NCBI RefSeq assembly: GCF_003185805.1
Contig: NZ_QHJY01000049.1
Location: 1-45,638, forward strand
DNA: 45,638 bases
Direction: 5' to 3'
DNA from: Caulobacter sp. D5
Lineage (GTDB): Bacteria > Pseudomonadota > Alphaproteobacteria > Caulobacterales > Caulobacteraceae
This document shows, piece after piece, positions 1 to 45,638 of this stretch. The notes beneath the pieces were generated by a model. That model saw nothing but the letters and a program-made list of their open reading frames with translations. It was not told the DNA's origin and searched no databases. Within the stretch, counting starts at the first letter, position 1. Each line of letters begins with the position of its first letter. Both the position numbers and the translations under genes were made by a program.

Positions 1-74
1 GGCCGGCCGGGGCCGCGGCGCGGGGCGGGCGTGTCGGCGGGCGGGGCGGGCGTCTGTCCGGCGTCGAAGTCCAT
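1..74 (-). CDS. 5' end of an unidentified minus-strand gene (partial)
   Basis: Reading leftwards from an ATG at 72-74, the frame stays open to the window edge for 24 codons. It gives a Pro/Ala-rich start ending in RRGPGR(P). A proline-rich head followed by a GPGRP-like basic patch is common just before the helix-turn-helix of TetR-type regulators, but the domain itself lies outside the window, so this is only a guess. The Shine-Dalgarno match is weak (TTAGGT about 8 bases upstream). Composition agrees with coding on this strand, but 24 codons cannot prove it. Confidence 0.35.
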   Translation of the reverse strand, partial: MDFDAGQTPAPPADTPAPRRGPGR

Positions 75-108
75 GACCGCAACCTAAAGGTAAATGCGAA
101 CAGCGGTC

Positions 109-143
109 AAAAAAAGCGGCGCATCCTGGGGAGGATGCGCCGC
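109..143 (-). terminator. Intrinsic terminator (minus strand)
   Basis: A perfect 12-bp stem (116-127 with 132-143) closes a GGGG loop. On the minus strand it is followed by seven T residues (115-109). No intact minus-strand gene lies immediately upstream, so it either ends a decayed gene or acts as a leader element for the partial gene at 1-74. Confidence 0.65.
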
Positions 144-322
144 GAAAACGCGCGATCCTGGGAAGGCTGTCCGCGCGAGGTCCGGGTCGCCGTCAGAACT
201 TGCCTCGCGGCCCGGTGAGGGAGTCAGCGAGGTAAGGTCTCTGCGTCGATGTGGTCATACCTTAATTTGGCAATGAGGTAAGGCCAATAGTTGGCGTGGT
301 CGACCAGGTGGCGAGCAGCGGC

Positions 323-351
323 TTGCGCGATATTGTTGATATCGATATCAG
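323..351 (+). promoter_or_regulatory. GH97 promoter with LacI-type operator
   Basis: A perfect 14-bp palindrome, TGATATCGATATCA, lies at 337-350. A TTGCGC element (323-328) is 17 bases from TATCAG (346-351), so the right half of the palindrome supplies the -10 hexamer. A repressor bound here would block RNA polymerase directly. The same spacing recurs at 11152-11180 and 21957-21985. A degenerate second site may lie at 391-405. Confidence 0.65.
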
Positions 352-457
352 TTTGCCGGTCCCGGTTTGGTCGCGGTGCGGCCGGCCGGGCTGTGAACGA
401 TAATCGACCGCCCGCGCGCCGATGCGCCGCCAGGGCGGAAGGGGAGGAGGCGACGCG

Positions 458-2398
458 ATGAAGCCCACACGCCGCGACCTGGTCGCGCTGGCCGCGATGT
501 CCGCCGCCGCCACGACCGCCCACGCGGGCGAGACCGCCCGGCGCCACCAGATCGCCTCGCCCGACGGCCGGCTGAAGGCGGTGGTCGATGTCTCGGGCGC
601 CGTTCCCCGCTGGAGCGCCACCTATGACGGCAAGCCGCTGCTGCTGCCGTCGGATCTCGGGCTATGGCTCGCCGAGGGGCGGCTGCTGGGCGAGGGCGCG
701 AAGCCGGCCGGCGTCACGCCCCAGACCTTCGAAGGCGACTGGTCGCCGCCGTTCGGGCAGTCGGCCCGCTACGACCAGTCGGGCCGCCAGGTCACCCTGC
801 ACATGGTCGATCCCAAGGCGGGGATCCGGTTCGACATCGTCCTGCGGGTGCTGAACGGGGCCGTGGCGGTGCGCTACGTGCTGACGGGCCTGGCCAAGGG
901 CGAGAGCCTGGCGCTGATGGGCGAGCGGACGGGCTTCCGTTTTCCCGAGACGGCGCGGCTCTACGCCAGCCGCGACGAGGGCGACATCCACGTCTCCACC
1001 CAGGCCGGCCTCGCGCCGCTGGAGCATCCGGACCTGACCGGCTCGTCCGACAAGGGGCCCTATGCCGACCTGCCGATCACGGTGGACGTCGGCAACGGCG
1101 TCTACGGCTTCATCGCCGAGTCCGACCGGCTGCACTATCCGCGCTGCATGGCCCGGGCGCACGACAAGGGCGGGCTGGTCACCTACCTGATGCGCTATCC
1201 TGGCCGGGCGACCGGCTGGGGCGGTCAGGACGACACGCCGGAAGAGGCGACCTTCGAGATCGCCGTCGGCCAGAAGACGCCGTGGCGCGTGCTGCTGGCG
1301 GCCGACAGCGCCAAGGGGCTGATCGAGCGCCACCACGTGGTCCCGACCCTGGCGACGCCGAACCAGCTGGGCGACGTCTCGTGGGTGCGGCCTGGCCACG
1401 CCTTCCGGATCATGAAGCCCTATTCCACCGAGGCCTCGCTGAAGGCGGTCGACTTCGCCCAGAAGCGCAACATCGCCTACGTGCTGTTCGACGCTCACTG
1501 GTACGGCGACGGGACGGACGCCTCTGACCCCACCGCCCCGATCGCGGCCTTGGACCTGCAAAGGGTGATCGACTACGCCAAGGCTCGGAACATCGGCGTG
1601 CTCGTCTATATCGACCGGGTGGCGGTGACCAAGGCGCTGACCGACATGTGCCGGCTCTACCAGCGCTGGGGCCTGGCGGGGGTGAAGCTGGGCTTCATGT
1701 GGGAGGGCCGGCAGTCCGACGTCGACTTCATCACCAAGGTGGTGCGGGCGTTCGGCGAGCACGGCATGGTCGTGAACCTGCACGACAACCTGCGGCCGGC
1801 GGGCCTCGAGCGCACCCTGCCCAACTACCTGACCCTGGAGGGCGTAAAGGGCAACGAGCAGTTCCCGGCCCCGCGCCACCACGTGAACCTGGCCTTCACC
1901 CGGCCGATCGCCGGGCCGATCGACTATACGATCTGCTACGCCCAGGAGCGCAACCAGACCACCAACGCCCACCAGCTGGCCCTGGCGGTCACCTGCTACA
2001 GCCCGCTGACCCTGCTCTACTGGTACGACAAGCCCGAGAAGTACGAGGGCCAGCCCTGGCCGGAGCTGGAGTGGTTCGACGCCTGCCCGACCACCTGGGA
2101 CGAGACCCGGGCCATCGCCGGCGAGCTTGGGGAATACGTCGTCATCGCCCGCCGCAAGGGCCGGACTTGGTTCCTCGGCGCCCTGACCAACGAGATGGAG
2201 CGGCGGCTGGACCTGGATCTGGCCTTCCTGGGCGCGGGGCGATGGACGGCCGTGCGCTACCAGGACGGCGATCTGGCCCGGCCGGCCAACCGCACCAAGG
2301 TCGTGATCGAGCGGCAGGCCGTGGAGGCAGGGACGCGTCTGCGCCTGCAACTGAACGCGGCGGGCGGGCAGGCGATACGGTTCGAGCCGCTGGGGTAG
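458..2398 (+). CDS. Glycoside hydrolase family 97, Tat-exported
   Basis: This 646-residue enzyme has the GH97 layout: an N-terminal beta-sandwich, a (beta/alpha)8 barrel and a C-terminal beta domain. GH97 members hydrolyse alpha-glucosides or alpha-galactosides. The ATG at 458 is chosen over 422 because GGGGAGGAGG sits 7 bases before it and the protein then starts with a twin-arginine signal (TRRDLVAL, then an Ala-rich stretch to about residue 23). In the barrel, VKLGFM stands where retaining GH97 enzymes have VKxDFM with the Asp nucleophile. HDNLRPAG stands where the inverting SusB type has HE. The acidic LEGVKGNEQ motif is kept. The usual nucleophile is therefore missing and the enzyme looks inverting-like with an Asp base, so its linkage specificity cannot be taken from either subtype. 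It is preceded by the shared operator, so it probably belongs to the same regulon as the rest of the locus. Confidence 0.9.
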   Translation: MKPTRRDLVALAAMSAAATTAHAGETARRHQIASPDGRLKAVVDVSGAVPRWSATYDGKPLLLPSDLGLWLAEGRLLGEGAKPAGVTPQTFEGDWSPPFGQSARYDQSGRQVTLHMVDPKAGIRFDIVLRVLNGAVAVRYVLTGLAKGESLALMGERTGFRFPETARLYASRDEGDIHVSTQAGLAPLEHPDLTGSSDKGPYADLPITVDVGNGVYGFIAESDRLHYPRCMARAHDKGGLVTYLMRYPGRATGWGGQDDTPEEATFEIAVGQKTPWRVLLAADSAKGLIERHHVVPTLATPNQLGDVSWVRPGHAFRIMKPYSTEASLKAVDFAQKRNIAYVLFDAHWYGDGTDASDPTAPIAALDLQRVIDYAKARNIGVLVYIDRVAVTKALTDMCRLYQRWGLAGVKLGFMWEGRQSDVDFITKVVRAFGEHGMVVNLHDNLRPAGLERTLPNYLTLEGVKGNEQFPAPRHHVNLAFTRPIAGPIDYTICYAQERNQTTNAHQLALAVTCYSPLTLLYWYDKPEKYEGQPWPELEWFDACPTTWDETRAIAGELGEYVVIARRKGRTWFLGALTNEMERRLDLDLAFLGAGRWTAVRYQDGDLARPANRTKVVIERQAVEAGTRLRLQLNAAGGQAIRFEPLG

Positions 2399-2493
2399 GG
2401 CGAGCGGCTTTTCAGAGCCCTTGGCCATCTTCACCGAGCATCCCCGCCTTCGCGGGGAACTGACGGACTGGAGGGCAGTCGGGGGCTGAGGGC

Positions 2494-2591
2494 AAAAAAA
2501 CGGGGCGCCGGGCAGACGGCGCCCCTTGGTCTTGGAAGTCGGGAGGAACTTGCGTCCAAGAAGTGAGCGCCGCAGGGTGGCGCTGCAAGAT
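2494..2591 (-). ncRNA. Candidate operator-controlled small RNA
   Basis: The minus strand carries a consensus promoter (TTGACA at 2626-2621, 17-base spacer, TATCGA at 2603-2598), so transcription should start at an A near 2591. The roughly 98-nt RNA would fold into three hairpins. The first is a 6-bp stem AGCGCC/GGCGCT (2584-2579 with 2571-2566) with loop ACCCUGC. The second is CUUGG plus AAGU paired with ACUU plus CCAAG (2560-2531) with an 8-nt loop UCCUCCCG. The third is a 9-bp GC terminator stem (2525-2517 with 2510-2502) followed by G and seven U. CCUCC-type loops are a known feature of alphaproteobacterial small RNAs that pair with ribosome-binding sites. No open frame of note lies inside. 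The shared operator covers the -10 element, which suggests induction together with the sugar genes. I see no protein gene that this promoter could otherwise serve. Confidence 0.72.
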
Positions 2592-2592
2592 T

Positions 2593-2626
2593 TGATATCG
2601 ATACCAATTTATGAGGCCGCTGTCAA
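2593..2626 (-). promoter_or_regulatory. Small-RNA promoter with LacI-type operator
   Basis: The operator core TGATATCGATACCA (2593-2606) overlaps the -10 hexamer TATCGA (minus strand, 2603-2598). The -35 TTGACA (2626-2621) is a perfect consensus match with 17-base spacing. The two flanking protein genes converge towards this spot, so the operator cannot serve either of their starts. Confidence 0.7.
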
Positions 2627-2656
2627 TCGGCGTTCGATGAGGAGGCTCCTTCTCTC

Positions 2657-2804
2657 CCGTCATCCCGGCCGGAGCGCGCAGCGCGCAGAGCCGGGACCCA
2701 GGGGCCGCCGCACCGCGCCGGCCGTCGCCGGGGCGCTTGATCGATCCGCGGAGCCTGGTCCCCTGGGTCCCGGATAACGGCTTCGCCGTTTCCGGGATGA
2801 CGAG
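2657..2804. repeat. Dispersed palindromic repeat, family A, copy 1
   Basis: A long imperfect palindrome of the form GTCATCCCGG ... CCGGGACCCAGGGG ... CCCCTGGGTCCCGG ... CCGGGATGAC. The same outer and inner arms recur at 7441-7593 and 18717-18832 with different middles. All copies are extragenic. Confidence 0.8.
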
Positions 2805-2814
2805 AAGGATAGGG

Positions 2815-4551
2815 CTACCGCGTCACCCAGAACCCGTCGAAATCCGTCCAGCCGATCCGCGTCGCGGTGTTGGCCGGGGTCCCTGCCGGGGCCTGGGCGA
2901 AGACGCCGACCTGGCTGCCGACCCAGCGTCCTGGGCGGCTGACGAAGGGCGCGCCGACGGGGGTGAAGGCCTGGCCGTCGAGGCTGTAGCTGAGGGTCAC
3001 CCTGGCGTGCAGCGAGCGCAGCATCGAGGGCCAGTAGGGCGAGAACTCCGGCGGCGGGTCGGCGACGACCACAGGCTCGGCGGTCATCCGCAGCCAGACG
3101 GCGGTCGGGGCCTTGGCCTGGATCACCTCGACCCGCTCGGGCTGGAACTTGTCGGCCCTCAGGCGGTCGACGCGGACCAGGGCGGGGCCGGCGGCGGTGT
3201 TCTGCAGGCCGATCCAGGCGTAGTCGGACCCGAACATCACGAGGCCCGCCCGCTCGCCGACCGCCTTGGGCGCGAAGTCGAGTTTCGTGGTCACGGTGAA
3301 GCGCTCGGCCGGCAGCTTCTGGGTCAGCAGGGCGCCGGTCTCCCAGAGGTTCTCAGGGGACGAGATCGCCTTCAGCCGCAGGCGGCCGGGCGCGGCCTTG
3401 AGGTCGGCCCAGTCGTCGTTCGGATTGGCGTTCCATTGCCAGGCCAGGGACAGGGCGCCGTCGAAATCGTCGCTGTCCTGCGGGGCGAGCCGCGGGGAGA
3501 GGGTCTTGGTCGCCGGCTTGCGGTGGTTCAGCACCGGCTGGCCGATGCCGTCGCCGCCGGGATCCTCGCCGATGACCGGCCAGCCGTCCTTCCAGGCCAT
3601 GGGTTGCAGCCACACCCGGCGGCCGTAGGAGTCTGCGTCCTGGAAGTGCAGGAACCAGTCCTCGCCGGTCGGGGTGGTCACCCAGGCGCCCTGGTGGGGG
3701 CCGTTGATCTGGGTCGGGCCCTGGTCGAGCACGTCGCGGCCCTCGTAGGGGCCGGCCAGCTTGCGCGAGCGGAATACGCCCTGCCAGCCGCCCTTCACGC
3801 TGCCGCTGGGGACGAACAGGTAGTACCAGCCATCCCGCTTGTAGAGCTTGGGGCCTTCGGTGGTCATCCACGGGAACGGGCCGCGCGATGTCATGACCTT
3901 GGGCTGCTTGTCGCCCTCGACCAGGGTGATCGCCTCGCCGACCGCGCGGTCGCCGGCCTTGTTGAGGCGGCGGGCGGTGACGACGTTGGCGAAGCCGGCG
4001 CGGCTGCGGGCGAAGGCGGTGACCAGCCAGCCCTGGCCGTCGTCGTCCCAGAAGGGGGCCGGATCGATGACGCCGCGGCGGTCGTCGACCAGCACGGGCT
4101 TGGACCACGGTCCGGCCGGATCCTTGGCCTTGACCAGGAACACGCCGAAGTCGGGGTCCGGATAGTAGATCAGGAACTCGCCGTTGCGGTGGCGGATGGC
4201 CGGGGCCCAGACCCCGCCGCCGCGACGCGGCGTGGCGTGGTGGGCCGCAGGCGTGATCTGGGGCAGGGCGTGGCCGATGATCGTCCAGTTGACCAGATCG
4301 GTCGACTTCAGGATCGGCAGGCCGGGCGCGTTGGTGAACGACGACGAGACCAGGTAATAGGCGTCGCCCACCCGGACGGCGTCGGGGTCGGAATAGTCGC
4401 CGGCCAGGACCGGGTTCCTGTAGGTCCCGTCGCCCAGGTCGGGCAGCCAGGCGCGCTCGGTCTTGACGGGTTCGCCCGCCGAGGCGGGAAGCGCGGCCAG
4501 CGCCGCCGCGAGCACAATCCACCCGCCGAATGCTCGACCCAAGCCCGCCAT
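2815..4551 (-). CDS. Glycoside hydrolase family 43 (beta-xylosidase or arabinofuranosidase type), secreted
   Basis: This 578-residue enzyme has an N-terminal signal peptide (hydrophobic stretch ending ALPASA). The GH43 five-bladed propeller shows its three acidic landmarks in order: the base Asp in DYSDPDAVRVGD, the pKa-modulating Asp in VIDPAPFWDDDG, and the acid Glu in TTEGPKLY. A C-terminal concanavalin-like sandwich follows from about residue 350, as in many xylosidases and arabinofuranosidases of this family. The frame could open at a TTG (4561-4563), but GGGAGG there is the Shine-Dalgarno for the ATG at 4549-4551, which is therefore the start. It lies downstream of, and on the same strand as, the LacI gene at 4622-5659, with an operator in the 70-base gap, so it can be repressed separately. 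Exact substrate is not readable from sequence. Confidence 0.9.
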   Translation of the reverse strand: MAGLGRAFGGWIVLAAALAALPASAGEPVKTERAWLPDLGDGTYRNPVLAGDYSDPDAVRVGDAYYLVSSSFTNAPGLPILKSTDLVNWTIIGHALPQITPAAHHATPRRGGGVWAPAIRHRNGEFLIYYPDPDFGVFLVKAKDPAGPWSKPVLVDDRRGVIDPAPFWDDDGQGWLVTAFARSRAGFANVVTARRLNKAGDRAVGEAITLVEGDKQPKVMTSRGPFPWMTTEGPKLYKRDGWYYLFVPSGSVKGGWQGVFRSRKLAGPYEGRDVLDQGPTQINGPHQGAWVTTPTGEDWFLHFQDADSYGRRVWLQPMAWKDGWPVIGEDPGGDGIGQPVLNHRKPATKTLSPRLAPQDSDDFDGALSLAWQWNANPNDDWADLKAAPGRLRLKAISSPENLWETGALLTQKLPAERFTVTTKLDFAPKAVGERAGLVMFGSDYAWIGLQNTAAGPALVRVDRLRADKFQPERVEVIQAKAPTAVWLRMTAEPVVVADPPPEFSPYWPSMLRSLHARVTLSYSLDGQAFTPVGAPFVSRPGRWVGSQVGVFAQAPAGTPANTATRIGWTDFDGFWVTR

Positions 4552-4574
4552 CACGCCTCCCAACGCTCTTGTTA

Positions 4575-4588
4575 TGATATCGTTACCA
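4575..4588 (-). promoter_or_regulatory. LacI-type operator upstream of the GH43 gene
   Basis: The core TGATATCGTTACCA, an imperfect copy of the regulon palindrome, lies 24 bases before the GH43 start codon in the short gap after the upstream LacI gene. No -35 element is convincing. Confidence 0.6.
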
Positions 4589-4621
4589 ATATCAGGGCGC
4601 GGGGCTTTGGCAAGACCGCCT

Positions 4622-5659
4622 TCAGCGCGGCGGGGCGGCGGTCGAGGCGCGTTCGATCAGCTGCAGTTCGCCCTGCACATGGACGCCGGGCTCGCCGCCC
4701 GGACGGGCCAGGTCCATGGCCAGCTTGACGGCCGAGGCGGCCATGTCGGCGATCGGCTGGCGGATGGTGGTCAGCTCGGGCCAGACGGTGGTGGCCACCG
4801 AAGTGTCGTCGAAGCCGGCGATGCTGAGATCGGCCGGGATCGACAGGCCAAGGCCGTGGGCGACGGCGCTGACGGCGGCGGCCATGTCGTCGTTGGCGGC
4901 GAAGATCGCCGAGGGACGGCGGCGCAGGTTGAGCAGATGCCGGGCCGCCTCCAGGCCGCCGCGATAGCTGAAGCCGCCGTCGGCGACATAGGCGTCGTTC
5001 ACCGTCAGGCCCGCCTGCGCCATCGTCTCGCGGAAGCCCTGCTCGCGGCGCTGGGCCGTGGAGTGGGCCGGGTCGCCGCGCACGAAGGCGATGTCGACAT
5101 GGCCAAGGTCGATCAGGTGGCGGGTCATCATCCGCGCGCCTGCGAAATCGTCGATGAACACGGCCGGCGCGCCCTCGCGCGGGAAGGCGGTGGCGAAGCT
5201 GACGGCGCCGACGCCGGCCTTCTCCAGCGACTCCAGGATCGCGGCGTCGTCGCACAGCGGCGGGGGCAGGATCACCGAGCCGACGCCGGCGTCGACCAGC
5301 TTCTGGACGGCCTGGGCCGGTGTCGGATGGGCCTGGCTGGGCTCGATCAGCAGCTGGCAGCCGCTCTGGCTGGCCTGGCGAAAGGCGCCCATCAGGTAGT
5401 TCGACAGGTTCGACGAGCTGGCGTTCGAATACAGCATGCCGATCAGCGAGACGCCGGTGCGGGTGGCGCGGGCCAGGGAGTTGGGCCGGTAGCCCAGGGT
5501 CTTGATGGCTTCCTCGACCTTGTCGCGCACGGCCTGGCGCACGTGCGGATAGCCGTTGACGACGCGAGAGGCGGTCATGGAGGAGACGCCCGCGGCCTGC
5601 GCCACGTCGTGGATGGTCGGCGCCTGTCGCCTCTGCGTGCTCAAGGAGTCCTCGCCCAA
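4622..5659 (-). CDS. LacI-family transcriptional regulator (paralog 1)
   Basis: A full-length LacI/GalR repressor. The N-terminal helix-turn-helix reads TIHDVAQAAGVSSMTASRVV, the hinge YRPNSLARATRTG, and then comes a periplasmic-binding-protein-like sugar sensor with IDDFAGARMMTRHLI and AGFDDTSVATTVWPE. No ATG precedes the HTH. The frame opens at TTG 5657-5659, and a second TTG at 5642-5644 has a better Shine-Dalgarno (GAGGA), so the protein is 340 or 345 residues. It is transcribed away from a close paralog (5816-6937), and the two share long effector-domain motifs (VILPPPLCD, ATTVWPELTTI). It is the first gene before GH43 on the same strand. A role as repressor of the TGATATCGATATCA operators is likely from position, but which paralog binds them cannot be decided here. 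Confidence 0.92.
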   Translation of the reverse strand: MGEDSLSTQRRQAPTIHDVAQAAGVSSMTASRVVNGYPHVRQAVRDKVEEAIKTLGYRPNSLARATRTGVSLIGMLYSNASSSNLSNYLMGAFRQASQSGCQLLIEPSQAHPTPAQAVQKLVDAGVGSVILPPPLCDDAAILESLEKAGVGAVSFATAFPREGAPAVFIDDFAGARMMTRHLIDLGHVDIAFVRGDPAHSTAQRREQGFRETMAQAGLTVNDAYVADGGFSYRGGLEAARHLLNLRRRPSAIFAANDDMAAAVSAVAHGLGLSIPADLSIAGFDDTSVATTVWPELTTIRQPIADMAASAVKLAMDLARPGGEPGVHVQGELQLIERASTAAPPR

Positions 5660-5793
5660 ACTGCGACTCTCTACGGGTCGCGGCGCAGTCTAGCGAACAC
5701 CGCACCGATAAGTCCAAGCGAGAGAAGGAGAAGCGCCCGGCAGGCGAACGCGCGTTTTTGCGCTGGCGTGCGCGACTGGCGCCGCTAGGATGA

Positions 5794-5811
5794 ATTGTTA
5801 TCGTGAACAAT
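5794..5811 (+). promoter_or_regulatory. Putative autoregulatory operator of the second LacI gene
   Basis: ATTGTTATCGTGAACAAT is an inverted repeat with TTGTT/AACAA arms. Its left half, TGTTATCG, matches the regulon palindrome read on the other strand. It sits 4 bases before the ATG at 5816, so a bound protein would block both transcription and initiation of its own gene. Confidence 0.5.
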
Positions 5812-5815
5812 CGCG

Positions 5816-6937
5816 ATGCGTTCCGAGGATGGTGCGTTGGTGAAGAGTCCCCGCAAGGCCAGGCCGGCGTCCGGCGCGGAAGCGACGACCGTGACCGCGC
5901 GCCCGGCCCCGCCCCGGACCTCCACCATCCACGACGTCGCCCGCCACGCCGGGGTCGGCTCGATGACCGTCTCGCGGGTGATCCGGGGCACGGCCAATGT
6001 CAGCCCGGCCATGCGCGAGCGGGTCGAGGCCTCGGTGCGGGCCCTGAACTACCAGGTCAATGTCGCCGCCCGGGCCACGCGCTCGCGCGCCTCGGCCGCC
6101 CGGGTCGGCATCCTCTACAGCAACCCCAGCGCCTCCTATCTCAGCGACATCATGATGGGCGGGCTGGAGCAGAGCTCGAAGCTGGCCAGCCACCTGATCC
6201 TCGAGCGCTGCGAGGGCCTGGCCGGCCAGAAGCAGGCGGTGAAGCGACTGCTGGCGGCGGGGGTGGACGGGGTGATCCTGCCGCCGCCGCTGTGCGACTC
6301 GCGCCAGACCATCGCCATGCTGCGGGCCGAGGGGGTGACGGTGCTGGCCCTGGCGACCGCGCGGCCGATGGTCGACGTCTCCAGCGTGCGCATCGACGAC
6401 TTCGAGGGCGCGCTGGCCATGACCCGTCACCTGATCGCGCTTGGCCATCGCGACATCGCCTTCATCAAGGGCGACCCGCAGCACACCCCGACGCAGCTGC
6501 GCTACGAAGGCTTTCTGGCGGGGATGGCCGAGGCGGGGCTGGACGTGCGGCCCGAATGGGTGGCCCAGGGGCTCTTCACCTACCGCTCGGGCCTGGCGGC
6601 GGCCGAAAAGCTGTTCGAGGCTCGCCTGCGGCCCAGCGCCATCTTCGCCAGCAACGACGACATGGCCGCCGCCGCCCTGGCCGTGGCGCACGGCCGCCAG
6701 ATCGCCGTGCCGCGCGACCTGACCGTCTGCGGCTTCGACGACACCGCTGTGGCCACCACCGTCTGGCCCGAGCTGACCACGATCCACCAGCCGATCGCCG
6801 AGATGGGTCGGGCGGCGGTCAGCCTGATCGTCGAGGAGATCCGCGCCCGCAAGCTGGGCGGCGATCCGGCGCCGGTGCATCACCTGCTGCCCTTCACCCT
6901 GATGGACCGCGCCTCGTCCGACGCCGCGCCGCCCTAA
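5816..6937 (+). CDS. LacI-family transcriptional regulator (paralog 2)
   Basis: A 373-residue LacI/GalR protein. It has an unusually long Ala/Pro-rich head (about 35 residues) before the helix-turn-helix TIHDVARHAGVGSMTVSRVI, followed by a complete sugar-sensing domain (SVRIDDFEGALAMTRHLI, SAIFASNDDMAAAALAVAHG, CGFDDTAVATTVWPE). The ATG at 5816 has no clear Shine-Dalgarno. TTG 5837 or GTG 5840 after GAGGA (5824-5828) could be the real start, which would shorten the odd head. It is divergent from and clearly homologous to the regulator at 4622-5659, suggesting a local duplication. An operator-like repeat at 5794-5811 suggests autoregulation. The two paralogs could sense different breakdown products of the same glycan. 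Confidence 0.92.
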   Translation: MRSEDGALVKSPRKARPASGAEATTVTARPAPPRTSTIHDVARHAGVGSMTVSRVIRGTANVSPAMRERVEASVRALNYQVNVAARATRSRASAARVGILYSNPSASYLSDIMMGGLEQSSKLASHLILERCEGLAGQKQAVKRLLAAGVDGVILPPPLCDSRQTIAMLRAEGVTVLALATARPMVDVSSVRIDDFEGALAMTRHLIALGHRDIAFIKGDPQHTPTQLRYEGFLAGMAEAGLDVRPEWVAQGLFTYRSGLAAAEKLFEARLRPSAIFASNDDMAAAALAVAHGRQIAVPRDLTVCGFDDTAVATTVWPELTTIHQPIAEMGRAAVSLIVEEIRARKLGGDPAPVHHLLPFTLMDRASSDAAPP

Positions 6938-7040
6938 ATCTCGCTGGTGATGTCGGCGCCGACAGGCTTCGATCGTCGTTCCGGGCGAGAGGTCGGCGTG
7001 GCCGGTCTCACGGCGTTTGGCCCAGGCGAGGAGACGAGCG

Positions 7041-7418
7041 ATGCGAGTGATGGTGCTGGTCAAGGCCACCGAGGACAGCGAGCAGGGTTTCGTCCGCTCG
7101 CCCGAGACCATGGCGATGATGGAGGCCATGGGCCGCTTCAACGACGAACTGGCGGCGGCCGGGATCCTGGTGACGGCCGACGGCCTCAAGCCCTCGTCGG
7201 CGGGCAAGCGGGTGGCGTTCGACGGCGCGGCCCGCACGGTGATCGACGGCCCCTTCGCCCAGCCTCGCGAATTGGTCGCCGGCTTCTGGCTGTGGGAGGT
7301 CAAGGACCTGGATGAGGCGGTCGCCTGGGTGAAGCGCTGCCCCAACCCGATGCCCGGCCCCAGCGAGATCGAGATCCGGCCGGTCTATGAGCTGGCGGAT
7401 CTGATGGGGGAGGGCTGA
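7041..7418 (+). CDS. DGPF-motif YCII-related protein
   Basis: A 125-residue YCII/DGPF-domain protein: RVMVLVKATEDSE at the start, VIDGPFAQPRELVAGFWLWE in the middle and EIRPVYELADL at the end. The family is a small alpha/beta fold often encoded beside ECF sigma factors, and no reaction is firmly known for most members. The ATG at 7041 follows GAGGAG by 7 bases and is preferred to the in-frame TTG at 7017. No sigma factor gene is adjacent. It sits 103 bases after the second LacI gene on the same strand and might be co-transcribed. Its link to sugar use is unknown. Confidence 0.85.
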   Translation: MRVMVLVKATEDSEQGFVRSPETMAMMEAMGRFNDELAAAGILVTADGLKPSSAGKRVAFDGAARTVIDGPFAQPRELVAGFWLWEVKDLDEAVAWVKRCPNPMPGPSEIEIRPVYELADLMGEG

Positions 7419-7440
7419 GGACGCGCGGAGATATTTCCGC

Positions 7441-7593
7441 TCGTCATCCCGGAAAGCCCGCAGGGCTTATCCGGGACCCAGGGGACTGGGCTCTGCGGAT
7501 CGATCAAACACCCAAGCAGCAGCCGGCGCAGTGCGGCGACCCCTGGGTCCCGGGTCTGCGGTCCGCTGCGCGGCCCTCCGCCCGGGATGACGA
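7441..7593. repeat. Dispersed palindromic repeat, family A, copy 2
   Basis: It has the same outer arms (TCGTCATCCCGG ... CCCGGGATGACGA) and inner arms (CCGGGACCCAGGGG ... CCCCTGGGTCCCGG) as 2657-2804. It fills the gap between two convergent genes and may end transcripts from both sides. Confidence 0.8.
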
Positions 7594-7616
7594 CGAAGGG
7601 GGAGGGCCTATCTGGC

Positions 7617-8549
7617 CTAAGCCACCTGCTCGCTCAGCAGCTGGCGGGCTTCCTCCAGGCTCCACAGCCGCGCGGCGCCGCGCACGCCGGAGGCGTCGCC
7701 CCAGACGGCGGGCTTGATGCGGGTGCTCCAGCGGTCGGCGAACACGCGGCCGGCGACCAGGCCCGGCAGGCGCTGGCAGACCTCGGGCACGTTCGACAGG
7801 CCGCCGCCGACGACGATGGCGTCGGGGTCGAGGATGTTGCACAGCACCGCCACCGATCGACCCAGGCGGTCCATCAGCCGGTCGAAGGCGGCGGTGGCGG
7901 CGGCGTCGCCGGCTCGCCAGGCGGCGATGATCTCCTCGCCGCTCCAGGCCTTGGTCGTGGCCTCCTGGAAGTCGCGACGCAGGCCCGTGCCCGACACCCA
8001 CATCTCCAGGCAGCCGTTCTGGCCGCACCAGCAGCGGGGGCCTTCGCGCTCTTCCGCCGTCGGCCAGGGCAGGGGCATGTGGCCCCATTCGCCGGCGATG
8101 CCGTTCTCGCCCTCGATCAGCTTGCCGTCGACGACCATGCCGCCGCCGCAGCCGGTGCCCAGGATGATGGCGAACACCACCCGCGCGCCCGCGCCGGCGC
8201 CGTCGACGGCTTCCGATAGGGCCAGGCAGTTGGCGTCGTTGGCCAGCCGCACCGGTCGGTTCAGCGCCTGGGACAGGTCCTCGCGGAAGCGGCGGCCGTT
8301 CAGGTACAGCGAGTTGGCGTTGCGCATCACGCCTGTGGCCGGCGAGATCGAGCCGGGCGCGCCGATCCCCAGGGTGCCGCGCGCGCCGAGCTTCTGCTCC
8401 AGCTCGCCGACCAGGTCGCGGACGACGCCCAGGGCCTTGTCGTAGTCGCCCGGATTGGGAACGCGGGCCTTGGCCAGCACCTTGCCGCTGGCGTCCAGGG
8501 CGGCGGCCTCCACCTTGGTGCCGCCGAAATCCACGCCGATCTGAATCAC
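7617..8549 (-). CDS. ROK-family sugar kinase
   Basis: A 310-residue ROK kinase, cytosolic. It has the ATP-binding DFGGTK at residues 7-12, the GTGCGGG phosphate loop, and the zinc and sugar signature EWGHMPL followed by CWCGQNGCLE (CxCGxxGCxE), so it should phosphorylate a free hexose. The start is GTG 8547-8549, which overlaps the stop of the GH88 gene by four bases (GTGA), indicating translational coupling. Last gene of the symporter-GH88-kinase operon, where it would capture the neutral sugar released from imported oligosaccharides. Fructokinase or glucokinase specificity cannot be told from the motifs. Confidence 0.92.
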   Translation of the reverse strand: MIQIGVDFGGTKVEAAALDASGKVLAKARVPNPGDYDKALGVVRDLVGELEQKLGARGTLGIGAPGSISPATGVMRNANSLYLNGRRFREDLSQALNRPVRLANDANCLALSEAVDGAGAGARVVFAIILGTGCGGGMVVDGKLIEGENGIAGEWGHMPLPWPTAEEREGPRCWCGQNGCLEMWVSGTGLRRDFQEATTKAWSGEEIIAAWRAGDAAATAAFDRLMDRLGRSVAVLCNILDPDAIVVGGGLSNVPEVCQRLPGLVAGRVFADRWSTRIKPAVWGDASGVRGAARLWSLEEARQLLSEQVA

Positions 8550-9733
8550 CAGTAGGGCTCCCAAACCCGGGTGAGGCGGACCAGCGCCTCGAGGAAGAAG
8601 TAGTCGCCCCACAGGCAGGCCTCGTCGACGCCGACGCGGTTGGGCATGTGGTAGACGCCGTGGGCCAGGATGCCGGTCCCCGGCTCGCCCAGCGGCAGCA
8701 GGTAGCGCTCGCCCAGGGTCTCGACCATGGCCAGGGCCGCGGCCTCGTAGGTCTCGCGGTCGGGATCGGCCAGCGGCAGGGCGCGGGCCAGCTCCAGCAG
8801 GCCGCAGGCGGCGATGGCGGCGGCCGAACTGTCGCGCTCGGCGTCGGTGAACACCAGGTCCCAGCAGCAGATCAGGTCGCCTGGCAGGCGGTTGAGGAAG
8901 TAGTTGGCCAGCCGCGCCGCCAGGGCGATCAGGGCCGGATCGGCCTTGTAGCGATGCACCAGCGGGAAGCCCGACACGCCCCAGGCCTGGCCCCGCGCCC
9001 AGCAGGAGTCGTCGCTGAAGCCCTGGTGGGTGCTGCCGCGCAGCGGCGCGCCCGATTTGGCGTCCATGTAGAAGGTGTGGAAGGTCGAGGCGTCGGGCCG
9101 CACGATGTGGCGGGCGGCCTCCTCGATGTGACGGTCGGCGGCGATGCGGAAGGTCGTATCGCCCGTCTCCTCGCTGGCCCAGTAGAGCAGGGGGAGGTTG
9201 AGGTTGCAGTCGATGATCATCCGGCCGGCCTGCTCGGGATCGGAAAGATCGCCCCAGGCCTGGATGATGCCGGCGGCCGGCAGGTAGCGGGTCATCAGCC
9301 GGCGGGCCGCCGCCAGGGCCGCCTGGCGGGCGCCGATGTTGCCGGTCAGCTTCCAGCCCGCCACGCAGGACAGCGAATAGAGGAAGCCCAGGTCGTGGTG
9401 GTCGACGTTGATCTCGCGGTCGATGCGGTCGCGGAAGCTCTCGACCTGGCGCTCGGCCGCCTGGCGGTAGCGGGGCTGGCCGCCGGCCTCGAAGGCCAGC
9501 CACAGCATCCCGGTCCAGAAGCCGTTGGTCCACTCGGTGTTGTCCATCGGCGCATAGACCCCGCCCTCGCTGGAGGGCCTGGGGAAGGCGTCGGTGAAGC
9601 GGTCGAGGCTGACGTCGATGCGGGCCAGGACGGCGGCGATGATGGCGTCGAGCCTGGCGCGGTCGGGGCGCGGACGCGCCAGGATCTCGTCGGCGCGGGC
9701 GATGGGCTCGCGGGCGGTGGTGGTGTCGGGCAT
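8546..9733 (-). CDS. Unsaturated uronyl hydrolase, GH88 family
   Basis: This 395-residue (alpha/alpha)6 enzyme matches unsaturated glucuronyl hydrolases. These hydrate the C4-C5 double bond of the uronic acid left by polysaccharide lyases and so split off the adjacent sugar. The two essential Asp residues of the family are visible: Asp114 in DHHDLGFLY and Asp176 in IIDCNLN. There is no signal peptide, so it acts in the cytosol on imported oligosaccharides. Its ATG follows the symporter stop by 2 bases, and its own stop overlaps the kinase start, so the three genes form one tight operon. Its presence implies that the glycan is cut upstream by a lyase, probably the heparinase II/III-type protein at 19602-21914. 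Confidence 0.93.
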   Translation of the reverse strand: MPDTTTAREPIARADEILARPRPDRARLDAIIAAVLARIDVSLDRFTDAFPRPSSEGGVYAPMDNTEWTNGFWTGMLWLAFEAGGQPRYRQAAERQVESFRDRIDREINVDHHDLGFLYSLSCVAGWKLTGNIGARQAALAAARRLMTRYLPAAGIIQAWGDLSDPEQAGRMIIDCNLNLPLLYWASEETGDTTFRIAADRHIEEAARHIVRPDASTFHTFYMDAKSGAPLRGSTHQGFSDDSCWARGQAWGVSGFPLVHRYKADPALIALAARLANYFLNRLPGDLICCWDLVFTDAERDSSAAAIAACGLLELARALPLADPDRETYEAAALAMVETLGERYLLPLGEPGTGILAHGVYHMPNRVGVDEACLWGDYFFLEALVRLTRVWEPYW

Positions 9734-9735
9734 GT

Positions 9736-11025
9736 TCAGTTGACCTTGGCCACGTCGGCGCCGCCGAGGTCGGCCTGAAGCTTGGATTGGGCCAGCGCCG
9801 GATCGGGCTCGGCGTCCTTGGCGGGCCGGTCTTGCGGCGGGGTGGGGGAGAGGGCGAACACCGAGGCGACCCAGAAGGCGGCTGCGAACAGGGCGATCAG
9901 CAGGTAGGTGCTGGGGAAGCCGATCAGGTCGTAGCTCTTGCCGACGATCGGCGACAGGATCGCCAGGCCCAGCGAGTGGCCGAAGCTGACGCCGACCAGG
10001 TAGAGCGTCGAGGCCAGGCGGCTTTCGAAGTGGAAGGCGATGTAGCGGAAGATCGACACCACCAGGATCGGCAGCTCCAGCGAGTGCAGCATCTTCATCG
10101 CCGAGATCGGCACGGGGCCGTGCACCAGGCCCGAGCCGGCGATGCGCACGATCATGATCGCCGCGGCCAGAAGCAGGCCGTTCTTGGCCCCGATCCTGTT
10201 CACGACGAAGGGCGCGACGAACAGCATGCCGGCCTCGAGGAAGATCTGGGCCGAGTTCAGGTAGCCGAACATGGCCGCGCCCTGCTTCGGGTCGGCGAAG
10301 TGCGAGGCGTAGAAGGCCGGGAACTGCTGGTCGTAGACGAGATAGAGGTTCGTCACGCCGAGGATCAGCACCATGAAGCCCCAGAACTTCGGCAGCCGGA
10401 AGATGGCCATGGCGTCGGCGGGCTTGAGGGCGTCAGAGCGCTCGCGCTCGTCGGCGCTGGGCTCGATCTTCGCGAAGGCCAGCAGCGGCAGCAGGACGAG
10501 GCCCGCGCACGAGGCCAGGGCGAAGTTGTAGAGCGGGTCCATGTTGAACAGCCGGCCCGAGAAGAAGGCGGCGGCCGCGAAGCCCAGCGACCCCCACAGG
10601 CGCGCGCGGCTGTATTCGAAGCCGTACTTGCGGCCCACCCGATCGACGAACGACTCCAGGGCGTAGCTGCCGGCGATGAAGGTGATGCCCAGATAGGCCC
10701 CGCCGGCGATCGCGCCCAGCAGCAGGTTGGTCTTCAACAGCGGGCCGTAGACGAAGGCGAAGAAGGCGCCCGACAGCACCACCAGGCCGCTGATCAGCCA
10801 CAGGACATGCTTGCGCAGCCCGACCTTGTCGGAAACGAAGCCGTAGAGCGGCTGGGAGAGCATCGCGAAGATGAAGTTGGCCGCGAAGACCACGCCGGTC
10901 TGCGCGCCGGAAAGGCCCAGGGTCCGCTTCAGCCACAGGGGCAGCAGCGAGATGCTCATGGCCTGGGCGAAGAAGTAGAAGAAGAGGAAGGCGCTCAGCA
11001 GCGCGTAGTTCTTCCTGAAACCCAT
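9736..11025 (-). CDS. LacY-like oligosaccharide:proton symporter (MFS)
   Basis: A 429-residue, 12-helix major facilitator protein alignable with E. coli LacY over its whole length. It shows RKNYALLSAFLFFYFF in helix 1, QPLYGFVSDKVGLRK in the helix 2-3 loop, and DQQFPAFYASHFA before helix 8. LacY's sugar-binding Glu126 and Arg144 are kept (Glu124, Arg142), as are the proton-relay Arg302, His322 and Glu325 (VRIAGSG; LHSLELP). LacY Glu269 has a non-acidic residue in the matching column, with a Glu three places on, so the sugar site is related but altered. The start at 11023-11025 is chosen because GGGAGGGAG lies just before it, although an in-frame ATG exists 15 bases upstream. First gene of the operon with GH88 and the ROK kinase, and probably imports the unsaturated di- or oligosaccharide across the inner membrane. 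Confidence 0.92.
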   Translation of the reverse strand: MGFRKNYALLSAFLFFYFFAQAMSISLLPLWLKRTLGLSGAQTGVVFAANFIFAMLSQPLYGFVSDKVGLRKHVLWLISGLVVLSGAFFAFVYGPLLKTNLLLGAIAGGAYLGITFIAGSYALESFVDRVGRKYGFEYSRARLWGSLGFAAAAFFSGRLFNMDPLYNFALASCAGLVLLPLLAFAKIEPSADERERSDALKPADAMAIFRLPKFWGFMVLILGVTNLYLVYDQQFPAFYASHFADPKQGAAMFGYLNSAQIFLEAGMLFVAPFVVNRIGAKNGLLLAAAIMIVRIAGSGLVHGPVPISAMKMLHSLELPILVVSIFRYIAFHFESRLASTLYLVGVSFGHSLGLAILSPIVGKSYDLIGFPSTYLLIALFAAAFWVASVFALSPTPPQDRPAKDAEPDPALAQSKLQADLGGADVAKVN

Positions 11026-11099
11026 GCGACTCCCTCCCATCGCCGCGCCGTCCGCGCTTCATGGCGCGGTCGGTCCAGCCGTTCGGTCATAGACCAAAC

Positions 11100-11113
11100 T
11101 GATAACGATACCA
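11100..11113 (-). promoter_or_regulatory. LacI-type operator for the symporter operon
   Basis: TGATAACGATACCA, a variant of the regulon palindrome, lies 75 bases upstream of the symporter start. It is 66 bases centre to centre from the copy at 11166-11179 on the other side of the divergent promoter region, so one repressor could serve both directions or loop the DNA. Confidence 0.62.
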
Positions 11114-11151
11114 AGCGCTTTTGCGCTCTTCGCCGCCTACGAAGCCGGGGC

Positions 11152-11180
11152 TTGCATGGCGTGCCTGATATCGATATCAA
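11152..11180 (+). promoter_or_regulatory. Promoter with LacI-type operator for the beta-helix enzyme gene
   Basis: A perfect palindrome, TGATATCGATATCA (11166-11179), overlaps a -10-like TATCAA (11175-11180). A TTGCAT element (11152-11157) is placed 17 bases upstream, the same geometry as at the GH97 promoter. Confidence 0.65.
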
Positions 11181-11295
11181 TTAGCAGCCTTCGGGCGTCC
11201 CGCAAGCGATTTCGACGCGCCGTCTCTTTCGGGGCGCTGGTCGTCCGGGCCAATCAAGACGCCGCGCCAGAGCGTCGACCAGGGGAGAGACAAGG

Positions 11296-12720
11296 ATGCG
11301 TTCGCCTGCTCGTGGAATTCCGGCCCTGCTCGCCGCCGTCGCCCTGGGCGCGTTGGCCGCGGGCGCGGCATTGGCCGACGAAACCCCCGGCCTGACGATC
11401 CATCCGCTGCCGCCGGGCGGGCTGTTCTACACCATGCACAACGATGCGTTCACGGTGCGGGTGCGCAAGCCGGGCGGCCCTTGGCGCGACCTCTACGAAT
11501 ACACCGCCAAGGTCGATTCCGACGGCCCCAGCGACGTGTCGGTGGTGCAGTTCGACTTCACGGGCCCGGTCGAGATCGGCGTGCGCAAGAACAACGGCGA
11601 CTTCAAGCGCGTCGAGGTGCGGCCCGCCAGCAACGCCATCAGGTCCAAGGTCGAGAAGGGGATCGTCACCTTCACCATCGACAAGCCGCAGAACCTGTCG
11701 GTCGAGTTCGACGGCGACCGGCTGCACAACCTGCTGATCTTCGCCGGCGCGCCGATCGCGCGGCCGGCGCCCGGCCCCGACGTGGTGTTCTACGAGCCTG
11801 GCCTGCACACCCCGCCCGGCGGCGGCCAGTATTTCCCGGTGAAGTCGGGCCAGACGATCTATGTCGCGGGCGGCGCCGTGCTGCAGGGGACCTTCAAGCC
11901 CGAGGGCGTCGAGAACGTGCGGATCCTCGGCCGCGGGATCATCGACCGGCCGGCCGAGCAGCTGGTGGTGCAGAACTCCAGGAACGTCACGGTCGAGGGC
12001 CTGACCTTCCTGACGCCCAAGCACGGCACGATCGCCTGCGCGTCGTCGAGCAACGTGACCTTCCGCGACTTCCGCACCCTGTCCAACGGCTCGTGGTCGG
12101 ACGGCGTCAACGTCTTCGCCTGCAGCGACGTGACCGTCGAGCGGGCCTTCATCCGCACCTCGGACGACAGCGTCGCCGTCTACGCCACCCGCAAGGACGG
12201 CAAGGGCGACACCCGCCGGGTGCGGGTGCGCGACTCCATCTTCTGGCCCGACGTCGCCCACGCGGTGTTCATCGGCCTGCACGGCGACAGCGAAAAGCCC
12301 AACGTGCTGGAGGACCTGCGCTTCGAGAACATCGACATCCTGGGCCTCGATGAGGACGACCCCGAATACCAGGGCGCGCTGGCGATCAGCGCCGGCGACA
12401 CCAACACGGTGCGCGACGTGGTGTTCGACGGGATCCGGGTCGATCAGATCGAGGAGGGCAAGCTCTTCAACGTGCGCACGGTGTTCAACGCCAAGTACGG
12501 CACGAGCCCGGGCCTGCTGGTCGACGGGGTGGTCTTCCGCAACATCGACTTCACCGGCGACGGCTGGCCCAGTCCCTCGACGCTCTCGGGCTACGGGCCC
12601 GACCGGCCGGTGAAGAACATCAGCTTCGAGAACGTGACCATCGGCGGCAAGCGGCTGAAGGCGGCCGATCCCTCGGTGATCGAGATCGGCCCCAATGTCG
12701 AAGGGGTGAGCTTCAAGTGA
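11296..12720 (+). CDS. Secreted right-handed beta-helix glycosidase (GH28/GH49-like)
   Basis: This 474-residue protein has a signal peptide ending near ALADE, an N-terminal beta-sandwich (about 30-165) and a right-handed beta-helix. The catalytic-type stretch WSDGVNVFACSDV ... IRTSDDSVAVYATRKDG holds paired aspartates as in polygalacturonases and dextranases. The two-domain order (sandwich, then helix) resembles GH49 dextranases more than plain GH28, so a role as an endo-acting hydrolase on a backbone of the target glycan is plausible but its linkage is not known. GGGGAGAG precedes the ATG. A clear paralog lies at 26184-27647, with the same FPVKSGQ and LDEDDP motifs. The stop overlaps the start of the small GntR gene by four bases. 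Confidence 0.82.
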   Translation: MRSPARGIPALLAAVALGALAAGAALADETPGLTIHPLPPGGLFYTMHNDAFTVRVRKPGGPWRDLYEYTAKVDSDGPSDVSVVQFDFTGPVEIGVRKNNGDFKRVEVRPASNAIRSKVEKGIVTFTIDKPQNLSVEFDGDRLHNLLIFAGAPIARPAPGPDVVFYEPGLHTPPGGGQYFPVKSGQTIYVAGGAVLQGTFKPEGVENVRILGRGIIDRPAEQLVVQNSRNVTVEGLTFLTPKHGTIACASSSNVTFRDFRTLSNGSWSDGVNVFACSDVTVERAFIRTSDDSVAVYATRKDGKGDTRRVRVRDSIFWPDVAHAVFIGLHGDSEKPNVLEDLRFENIDILGLDEDDPEYQGALAISAGDTNTVRDVVFDGIRVDQIEEGKLFNVRTVFNAKYGTSPGLLVDGVVFRNIDFTGDGWPSPSTLSGYGPDRPVKNISFENVTIGGKRLKAADPSVIEIGPNVEGVSFK

Positions 12721-12995
12721 CCCCCTCGCCTGGCCTCTTCTGGGCGCCGCTGAAGCGCACCGGCCGGGTGGCGCTGTATCGGCAGCTGGCCGACCGGCTG
12801 CGGGCGGCGATCCTCGACGGCGAGCGCCGCCTGCCGACCGAGCGGGAGCTGGCCAGCGGCTTCACGGTTGCCAGGATCACTGTCCGCGCCGCCCTCGACC
12901 TGCTGGCGGCCGACGACCTGATCTCGCGCCGCCCCAGGCATGGAACAGTGGTGAAGGCGTTCGACCGCGCAGGTGAAACCTCGCTTCATGCATGA
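12717..12995 (+). CDS. Stand-alone GntR-type winged-helix protein
   Basis: A 92-residue protein consisting of little more than a GntR DNA-binding domain: LYRQLADRLRAAILDGERRLPTERELA, then a recognition helix in FTVARITVRAALDLL and the wing SRRPRHGTVV. The FCD, UTRA or other effector domain that normally follows is absent, and the downstream DNA shows no frame that would restore it. It starts at a GTG overlapping the beta-helix enzyme stop (GTGA), so it is translationally coupled to an enzyme gene. It could be a constitutive or protein-partner-dependent regulator, or the surviving head of a truncated gene. Perfect palindromes at 12985-12996 and 13164-13177 are candidate binding sites. Confidence 0.8.
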   Translation: MTPSPGLFWAPLKRTGRVALYRQLADRLRAAILDGERRLPTERELASGFTVARITVRAALDLLAADDLISRRPRHGTVVKAFDRAGETSLHA

Positions 12996-13163
12996 AATCG
13001 GCCGGCGCGATCGAGAGTGAAGTCATCGCGTCGCATACATCCTGAAGTTTTCATCCGGCGCTGTGCTGATCGCACGTAGCGGTCGATATCGCATTGCTGA
13101 TCGAAAGCTGTGGGAATTGCTGAGATGCCGCCGTCCACTGCGTGATAGCGGTGTTTGAATGTT

Positions 13164-13177
13164 TCCGACATGTCGGA
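13164..13177. promoter_or_regulatory. Perfect 14-bp palindrome TCCGACATGTCGGA
   Basis: A perfect inverted repeat ending 12 bases before the -35 hexamer of the receptor promoter. The position suits an activator site. It is different in sequence from the LacI-type operator, so it points to a second regulator, possibly the coupled GntR protein just upstream. Confidence 0.45.
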
Positions 13178-13189
13178 GCCGAAACCCCG

Positions 13190-13224
13190 TTGACAGCGTT
13201 CAAAATGCGCTGATAACGATAACA
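13190..13224 (+). promoter_or_regulatory. Promoter with LacI-type operator for the first TonB receptor
   Basis: A consensus TTGACA (13190-13195) is followed 16 bases later by GATAAC (13212-13217). That hexamer is the left half of the operator TGATAACGATAACA (13211-13224). Confidence 0.62.
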
Positions 13225-13331
13225 ACAAGCCGATCGGGGCGCCTGGGGCGCTCTCGAAAACGACAAGGCGGTCGGCGCGCCGGCCCCGCCGCGAGGCGAG
13301 GCCGGGCTGAAAGTCCGAAGGGGAGGATAGG

Positions 13332-16253
13332 ATGGCTGGTTACGGCCCTAAGCGCGGATGCAACCGCGCCCTGCAGGTTTCTCACATGGTTCTGGCCCTG
13401 GCCGCCGGCGCGAGCGCGATGTCGGTCGCCGCCGCCGCGCAGGCCCAGGCGCCCGCCCAAACGCCCGCCAAGACCACGGCGGCCGAAGCGGCCAAGCCGG
13501 CGCCGGTCACGGTCGAGACCACGGCGGTCGACGAGGTGATCGTCACCGGCGTCATGGTCGGCACCGCCGCCAAGAAGGCCAATGTCTCGTTCTCGGTGCT
13601 GAACGAGGACGACATGAGCAAGTTCACGCCGATCAGCGCCGACGACATGCTGCGCGACATGCCCGGCGTGGTGGTCGAGTCCAACGACGGCGTGGCCCGC
13701 AACGAGGTCTTCACCCGCGGCATGACCATCGGCACCGGGGCCAACACCTCGGGCTACTTCTGGACGACGATCCTGGAGGACGGCCTGCCGGTCGTGCCGT
13801 TCAAGTTCAGCGGCTTCCAGGACGGCTATTTCTACCGCGCCGACATCTCGACCAGCCGGGTCGAGTCGGTGCGCGGCGGCTCGTCGGCCACGGGCGTCAC
13901 CACCTCGGTGGGCGCGACCTTCAACTACATCACCGGCAAGGTGAAGCCGGGGGCGGTGATCCAGACCCGCATCGGCTTCGAGGGCGAGGACCTGCACCTG
14001 TCGTGGAAGCAGGTCGACGGCGCCTACGGCTGGGTCAATGACAAGGGCGACTTCGGCGTCGGCCTCAGCGGCTTCTACCGCAAGTCCAGCGGCCAGGTGG
14101 ATCCGGGCTTCGACCTGAACCACGGCGGCCAGTTCAAGGTGAACCTCTACAAGGACTACGACACCGCCAACGGCAGCGGTTCGTTCAACCTGATCTACAA
14201 GCACCTGGACGACACCAACGCCGAGCTGACCACCTTCCAGCAGCCGACCTACGGCTACCAGGATCCGGAAGAAATCCCGGGCTTTGGCCGCGACGTGAAC
14301 CTGTTCATGAACGGCGGCCAGCAGACGGTGCCGAACTACTTCAAGAGCGGCACGCACAGCCTCGATCCGTCGGACGGCTATCGCTACAAGCAGGACGCCC
14401 TGTCGCTGCGCTGGAACCACGACATCGGCGAGCGCCTGACCTTCACCGGGGCTGCGCGGATCCAGAAGTCGACCTATCGCGGCCAGTCGTACAAGCCCCA
14501 GGGCCTGGCCTCGCTGGGTTCGGCGGCGGCGACGCGCGAGCGCTTCGGCCTCAACATCAACAACCTGGACCGCACGCCGGGCTACTACGTGTTCACCAAC
14601 GCGGCCGGCCAGGAAGTGGCCCGCGTGGCCAACAACGTCGCCGGCTCGCAGCTGGGGACCAACTACCGCACGGGCGTGGCCTGTCCGCGGGTGACGGCCA
14701 CCACCTTCCAGACCGCCAGCCTGTGCATCGTCGGCAACACCCTGCCCAACCGCGATATCGACATGCGCGGCGGCCTGGTCACGGCCACCATCCCCAGCGC
14801 CGACGGCAGCTACAATTCCGGCACGGTGCCCACCGGCACGAGCTCTCAGGACCTGGTGCTGCTGACCCGGGCCGAGGACAACTACCGTGAATCCGTCGAC
14901 TACATGGGCAACTTCACGGCCACCTATCGCGGCGACACCTGGAGCGTGAACGGCGGCCTCTACGTCTCGCGCTCGGAACAGGTGAACGACAACTGGGCCA
15001 ACGGCCTGGGGGTGTCGGCCTGGGCCGACGGCCAGGTGCAGAACCTGAACGTCAAGTACGTGACCAACGGCGGCGCGAGCTACCAGCTGACCGACGCCGG
15101 CGGCTGGGGCTCATACGGCAGCGGCCTGTTCACCACCGTCTCGCAGCGCGCCCGGATCATGGAGCTGTCGCCCTATGCCGGCTTTGCCTGGTCGCCGAAC
15201 AAGCACTGGGATTTTAACGCCAGCATCAAGTACCAGTACTTCCACGCCCGGACCTATTCGGAGACCTGGGACACCCGCAATTCCGGCGCCGCCTCGCTGA
15301 CCAACGGCGGCCTGGATGGCGATCCGCTGACCGTCTACGACAACGTCTACATGACCAGGACGGCCTCGAAGATGATCGGCGCCGACAAGGACCTGAGCCT
15401 CGTCGATTACAGCGTCGCCATCGGCTACAACTTCACCGACAAGCACAAGATCTATTACCGCTACACCGACGCCAAGCAGCCCTCGTCGGGCGTGGTCAAC
15501 CGCTACTCGACGGCGGCGACCCTGGTGCGGCCGCTGGGCCCGACGGCCTACATCAAGGGGCACGAGGCCGCCTACACCTTCGGCGACCGGCGCTTCAACG
15601 GCCAGATCACCTATTTCTACCAGAACTTCGCGGTGAACGATTATCCGACCGCGGTCGATACCGACAACGTCTCGACCTACCTGCTGCCGGAGAACTTCAA
15701 CCGCTACTTCACGCGCGGGGTCGAGGCCTGGGCCAAGTGGAAGGTGACGCGGAACCTGGAATGGAACCCGTCCGTCACCTTCCTGAACGGCAAGACCACC
15801 GAGGCCTATGTCTGGCTCAACACCGGGGCCAACGGCCTGGGCGCTTCGGACGACGTGCTGCGCGTCGACGCCGGCATCCTGGCGCGTTCGCCCAAGTGGA
15901 CGCTCAGCAACACGGTCTCGTACCGCTACGGCGACTTCCGCTTCAACGTCCGCCATCGCTGGATGGACGTGCGCAAGCTGAACACCAACTCGCTGGATCA
16001 CCGCTACCTGCCCGAACAGGACAACCTGGACATCTCGGTCCAGTACAGCGGCCTGAAGAAGACCCAGGTCACGCTCGACGTCCGCAACGTGCTCGATAAG
16101 GACTACATCTCGGCCTACGACCCGATGATCAGCACCAACCTGCCGACCAATGTGCAGGTCTATGACGTCGTCGCGCAGCTGCCGGAGTCCGGCTACCTGA
16201 TCAAGCGCAACGCCCCGCGCTCGGTGTGGCTGACCGTCCGCAAGGAGTTCTAG
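13332..16253 (+). CDS. TonB-dependent outer-membrane receptor
   Basis: A 973-residue receptor. It has an extended signal region (hydrophobic part MVLALAAGASAMSVAAAA), then VDEVIVTG, the plug domain (ISADDMLRDMPGVVVESNDG; FTRGMTIGTGAN; RVESVRGGSSATGV) and a 22-strand barrel ending in the aromatic VRKEF. It shows no N-terminal signalling domain, so it is a pure transporter that moves large ligands with TonB energy. The Shine-Dalgarno GGGGAGGA precedes the ATG. It is regulated by the operator at 13211-13224 and is followed by secreted proteins of the same locus. The ligand is probably the glycan fragment handled by the GH88 operon, inferred from context. Confidence 0.93.
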   Translation: MAGYGPKRGCNRALQVSHMVLALAAGASAMSVAAAAQAQAPAQTPAKTTAAEAAKPAPVTVETTAVDEVIVTGVMVGTAAKKANVSFSVLNEDDMSKFTPISADDMLRDMPGVVVESNDGVARNEVFTRGMTIGTGANTSGYFWTTILEDGLPVVPFKFSGFQDGYFYRADISTSRVESVRGGSSATGVTTSVGATFNYITGKVKPGAVIQTRIGFEGEDLHLSWKQVDGAYGWVNDKGDFGVGLSGFYRKSSGQVDPGFDLNHGGQFKVNLYKDYDTANGSGSFNLIYKHLDDTNAELTTFQQPTYGYQDPEEIPGFGRDVNLFMNGGQQTVPNYFKSGTHSLDPSDGYRYKQDALSLRWNHDIGERLTFTGAARIQKSTYRGQSYKPQGLASLGSAAATRERFGLNINNLDRTPGYYVFTNAAGQEVARVANNVAGSQLGTNYRTGVACPRVTATTFQTASLCIVGNTLPNRDIDMRGGLVTATIPSADGSYNSGTVPTGTSSQDLVLLTRAEDNYRESVDYMGNFTATYRGDTWSVNGGLYVSRSEQVNDNWANGLGVSAWADGQVQNLNVKYVTNGGASYQLTDAGGWGSYGSGLFTTVSQRARIMELSPYAGFAWSPNKHWDFNASIKYQYFHARTYSETWDTRNSGAASLTNGGLDGDPLTVYDNVYMTRTASKMIGADKDLSLVDYSVAIGYNFTDKHKIYYRYTDAKQPSSGVVNRYSTAATLVRPLGPTAYIKGHEAAYTFGDRRFNGQITYFYQNFAVNDYPTAVDTDNVSTYLLPENFNRYFTRGVEAWAKWKVTRNLEWNPSVTFLNGKTTEAYVWLNTGANGLGASDDVLRVDAGILARSPKWTLSNTVSYRYGDFRFNVRHRWMDVRKLNTNSLDHRYLPEQDNLDISVQYSGLKKTQVTLDVRNVLDKDYISAYDPMISTNLPTNVQVYDVVAQLPESGYLIKRNAPRSVWLTVRKEF

Positions 16254-16336
16254 GCCCTCGGGTTGGAATTCCCGGTGATGCGAGGGCGCTCCTCGCCTCA
16301 CCGGCCTGTCTCAACACTTCTCGGCGAGCGGCGCGC

Positions 16337-18673
16337 ATGACCCGACATCACCTGATCCTCGGCGTCAGCGCGCTGCTCGGCCTGATCGCTTCGTCGGCCC
16401 AGGCGGCGACTCCGCTGATCGACAAGGTCACGTTCGGCGACGCGGCCTCCGAGACCGCCCACGCGGTGGACGCCAAGGCTTCGGAGCTGGTGACCGGCGG
16501 GCTCGGGATCGCGGCCCGACGCCTGCCGCCCGCGGCGCCGGGCGAGCGCTTCAGCGGCGAGCTGAAGTTCAGCCTGGCGGTCGATCCGGCGATCCAGAAC
16601 TACGCGTCGATCCGGCTATGGGGCGGCGATGTCAACGACGGCAAGCTGGTGCTGTTCTGCGACGGCAGGCAGGTCGGCTACCGCCACCTCGGCGACGTCG
16701 AGATCCTCGACATCGGAACCCAGGCCCCGCCGTTCGCCGGGCGTTTCACCTACCGCACCTTTCCCCTGCCGATCACCCTGACCAAGGGCCGCCAGCGGCT
16801 GGACTGCGCCATCCGCGCCAGCGGACCGTTCGCGGTCTACACCCAGAAGTTCGAGAGCTTCCAGAAGCCGATGGCCCAGGCCTCGCGGCCGATCTACGCG
16901 CTATACGTCCACGCCGATCCGTTCCTCGACAGCGGCGATGCGGCGGGCCAGGCGCCGCCGCTCGCGGCCGCGCCGACGGTGGGGGCGGAGGTGCTGGACG
17001 AGCTGAAGGCCCGCGTGAACCGCGAGATCGAGCGCAAGCTGGCCCAGCCGGGGCCGGTGGAACTGCTCGAGGCCCAGTTCCTGGCCCGCGCCTATCGCCT
17101 GGACTGGACCAGGGCCTACAGGAACCCGGCCGTGCTGAAGAAGCTGGTGCAGGCCGGCGACGTCTATGCCGTTCGGTTCCAGGCCGATCCGACCAGCGTC
17201 TTCGTCGACGGCTCGCGCACCAATCCCGACTGGGAGGTGCTGGGGCCCTACGGCAAGGTGCTGCGCCTGCTGGGCGCCGACGTCGCGCCCTATCTGGATG
17301 CGCCGGTCGAGGGCGGGCAGGGCAGCCGCCGCGAGGCCTACGCCCGGATGCTGGACGCCGGGCTGCGCTACGCCCTGACCCATCGGCGGCTCTACACCAA
17401 CCAGTCGATGATCGTGGATCTGCAGGGGATCTACTGGAGCAACGAGGGTCTGCGGGCGCTGGCCAGTCCGCTGGCGCGGCCGGAACCGCAGGTGCGCAGG
17501 TTCCTCTACGAGTCGATGGGCCTGGCGCCCTGGACCGGCAGCCTCGATGCAGCGGGCAAGCCGACCTTCTCCAGTTCCGCCGCCGACACCGGAAGCTTCC
17601 GCTCGGCCGACGGCTACAGGCTGTTCACCGACGCCGGGCTCTCCAAGGAGCTGGGCTATGTGGGCAGTTACGGCGAGATCCTCGACTGGGCGGCGGGCGT
17701 CTATTTGGCCACTGCGGCCGGGGGCGGGCAGGGCGATCCGGTGCTGCGCGAGCAACTGCTGAAGATGGTCCGGGCGCGGATGGCCTTCCGCTATCCGGGC
17801 ATCGACGCCGAGGGCGCGGCGACCATGCTGCTGGAGGCGCCGATCGGCTGGCGCGATCCCGTCTATCCCGGCGCGACCACCTATGTGCAGAAGTCGGGCT
17901 GGGACAACACGCCGTTCCAGGTCGCCGTCGCCACCCGCGATCCGCAGCTGATGGCGATCGCCCGCCAGGCCCTGGACGCCGGCCAGTACTACGCCGTGCT
18001 GCGCGACCGCCTGAAGGACAGGAACCAGCGCACCACCATCGGCCTGCTCGACGCCTATGACGAATGGCTGGCGGTGAAGGCCTGGCCGAAGTCCGGCGTG
18101 AAGCTGCCGATGACGCCGGGCCAGCCCGACTTCGTGTTCGCCGATCCCGAGGACGGGGTGGTGGCGATCAAGAACGGCGACGCGGTGCTCTACGCCTCGC
18201 TCTACTGGCGGGCCAATTGCGGGGTGAACCGGCTGGCGCGCTTCCACTATCAGACCCCGACCATCGACCGCATCGCCACCATCGCCTCGCGGGTGGATTT
18301 CGAGCCCAGCGGCAAGACCTGCGTGCGCCGCGCGACGCCGCACATCTCGGCCGGCTCGATCCCGATCGTCGCCTATCCGGGCGAGGCGCCGGCGGCGCTG
18401 GAGGGCGAGGTGCTGCCGGTGGCCAATGGGCCGCCCGAGGCCCGCTACAAGGACCAGGACAACCCCTATGCCGGGCGCGGCCAGTACTACGAGGCCGCCT
18501 ATGGTCCCTACCGGATCGCCATGAACGCCGGGACCAAGGCGGTGGTCGTCGACCTGCCCAAGGCCGCGGGCGAGCGGGTCGACCTGGTGAGCAAGCGCAA
18601 GCTGGCGGCGGACGCGACCAGCCTGACCCTGGCGCCGGGCGCGACGGCGGTGATCTGGTCGCCGGGGCGGTAG
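16337..18673 (+). CDS. Large secreted protein of unknown function
   Basis: This 778-residue protein has a clear signal peptide (LILGVSALLGLIASSAQA) and I do not recognise the family. The first 200 residues look like a beta-rich, carbohydrate-binding-type domain (IDKVTFGDAASE; FTYRTFPLPITLTKGRQRLDC). The centre is helical with Trp/Tyr-rich repeats (MIVDLQGIYWSNEGLRAL; YVGSYGEILDWAAGVY), which could form an alpha/alpha toroid. The end is beta-rich (DAVLYASLYWRANCGVNRL). That order recalls polysaccharide lyases, including heparinase-type ones, but no catalytic signature is evident. The ATG at 16337 is preferred because the signal peptide begins there. It follows the receptor gene by 83 bases without a clear terminator, so co-transcription is likely. 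It may be an enzyme of the same glycan pathway. Confidence 0.8.
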   Translation: MTRHHLILGVSALLGLIASSAQAATPLIDKVTFGDAASETAHAVDAKASELVTGGLGIAARRLPPAAPGERFSGELKFSLAVDPAIQNYASIRLWGGDVNDGKLVLFCDGRQVGYRHLGDVEILDIGTQAPPFAGRFTYRTFPLPITLTKGRQRLDCAIRASGPFAVYTQKFESFQKPMAQASRPIYALYVHADPFLDSGDAAGQAPPLAAAPTVGAEVLDELKARVNREIERKLAQPGPVELLEAQFLARAYRLDWTRAYRNPAVLKKLVQAGDVYAVRFQADPTSVFVDGSRTNPDWEVLGPYGKVLRLLGADVAPYLDAPVEGGQGSRREAYARMLDAGLRYALTHRRLYTNQSMIVDLQGIYWSNEGLRALASPLARPEPQVRRFLYESMGLAPWTGSLDAAGKPTFSSSAADTGSFRSADGYRLFTDAGLSKELGYVGSYGEILDWAAGVYLATAAGGGQGDPVLREQLLKMVRARMAFRYPGIDAEGAATMLLEAPIGWRDPVYPGATTYVQKSGWDNTPFQVAVATRDPQLMAIARQALDAGQYYAVLRDRLKDRNQRTTIGLLDAYDEWLAVKAWPKSGVKLPMTPGQPDFVFADPEDGVVAIKNGDAVLYASLYWRANCGVNRLARFHYQTPTIDRIATIASRVDFEPSGKTCVRRATPHISAGSIPIVAYPGEAPAALEGEVLPVANGPPEARYKDQDNPYAGRGQYYEAAYGPYRIAMNAGTKAVVVDLPKAAGERVDLVSKRKLAADATSLTLAPGATAVIWSPGR

Positions 18674-18716
18674 GACTTGGTTGTGATGAAGACCAAGAGC
18701 GCGCTCTCCTCTCCAT

Positions 18717-18832
18717 CGTCATCCCGGCCGCAGCGAAGCGGAGAGCCGGGACCCAGGGGCGGCCGCACTGCCCGCGGCCCCTGGGTCCCGGGTCTGCGGA
18801 CCGCTGCGCGGTCCTTCGCCCGGGATGACGAG
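18717..18832. repeat. Dispersed palindromic repeat, family A, copy 3
   Basis: It has the same arms as at 2657-2804 and 7441-7593: TCGTCATCCCGG on the left, CCGGGACCCAGGGG and CCCCTGGGTCCCGG inside, CCCGGGATGACGA on the right. It lies between two co-directional genes and so could reduce readthrough or stabilise the upstream mRNA end. Confidence 0.8.
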
Positions 18833-18867
18833 AAAAGGGGGCGGGTCAGGTGTCTGGGAGCACGGCC

Positions 18868-19530
18868 ATGACCCACGATCACGACCTGCGGCTGGTGGCG
18901 CCGTTCAGCCCGACGATCATCAAGGCGACGATCCCGCCGGCCCTGGTCGAGCGCCTGAACGCCCGCATCGACGAGATCGTCGCCAGCCGCGAAGAGGTCG
19001 CCGCCCGCGACTGGTCGGCGCATCTGGCCGGGGCGGTCAGCACCGAGATCCGCTTCACCGACGTGATCCGCGAGACGGGCGAGCTGGCCGACTTCCTCTA
19101 CGACGTGGCCCGCACCTTCACCTACCGGTGCGAGAACGCCCTGATGCACTTTTCCGACTACGAGCGCACCGAGGAGCTGGAAGCGAAAAAGCTGCGCATC
19201 GAGATCAAGGAAGGCTGGATCAACGACATGGTCGCCGGCGACTACAACCCGGCCCATTTCCACCAGGGCTGCCTCTATTCCAGCGTCGGCTTTCTGCGGG
19301 TGCCGCCCGGCTACGAGGCCGAGTTCGCGGCCGACAAGGCCCGGCAGAACACCGCCGGCTGCCTGCAGTTCATCGACAGCCGCAGCGCCGTGGGGGTCAA
19401 GAACCTGTTCACGGTCAAGCCGGTGGTCGGCGACTTCTACCTGTGGCCTTCGTGGATGCTGCACTGCGTCTATCCGTTCCGCAGCCCGGGCGTGCGGCGG
19501 TCGATGGCGGTCAATCTGGCCCTGGCCTGA
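18868..19530 (+). CDS. Putative 2-oxoglutarate/Fe(II)-dependent oxygenase
   Basis: A 220-residue cytosolic protein of the TIGR02466-like dioxygenase group. It carries a metal-site pattern AHFHQGCLYSSVGFLRVPPG, and near the end GDFYLWPSWMLHCVYPF followed by RRSMAVN, which fits the distal His and the 2-oxoglutarate-binding Arg. Substrates of this group are mostly unknown. The ATG at 18868 follows GGGAG by 8 bases. A GTG at 18850 is possible. It lies between the unknown secreted protein and the lyase, within the glycan locus, and the next gene has its own operator. Whether it modifies a sugar, or a regulator or other protein, cannot be seen. Confidence 0.72.
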   Translation: MTHDHDLRLVAPFSPTIIKATIPPALVERLNARIDEIVASREEVAARDWSAHLAGAVSTEIRFTDVIRETGELADFLYDVARTFTYRCENALMHFSDYERTEELEAKKLRIEIKEGWINDMVAGDYNPAHFHQGCLYSSVGFLRVPPGYEAEFAADKARQNTAGCLQFIDSRSAVGVKNLFTVKPVVGDFYLWPSWMLHCVYPFRSPGVRRSMAVNLALA

Positions 19531-19536
19531 GGCCGC

Positions 19537-19564
19537 TTGCACCTTATTCTGATATCGATATCAT
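19537..19564 (+). promoter_or_regulatory. Promoter with LacI-type operator for the lyase gene
   Basis: A perfect TGATATCGATATCA (19550-19563) overlaps a -10-like TATCAT (19559-19564), with TTGCAC (19537-19542) 16 bases upstream. Confidence 0.63.
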
Positions 19565-19601
19565 AATCGCAAGCCGGAAGAGCTTGCGGGGAGTGTTGCG
19601 C

Positions 19602-21914
19602 GTGAAGAGCCTGATGAAGCCGACGGTGTCCGGTCTCGCCCTGGCGGCCTGTCTCCTGGCGGGAGCGGCCCAGGCCCAGACCCTGAAGTCGGGCCATCCC
19701 TACCTGACCTTCAGCGACGCCCACGTCGCCCAGTTCAAGGCCCGCGTCGCCGAGGATCCGAACGCCAAGGCCGCCTGGACCAAGGCGAAGGCCGACGCCG
19801 ACGCGGCCCTGGCGCGCAAGCCGGCCAACGACCGCGAGCTGAACGCGGCGCTGATGGGCCTGTCTTTGACCTACCGCATGACCGGCGAGCGCAAGTACGC
19901 CGACCGCGCCAAGGCCCTGCTCGACATCTATGCCGGCCGCGCCAACTGGGTGACCGACAAGCCGCTGCTGGCCCGCGACCCGGTATGGAATTCCGACCTT
20001 GGCATGGGGACCAGCGCCTACACCTATGGACTGACGTTCGACGCCATCCACGACGCCCTGACCCCGGCCGAGCGCGACCGCCTGGCCAAGGCCCTGGTCA
20101 AGGGCGCGATCGCCCCGACCCTGAACGACTGGGTCGACGGCAAGGAACGGATCCACAGCCTCGACACCATGGGCCACAACTGGTTCAGCCACATCGTCTT
20201 CGGCGCCGGCGTGGCGGCGATCGCCATCAAGACCGACGAGCCGCAGGCCGACGCCTGGATCCGCCGCATCGACGAGGCGGCCGAAGAGTGGGCCAACTAC
20301 GACGGCAGCGCCATCGAGACCAAGCCGCAGCACTTCGCCTCGAACGGGGCCTTCGTCGAGAGCGTCAACTACGCCGACTTCGCCGCCGAGGGCTATCTGC
20401 GCTTCAAGCGCGCCTGGCTGGACGCCTTCAAGGAAAAGCCGGCGGCGACGCCGCGCCTGGCGGGGCTGGGCGACTACTTCATCCAGAACCTCTACCCGAC
20501 CGCCGGCGGCTTCCTGTCGACCAATTTCGGCGACGGCAATCCGACCTCCAGCGGGGCCAGCGCCATCGCCAACCTGTGGGCCACGGGCGACCAGCAGGCC
20601 CGCTATCTGTGGTACCTGAACACCGTCCGCCCCGATCCCAAGCAGGACGTCTTCGCCGAGCCCGAGAACCTGGTGCAGTGGCCTTCGCTCAAGACTTGGG
20701 CCTCGGTCGGCAAGGGGCCGGGCCTGCCGACCAGCTGGATCGACGATGACCTGGGGGCGGCGACCCTGCGCTCGTCCTGGGCGCCGGACGCCACCTTCCT
20801 GGCGCTGCGCTCGGGCTTCACCTGGAACCACAACCACGCCGACGCCGGCAGCTTCATCCTCTGGCACAAGGGCAGGCAGTTGCTGATCGACTCCGGCAAC
20901 AGCAGCTACGCCCGGCCCGAATACGACGGCTATTACCGCCAGAGCCTCGCCCACAACGTCGTGACGCTGGAAGGCCAGGCCGAGCCGGAGAGCAACACCT
21001 ACAACGGCTCGCACTTCGTGGGGCGGGTGGACCACCTGGTCGACGCCGGCGATCTGCGCTTCGTCTGGGCCGACGCCACGGGGCCGAACGCGGCGACCTT
21101 CGAGCGCAAGTACCGCAGCTTCCTGTGGGTGGGCGGCACGATCCTGGTCATCGACGACCTCAAGGGCTGGAAGCCCGGCCGGTTCGAATGGCTGCTGCAC
21201 TATGAGGGCGAGGCCAGGCGCCAGGGCCAGGTGATCACCGTCAAGAACGGCGAGGCCGAGGTCGCCGTGCGGCCGCTGTTCCCGCAGACCCTGCCGGACG
21301 GCGGGCTGTTCAGCGACTATCCCGAACTGCTGCGGATGGCCGAGGGCAAGGGCCTGAAGGACCACGCGCCGGATGAGGTCCAGCCGTATCTGCGCCTGCA
21401 GGCGCCCGGCGTCACCGACCGGACGAAGTTCGTCGTCGCCCTGACGCCTAATGGTCCGGATCCCGCGCCGAAGATCGAGCGGGTCGAGGGCAAGGATTGG
21501 CTGATGACGCGGATCACCCAGAAGGGCGAGGTGACCGAGGTCTATCTCAACCTGCTGGCCGACGGCCGCATCCGCCACCGCAACGCCAACGCCGAGCTCG
21601 GCGGCTGGCAGACCGACGCCTATATTCTGGCCCTGACCTATCCGGAGGGCGGCTCGCCGCAGAGGCCCAGGCGGTGGTTCGTCGCCGATGGCAGCTACCT
21701 GCGCCGCGACGGCAAGGTGGAGCTGGACAGCCTGTCGAAGGCCTTCGTGGTCAAGACCCGGACGGGGCAAGGCGTCGAGGCCAGCATCCAGGGCCAGCCG
21801 ACCTATGCGGTCCGCCTGGCCTGTGACGGGGTGAAAGCAATCAGGATCGACGGCGCCGCAAAGGCCTGCGAGGGCGACGTCGCCCTGGCCCGGCGCTCGC
21901 CTCCGCCGCGCTGA
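19602..21914 (+). CDS. Heparinase II/III-family polysaccharide lyase, secreted
   Basis: This 770-residue protein has a signal peptide (SGLALAACLLAGAAQA), an N-terminal alpha/alpha toroid (about 40-380, with GMGTSAYTYGLTFDAIHDAL and a conserved DTMGHNWFSHIVFG) and a C-terminal beta-sandwich. The heparinase II/III signature NHNHADAGSFILWHKGRQLL is followed by DSGNSSYARPEYDGYYRQSLAHNVV. Such enzymes cleave uronic-acid glycosidic bonds by beta-elimination and leave a 4,5-unsaturated uronate, the substrate of the GH88 encoded at 8546-9733. The GTG at 19602-19604 is chosen because GGGGAG lies 8 bases before it, and an ATG four codons later is the alternative. It has its own copy of the regulon operator. 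Heparin, alginate, hyaluronan or another uronan cannot be distinguished. Confidence 0.88.
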   Translation: MKSLMKPTVSGLALAACLLAGAAQAQTLKSGHPYLTFSDAHVAQFKARVAEDPNAKAAWTKAKADADAALARKPANDRELNAALMGLSLTYRMTGERKYADRAKALLDIYAGRANWVTDKPLLARDPVWNSDLGMGTSAYTYGLTFDAIHDALTPAERDRLAKALVKGAIAPTLNDWVDGKERIHSLDTMGHNWFSHIVFGAGVAAIAIKTDEPQADAWIRRIDEAAEEWANYDGSAIETKPQHFASNGAFVESVNYADFAAEGYLRFKRAWLDAFKEKPAATPRLAGLGDYFIQNLYPTAGGFLSTNFGDGNPTSSGASAIANLWATGDQQARYLWYLNTVRPDPKQDVFAEPENLVQWPSLKTWASVGKGPGLPTSWIDDDLGAATLRSSWAPDATFLALRSGFTWNHNHADAGSFILWHKGRQLLIDSGNSSYARPEYDGYYRQSLAHNVVTLEGQAEPESNTYNGSHFVGRVDHLVDAGDLRFVWADATGPNAATFERKYRSFLWVGGTILVIDDLKGWKPGRFEWLLHYEGEARRQGQVITVKNGEAEVAVRPLFPQTLPDGGLFSDYPELLRMAEGKGLKDHAPDEVQPYLRLQAPGVTDRTKFVVALTPNGPDPAPKIERVEGKDWLMTRITQKGEVTEVYLNLLADGRIRHRNANAELGGWQTDAYILALTYPEGGSPQRPRRWFVADGSYLRRDGKVELDSLSKAFVVKTRTGQGVEASIQGQPTYAVRLACDGVKAIRIDGAAKACEGDVALARRSPPPR

Positions 21915-21939
21915 CCAACCTCTGAGACCTATTGTCGCA

Positions 21940-21985
21940 TTTGTCAGACAAAAGAGTTGCCAGCTAACGATGATATCGATAACAA
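21940..21985 (+). promoter_or_regulatory. Promoter and operators of the second TonB receptor
   Basis: TTGCCA (21957-21962) and TAACAA (21980-21985) are 17 bases apart. The operator TGATATCGATAACA (21971-21984) covers the -10. A second inverted repeat TTTGTC-A-GACAAA (21940-21952) ends just before the -35, in an activator-like position, and its arms recur in the GH3 promoter region at 44504-44525. Confidence 0.6.
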
Positions 21986-22144
21986 TCGCAGTGTAGCCGG
22001 TAAGGCGCGCCGTTCGAGCGCGCCGCCTGCTCGGGAGTGAAACAGGGCGCGCCAAGCGCTCGACGCCAACAGGAGAGCCCGCGCAAGCGGGACCAGACGG
22101 ACCGCGCTAGCTTATCGGGCGCAGGTCTCGCAGGAGGGGAAACC

Positions 22145-25066
22145 ATGCGAACCGAATTCCGCGCGCGGCTGCTGCTGACCGCATCGACCGCCGCCGTCGT
22201 CCTGGGCGCGGCCGGCCTGGCCCATGCCCAGACGACCACGACCACGGCCGCGCCGGCCGCCGAGGACACCGTCGAGGCGGTGGTCGTCACCGGCATCCGC
22301 CAGAGCCTGCAGTCGGCCGTGCAGGTGAAGAAGAACACGATGGAGGTCGTCGACTCCATCCGCGCCGAGGACATCGGCAAGCTGCCCGATCCCAACGTCG
22401 CCGAGACCCTGACCCGGATCCCGGGCGTGCAGGGCTATCGCTACGGCGGCGAGGGCGCCTCGCCCGTGGGCGTCGGTTCGGGCCTGACGATCCGCGGCCT
22501 GTCGGGCCAGACCGCCTCGCAGGTGGACGGCCGCTCCTACTTCACCGCCGGCGGCAGCGAGTTCAACATCGAGGGCGCCATTCCCGGCATGATCGCGGGC
22601 CTGGACGTCTACAAGAACCCCTCGGCCGAGCACATCGAGGGCGGCATCGGCGGCCTGATCGACATCAAGACCCGCCGGCCGCTCGACCTGCCCAAGATGT
22701 CGGGCAGCGTCGCGATCTCGGGCCGCTACAACGACATGGTCCAGCAGATGCAGCCGGAATATTTCGGCCTGGTCTCGCACAAGTGGGACGTGGGCGACGG
22801 CGAGATGGGCCTGCTGCTCGGCGCCAACTACCAGAAGAGCTGGAACCGCTCGGACAACGCGCCGGGCCCCGGCGGGACCAACCTGCGCCGCGTGGCGCGG
22901 GCCGACAGCGGCGACTGCAACGCGACCAATCTGGGCTCGGCCTACAACGCCAGCTACACCGGTCGCTCCGACGTCTCGTGCCTGATCGGGGTGACCGACG
23001 CCCAGGCCCTGGCCATGTCGGCGACCGACCGCGCCAACCTGGTCAACATGGCCGGGGTGCAGATCAACATCAACGAAGAGGACATCCAGCGCACCCGCAA
23101 GGGCTTCGCCGGCGCCTTCCAGTGGAAGGTGCGTCCGGGCCTCGAGTTCTATGTCGACGGCAACTACAACTCCTACCTCTACCACCAGAGCTATCGGTTC
23201 CTGAACGGCTCGGACAGCCGCTACGTCCAGGGGCTGACGACGACGGGCTTCAGCACCACCGAGGGCCTGGCCAACCGTAACAGCAACGGCGGAACCGACG
23301 AGGTGCTGGCCGGCCAGCGCTTTTCCAGCGGCACGTTCCTGGGCTCGACCTTCAGCGCGATCGGCGGCGACGAGCACCGCCTGTACGAGACCTGGATCCT
23401 GGCCGGCGGCGCCAAGTGGTCGCCGACCGACGACCTCGACCTGAAGGCCGACCTCTCCTACGTGAAGGCCGACCAGAGCCAGGACAACCGCTCGGTGACC
23501 ATGACCCCGAAGGCGGGCCTGACCTGGGACGTGAAGCGCTCGATCGGCACGCCGCAGACCGTGTCGATCAGCGGTCCGGACCTGGCCAATCCGGCCAACT
23601 GGGTGCTGGTCAACTACGCCAACGGCACCAACAACGTCTATGACGACGCCGGCCTGGCCGCCCAGTTCGACGGCAAGCTGCGCATCCACGACAGCTTCAT
23701 CAAGGACGTGAAGTTCGGCGCGCGCTACTACCGGAAGAAGTCGAAGTTCTACAACTACTCCTTCAGCGGCAAGAACCTGACGACCGACGGCCTGGCCCTG
23801 ACCGCCACCCAGTCGAACGGCATACTGGCCTCGACCGTGCAGGACCTGGTCGAAGGCTCGCATACCAACTGGTTCGACGGCGAGGCCGGCTATTCCGGCG
23901 GCTTCCTGACCTTCTCGCCCGACGCCCTGCTGGGCGACAACGTCCGCAACCGCTTCGCCCTGGCCGGGATTCCTTCGGAGGACTCGCTGCCCGAGGTGCT
24001 GCTGTCGCGCCGCAAGGCGGTGGAAGAGACCCTGGCCGCCTACGGCGTGGTCGATTTCGCCTTCCTCGACGACCGCATCCGCGGCAACGCCGGCGTGCGG
24101 GTGGTGCGCACCAACCTCGAAGCCGAGGCCCGGGTCACCGACACCAGCGGGACGACTTCGGTCATCGTCCCCAACACCAAGAGCAACGAATATACCGACG
24201 TCCTGCCGACCCTGAACGTCACCGGCTACATCCAGGACGACCTCTTGCTGCGCTTCGGCTTCGGCAAGGGCCTGACCCGGCCCAGCGTCGGCGACATCAA
24301 CCCGACGGTGTCGGTCAACCTGACAAGCGGCACGGGCAGCCAGGGCAACGCCAATCTCCAGCCGCTGCGCGCCTACAGCTACGACCTGTCGCTGGAGAAG
24401 TATTTCGGCTCGACCAGCTACGTCTCGGCCGCCGCCTTCTACAAGAAGGTCAATGGCTTCCCGATCGGGGTGGAGAGCTGCCAGACGGTGGCGACCGCTC
24501 AGCCCTATACCGGCGTGACGCCCAACAACTGCCCGACCGGCCAGTTCCGCATCACCCAGACCCAGAACGCCGATCCCGGCTTCGCCAAGGGCGTGGAGTT
24601 CGCGGCCCAGACCTTCTTCGACTACGACTTCGTGCCGGAGTTCCTGCACGACTTCGGGGTCCAGGGCTCATACACCTGGGTCAAGACCGAGCTGCCGCTC
24701 GGGGCGATGAAGGTGCGCCAGCCGTTCCAGTCTGACCAGAACTGGAGCCTGGCGGGCCTCTACGAGAACAAGAAGGTCTCCGCGCGGCTCGTCTACACCT
24801 ACCGCTCGGACTACGTGCTGTTCGGGGTGTCGGCCAACCCGATCGACGGCCGCTACCTGAAGGGCTACGGCCTGCTCGACGCCTCGGTGAACCTCAATCT
24901 GCGCGAGGATCTCACTCTGTCGCTGACAGCGTCGAACCTGACCAACAAGGCCCCGATCCGCTATGTCGGCGAGCCGGACAACGGCTACGACACCGACGTC
25001 CTGCGCCAGTACTTCATGAACGGCCGGGTCTACGGGATCAGCCTGCGCTACAAGTTCGGCGGCTAG
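22145..25066 (+). CDS. TonB-dependent outer-membrane receptor
   Basis: A 973-residue receptor of the Caulobacter/Xanthomonas carbohydrate-uptake type. It has a signal peptide ending AHAQ, then VVVTGIRQSLQSA, and a plug with IRAEDIGKLPDPNVAETLTRIPGVQ and IEGGIGGLIDIKTRRP. The barrel ends RYKFGG rather than in a terminal aromatic, a small departure from the norm for outer-membrane barrels. GGAGGGG lies 4 bases before the ATG at 22145. It follows the lyase gene by 230 bases with its own operator and is ended by a clear terminator. The IRAEDIGKLPDPNVAE plug is the one usually seen in receptors for plant-derived oligosaccharides, but ligand identity here is inferred from neighbours only. Confidence 0.93.
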   Translation: MRTEFRARLLLTASTAAVVLGAAGLAHAQTTTTTAAPAAEDTVEAVVVTGIRQSLQSAVQVKKNTMEVVDSIRAEDIGKLPDPNVAETLTRIPGVQGYRYGGEGASPVGVGSGLTIRGLSGQTASQVDGRSYFTAGGSEFNIEGAIPGMIAGLDVYKNPSAEHIEGGIGGLIDIKTRRPLDLPKMSGSVAISGRYNDMVQQMQPEYFGLVSHKWDVGDGEMGLLLGANYQKSWNRSDNAPGPGGTNLRRVARADSGDCNATNLGSAYNASYTGRSDVSCLIGVTDAQALAMSATDRANLVNMAGVQININEEDIQRTRKGFAGAFQWKVRPGLEFYVDGNYNSYLYHQSYRFLNGSDSRYVQGLTTTGFSTTEGLANRNSNGGTDEVLAGQRFSSGTFLGSTFSAIGGDEHRLYETWILAGGAKWSPTDDLDLKADLSYVKADQSQDNRSVTMTPKAGLTWDVKRSIGTPQTVSISGPDLANPANWVLVNYANGTNNVYDDAGLAAQFDGKLRIHDSFIKDVKFGARYYRKKSKFYNYSFSGKNLTTDGLALTATQSNGILASTVQDLVEGSHTNWFDGEAGYSGGFLTFSPDALLGDNVRNRFALAGIPSEDSLPEVLLSRRKAVEETLAAYGVVDFAFLDDRIRGNAGVRVVRTNLEAEARVTDTSGTTSVIVPNTKSNEYTDVLPTLNVTGYIQDDLLLRFGFGKGLTRPSVGDINPTVSVNLTSGTGSQGNANLQPLRAYSYDLSLEKYFGSTSYVSAAAFYKKVNGFPIGVESCQTVATAQPYTGVTPNNCPTGQFRITQTQNADPGFAKGVEFAAQTFFDYDFVPEFLHDFGVQGSYTWVKTELPLGAMKVRQPFQSDQNWSLAGLYENKKVSARLVYTYRSDYVLFGVSANPIDGRYLKGYGLLDASVNLNLREDLTLSLTASNLTNKAPIRYVGEPDNGYDTDVLRQYFMNGRVYGISLRYKFGG

Positions 25067-25100
25067 CCGCCGGACGCATCCTTTCCTCTCCCGAGGGCTG

Positions 25101-25133
25101 GGGCGCCGTCCGCGAGGCGGCGCCCTTTCTTTT
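25101..25133 (+). terminator. Intrinsic terminator after the second TonB receptor
   Basis: An 8-bp GC stem, GGGCGCCG (25101-25108) with CGGCGCCC (25118-25125), is followed by TTTCTTTT. It separates the receptor transcript from the sulfotransferase-like gene. Confidence 0.8.
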
Positions 25134-25296
25134 GTCCGGAGGGCGGGGGCAGGCTCGATCGAAACGCTCCCGATACGTCCGATAGGAACCGACACGTTCC
25201 CGCTGTTCGCCGTAATCGGGCGCACATCTGGCGGACTCAAAACCAGACTGAACTGACCCCGAGGGCCGCGGTCGGCGGCCGGCGGAAGCGGTCAGC

Positions 25297-26178
25297 ATGT
25301 CGATCTACGAAACCGTCTACAAACTGATGGTGTCCCTGCCCTCGGCCGACGGCGAGATCCATGAACCGGTCAAGGCCGCGATCCGCAGCGCCGGCGCCCG
25401 CAACCGCCAGATCCTGCTGTCCTATCCGCCCAAGGTCGGCGGCACCTTCATGCGCACGGCGCTGATCCACCTGCTGGGCAAGCACTACAAGGCGGGGCTG
25501 TCGCGCGGCTCCTACGCCAATTGCGACCACTCCCGCGACCCGTACTTTCCGCTGCTGCTGAACCAGCACCTGGTCAAGGGCGAGCGCCCGCAGGCGACGG
25601 TGATGCACCTGCACATGTACCCCAACCGCCATGCGACCGACATCCTGGAGGTCTTCGGGGTGTCGGTGGTGCTGGCCTCGCGCAACATCTTCGACGCCCT
25701 GGTCAGCCTGCGCGACATGCACGAGAAGGCGCAGGCCGACGGCCGGCGGATGGACGCCGCCCTGCTGCACTCGGGCCGCAGCTATTACGAGATGAGCGCC
25801 GACGAACGCCGCCACAGCCTCGTGCACATCGCGCCGCTCTGGTACGCGCGGTTCTATGGCCAATGGCTCGACTACCAGCGCCGCTGCCTGGCCGAGGGCC
25901 GGCCCGCGCCGCTCTGGCTGAAGTACGAACAGTTGCGCACCGACCCGCGTGGAGCCCTGGCCCTGATCGCCGCCCATGTCGATCCGGGCAACGCCTACAG
26001 CCAGGCCGAGCTCGACGCGGCCCTGGCGACCAGCCTCACCGACAAGGAGAGCGTGCGCCTCAACAAGGGCGTGGCGGGGCGTGGCGAGGCCTTCTTCTCG
26101 GACGAGGAGAAGCAGGCGATCCGCGCCATCCTGGCGCCCGCGGGCGAGGAGGCGCTGGTCGAGCTGGGGGTGCTGTAG
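25297..26178 (+). CDS. Sulfotransferase-domain protein
   Basis: A 293-residue cytosolic protein with the two PAPS-binding landmarks of sulfotransferases. The 5'-phosphosulfate loop is LLSYPPKVGGTFMRTALIHLL (about 40-60), and the 3'-phosphate region is VVLASRNIFDALVSLRDMHE (about 125-144). A LKYEQLRTDP segment typical of the family follows. Such enzymes move sulfate from PAPS to a sugar or small molecule. It lies after a terminator, so it has its own promoter, and it converges on the second beta-helix gene with 5 bases between the stops. A biosynthetic sulfotransferase inside a glycan-degrading locus is unexpected. It may decorate the cell's own polysaccharide rather than take part in degradation. 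No regulon operator precedes it. Confidence 0.8.
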   Translation: MSIYETVYKLMVSLPSADGEIHEPVKAAIRSAGARNRQILLSYPPKVGGTFMRTALIHLLGKHYKAGLSRGSYANCDHSRDPYFPLLLNQHLVKGERPQATVMHLHMYPNRHATDILEVFGVSVVLASRNIFDALVSLRDMHEKAQADGRRMDAALLHSGRSYYEMSADERRHSLVHIAPLWYARFYGQWLDYQRRCLAEGRPAPLWLKYEQLRTDPRGALALIAAHVDPGNAYSQAELDAALATSLTDKESVRLNKGVAGRGEAFFSDEEKQAIRAILAPAGEEALVELGVL

Positions 26179-26183
26179 GAGGC

Positions 26184-27647
26184 CTACCGGAACGTCAGTC
26201 CCACCACCTCGCCGGTGACCGCGATGTCGCCGTCCTGGGGCGCCTTGATCGGCTTGCCGCCGATGGTCAGGTTCTCGATCGTGACGTTCCTCACGGCGGT
26301 GGTCGCCGACAGACCCCGGATGATCGACGGGCTGGGCAGGCCCTCGCCGGTGAAGGCGACGTTGCGGATGGTGACGCCGTCGATCCCTCGCCCGGCCGCC
26401 TTGTTGTAGCGCGGGTTGTTCCCGGCCACGAGGTTGATCAGCTTGCCCTCCTCGATCCGGTCGACGCGGATGTCGCTGAAGGTGATGTCCTTGATCAGGG
26501 TGCTGTCGCCGGAATAGGCGGCGATCACGCCTTCCCAGTCCGGATCGTCCTCGTCGAGATTGGCCACGTCGATATTGTCGAAGGTCACGTCGCGGATCGT
26601 GCGCGGGTCGGCGTTGTCGCCGAAGTGGCCGACATAGAGGGCGTGGGCGACGTCGACCCACAGCCGCATGTTCGAGACCTTGATGTCGAAGGTGTCGCCG
26701 GGCGGGTTGGGATCGGGAACGCCGGTCTGGGCGGCCTTGGCGCGGCACAGCGGGCAGTCGGCGACCGCGTAGACCACCACGGCGTCGTCCGACACCCGCA
26801 GATAGCCGTCGGCCACCGTCACGTGGCGCGAGGTCGAGATGTTGATCCCGTCCGACCACTTGCCCGAGGTGAAGCCGGTCAGCTGGCTGACGCTGACGTT
26901 CGCCGAATTGCGGATGTTCATCACCCGGGCGGCGTCCTTGCGGTCGCTGTTGACGATGATCAGGTCGGAGACCTCGACGTTGCTGGCCTTCTCCAGGTCG
27001 ATCGCCCGGCCCGGATCCCACAGCAGGCCGCGGCCGGAGATCTTCACGTCGCTGACGCCGGAAAGCTCGAAGGCGCCTTTCAGCACCGCCCCGCCGTCGA
27101 GATAGACGCGCTGGCCCGACTTGACCGGGAAGTAGTCCAGGCCCGCCGGCGGGGTGTGGAAGCCGGGGCCGAAATAGACGAGGTCGCCGCCGGTCGGGCG
27201 CGGCGGGGGCAGGGCGCCGGCGACGATGTGCAGGTTGCGCAGGCGGTCGTCGTCGAACTGCAGCGAAAAGCGCTCGGGCCTGGTCAGGGTCATGCGCAGG
27301 ACCGGGCCCTGGCGCTGGGGCTTCACCGCGCTCGACAGCGGCGCGACCGAGACCTCGGAAAAGCGGCCGTTGTTCTTCATCACCTCCAGCTCGACCGTCC
27401 CGTCGAAGTCGAAATAGACCATCGAGGCGTTCGTCTTGGTGTCGGTGTCGACCTGCACCCGGTATTCGTAGAGGTCGCGCCACTGCCCGCCCGGCGCGCG
27501 CACCCGAACGGTGAAGTCGTCGTTGTGGCCCGCATACAGCAGCTGCGGCGGAACCGGATAGGTGCGCAGCTCGCCGGCCAGGGCCGTCCCGCCCAGCATC
27601 AGCAGCGCGGCCAGCGCCGTCGCGGCGCGTGTCTTCCCGTGGCTCAT
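26184..27647 (-). CDS. Secreted right-handed beta-helix glycosidase (GH28/GH49-like), paralog 2
   Basis: A 487-residue paralog of the protein at 11296-12720. It has a signal peptide (TALAALLMLGGTALA), a sandwich domain (VRVRAPGGQWRDLYEYRVQ), then a beta-helix with KWSDGINISTSRHV and LRVSDDAVVVYAV as the catalytic-type segment, and LDEDDPDWEGVIAAYSGD. It differs by an insertion carrying CPLCRAK (about residue 305), where the paralog has a short loop, so the two may cut different linkages or positions. ATG 27645-27647 follows GGAGA. A perfect regulon operator lies 32 bases upstream. It probably works outside the cytosol on the same glycan as its paralog. Confidence 0.82.
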   Translation of the reverse strand: MSHGKTRAATALAALLMLGGTALAGELRTYPVPPQLLYAGHNDDFTVRVRAPGGQWRDLYEYRVQVDTDTKTNASMVYFDFDGTVELEVMKNNGRFSEVSVAPLSSAVKPQRQGPVLRMTLTRPERFSLQFDDDRLRNLHIVAGALPPPRPTGGDLVYFGPGFHTPPAGLDYFPVKSGQRVYLDGGAVLKGAFELSGVSDVKISGRGLLWDPGRAIDLEKASNVEVSDLIIVNSDRKDAARVMNIRNSANVSVSQLTGFTSGKWSDGINISTSRHVTVADGYLRVSDDAVVVYAVADCPLCRAKAAQTGVPDPNPPGDTFDIKVSNMRLWVDVAHALYVGHFGDNADPRTIRDVTFDNIDVANLDEDDPDWEGVIAAYSGDSTLIKDITFSDIRVDRIEEGKLINLVAGNNPRYNKAAGRGIDGVTIRNVAFTGEGLPSPSIIRGLSATTAVRNVTIENLTIGGKPIKAPQDGDIAVTGEVVGLTFR

Positions 27648-27678
27648 CCGTCTCCGCCCATGTTCGTTATCGATCTTG

Positions 27679-27713
27679 TGATATCGATATCAATGGTGGG
27701 TGTGGGAGGCAAG
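27679..27713 (-). promoter_or_regulatory. Promoter with LacI-type operator for the second beta-helix gene
   Basis: A perfect TGATATCGATATCA lies at 27679-27692. On the minus strand a TTGCCT precedes TATCGA (inside the operator) by 17 bases, the same register as the small-RNA promoter at 2593-2626. A half-site, GTTATCGATC, lies at about 27666-27675 between operator and gene. Confidence 0.62.
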
Positions 27714-27744
27714 CCGTCGGGTGCGGGAAGGGGGAGCCTGAACC

Positions 27745-29259
27745 CTAAGCCGCCTCCGCCTGCCGCACGCGGTCGGCCACGAAGGTCATGTGGTCGGGCA
27801 TGGTGTCGGCCGAGCGGGCGATGACCGCGCGGATCTCGTTCATGCGGGCGCGCAGCAGGTCCTCGCTCATGACGTCGGCCATCGGGTCCCAGCCCCTGGG
27901 CTTGAGGCCCTGGCCGACCATGACGGCGAACCAGGAGGTGTCGTTGAACAGCTCCTCGTTCTCGCGGAAGATCCGGCCGTGGCTCTCGAAGACGGCGATC
28001 TTGTCGGCCAGGTAGTCGGGGATCGGCATCTCCCGCAGATAGTCCCAGTAGGGCGTGTCCGAGCGCTCGGTGGCCTTGTAGTGCAGGATGAGGAAGTCGC
28101 GGATCTTCTCGTACTCGAAGGTCATCACCCGGTTGTAGCGGTCGATGTCGGGCTGCTGGAACCGGCGGTCGGGGAACATGGCCAGCAGGCGCGAGATGCC
28201 CACCTGGATCAGGTGGATGCTCTGGCTTTCCAGCGGCTCCATGAAGCCGGCCGACAGGCCGATGGCGACGACGTTCCTGTTCCAGCTCTTCTTGCGGCGG
28301 CCGGCCTTGAAGCGCAGCAGGTTGGGATCGGCCAGGGGCTCGCCGTCGAGATTGGCGAGCAGATAGGCCGTGGCCTCGTCCTCGCTGATGTGCTGGCTGG
28401 AGAAGGCGTAGCCGTTGCCGATGCGGTGCTGCAGCGGTATCCGCCACTGCCAGCCGGCGGGGCGGGCCGTGGCGCGGGTGACCGGGTCGGTCGAGCCGCC
28501 GGAGGCGCAGGGGAGCGCCACGGCGCGGTCGTTGAGCAGCCAGTGCGACCAGTCCTCGAAGCCGCTTTTCAGCGCGCCCTCGATCAAGAGGCCCCGGAAG
28601 CCCGAGCAGTCGATGAAGAGGTCGCCCTCAATGAGCGTCCCGTTCTCCAGCGTCACCGACTCCACGAAACCGTCGGTTCCGCGCAGGGCGACGTTCGTGA
28701 TCCTGCCCTCGATGCGGCGCACGTGGCGGGCCTCGGCGTAGTCGCGCAGGAAGCGGGCGTAGAGGCCGGCGTCGAAGTGGAAGGCGTAGGCGATGTCGCC
28801 CAGCGGCGAGTTCTTCTGGCCGGTGGGGCGCTGGAACTTGGCCTGCGAGGCGGCCAGCGATTGCAGGGAGTATTCGGAAAGGTCGGCGGCCTCGCCCATG
28901 GCCTGGTAGCGCAGCCAGTAGGCGTGGAACGACACCCCCTCCATGTCGACGCCGTAAGGGCCGAACGGGTGGTGGTAGGTGTGGCCGATCTCTTTCCAGT
29001 CGCGGAACTCGATGGCCAGTTTGTAGGTGGCCTTGGTGCGGCGCAGGAAGTCGTCCTCGTCCAGCCCCAGCATGCGGTTGAACATGTTGATCTGGGGGAT
29101 GGTCGACTCGCCGACCCCGACCGTGCCGATGGCCTCGCTCTCGATGACGGTGACCTTGGTGACCCCGTCCTTGAGGAAGCGCCCCAGGGCGGCGGCGGTC
29201 ATCCAGCCGGCCGTGCCGCCGCCGACGATGACGACGTGGCGGATGCGGTCGTTCGTCAT
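27745..29259 (-). CDS. Flavin-dependent halogenase (tryptophan-halogenase family), copy 2
   Basis: A 504-residue PrnA-type protein. It has the FAD-binding VVIVGGGTAGWMTAAAL at the start, the family WQWRIPLQHRIG motif, a Lys in RTKATYKLAIEF matching the catalytic Lys79 of PrnA, and a Glu in EPLESQSIHLIQ matching its Glu346. Known members use FADH2, oxygen and halide to chlorinate or brominate aromatic rings, while the substrate of these receptor-linked copies is unknown. Its ATG overlaps the stop of the upstream halogenase by four bases (ATGA), so the pair is co-translated. It needs a separate flavin reductase, and none is encoded nearby. Confidence 0.9.
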   Translation of the reverse strand: MTNDRIRHVVIVGGGTAGWMTAAALGRFLKDGVTKVTVIESEAIGTVGVGESTIPQINMFNRMLGLDEDDFLRRTKATYKLAIEFRDWKEIGHTYHHPFGPYGVDMEGVSFHAYWLRYQAMGEAADLSEYSLQSLAASQAKFQRPTGQKNSPLGDIAYAFHFDAGLYARFLRDYAEARHVRRIEGRITNVALRGTDGFVESVTLENGTLIEGDLFIDCSGFRGLLIEGALKSGFEDWSHWLLNDRAVALPCASGGSTDPVTRATARPAGWQWRIPLQHRIGNGYAFSSQHISEDEATAYLLANLDGEPLADPNLLRFKAGRRKKSWNRNVVAIGLSAGFMEPLESQSIHLIQVGISRLLAMFPDRRFQQPDIDRYNRVMTFEYEKIRDFLILHYKATERSDTPYWDYLREMPIPDYLADKIAVFESHGRIFRENEELFNDTSWFAVMVGQGLKPRGWDPMADVMSEDLLRARMNEIRAVIARSADTMPDHMTFVADRVRQAEAA

Positions 29260-30779
29260 GCGGGAACTCCTGAGGGGGCCGGCTCGCCGCAGTAGCGGGC
29301 GACGAAATCGGCGTGGCTGGGCATGGCCTCGGCCGTGCGGGTGATCAGGGCCGAAAGGTGGGCGAGGCGCTGCATCACCTGGTCGCCCGGCAGGCTGTCG
29401 ACCAGCGGGTCCCACTCCTCCGGCGTGATCCCCTGGCCCAGCAGCACGGCCAGCCAGTTGGGCTCGTGGAACAGGTCGTAGTCGGAGGGGAACCAGCGGC
29501 CGCGATGGGCGAACAGCTCCATGCGCCGCGCCAGGCTGTCGGGCACGGTCATCGACGACAGGTAGCGCCAGTAGTCGGTATCGTCGCGGCGGGTGGCGTG
29601 GAAGTGCAGGACCACGAAGTCGCGGATGCGGTCGACCTGTTCGGCGGTCAGGCGGTTGTACTCGTCGATCTCCAGCGGATCGACGCCATGGCCGGGGAAC
29701 AGGGCCAGCAGCTTGGTGATGCCGGCCTGGATCATGTGGATGCTGGTGCTTTCCAGCGGCTCGATGAAGCCGGCCGACAGGCCGATCGAGCAGACGTTCT
29801 TCTCCCAGGCCCGCTCGCGGCGGCCCGGCGTGAAGCGCAGGAAGTTGGGCTCGTCGGTCGGCCGGCCGTCGAGATTGGTCAGCAGGGTGTCGAGCGCCCG
29901 CTCGTCGTCGACGTGGTGGCTGGAATAGACGTAGCCGTTGCCGATGCGGTGCTGGAGCGGGATGCGCCATTGCCAGCCGCCCTCGCGGGCGGTGGCGCGG
30001 GTGAAGGGTGTGAGGCCGTCGCCGCCGAGTTCGCACGGGATCGCCACGGCGCGGTTGTTGGGCAGCCAACGGCTCCAGTCCTGATAGGGGACCTTCAGGG
30101 CCTGGCCGATCAGCAGGCCGCGGAAGCCCGAGCAGTCGACGAAGAACTCGCCCTCCACCCGGCGGCCGTCCTCCAGGACCACGGCCTCGACGAAACCGGT
30201 TTCGGCGTGCTGGTCGACCTGCGCGATCCGGCCCTCGACTCGCATGACGCCCCGCGCCTCGGCGAAGCCGCGCAGGAAGCGGGCGTAGAGGCCGGCGTCG
30301 AAGTGATAGGCGTACTTCAGGCTCGACATCACCTTGGCCGGATCGGGATCGGGCAGGGCGAAGCGCCAGCGCCGGGCGGCGGCCTCGGTCAGGTTGAAGT
30401 CGCCGATCGGGCCGGCCTGTTTCGCGAACTTGCGCCAGACCTGATGGAACTTCACGCCCTCCAGGTCGAGGCCGAAGGTCCCGAACGGGTGGTGGTAGGT
30501 CTCGCCGATCGCGCCCCAGTCGACGAACTCGATGCCCAGCTTGAAGCTGGCCTTGGTGGCCCGCATGAAGGCGCGCTCGTCCAGGCCCAGCATGGCGTTG
30601 AAGGTCAGGATCGGCGGGATGGTGGCCTCGCCGACGCCCACCGTGCCGATGGCCTCGGACTCGACGAGGGTGATCTTCAGGCCCTGGGCGCTGAGGGTCT
30701 TGGCCAGGGCGGCGGCGGTCATCCAGCCGGCCGTGCCGCCGCCGACGATGACCACGGACTTCAGCCGTTGGTCTGACAT
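29256..30779 (-). CDS. Flavin-dependent halogenase (tryptophan-halogenase family), copy 1
   Basis: A 507-residue paralog of the downstream halogenase and first gene of the pair. It has VVIVGGGTAGWMTAAAL at about 9-25, the catalytic-type Lys80 in TKASFKLGIEF, WQWRIPLQHRIGNGY, and the Glu in EPLESTSIHMIQ. All residues needed for catalysis appear intact in both copies. GGAAGGGG precedes the ATG. Transcription diverges from the TonB receptor at 31089, and the 309-base gap holds two inverted repeats. Receptor-halogenase pairing is recurrent in Caulobacter relatives, but what is halogenated is not established. Confidence 0.9.
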   Translation of the reverse strand: MSDQRLKSVVIVGGGTAGWMTAAALAKTLSAQGLKITLVESEAIGTVGVGEATIPPILTFNAMLGLDERAFMRATKASFKLGIEFVDWGAIGETYHHPFGTFGLDLEGVKFHQVWRKFAKQAGPIGDFNLTEAAARRWRFALPDPDPAKVMSSLKYAYHFDAGLYARFLRGFAEARGVMRVEGRIAQVDQHAETGFVEAVVLEDGRRVEGEFFVDCSGFRGLLIGQALKVPYQDWSRWLPNNRAVAIPCELGGDGLTPFTRATAREGGWQWRIPLQHRIGNGYVYSSHHVDDERALDTLLTNLDGRPTDEPNFLRFTPGRRERAWEKNVCSIGLSAGFIEPLESTSIHMIQAGITKLLALFPGHGVDPLEIDEYNRLTAEQVDRIRDFVVLHFHATRRDDTDYWRYLSSMTVPDSLARRMELFAHRGRWFPSDYDLFHEPNWLAVLLGQGITPEEWDPLVDSLPGDQVMQRLAHLSALITRTAEAMPSHADFVARYCGEPAPSGVPA

Positions 30780-31088
30780 GGTAAGCCCCTTCCACCCCGA
30801 AGATCTTATGTCTGGACGGCCTTTTTGACCGTTTCAAGCGGGTCGTAAATTGACGGCGCTGTCGGCCTTTGTCACCTCGCCTTCGCCAGAAAAGCGCGCC
30901 ACGGCCTCCAGGTTGATGAATTAATTCAGTAAAAACAGCAACTTGATATCCGCATTGCATCAGATTGCAGAGTTCTTTCAACGCCCTTGACGTGGTCGAC
31001 CTTTGCCATATCATCAGACCAATAATGGTCTCGACATATGACCAATGGTAGCGCTACCGAGCTACCGGGACTGGGGAGGAAGACAAGA
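30780..31088. other. Divergent promoter region between halogenases and third TonB receptor
   Basis: There is no gene here. On the plus strand TTGACG (30987-30992) and TATCAT (31009-31014) form a likely promoter 16 bases apart. Next come the inverted repeat AGACCAATAATGGTCT (31016-31031), the palindrome GGTAGCGCTACC (31047-31058) and the receptor Shine-Dalgarno GGGGAGGA. The regulon palindrome found elsewhere in the window is absent here. Confidence 0.65.
31016..31058 (+). promoter_or_regulatory. Two operators at the third TonB receptor promoter
   Basis: AGACCAATAATGGTCT (31016-31031) has 6-base arms AGACCA/TGGTCT and lies over the expected start point. GGTAGCGCTACC (31047-31058) is a perfect 12-bp palindrome with the AGCGCT centre usual for LacI-type operators, and it resembles the operator sequences associated with xylose control in Caulobacter (recalled, not checked). 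With GH10 and CE15 genes downstream, xylose or xylo-oligosaccharide control is a reasonable reading. Confidence 0.6.
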
Positions 31089-34000
31089 ATGAGCTCCGCA
31101 AAAGGAGCGTCCGCGACCCGTGGGCGCCACACTCTCGGCGACAATCTGAAGTTCGGCCTGCGCTGCGGGGCCTCGGCGCTGGCGCTGAGCCTGGTGTTCG
31201 GCGCGACGGCCCTGGCCCAGACGGCGGCCAAGAAAGACTCCACCGAGGACACGGTCGACGAGGTGATCGTCACCAGCATCAAGCAGAGCCTCAAGAGCAG
31301 CCAGCAGCTGAAGCAGTCGTCCGAGATCATCGGCGACTCGATCACCGCCGAGGACATCGGCGCCCTGCCGGACCGCTCGGTGACCGAGGCCCTGCAGCGC
31401 GTGCCCGGCGTGTCGATCAACCGCTTCGCCGCCGGCGTGGACCCCGACCACTTCTCGGTCGAAGGCTCGGGCGTCGTGGTTCGCGGCCTCAACTTCGTGC
31501 GCTCCGAGCTGAACGGCCGCGACACCTTCACCGCCAACAACGGCCGGATCCTCAGCTTCGCGGACGTGCCGTCCGAGCTGATGGGCGGCGTCGACGTGTT
31601 CAAGAGCCCCTCGGCCGACCTGATCGAGGGCGGCATCTCGGGCACGGTGAACCTGCGCACGCGCCTGCCGTTCGACAGCAACAAGCGCATTCTGTCGCTG
31701 TCGGCCGAGGCCAGCTACGGCGACATGGTCAAGAAGTGGAAGCCGACCTACTCGTTCCTCTACAGCGACCGCTTCGACACCAACATCGGCGAGATCGGCG
31801 TCCTCGCCAGCTTCGTGAACTCCGAACTGGCCAGCCGCAGCGACGCCATCCAGGTGTCGAACTTCGGCTGCCGCACCAACCTGGGCGTCACCACGGGCGA
31901 TTGCGGCAACGGCACGAGCGGGGTGTGGTTCCCGCGCGGCGCGGCGTTCCGCTCGACCACCAACGAGCGCGAGCGCCAGGGCCAGGCCGGTGCCATCCAG
32001 TGGCGGAGCAACGACGGCACGATGCAGGCCGCGTTCCAGTACCTGCGGTCGAAGTCGACGACCAAGTGGACCGAGCACGCCGTCGAGATCGCCACCGACA
32101 ACGTGACCAGCAACGGCGACTCGCGCCCGGCCGCCGGCACCACCTTCACCTTCGACGAGGACGGCGTCTTCACGAACGGTATCATCACCGGCACCACCGG
32201 CTGGCGCGCCGACCAGAACGGCTCGGATCCGCGCACGCCGATCAACGGCCTGCAGTCGAACAACATCCGCCGCGACGAGCAGACGACCAACCTCACCACC
32301 GACTATGGCTTCAACTTCAAATGGACGCCGAACGAGCACTGGGGGATCCAGTTCGACGCCCAGCACGTGGATTCCAAGGTCGATGCGATCAGCATGGGCC
32401 TGTGGGGTTCGACGTTCCAGAACGCGTCGATCACCCTGAACGGCTCGGACGCGCCGACCGTGACCTTCCTGCCGCCGGCCAACGGCACCTCGGTGGTCAC
32501 CTGCACCACCTACAGCGCCAGCTGCCCGTCCTACGCGCAAGGCACGCACACCAGCCTGAGCGACCCGTACAACAGCTTCTGGCGCTCGGCGATGGACCAC
32601 ATCGAGCAGTCGGAAGGCACCGAGGACGCGGTCAAGATCGACGTCGAATACAAGTTCGACAACGACAGCTGGCTCGACTCGATCAAGGGCGGCGTCCGCT
32701 GGTCCGAGCGTGACCAGACCACCCGCTTCTCGGCCTACAACTGGGGCGTCATCAGCGAGATCTGGGGCAGCGGCGGCCCGGTGTGGATGACCGACGCCAT
32801 CAACGGCAACCCGTCCACGGCCGGCGGTTCCGACAGCACAGCCCTGGTCGAGAAGTACGTCTTCGACAACTTCATGCGCGGCAAGGTCGCCGTCCCGACC
32901 GGCTCCGACGGGCGGCTGTTCTATTCGCAGAACCTGATCGAAAACTACGCGGCGGTCTCGCAGTTCGCCCTGTCGGTGGGCGACGAATGGCGCACGCGCC
33001 TGGTGAACGGCTGTCCGCAGAACTGGGTGCCGCTGGCGCAGCGATGCAATGTCGTTTCCGGCACGCCGTTCCGCCCGCAGGAGATCAACCCGGTCAACGA
33101 AGGGACCGAGTCGGCCTATCTGATGGCGCGCTTCAAGGGCGTGACCGGCGACTACAAGGTCAGCGGCAATGTCGGCCTGCGCTACACCAAGACCGAGCGC
33201 GTCGCCGACGGCTACCTGGCCTTCCCGCTGGCCTCCAGCCTGCCGACCGAACTGGACTGCGCGTCGGTTCCTGTCGGGCAGACCCCTTCGCCGTTCTGCC
33301 AGCTGACGCCGGCGGTCCGGGCGGCCTCTCGCCTGTGGGCCAACGGCGCCCTGATCCCGAACCGGGCCAGGGCCAAGTTCGAGTACCTGCTGCCGAGCTT
33401 CAATCTGAAGGTGATGGCCCCGCACGGCCTGCAGTATCGCTTCGGTCTGTCGAAGACGATCACGCCGCCCGACATCGGCCTGACCCGCAACTTCTACAAC
33501 CTGACCCTCAACACCAACGCCGACGGCATCACCAACGGCGTGCCCAGCGGCAACGTCCCCGTGGGCAATCCCTATCTGAAGCCCACCCAATCCAAGAACA
33601 TCGACGCCTCGGTGGAATGGTACTTCGCGCCGGTCGGCTCGCTGACCTTCGCGGCCTTCTACAAGGAGCTGACGGACGTCGCCTACAACAGGACCAGCCG
33701 CCTGCCGTTCACCAACAACGGCGTGACGTTCGACGTCGTGATCACCCAGCCCGGCAACTCGGACGTCAAGGCCACGGTCAAGGGCTTCGAGGTCGGCTAC
33801 CAGCAGTTCTACGACTTCCTGCCCAAGCCGCTGGACGGGTTCGGCATCAACGCCAACTACAGCTACATCGAAAGCAGCGGGGTGCCGCAAAGCACGCTGT
33901 CGGCGACCGACCCCGACGTGGCCGCCGGCCGCATCACCACGGTCGACACCAGCAAGCTGCCGCTGCAGGGCCTCTCGAAGCACAACGTCAACTTCGCGGC

Positions 34001-34301
34001 GATCTACGAGAAGGGGCCGGTCTCGGCGCGCCTGGCCTACAACTGGCGCTCGGACTTCCTGCTCACCGTCCGTGACGTGATCGTGCCCTACGCCCCGATC
34101 ATGAACGAGGCGACCGGGCAGCTGGACGGATCGTTCTTCTACACGATCAATCCGAAGATGAAGGTCGGCGTCCAGGGCGTGAACCTGCTGAACGAGACCA
34201 CCCGTACGACCCAGGTGCTCAACAGCAGCCTGCTGAAGACGGGCCGCTCGTGGTTCGTCAACGACCGGCGCTACACCTTCGTGCTTCGCGCCAGCTTCTA
34301 G
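31089..34301 (+). CDS. TonB-dependent outer-membrane receptor (xylan module)
   Basis: A 1070-residue receptor. Its start has an Arg-rich n-region and the hydrophobic stretch ASALALSLVFGATALAQ, then VDEVIVTSIKQSLKSS. The plug includes ITAEDIGALPDRSVTEALQRVPGVS and IEGGISGTVNLRTRLPF, and the long barrel ends with an aromatic (LRASF). ATG 31089 follows GGGGAGGA by 8 bases and is preferred to the frame opening at 31038, which would overlap the operator. It diverges from two halogenase genes and is followed by GH10 and CE15 genes, so its ligand is most likely glucuronoxylan oligosaccharides. Confidence 0.93.
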   Translation: MSSAKGASATRGRHTLGDNLKFGLRCGASALALSLVFGATALAQTAAKKDSTEDTVDEVIVTSIKQSLKSSQQLKQSSEIIGDSITAEDIGALPDRSVTEALQRVPGVSINRFAAGVDPDHFSVEGSGVVVRGLNFVRSELNGRDTFTANNGRILSFADVPSELMGGVDVFKSPSADLIEGGISGTVNLRTRLPFDSNKRILSLSAEASYGDMVKKWKPTYSFLYSDRFDTNIGEIGVLASFVNSELASRSDAIQVSNFGCRTNLGVTTGDCGNGTSGVWFPRGAAFRSTTNERERQGQAGAIQWRSNDGTMQAAFQYLRSKSTTKWTEHAVEIATDNVTSNGDSRPAAGTTFTFDEDGVFTNGIITGTTGWRADQNGSDPRTPINGLQSNNIRRDEQTTNLTTDYGFNFKWTPNEHWGIQFDAQHVDSKVDAISMGLWGSTFQNASITLNGSDAPTVTFLPPANGTSVVTCTTYSASCPSYAQGTHTSLSDPYNSFWRSAMDHIEQSEGTEDAVKIDVEYKFDNDSWLDSIKGGVRWSERDQTTRFSAYNWGVISEIWGSGGPVWMTDAINGNPSTAGGSDSTALVEKYVFDNFMRGKVAVPTGSDGRLFYSQNLIENYAAVSQFALSVGDEWRTRLVNGCPQNWVPLAQRCNVVSGTPFRPQEINPVNEGTESAYLMARFKGVTGDYKVSGNVGLRYTKTERVADGYLAFPLASSLPTELDCASVPVGQTPSPFCQLTPAVRAASRLWANGALIPNRARAKFEYLLPSFNLKVMAPHGLQYRFGLSKTITPPDIGLTRNFYNLTLNTNADGITNGVPSGNVPVGNPYLKPTQSKNIDASVEWYFAPVGSLTFAAFYKELTDVAYNRTSRLPFTNNGVTFDVVITQPGNSDVKATVKGFEVGYQQFYDFLPKPLDGFGINANYSYIESSGVPQSTLSATDPDVAAGRITTVDTSKLPLQGLSKHNVNFAAIYEKGPVSARLAYNWRSDFLLTVRDVIVPYAPIMNEATGQLDGSFFYTINPKMKVGVQGVNLLNETTRTTQVLNSSLLKTGRSWFVNDRRYTFVLRASF

Positions 34302-34314
34302 ATCTTCGACAGGG

Positions 34315-34338
34315 CGCGCGGCAGCTTACCGCCGCGCG
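34315..34338 (+). terminator. Terminator-like hairpin after the third TonB receptor
   Basis: An 8-bp stem, CGCGCGGC (34315-34322) with GCCGCGCG (34331-34338), follows the receptor stop by 13 bases. There is no clean T-run, so termination may be partial and allow expression of the xylanase gene. Confidence 0.5.
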
Positions 34339-34413
34339 TCCACCTTCCTGCCGACTTCCCCCGCGCATCGTCTGCCCTGGCGGTGCGCGGTTTCTTTTGA
34401 GTGCGAGGTTTCC

Positions 34414-35538
34414 ATGATCAATCGCCGCCGCGTGTTGCTGGCTGCTGGAGCTGCGGCTTTCGCGTCGCCGGCCCTGGCCGCCGGAAAGGCGCTGAAGGAC
34501 CTCGCCGCCGCCAAGGGGCTGGTCTTCGGCAGCGCCGTCGGCGCGGGTCCGCCCGGCTCGCTGACCGGCTCGTTCGAGGACGCCCGCTACCGCGCGCTGC
34601 TGGCGGCCGAGTGCGGGGCGCTGGTGCCCGAGAACGAGCTGAAGTGGTACGTGCTGCGCCCGGCCGAGCAGGCCTTCGCCTTCGAGCGCGCCGACCGCAT
34701 CGCCGCCTTCGCGGCCGAGCACGGCCAGGCCCTGCGCGGCCATACCCTGCTGTGGCATCATCCGCAGTGGTTTCCCGGCTGGCTGAAGGGCTACGACTTC
34801 GGGGCCAAGCCGGCCGCCAAGGCGCAGGCGCTGATCACCGGGCACATCGATCGGGTCTGCGCCCGCTACCGCCAAGTCTATTCCTGGGACGTGGTCAACG
34901 AGACCGTCGATCCGGCCGACGGCGCCCTGCGCCGCACCGTCTTCTCCGACGCCATGGGCGGGGTCGAGCCGGTGCTGGATCTCGCCTTCCACGCCGCCCG
35001 CAAGGCAGCCCCCAAGGCCCGGCTGGTCTACAACGACTACATGAGCTGGGAGGCCGGCAACGAAAAGCATCGCTACGGCGTGCTCAAGCTGCTCGAAGGC
35101 TTCAGGAAGCGTGACGTGCCGGTCGACGCCCTGGGGATCCAGAGCCACATCGGGGCCGAGAACGCCGACAGTTTCACCGGCTTTGGCCGGCCGCAGGAGA
35201 AGGACTGGCGGACCTTCGTCGATGCGGTGACGGGCCTGGGCTACGACCTGGCGCTGACCGAGTTCGACGTCCACGACAAGGGCCTGCCCATCGACTTCGC
35301 CGCGCGTGACGCGGCCGTGGCGGCCTATGGCAAGGCGTATCTGGATCTGATGCTCGACTACCGCCAGACCAAGGAGCTGCTGGCCTGGGGCCTGGTCGAC
35401 AAATATTCCTGGCTGCAGAACCAGTGGCTGCGCCAGGACAAGGCCCCCAAGCGCCCGACGCTCTATGACGACGACTATCGGCCCAAGCCGCTGCGCGAGG
35501 CGGTGGCGACCGCCCTGGCCGCCGCGCCGGCGCGGTAG
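34414..35538 (+). CDS. Endo-1,4-beta-xylanase, GH10
   Basis: A 374-residue GH10 enzyme. It has an RRR-containing signal sequence with an Ala-rich core (possibly Tat) ending PALAAG, then the complete (beta/alpha)8 domain. The acid/base Glu163 is seen in WDVVNETVD and the nucleophile Glu283 in LTEFDVHDKG, with the conserved subsite residues NELKWY and HTLLWH. It cleaves xylan backbones internally. There is no carbohydrate-binding module. It follows the TonB receptor by 112 bases and precedes the glucuronoyl esterase by 14 bases, so the latter two are surely one operon. An export route to the periplasm fits cutting of imported long xylo-oligosaccharides. Confidence 0.95.
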   Translation: MINRRRVLLAAGAAAFASPALAAGKALKDLAAAKGLVFGSAVGAGPPGSLTGSFEDARYRALLAAECGALVPENELKWYVLRPAEQAFAFERADRIAAFAAEHGQALRGHTLLWHHPQWFPGWLKGYDFGAKPAAKAQALITGHIDRVCARYRQVYSWDVVNETVDPADGALRRTVFSDAMGGVEPVLDLAFHAARKAAPKARLVYNDYMSWEAGNEKHRYGVLKLLEGFRKRDVPVDALGIQSHIGAENADSFTGFGRPQEKDWRTFVDAVTGLGYDLALTEFDVHDKGLPIDFAARDAAVAAYGKAYLDLMLDYRQTKELLAWGLVDKYSWLQNQWLRQDKAPKRPTLYDDDYRPKPLREAVATALAAAPAR

Positions 35539-35552
35539 GGGAGGAGCGGGCG

Positions 35553-36887
35553 TTGCGGCGGCGGGACCTGCTGGCCGGTGCGGGTGTGATCCTGGCGAGC
35601 GGCGGGGCGGTCGCCGCCGGGGTCGCGGTGCTGACCGGCGAGCAGGCCCATCGGCGGATGCTGGACCAGTTGGGGATCAAGGGCCTGCGGCCCGGCGTCG
35701 ACGGCCTGAACCCGAACGCCGCCAACCCCGTGAACTACGACGAGGCCAGGGCGGGGCCGTTCAGTCTGCTGCCCGATCCGCTGGCCCTGCCGGACGGGAC
35801 GCCTGTGCGCGATCCGAAGACCTGGTGGACGGTCCGTCGGCCGCAGATCGTCGAGACCTTCGCCCGCGAGATCCACGGCCGCGTCCCGCGCGGCCTGCCG
35901 GCGCCGGTCTGGCGGACGGTGAAGACCGAGCATGTAACGCGCGGCGGCGTGGCGGTGGTCGAGCGCCGGCTGGCCGGCGACGTCGTCGCCCACGGCCGGA
36001 CGGTGACCATCGACCTGTTGGTCGGCGCGCCCGAGGGGACGGCGAAAGTCCCGTGCGTGGTCGAACTGGGCTTTCCCGACGGGCCGCCGTGGCTGCGCGG
36101 GCGTCCGCCGCCGCCCCCGGGGGGCATTGCACCGGACTGGCGCGACGCGGCGATCGCACGCGGCTGGGCCTATGGGATCTACGCCCCGACCAGCGTGCAG
36201 CCCGACGATCCCGGCAAGCTTCAGGAAGGGATCATCGGCCTGGCCAATCGCGGCCGTCCCCGCTCGCCCGACGATTGGGGCGCCTTGCGGGCCTGGGCCT
36301 GGGGCGTGTCGCGGGTGGTCGACCTGTTCGAGGCCGATCCGGCGATCGACGCGGGCCGCGTCGCGGCGGCCGGCATGTCGCGCTATGGCAAGGCGGCGCT
36401 GCTGGCCATGGCCTACGAGCCGCGCCTGGCGGCCGGCTACATCGCCTCGTCCGGCGAGGGCGGGGCCAAGCTGCATCGGCGCCGGCGCGGCGAGCAGGTC
36501 GAGAACCTGGCGGCGGTGGGCGAGCACCACTGGATGGCCGGAAACTTCCTGCGCTACGCCGGGCCGCTGACCGCCGACGACCTGCCGGTGGACGCCCACA
36601 GTCTGATGGCCCTGGCCGCGCCCCGGCCGCTGTTCATCGGCGCGGGCGCGGATGCGACCGACGGCTGGGTGGATGCGCGGGGCATGTTCATGGCCGCGGC
36701 GGCGGCCTCGCCGGTCTGGCGGCTGCTGGGCGGACAGGGCCTGGACCGCCAGGTCTTTCCGCCGCCCCTGACCTTGACGCAGGGCGATGATCTGGTCTTC
36801 CGCCAGCACGCGGAGGGGCATACGCCCGGGCCCAACTGGCCCTATTTCATGGATGTCGCCGAGCGCGCCTTCAGGCGGGCGGCGTGA
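35553..36887 (+). CDS. Glucuronoyl methylesterase, CE15 family
   Basis: A 444-residue alpha/beta hydrolase of the CE15 type. It starts with a twin-arginine signal (RRRDLLAGAGV) and carries the family motif GMSRYGK, in which Ser276 is the nucleophile (most relatives have GCSRxGK). It then has SGEGGAKLHRRR, and HTPGPNWPYF near the C-terminus, which is the likely position of the catalytic His. These enzymes cleave esters between 4-O-methyl-glucuronic acid on xylan and lignin alcohols. The start is a TTG (35553-35555) with GGGGAGGAG 7 bases upstream, and no ATG competes. Same operon as the GH10 xylanase, which strongly supports a glucuronoxylan role. Its 3' end overlaps a small minus-strand gene by 17 bases. 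Confidence 0.92.
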   Translation: MRRRDLLAGAGVILASGGAVAAGVAVLTGEQAHRRMLDQLGIKGLRPGVDGLNPNAANPVNYDEARAGPFSLLPDPLALPDGTPVRDPKTWWTVRRPQIVETFAREIHGRVPRGLPAPVWRTVKTEHVTRGGVAVVERRLAGDVVAHGRTVTIDLLVGAPEGTAKVPCVVELGFPDGPPWLRGRPPPPPGGIAPDWRDAAIARGWAYGIYAPTSVQPDDPGKLQEGIIGLANRGRPRSPDDWGALRAWAWGVSRVVDLFEADPAIDAGRVAAAGMSRYGKAALLAMAYEPRLAAGYIASSGEGGAKLHRRRRGEQVENLAAVGEHHWMAGNFLRYAGPLTADDLPVDAHSLMALAAPRPLFIGAGADATDGWVDARGMFMAAAAASPVWRLLGGQGLDRQVFPPPLTLTQGDDLVFRQHAEGHTPGPNWPYFMDVAERAFRRAA

Positions 36888-37020
36888 GGTGCGGGCCCCA
36901 TTGCAGGTAGGCGGCGAAGGCCAGCGAGCCGATCACCACCCAGCCGACGAAGAGCGCGAACATCGGATGGCGTTGCCACCAATGCGCTCCGTTCAGCGCG
37001 CCGCCAGAAGACCTGGCCAT
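36871..37020 (-). CDS. Small single-span membrane protein
   Basis: A 49-residue protein with a basic N-terminus, HWWQRHP before one transmembrane helix (MFALFVGWVVIGSLAFAAYL) and a short polar end. AAGGAAA lies 6 bases before the ATG. It reads towards the CE15 gene and its last 17 bases overlap it tail to tail. I do not recognise the family. Size and layout recall accessory subunits or small regulatory membrane proteins. The gap upstream contains two strong hairpins (37042-37119). Confidence 0.7.
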   Translation of the reverse strand: MARSSGGALNGAHWWQRHPMFALFVGWVVIGSLAFAAYLQWGPHLTPPA

Positions 37021-37041
37021 GACGTTTCCTTCCCGACGAGC

Positions 37042-37119
37042 GAAGAACGGTCTAAGTAGAAAACAGCCGTTCTTCTTCTCAGACCAACGAGAGCCCTCGG
37101 TTTTTAGTGTGCTCTCGTT
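37042..37119. repeat. Two adjacent long inverted repeats
   Basis: GAAGAACGG (37042-37050) pairs with CCGTTCTTC (37067-37075). AACGAGAGC (37086-37094) pairs with GCTCTCGTT (37111-37119), extended by GACC/GGTC. They lie in the divergent gap between the small membrane protein and the FKBP gene. They may be operators, or the folded leader of either transcript. Confidence 0.6.
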
Positions 37120-37173
37120 CGGTCGGATGTCTATTCTGACATTTCGTCGCACAAATAACACGAGTCGCCGAAT

Positions 37174-37674
37174 ATGCGCACCGCTCTCATCGCCCTGGGG
37201 TTGATTCTCGCCGCCGGTCCGGCCCTGGCCCAGGCGCCGTCGCCGGCCCCGGACGTCACCGTCAACGCCGCCGGCGACAACCTGGCCAAGTCCACGGCCT
37301 GGCTGGCCGCCAACGCCAAGCAGCCGGGCGTGATCAGCCTGCCGTCGGGCCTGCAGTACAAGGTCACGACCTCGGGCGCGAAGACCGCGCCGTCGCCCAA
37401 GGAAGGCGACATCATCAAGGTTCACTACGAGGGCAAGCTGGTCGACGGCACGGTGTTCGACAGCTCGTTCGAGCGCGGCCATCCGATGATCGCGCCGCTG
37501 GGCGGCCTGGTGCCGGCCTGGATGGAAGCCATCCCGAAGATGAAGGTCGGCGACGAATGGACGCTGTTCGTGCCGCCGAGCCTGGGCTACGGCGACCGCG
37601 ACGCCGGCCCGATCCCGGCCAACAGCGTGATGATCTTCCGCGTGAAGCTCATCGACATGATGACGGCGGACTAA
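37174..37674 (+). CDS. FKBP-type peptidyl-prolyl cis-trans isomerase, exported
   Basis: This 166-residue protein has a cleavable signal peptide (LIALGLILAAGPALAQ), a short linker and one FKBP domain: GLQYKVTTSG, GDIIKVHYEGKLVDGTVFDSS, then WMEAIPKMKVGDEWTLFVPPSLGYGDRDAG and FRVKLIDM. The aromatic active-site residues expected for the fold are present. It would help fold periplasmic or outer-membrane proteins, which fits a cell with many TonB receptors, but nothing ties it specifically to its neighbours. It converges on the rut operon across a palindromic repeat. Confidence 0.93.
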   Translation: MRTALIALGLILAAGPALAQAPSPAPDVTVNAAGDNLAKSTAWLAANAKQPGVISLPSGLQYKVTTSGAKTAPSPKEGDIIKVHYEGKLVDGTVFDSSFERGHPMIAPLGGLVPAWMEAIPKMKVGDEWTLFVPPSLGYGDRDAGPIPANSVMIFRVKLIDMMTAD

Positions 37675-37680
37675 AAACTA

Positions 37681-37800
37681 CCCTCTCCCTGAAGGGGGAG
37701 GTGGCGCGAAGCGCCGGAGGGGGAAGTCACGCAGGCCTCGCCCGTCTCTTCCCCCTCCGTCGCCCCTGCGGGTCGACACCTCCCCCTTCAGGGAGAGGGT
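37681..37800. repeat. Palindromic repeat, family B, copy 1
   Basis: CCTCTCCCTGAAGGGGGAGG on the left matches its inverted copy on the right (37780-37799). Inner arms GGAGGGGGAAG and CTTCCCCCTCC form a second stem. It fills the gap between the convergent FKBP and rutA genes and probably ends both transcripts. Confidence 0.8.
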
Positions 37801-37822
37801 CTTGGCTTCCGGCCTTCCGCGC

Positions 37823-38881
<1,059 letters not shown>

Positions 38882-38927
38882 GGGATTACTGCCCCCTTCT
38901 GTGATGTGAGTGGCGCGACGAGAAAGA

Positions 38928-39031
38928 TGCTCCCCCTCTGGGGGAGCTGTCGCGAAGCGACTGAGGGGGATTAGCGCCGGCGCTGGCCCCCTCCGGCCCT
39001 CTGGGCCACCTCCCCCAGAGGGGGAGGATTT
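38928..39031. repeat. Palindromic repeat, family B, copy 2
   Basis: Left arm GATGCTCCCCCTCTGGGGGAG, right arm CTCCCCCAGAGGGGGAGGAT. Both arms are themselves small hairpins. It lies inside the rut operon, between rutD and rutA, where it could lower rutA expression or protect the upstream mRNA. Confidence 0.8.
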
Positions 39032-39046
39032 GAGCGGAGGGCTTCG

Positions 39047-39946
39047 TCACGCCCCCTCCAGGAACCGCACGAGCGAAGCGTTGAACCCCTCTGCATCCGT
39101 CACGCTCGAGGCGTGGCCGCCCCAGGGCAGCACGTCGAGCGTCGCGTTGGGCAGGCGCTGCGCCAGGCGGTGGGCGCAGGTGACGGGCACCAGCATGTCG
39201 TCGGCGGTGGCGCTGACCAGCACCGGGTGGGGGATGCGCGGCAGGTCGGCGTCGACGTCGAAGGCCAGCAGGGCGCCGATGCGGGCCAGCATCACCGCCC
39301 TGGGCGGGAAGCCGGCCACGTGGTGCGGCTCCTCGGCGGCCAGGCGCTCGCTGTTTTCCGAGATCCAGGTCGCCGGATAGAGGAACAGGGCCTGGGCGTG
39401 CACATAGGCCGCCGGGCCGGTGTCGTTCAGCAGATGCAGGCGGGTGTCGAAGCAGCGCTTGATGTGCGGATCGGGCCGCGACCAGCCGTTGACGACCACC
39501 AGCTTGCCGAGGCGATGGGGGTGGGCGAGCGCCAGGGCCAGGCCGGCGTTGCCGCCGGCCGCGTGGCCCACGACGTGAGCCTTGGCGATCCCCAGGGCGT
39601 CCAGGACCTTGACGATGTCGTCGGTCATGTCTGCGACCGTGTAGGGCCTGTCGGTCGGCAGTTCGCGGACGCTGCGGCCCGTGCCGCGGTGGTCGTACAG
39701 CACGACCGGCCAGCGCGCGGTGAGGGCCGCCATCTGCGGTGCCCAGAAGGATCCCGAACCGCCCAGGCCCGACGATAGCAGCACAACCTCGCGGCCGGCG
39801 AGAGCCTCCCCCACCCAAGCGTTATCGCTTGGGTGGGACGAGGAGGCTCGTTCTGCAAGGGACTGTCGAGCGGAGCTCGACAGGGGACCGCCGTGCAGTT
39901 CGTAATGGAGGCCGTCGACGGTCCCGGTGTGCACGGCGTCGATCAC
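39047..39946 (-). CDS. rutD: Putative aminoacrylate hydrolase RutD with an in-frame repeat insertion
   Basis: A 299-residue alpha/beta hydrolase. The core matches Rut[26 protein letters not shown], and [12 protein letters not shown], where the usual nucleophile position is Ala, as is normal for Rut[21 protein letters not shown] lies at the end. Between the first 19 residues (ending HYELHG) and REVVLLSSG there are about 32 extra Ser/Ala-rich residues, encoded by two DNA hairpins (39802-39883). RutD is usually near 266 residues, so the excess equals the insertion. The frame is kept, so the gene is probably functional. The start is GTG 39944-39946, overlapping the rutC stop by four bases. It follows rutC and precedes rutA in the operon. 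Confidence 0.93.
39802..39883. repeat. Palindromic element inserted within rutD
   Basis: Hairpin 1 has the outer stem GAGCCTCC (39802-39809) with GGAGGCTC (39842-39849) and the inner stem CCCACCCAAGCG (39810-39821) with CGCTTGGGTGGG (39826-39837), loop TTAT. Hairpin 2 is CTGTCGAGC (39863-39871) with GCTCGACAG (39875-39883), loop GGA. The DNA lies wholly in the rutD coding frame and adds residues absent from typical RutD. Confidence 0.85.
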
Positions 39947-40332
39947 TTCTTACCGATGTGGGCGACGGTGGCGATCTCGACCAGGAAATCGGGGCGCACC
40001 AGGCCGCACTGGATGCAGTAGCGGGCCGGCTTGTCGCCGGGGAAGTACTCGGCATAGACCTTGTTGATGGTCTGGTAGTTGGCCCAGTCGGTCAGGAAGA
40101 TGTGGTTCATGGTCACGTCCTCCATCGTGCCGCCGGCTGTCTCGATGACCGACTTGATGGTCTCCAGCACCTGCCGCGTCTGTCCCTCGGCGTCGCCGAC
40201 ATGGGCGACGTTGTTGTCCTTGTCGAAGGCCAGGGTGCCCGAGACGTAGACGATCCCGTCGGCCAGCGTGCCCGGCGAGAACGGCGCGATCGGCGTGCCG
40301 GTGCCGGGCGGGGTGATGACGGTCTTGGGCAT
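39943..40332 (-). CDS. rutC: RutC, RidA/YjgF-family aminoacrylate-related protein
   Basis: A 129-residue YjgF/RidA-fold protein: [36 protein letters not shown] and [23 protein letters not shown], ending with [11 protein letters not shown], which carries the family's conserved Arg and Cys. It acts after ring opening in uracil degradation, on peroxyaminoacrylate or aminoacrylate. AAGGAAAA precedes the ATG. The stop overlaps the rutD start (GTGA), and a 132-base gap holding a family B repeat separates it from rutB. Confidence 0.95.
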
Positions 40333-40354
40333 CGTCTTTTCCTTCTTTGAAAGC

Positions 40355-40468
40355 GTCGGGGGAAAGCCCCCTCAGTCGCTCCGCGACAGCTCCCCCAGAG
40401 GGGGAGCATCTTGGCGCCTAGATCCTCACCCTCTGGGGGAGGTGGCCCGGAGGGCCGGAGGGGGTCAG
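40355..40468. repeat. Palindromic repeat, family B, copy 3
   Basis: The arms GGGGGAAAGCCCCCTC and CTCCCCCAGAGGGGGAGCAT match the reverse complement of copy 2 at 38928-39031. The right end touches the last codons of rutB. It lies between rutB and rutC inside the operon. Confidence 0.8.
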
Positions 40469-41166
40469 CGCGGCGCGATCTGGCCGAACGCGCCCTTGAA
40501 GTCGGCCACGGTCGAGACCCAGCCGAAGAAGGTCTCGATGTTGTAGAGGGTCGCCTTCTGCACGAACTCCGGACCGGCCTGGTGGGTGGCGTCCTCCAGC
40601 ACCGTGCCGAAATATTCGAGGAAGAAGCCGTCGCGCAGCGTCGACTCCACGCAGACGTTGGTGGCGATGCCGACGAAGACCAGGTTCTTGATGTTGCGGC
40701 TGCGCAGCACGCTGTCGAGCTGGCTGTTGAAGAAGCCGGAATAGCGGGTCTTGTGCAGCTGGATGTCGCCGGGCTGGGGCGCGAGCTCGTCGACCAGCTC
40801 GTAGTCCCACTGGCCGCGGGCCAGCAGCTTGCCCTGCAGCTCGGGCTTGGCGCGCATGGTCTTCAGCGCGTTGGACTTCCACCAGTTGGGCGAGCCGGGG
40901 CCGCCGGCCTCGACGTAATTGTCGTCCCAGCCGTTCTGGAAATAGATCACCTGCATGCCGGCCGCGCGGGCCGTCTCGAGCACGCCCTTGATCTGCTGGA
41001 TGCAGGCGGCCGCGCCGCTGATGTCGAAGCCGGCGAGATCCAGATAGCCGCCCGGCGAGGCGTAGGCGTTCTGCATGTCGATGACGATGACGGCCGTGCG
41101 CTCGGGCGTCAGCGGGATCGGCTCGGGCCGGGCCGGCAGCATCACGGAGTCATCGGTCGCGATCAT
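40465..41166 (-). CDS. rutB: Ureidoacrylate amidohydrolase RutB
   Basis: A 233-residue cysteine hydrolase of the isochorismatase fold. The catalytic Asp is in [13 protein letters not shown], the Lys in [10 protein letters not shown], and the nucleophile Cys in [21 protein letters not shown]. It hydrolyses ureidoacrylate made by RutA. The ATG at 41164-41166 (MIATDDSV) is chosen as the start normal for the family, since the frame extends 29 codons further upstream through a palindrome. The Shine-Dalgarno spacing is long (GGGGGAAG, about 11 bases). It is the first gene of the rut operon here. Confidence 0.93.
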
Positions 41167-41185
41167 ATGGACGCTCACTTCCCCC

Positions 41186-41208
41186 GGAGCCTGTCCTGGA
41201 CAGGCTCC
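41186..41208. repeat. Perfect palindrome in the rutB leader
   Basis: GGAGCCTGTCC and GGACAGGCTCC flank one T. It ends 20 bases before the rutB start, close to the ribosome-binding site, so as RNA it could form an 11-bp stem beside it. Confidence 0.75.
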
Positions 41209-41221
41209 TCTTCCTAACGTT

Positions 41222-41272
41222 TGGAGCGTGGCGGACGCCGAAACCGTAAACACTTTCGGCTGCCACGCTCCA
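41222..41272. repeat. Long inverted repeat upstream of rutB
   Basis: TGGAGCGTGGC (41222-41232) pairs with GCCACGCTCCA (41262-41272). An inner CCGAAA/TTTCGG pair extends the stem. With 41186-41208 it makes two stacked hairpins in the rutB upstream region. Confidence 0.7.
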
Positions 41273-41451
41273 GGTGCGGCTCTGCGGCCGCATCCTGAGC
41301 GTCATGGAAGATCAATCTACGCGGCGAAGCAATACGATCGATCCGACGGCGCCCCAGGATGGGTGCAGAGCGGATCGACCATCACCATGAGCCGGAGAAC
41401 GCCGGTCAAGCGTCGGGCCGGCGCTTCGCGCCCGCGCCCGCGGCTGCCCGT

Positions 41452-43170
41452 TCAGGCGTCGAACACGGAGGGCTCGTCGCCCAAAGCTTGGGCGCCGGCC
41501 GGATCGGGCAGGCGCACCGACAGGGCGCAGACCAGGCCGGTGGGCAGGTATTCGAACACGGCCTCGCCCTTAAGTTCGCTGCGCAGGCTGGCGGCGATCA
41601 GGCGCGAGCCGAAGCCCTTGCGCTGCGGCGGGCCGTCCAGCTTGGGGCCGCCGCTCTCGACCCAGCGCAGGGCCAGATGCCGCGGATCCAGCGGGTCGCG
41701 ACGCCAGGTCACCTCCACCCGGCCGTTGGGGGTGGAGAGGCCGCCGTACTTGCTGGCGTTGGTGGCCAGCTCGTGGAAGACCATCGACAGGGCCAGGGCC
41801 GCGCTGGGCGGCAGGGCGGCCGGCGGGCCCTCGCAGCGGGCGCGGTCGCCGTAGGGCTCCAGGGTCTGGCGCACGACCTCGGCCAGGTCGGCGCTCTCCC
41901 ACACGGTGCGGGTCAGCAGATCGTGGGCCCGGGCCAGGGCGTAGAGGCGCTCGTTGAAGGCGTCGAAGCCGGGGGCGGCCTCGCCGCGGCCCAGGCTCTG
42001 CAGGGCCAGGGACTGAACCGTCGCCAGGGTGTTCTTCACCCGGTGGTTCAGCTCGTTGATCATCAGCTGCTGGCGGGCGGCGGCGCGTTTCTCGCCGGCC
42101 TCGCGGGCCCGCAGCTGGTTGGAGGCCGCGTGCAGGGCCTCGCGCACCTCGCCGATCTCGCGCAGGCCGCCGCTGGTCTGGGCCGGCATCTCGCCGCCGG
42201 CGGCCATGATCCGGGCGTCGGCCACCAGGGCGCGCACCTCGCGCGAGATGCCGCGCGAGAACAGCAGGGCCGCCGTGGCGCCGATGGCCAGCAGGACCAG
42301 GCCCGCGGTGACCAGCAGGGCCAGGGACGACAGGTTGGCGCGCTCCAGCTCGGCGCGCGGCACGCCGACGATGAAGGTCCAGCCATAGGCCGCCGAGCGG
42401 CTGAAGGCCGACAGGGTGGGGGTGCCGTCGAGGGTGTAGGTCTCGAGCACGCCGTCGTTGTCGCGCGCCATGGCGTCCAGCATCGGCCGGCTGGCCGAGC
42501 GGCCCAGCATCTTCTCCTGGTCGCGCGAGCGGGCCACCAGCTTGGCGTTGCGGTCGACGATGCTGGCCGTCCAGCTGTGCGGCACGCCCTGGGCGGCGAA
42601 CAGCGGGGCGAAGGCCGAGGGCGTCTGGATATAGGCCAGGTCGTAGAGCTCGCCGGCGACGATCACCGGCATGTCGATGGCCACGATCGGCTGCTTGACC
42701 ACCTTGCCGAAGGTCAGGTTCGAGACGGTGGTGCGGCCCGAGCGCACGGCGGCCCAGCGTTCGGGGGGCAGGCCGGCGCTGCGGGGCGGGGCCTGGCCGG
42801 GCGGCAGGCGGGTGTTGACCACCTGGCCGCGAGGCGAGATCAGCACGATCCAGGCCGCGTCGGCGCCGACGGCGGCGCGGGCCTGGCGCTCGAAGCTCTC
42901 CAGGTCGCCGGCGGCGAGAGCAGGAGACACCGACAGGGCCTGCAGCGTGCTCTGGCCCTGGGCCAGCTGGCGGTCGACGGCCAGGCCCAGCGCCCGGGTG
43001 GTGGCCACCAGCTGCTGCTCGTAGCGGCCCCGGCTCTGGCCGTATTCGGCGCGGGCCAGCAGGGCCATGAACACGATGGCGGGCGCGACGAGACACAGCG
43101 CCATGATCAGCAGGCGCCGCCTTACGGTGGGCGGCCCGGCTGCGGCGGTTGCGGCGTCGACCTGGGTCAT
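41452..43170 (-). CDS. HWE-type sensor histidine kinase
   Basis: A 572-residue membrane sensor kinase. It has a first transmembrane helix (LLIMALCLVAPAIVFMALLA), a roughly 240-residue extracytoplasmic dCache-like domain, a second helix (LALLVTAGLVLLAIGATAALLF), a HAMP-like linker, then the HWE kinase core. NELNHRVKNTLATVQSLA carries the phospho-accepting His, FHELATNASKYGGLS is the N-box, and LRWVESGGP holds the Trp-x-Glu motif that names the family. ATG 43168-43170 is taken as the start. No response regulator gene is adjacent, so the partner is encoded elsewhere. A link to the sugar or pyrimidine genes cannot be shown. Confidence 0.92.
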   Translation of the reverse strand: MTQVDAATAAAGPPTVRRRLLIMALCLVAPAIVFMALLARAEYGQSRGRYEQQLVATTRALGLAVDRQLAQGQSTLQALSVSPALAAGDLESFERQARAAVGADAAWIVLISPRGQVVNTRLPPGQAPPRSAGLPPERWAAVRSGRTTVSNLTFGKVVKQPIVAIDMPVIVAGELYDLAYIQTPSAFAPLFAAQGVPHSWTASIVDRNAKLVARSRDQEKMLGRSASRPMLDAMARDNDGVLETYTLDGTPTLSAFSRSAAYGWTFIVGVPRAELERANLSSLALLVTAGLVLLAIGATAALLFSRGISREVRALVADARIMAAGGEMPAQTSGGLREIGEVREALHAASNQLRAREAGEKRAAARQQLMINELNHRVKNTLATVQSLALQSLGRGEAAPGFDAFNERLYALARAHDLLTRTVWESADLAEVVRQTLEPYGDRARCEGPPAALPPSAALALSMVFHELATNASKYGGLSTPNGRVEVTWRRDPLDPRHLALRWVESGGPKLDGPPQRKGFGSRLIAASLRSELKGEAVFEYLPTGLVCALSVRLPDPAGAQALGDEPSVFDA

Positions 43171-43244
43171 GTCTCTGGCCAAACGCGAGCGGCTCCAACT
43201 TGAAGTCGCAAGACAAGAGGGTGAGCGGCCCTGTCGGTCAAGCT

Positions 43245-43267
43245 CCCCGCGACATCCCGTCGCGGGG
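43245..43267 (-). terminator. Terminator-like hairpin after the third LacI gene
   Basis: A perfect 9-bp stem, CCCCGCGAC (43245-43253) with GTCGCGGGG (43259-43267), starts 6 bases after the regulator stop codon. There is no T-run, so efficiency is uncertain. Confidence 0.5.
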
Positions 43268-43272
43268 CTTGG

Positions 43273-44325
43273 TCAGCCCGCAGGCGGCGGCGCCGTCGAG
43301 GCGCGCAGGGCCAGTTCGAACGGCAGCAGGCGGTCGCCGCGCGGCGGCTTGCCGTCCTTGGCGGCGGCGCAGGCGACCAGGATGTCGACGGCCTCGGCCG
43401 CCATCTCGGCCACCGGCTGGCGCACCGTGGTCAGGGGCGGCAGCGACAGGCGCACGCTGGGGGTGTCGTCGAAGGTGGCCAGCGACAGCGCGTCCGGGAT
43501 CGCGACCGACAGCCGCCGGGCGACGTGCAGCACCGCCAGGGCGGTTTCGTCGTTGCCGGCCAGTATGGCGGTGGGGCGGTCGGCGCGGGCCAGCAGGGCC
43601 TCGGCGGCGGCGACCCCGCCCTCGAAGGTGAAGTCGCCCGGAACCAGCAGGCTCTCGTCGACGGCCAGGCCGGCCTTGGCGAGGGCGCCCCGATAGCCGT
43701 CCTCGCGGGCGCGGCTGGCCAGGAAGCGCGGGCTGCCGGTGACGAAGCCGACGCGGCGGTGGCCGAGCGTGAGCAGATGCTCCGTCAGTTGGCGGGCGGC
43801 CGCCTGGTCGTCCATCCGCACCCGCGCGCCGGGACCGGCCTGGGCAGAGCCCAGCCGCACGAAGGGGATCTGCGCCTTCTTCAGCGCGGCCAGCACCGTC
43901 GGGTCCTCGCAGTTGGGCGGCGTCAGGATCACGCCGTCGGGCCGGAGGGTGGACAGCACGTGCTGTACGCGCCGGGCCAGTTGGTCGGACTCCAGGTCGA
44001 TCAGCTCGCACAGCAGGTGGTAGCCGTGGACGTCGCAGCGGAGCATGGCCCCGTACTGCATGCGGTCGATCCAGTTGTTGCCGCGGTCGCTGCGCCAGTT
44101 CTCCAGGGTCAGGGTGCGGTCGTTGAAGGCGACGATCAGGAACGAGCGGCCGCCGCCCATCCGCCGGGCGGCGATGTTGGGGCTGTAGCCCAGCTGCTCG
44201 ATAGCCGCCTCGACGCGGGCGCGCAGGTCGGGGGTGACGGTCGGCTCGTTGTTGACCACGCGCGAGACGGTCTTGACCGAGACCCGGGCCTTTTCGGCCA
44301 CATGGACGATGGTGACGTTGCGCAT
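43273..44325 (-). CDS. LacI-family transcriptional regulator (paralog 3)
   Basis: A 350-residue LacI/GalR repressor. It has the HTH TIVHVAEKARVSVKTVSRVV at residues 5-24, YSPNIAARRMGGGRS at the hinge, and a sensor domain with VRMDDQAAARQLTEHLL and LATFDDTPSVRLSLPPLTTV. It belongs to a different subgroup from the two regulators near 5 kb (no shared LYSN or PPPLCD motifs). It is divergent from the GH3 gene, and two AGACAACGTTGTCT-type palindromes lie in the gap, so it most likely represses GH3 and itself in response to a beta-glucoside. Confidence 0.93.
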   Translation of the reverse strand: MRNVTIVHVAEKARVSVKTVSRVVNNEPTVTPDLRARVEAAIEQLGYSPNIAARRMGGGRSFLIVAFNDRTLTLENWRSDRGNNWIDRMQYGAMLRCDVHGYHLLCELIDLESDQLARRVQHVLSTLRPDGVILTPPNCEDPTVLAALKKAQIPFVRLGSAQAGPGARVRMDDQAAARQLTEHLLTLGHRRVGFVTGSPRFLASRAREDGYRGALAKAGLAVDESLLVPGDFTFEGGVAAAEALLARADRPTAILAGNDETALAVLHVARRLSVAIPDALSLATFDDTPSVRLSLPPLTTVRQPVAEMAAEAVDILVACAAAKDGKPPRGDRLLPFELALRASTAPPPAG

Positions 44326-44440
44326 CGGGCCCCCGGCGCCGGCTGTCGGCGCGCTGACCTAGCGATAGCCCGGCCCCGGCGGCCGAGTCGAGCCGGTTCG
44401 CGGTCTTCGGCCTTCAATAGAGTGTGCGAAAGTCTCAATA

Positions 44441-44454
44441 AGACATCGTTGTCA
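44441..44454. promoter_or_regulatory. LacI-type operator, GH3 region, copy 1
   Basis: AGACATCGTTGTCA, one mismatch from symmetry in the inner part, lies 116 bases upstream of the regulator start codon on the regulator's side of the gap. Confidence 0.6.
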
Positions 44455-44534
44455 GAAAAATTCTCTGCTGCATCTTCGCCTTTCGCGCAAAGGATATCGG
44501 CCGATTTGTCCTCAAGTGGACAAATTGAATCGTG

Positions 44535-44561
44535 TTGACATAAAGTAAGACAACGTTGTCT
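44535..44561 (+). promoter_or_regulatory. GH3 promoter with perfect operator
   Basis: TTGACA (44535-44540) is followed by the perfect 14-bp palindrome AGACAACGTTGTCT (44548-44561) in the spacer and -10 region. Binding would block the GH3 promoter. It is about 107 bases from copy 1, a spacing that would allow looping by a tetrameric repressor. Confidence 0.65.
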
Positions 44562-44756
44562 CGTGTCGATGTGAGGCGGTCGCGAGCAGACGACCCCGCG
44601 ACGGGAGGCCAAGGCCATGCGCGATCGCGCGTGCGGACTTCCGCGCGCGGCGTCCGCCCTCGACGTCTCATCCCATGACGCTGCTCCCGCGGCGTGCTTT
44701 GGGCGCGGCGGCTCCTTCCCCTTTGCCGCCGCGCCTCTTTTTCGATCGAGGTCGCC

Positions 44757-45638
44757 GTGACGCCGTTCCGTGTTTCCGCCCTGGCCCTGCTGGCCGCCAC
44801 CAGCCTGACCGGTCTCGCCGCGGCGCAGACGCTCGCACCGGCCGGCAAGGCTACGGCCCACGTCGCCGCTTGGCCCGCCACCAGGAGCCCGGCCGCCCTG
44901 ACCGACGCGGCGACGGAAGCGAAGATCACGGCGCTGATGGCCAGGATGTCGGTGCGCGAGAAGGTCGGCCAGACGATCCAGGCCGACATCGGCTCGATCC
45001 GCCCCGAACAGCTGCGCGACTATCCGCTGGGCTCGATCCTGGCCGGCGGCAGCTCGGGCCCTAACGGCAATGACAAGGCGATGGCGAAAGAGTGGGCCGA
45101 TTTCGTCGACCTGTTCCGCGCCGTCTCCCTCGAACAGCGCGACGGCCACGTGGCCATCCCGATCATGTTCGGCATCGACGCCGTGCACGGCCACAACAAC
45201 CTGGTCGGCGCGACCCTCTTTCCGCACAACATCGGCCTGGGCGCGGCCCGCGACCCTGACCTGATCGAGCGCATCGGCAAGGCCACGGCCGAAGAGGTGG
45301 CGGTCAGCGGCGGCGACTGGACCTTTGGCCCGACGGTGGCCGTGCCGCGCGACGACCGCTGGGGCCGCAGTTACGAGGGCTATGGCGAGGATCCGGAGAT
45401 CGTCAAAAGCTATGCCGGCCGCATGACTTTGGGCCTGCAAGGCCGGCTCGTGGCGGGCAAGGCGCTGGAGGCCGGCCACATCGCCGGCAGCGCCAAGCAC
45501 TTTCTGGCCGACGGCGGCACCACGGGCGGCAAGGACCAGGGCGATGCGGCGCTGTCGGAAGCCGACCTCGTCCGCCTGCACGCCCAGGGCTATCCGCCCA
45601 GCATCGACGCCGGCATCCTGACGGTGATGGCCTCGTTC
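44757..45638 (+). CDS. Beta-glucosidase-type GH3 enzyme (5' part, cut by window end)
   Basis: The first 294 residues of a GH3 enzyme. It starts at GTG 44757 (GAGGT 5 bases before) with a signal peptide (SALALLAATSLTGLAAAQ). LMARMSVREKVGQTIQAD, PIMFGIDAVHGHNNLVGATLFPHNIGLG, DDRWGRSYEGYGEDP and the substrate-binding KHF in AGSAKHFLADGGT are typical of GH3 domain 1 of exported beta-glucosidases and glucan exo-hydrolases. The nucleophile Asp (SDW motif) would come just after the window end. Divergent from a LacI gene with operators between them, so probably induced by a beta-glucoside. Confidence 0.93.
   Translation, partial: MTPFRVSALALLAATSLTGLAAAQTLAPAGKATAHVAAWPATRSPAALTDAATEAKITALMARMSVREKVGQTIQADIGSIRPEQLRDYPLGSILAGGSSGPNGNDKAMAKEWADFVDLFRAVSLEQRDGHVAIPIMFGIDAVHGHNNLVGATLFPHNIGLGAARDPDLIERIGKATAEEVAVSGGDWTFGPTVAVPRDDRWGRSYEGYGEDPEIVKSYAGRMTLGLQGRLVAGKALEAGHIAGSAKHFLADGGTTGGKDQGDAALSEADLVRLHAQGYPPSIDAGILTVMASF

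Follow-up and report, generated by a model that had tools for sequence, protein, structure and literature searches.

The window, by which is meant the whole 45,638-nt stretch of Caulobacter sp. D5 DNA analyzed here, carries a glycan-utilization locus in which a promoter, an operator, and two hairpins lie between convergent GH97 and GH43 genes. The question it raises is whether this interval encodes a small RNA (sRNA) under local LacI control and, if it does, at which mRNAs such an RNA would act. The features concerned are as follows.

458-2398, plus strand: GH97 gene, transcribed toward the RNA, with an operator at 337; ribosome-binding site (RBS) GGGGAGGAGG
2525-2494, minus strand: intrinsic terminator, a 9-bp GC stem (2525-2502) followed by U7 (2500-2494)
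2561-2530, minus strand: hairpin 2, stem UCUUGGA/UCCAAGA, with the anti-Shine-Dalgarno-like UUCCUCCC at 2548-2541
2587-2564, minus strand: hairpin 1, loop ACCCUGC at 2578-2572
2591-2494, minus strand: predicted small RNA of about 98 nt, its start placed from the -10
2607-2592: LacI-type operator, palindrome TTGGTATCGATATCAA, lying over the -10 of the RNA promoter
2603-2598, minus strand: -10 hexamer TATCGA, preceded by TG (extended -10) and within the operator
2626-2621, minus strand: -35 hexamer TTGACA, of which TTGAC does not vary among the nine closest genomes
2815-4551, minus strand: GH43 gene, upstream of the RNA on the same strand, with the RNA within its 3' region; operator at 4575
4622-5659, minus strand: LacI-family regulator 1, candidate repressor
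5816-6937, plus strand: LacI-family regulator 2, candidate repressor
9736-11025, minus strand: LacY-type symporter gene, with operators 11100 and 11166 and a weak candidate promoter on the same strand; RBS GGGAGGGAG
11296-12720, plus strand: GH28 gene; operator-overlapped promoter at 11166
13332-16253, plus strand: TonB receptor 1; operator-overlapped promoter at 13211; RBS GGGGAGGATAGG
22145-25066, plus strand: TonB receptor 2; operator-overlapped promoter at 21971; RBS CGCAGGAGGGG
26184-27647, minus strand: second GH28 gene; operator-overlapped promoter at 27679

A search of both strands with up to three mismatches found 15 operator matches at nine places in the window, against 0.05 expected. 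The exact 14-mer TGRTATCGATAYCA occurs at five sites in the 5.29-Mb genome, all of them in the window (337, 2593, 11166, 19550, and 27679), and the reversed-pattern control of the exact operator gave no site in the same genome. At eight of the nine places, a TTG-16..18-TA promoter with an operator-overlapped -10 points toward a gene or the RNA. The remaining place, 11100, accompanies the site at 11166, and only a weak promoter candidate (5/12) is present there for the symporter. The same promoter design is found for the RNA, GH97, GH43, both GH28 genes, the first two TonB receptors, and a lyase-like gene that follows the site at 19550, and the RNA promoter has the best score (9/12) among the operator-linked promoters in the window. 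With the operator on its promoter, the predicted RNA gene has the arrangement that marks membership in the local LacI regulon.

Further neighbors in the locus are a ROK kinase gene and a GH88 gene. The two LacI paralogues are divergent and adjoin each other (4622-6937). An 815-aa open frame (16226-18673) between receptor 1 and the lyase-like gene has no Pfam or NCBIfam match, and tblastn finds matches to it in eight of eight other window-type genomes, with 74-87% identity where displayed. TonB receptor 3 (31089) and a GH10 gene are preceded by another palindrome, TGGTAGCGCTACCG (31046-31059), which differs from the regulon operator and which we take to resemble the Caulobacter xylose-repressor operator; it suggests a second, xylan-type regulon.

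The initial annotation described a minus-strand promoter (TTGACA, 17 nt, TATCGA) with its -10 under an operator shared with the sugar genes, followed by no gene and then by two hairpins with C-rich loops and a 9-bp terminator with U7. The promoter is present at 2626-2598 with the 17-nt spacer, though its -10 matches TATAAT at only three of six positions, and the operator overlapping it is indeed the one found at the nine places. The hairpins and terminator are seen in the fold of 2591-2494, which has an energy of -41.9 kcal/mol and a z score of -4.7, equaled by none of 200 shuffles, with the loops ACCCUGC and CCUCCC. A generic promoter scan of positions 1-20000 reported one promoter, against 1.2 expected by chance, and missed the RNA promoter because of its weak -10; a generic terminator scan of the same positions reported nine terminators, against 7.9 expected. 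Since both are at chance level, it is the operator and the conservation that carry the case. At curated cutoffs, neither the window nor ten loci from relatives matched any Rfam family. No reading frame common to the window RNA and its relatives was found, and five of the nine window-type RNAs lack both ATG and GTG, so a small protein in place of the RNA was rejected, with TTG starts left in play. The interval from the GH43 stop to the RNA promoter contains an inverted-repeat element (2657-2803), GTCATCCCGG ... CCGGGATGAC, recognized by eye; this interval is much shorter in those window-type relatives with sequence displayed, and a similar end lies just before 18825.

BLAST searches of 75 genomes of the genus gave near-full-length matches to the query in five others, and any match at an E value of 0.1 was obtained in 23 of the 75, mostly short. 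A covariance model built from six sequences (R1) was run on 390 genomes of the family and gave nine strong matches (E value of 4.4e-19 or better, the six model sequences counted in). The next match was that in G067 (2.8e-7); 38 of the 390 had any match at 0.01, mostly weak, and none better than 1e-6 fell outside the operator-bearing genomes. TTGAC, the operator, UUCCUCC, and the terminator are common to all nine strong matches (the window and eight further genomes), while the spacer varies. The exact operator is found in 17 of the 75 genus genomes, and 16 of these carry a short RNA-like segment that is led by the operator and has a terminator, including nine of the window type, four diverged ones with a similar layout, and three of a second C-rich type; in G084, the only one without such a segment, the single exact operator is not followed by a terminator. 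Within the window type, part of hairpins 1 and 2 is lost in G019, and hairpin 1 is unrelated in G020. In the diverged four (G006, G075, G088, and G067), the operator leads into a hairpin, UCCUGCGAA, a further stem in which C-G in some genomes is U-A in others, and a GC terminator; the RNA's own operator is one base off the exact pattern in G006, G075, and G088, not in G067. In the second type (G065, G026, and G066), the operator is followed by a GUCC-CGGGAC hairpin, a C-rich stretch with CUGCAUG at its end, and a GC terminator, and these RNAs may represent an independent origin of the same wiring. They adjoin the symporter gene (L095, 4349-4441; L097, 4555-4650; L099, 4673-4766).

The C-rich character of the RNA is kept more widely than its exact words. 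CUGC occurs in 15 of the 16 operator-led RNAs, not always in a loop. UUCCUCC occurs in all nine closest genomes and, as an exact word, in one of the seven others (G065); it is absent from the G006, G075, G088, and G067 RNAs and from two of the three second-type RNAs, and these six are C/U-rich. An accessible C/U-rich seed of the kind expected of an anti-Shine-Dalgarno sRNA is thus conserved. R1 scores were 36 bits for G067 and 15.4 to 24.2 bits for the other six non-window-type RNAs, and apparent plain terminators in the same run scored 14.7 to 17.5 bits; homology of the G066 RNA by R1 score was therefore set aside, its 15.4 bits lying within the terminator range. A weak R1 match at 25039-25133 looks like a plain terminator after receptor 2, and nine weak family-wide matches inspected by eye (L045-L050 and L052-L054) have no operator. 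Among 80 stretches, an operator-and-terminator filter passed 5 of 10 from Caulobacter and 0 of 70 others; the filter is insensitive, a similar version having missed G065.

The exact operator also occurs in nine family genomes outside the genus, with up to seven per genome in a sister genus (L320-L331). Fourteen stretches from eight outside-genus genomes (seven of g14 and one of g13) contained no operator with promoter followed by a terminator, in a scan that left out one G135 site (C173) and the G305 site. As a positive control, the same code recovered the RNA in all nine carrier stretches among 11 given from the genus, plus two other terminators. The sister genus, with the operator and with no RNA found in the stretches scanned, offers a natural comparison for the added effect of the RNA.

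In an alignment of ten sequences, two-sided changes were counted at 6 of 17 pairs, against a shuffle mean of 2.4; none of 500 shuffles had as many, and slid controls gave 0 to 4. The covariation score was matched by 5 of 500 shuffles and the percentage paired by 30 of 500. Five of the six pairs of helix 1, one of the five pairs of helix 2, and none in the invariant terminator stem had such changes, and no more than one sequence carried any given one of the six. The model itself guided the fit of the alignment. The window's hairpin 1, which is in a different register, is poorly represented there. L055 (G088), with helix 2 aligned one column out of register, was left out of the count; with it included (11 sequences), the count is 9 of 17, three of them from L055 alone. 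The predicted RNA therefore has what an independent sRNA gene should have, namely its own promoter, no shared frame (ATG or GTG starts), a terminator, and a conserved structure, for which covariation in the aligned sequences gives moderate support.

The promoter, operator, C-rich segment, and terminator are kept together in the window, in eight further genomes, and in seven genomes beyond these nine, also when the RNA is relocated, which argues for the LacI-controlled sRNA gene that the initial annotation had proposed. The conservation of promoter, loops, and terminator in relatives, which it had named as the check, holds, with the UUCCUCC qualification given above. From these comparisons, an RNA gene under local LacI control is highly probable, and three accounts that would deny it an independent role each appear very improbable. 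One makes the palindrome an auxiliary operator and the hairpins a terminator for the neighbors, with no functional RNA; the site does lie between convergent genes, its terminator could end GH43 transcripts, and the terminator scan reports its stem on both strands, such stems being no commoner than in shuffles. However, the U7 run is unbroken on the minus strand only, the hairpins carry some compensatory changes, TTGAC is invariant at the right distance in nine of nine genomes despite the varying spacer, and the joint arrangement recurs elsewhere in seven genomes. It is even less expected that the RNA derives mainly by processing from the 3' end of the GH43 mRNA, with its promoter secondary: GH43 is upstream on the RNA's strand in the window, G061, G004, and G020, but the promoter is conserved in its own right, and in seven genomes the RNA sits beside the symporter gene, not behind GH43, with the operator still on its promoter. 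In those seven genomes, the RNA is on the same strand as, and upstream of, a GH28 or receptor gene, for which it could be a terminated leader (attenuator), the window copy being a displaced relic, and no further operator is seen between them in G066 and G067. Against this equally improbable account, a further operator intervenes in the other five (G026, G065, G088, G006, and G075), with a promoter found on it in G026 and G065, and the next gene in the RNA's direction in the window, GH97, is on the other strand.

The predicted RNA can be compared with known ones. RF00519 (alphaR8) is the Rfam family with the lowest E value for the window RNA and its G021 relative, and the family's cutoff of 41 bits was not reached by the window (21.6), G021 (24.8), or G065 (14), and the cores do not come into register in the alignments. 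Four RF00519 matches were found in the window genome, and the two of them listed (C173 and C260) are on other contigs. RsaI of Staphylococcus aureus is controlled by the LacI-family protein CcpA and so resembles the window RNA as a carbon-status-linked sRNA under a LacI-family regulator; it differs in that CcpA is a global catabolite regulator and RsaI has G-rich motifs, whereas the window RNA lies in a local, substrate-specific regulon. The Sis RNAs of the alphaR8 type (RF00519, mmgR) are also short, with an intrinsic terminator and a C/U anti-Shine-Dalgarno core. SisA-D of Caulobacter crescentus share the 10-mer UUUCCUCCCU, and SisA represses many mRNAs, TonB-receptor mRNAs included, likely through it (PMC12559287). 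The window RNA has GUUCCUCCCG, with eight of the ten letters in the same order; unlike the single-stranded Sis core, this core is in a hairpin loop, and the promoter carries a LacI operator, whereas no shared motif is reported upstream of sisA-D (PMC12559287). By analogy, the window RNA may work like Sis RNAs, though it is not assigned to alphaR8. CrfA, from the same genus, is likewise carbon linked and affects TonB-receptor expression, but it is a G/A-rich, carbon starvation-induced sponge of the Sis RNAs that captures their anti-Shine-Dalgarno 10-mer, a polarity opposite to that of the C-rich window RNA (PMC12559287). DonS and DonS-like RNAs are also encoded in glycan loci, the polysaccharide loci of Bacteroides, but in another phylum and cis-antisense to susC homologues, whereas the window RNA is intergenic with a local LacI-type operator (PMC7366714). 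No precedent for an sRNA under a LacI protein within a local sugar locus was found in open-licence PMC papers, in line with the initial annotation, which knew of no such wiring, and the terms "small RNA" and "sRNA" are absent from the main text of a LacI regulon survey (PMC4052901). Judged from sequence, the predicted RNA would be a new RNA family with new wiring and a known kind of mechanism.

It is fairly probable that the predicted RNA acts by pairing at ribosome-binding sites, and the question is then at which ones. The initial annotation had placed GGGAGG-type sites before all three TonB receptors, which holds for those at 13332 and 31089 (GGGGAGGA) and fails for that at 22145 (CGCAGGAGGGG). 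In the window, GGAGG precedes five of eight genes listed; the lyase-like gene was not taken at a true start. In the relative G004, with receptor 1 and the second GH28 excluded, GGAGG precedes four of six genes of the regulon, compared with 98 of 645 background genes (one-sided P value of 0.0066). These local Shine-Dalgarno sequences may just reflect high expression, and the loop match to them could simply reflect their strength. The most specific pairing seen inside the regulon, found by looking and not predicted beforehand, is that of CCUGCG in loop 1 with CGCAGGAGGGG ahead of receptor 2, a pairing that the window has in common with seven window-type relatives, and receptor 2 is our best guess, from sequence, at a specific target inside the regulon. 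In G004, where starts were set by a Shine-Dalgarno-weighted rule, CGCAGGA precedes the start in 0 of 645 other genes and in 2 of 44 receptors, one of which is the receptor 2 orthologue; it is absent before receptor 2 in all six more distant genomes read (G088, G006, G075, G026, G066, and G065).

TonB receptors as a class are not specially matched to the loop in G004. This genome has 112 matches to the TonB-receptor plug domain, of which 111 were typed (one below the cutoff was left out) and 44 had readable RBSs; the 645-gene background may still contain receptors, because only 6 receptors were removed from 651 genes. GGAGGA occurs in 3 of the 44 receptor RBSs and in 32 of the 645 others. The loop of G004 pairs with the 44 modestly better than with the 645, and the 16S anti-Shine-Dalgarno control gives the same trend, so that class targeting was rejected; for the window's loop, the same comparison in G004 gave no significant difference. 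Whole-RNA duplex energies with regulon RBSs were mostly no better than those of shuffled RNA, the scoring not being discriminating. The clearest duplex among the window's nine leaders lies outside the regulon, with receptor 3 (31089), whose RBS has GGGGAGGAAG (-35.8 kcal/mol; 0 of 100 shuffled RNAs as good).

This last result favors the view that the same LacI-controlled RNA has its main targets outside the regulon, giving priority to the glycan in use by repressing the receptors and transporters that serve other substrates, with targets that overlap those of the Sis RNAs and perhaps with titration by CrfA. Receptor 3 is under the other palindrome, and the precedent of SisA, which represses receptors among many targets through a 10-mer captured by CrfA (PMC12559287), points the same way, given the eight letters that the window RNA has of it. 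Nevertheless, such a main role outside the regulon is rather unlikely, for receptor RBSs are not specially matched in the relative and no receptor 3 orthologue with a readable start was found in the regulon stretches of relatives, where most matches are to receptor 2. That the regulon itself is the main target is somewhat doubtful when taken by itself.

We favor, with a probability of about 0.58, a local LacI-regulon sRNA that serves as a co-induced brake at the ribosome-binding sites of the regulon. In the mechanism that we infer for it, from transcription and the identity of the binding LacI protein to Hfq use, repression, and targets, a LacI-type repressor (one of the two at 4622-6937) would sit on the palindrome over the -10 when the glycan is absent and would silence the RNA along with the genes for enzymes and receptors. 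Once a glycan breakdown product had released the repressor, the RNA would be made alongside the mRNAs and end at its own terminator. Its exposed C/U-rich loops would pair with Shine-Dalgarno regions, most likely those of mRNAs of the same regulon, through CCUGCG at the receptor at 22145 and through UUCCUCC at GGGAGG-type sites. The RNA would thereby limit envelope-protein synthesis during induction and hasten shut-off, acting as an incoherent feed-forward brake.

A base-pairing RNA under the operator of the enzymes would add a second control layer to a glycan locus, and with 112 plug-domain matches in one relative, limiting or prioritizing receptor synthesis is a real question for these bacteria. 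Since strong R1 matches were found only with the operator and the operator is present in only 17 of 75 genomes of the genus, studies of standard C. crescentus strains may well have overlooked this RNA. A broader proposal, which we offer as speculative, is that a family of substrate-inducible anti-Shine-Dalgarno RNAs, tied to one glycan regulon through its LacI operator, acts alongside the Sis RNAs and is captured by CrfA, the starvation sponge. The presence of one glycan would then be linked to the TonB receptors made, giving a carbon-priority circuit that acts post-transcriptionally with no global catabolite regulator, in which the RNA may have moved or re-evolved within the regulon with its operator kept.
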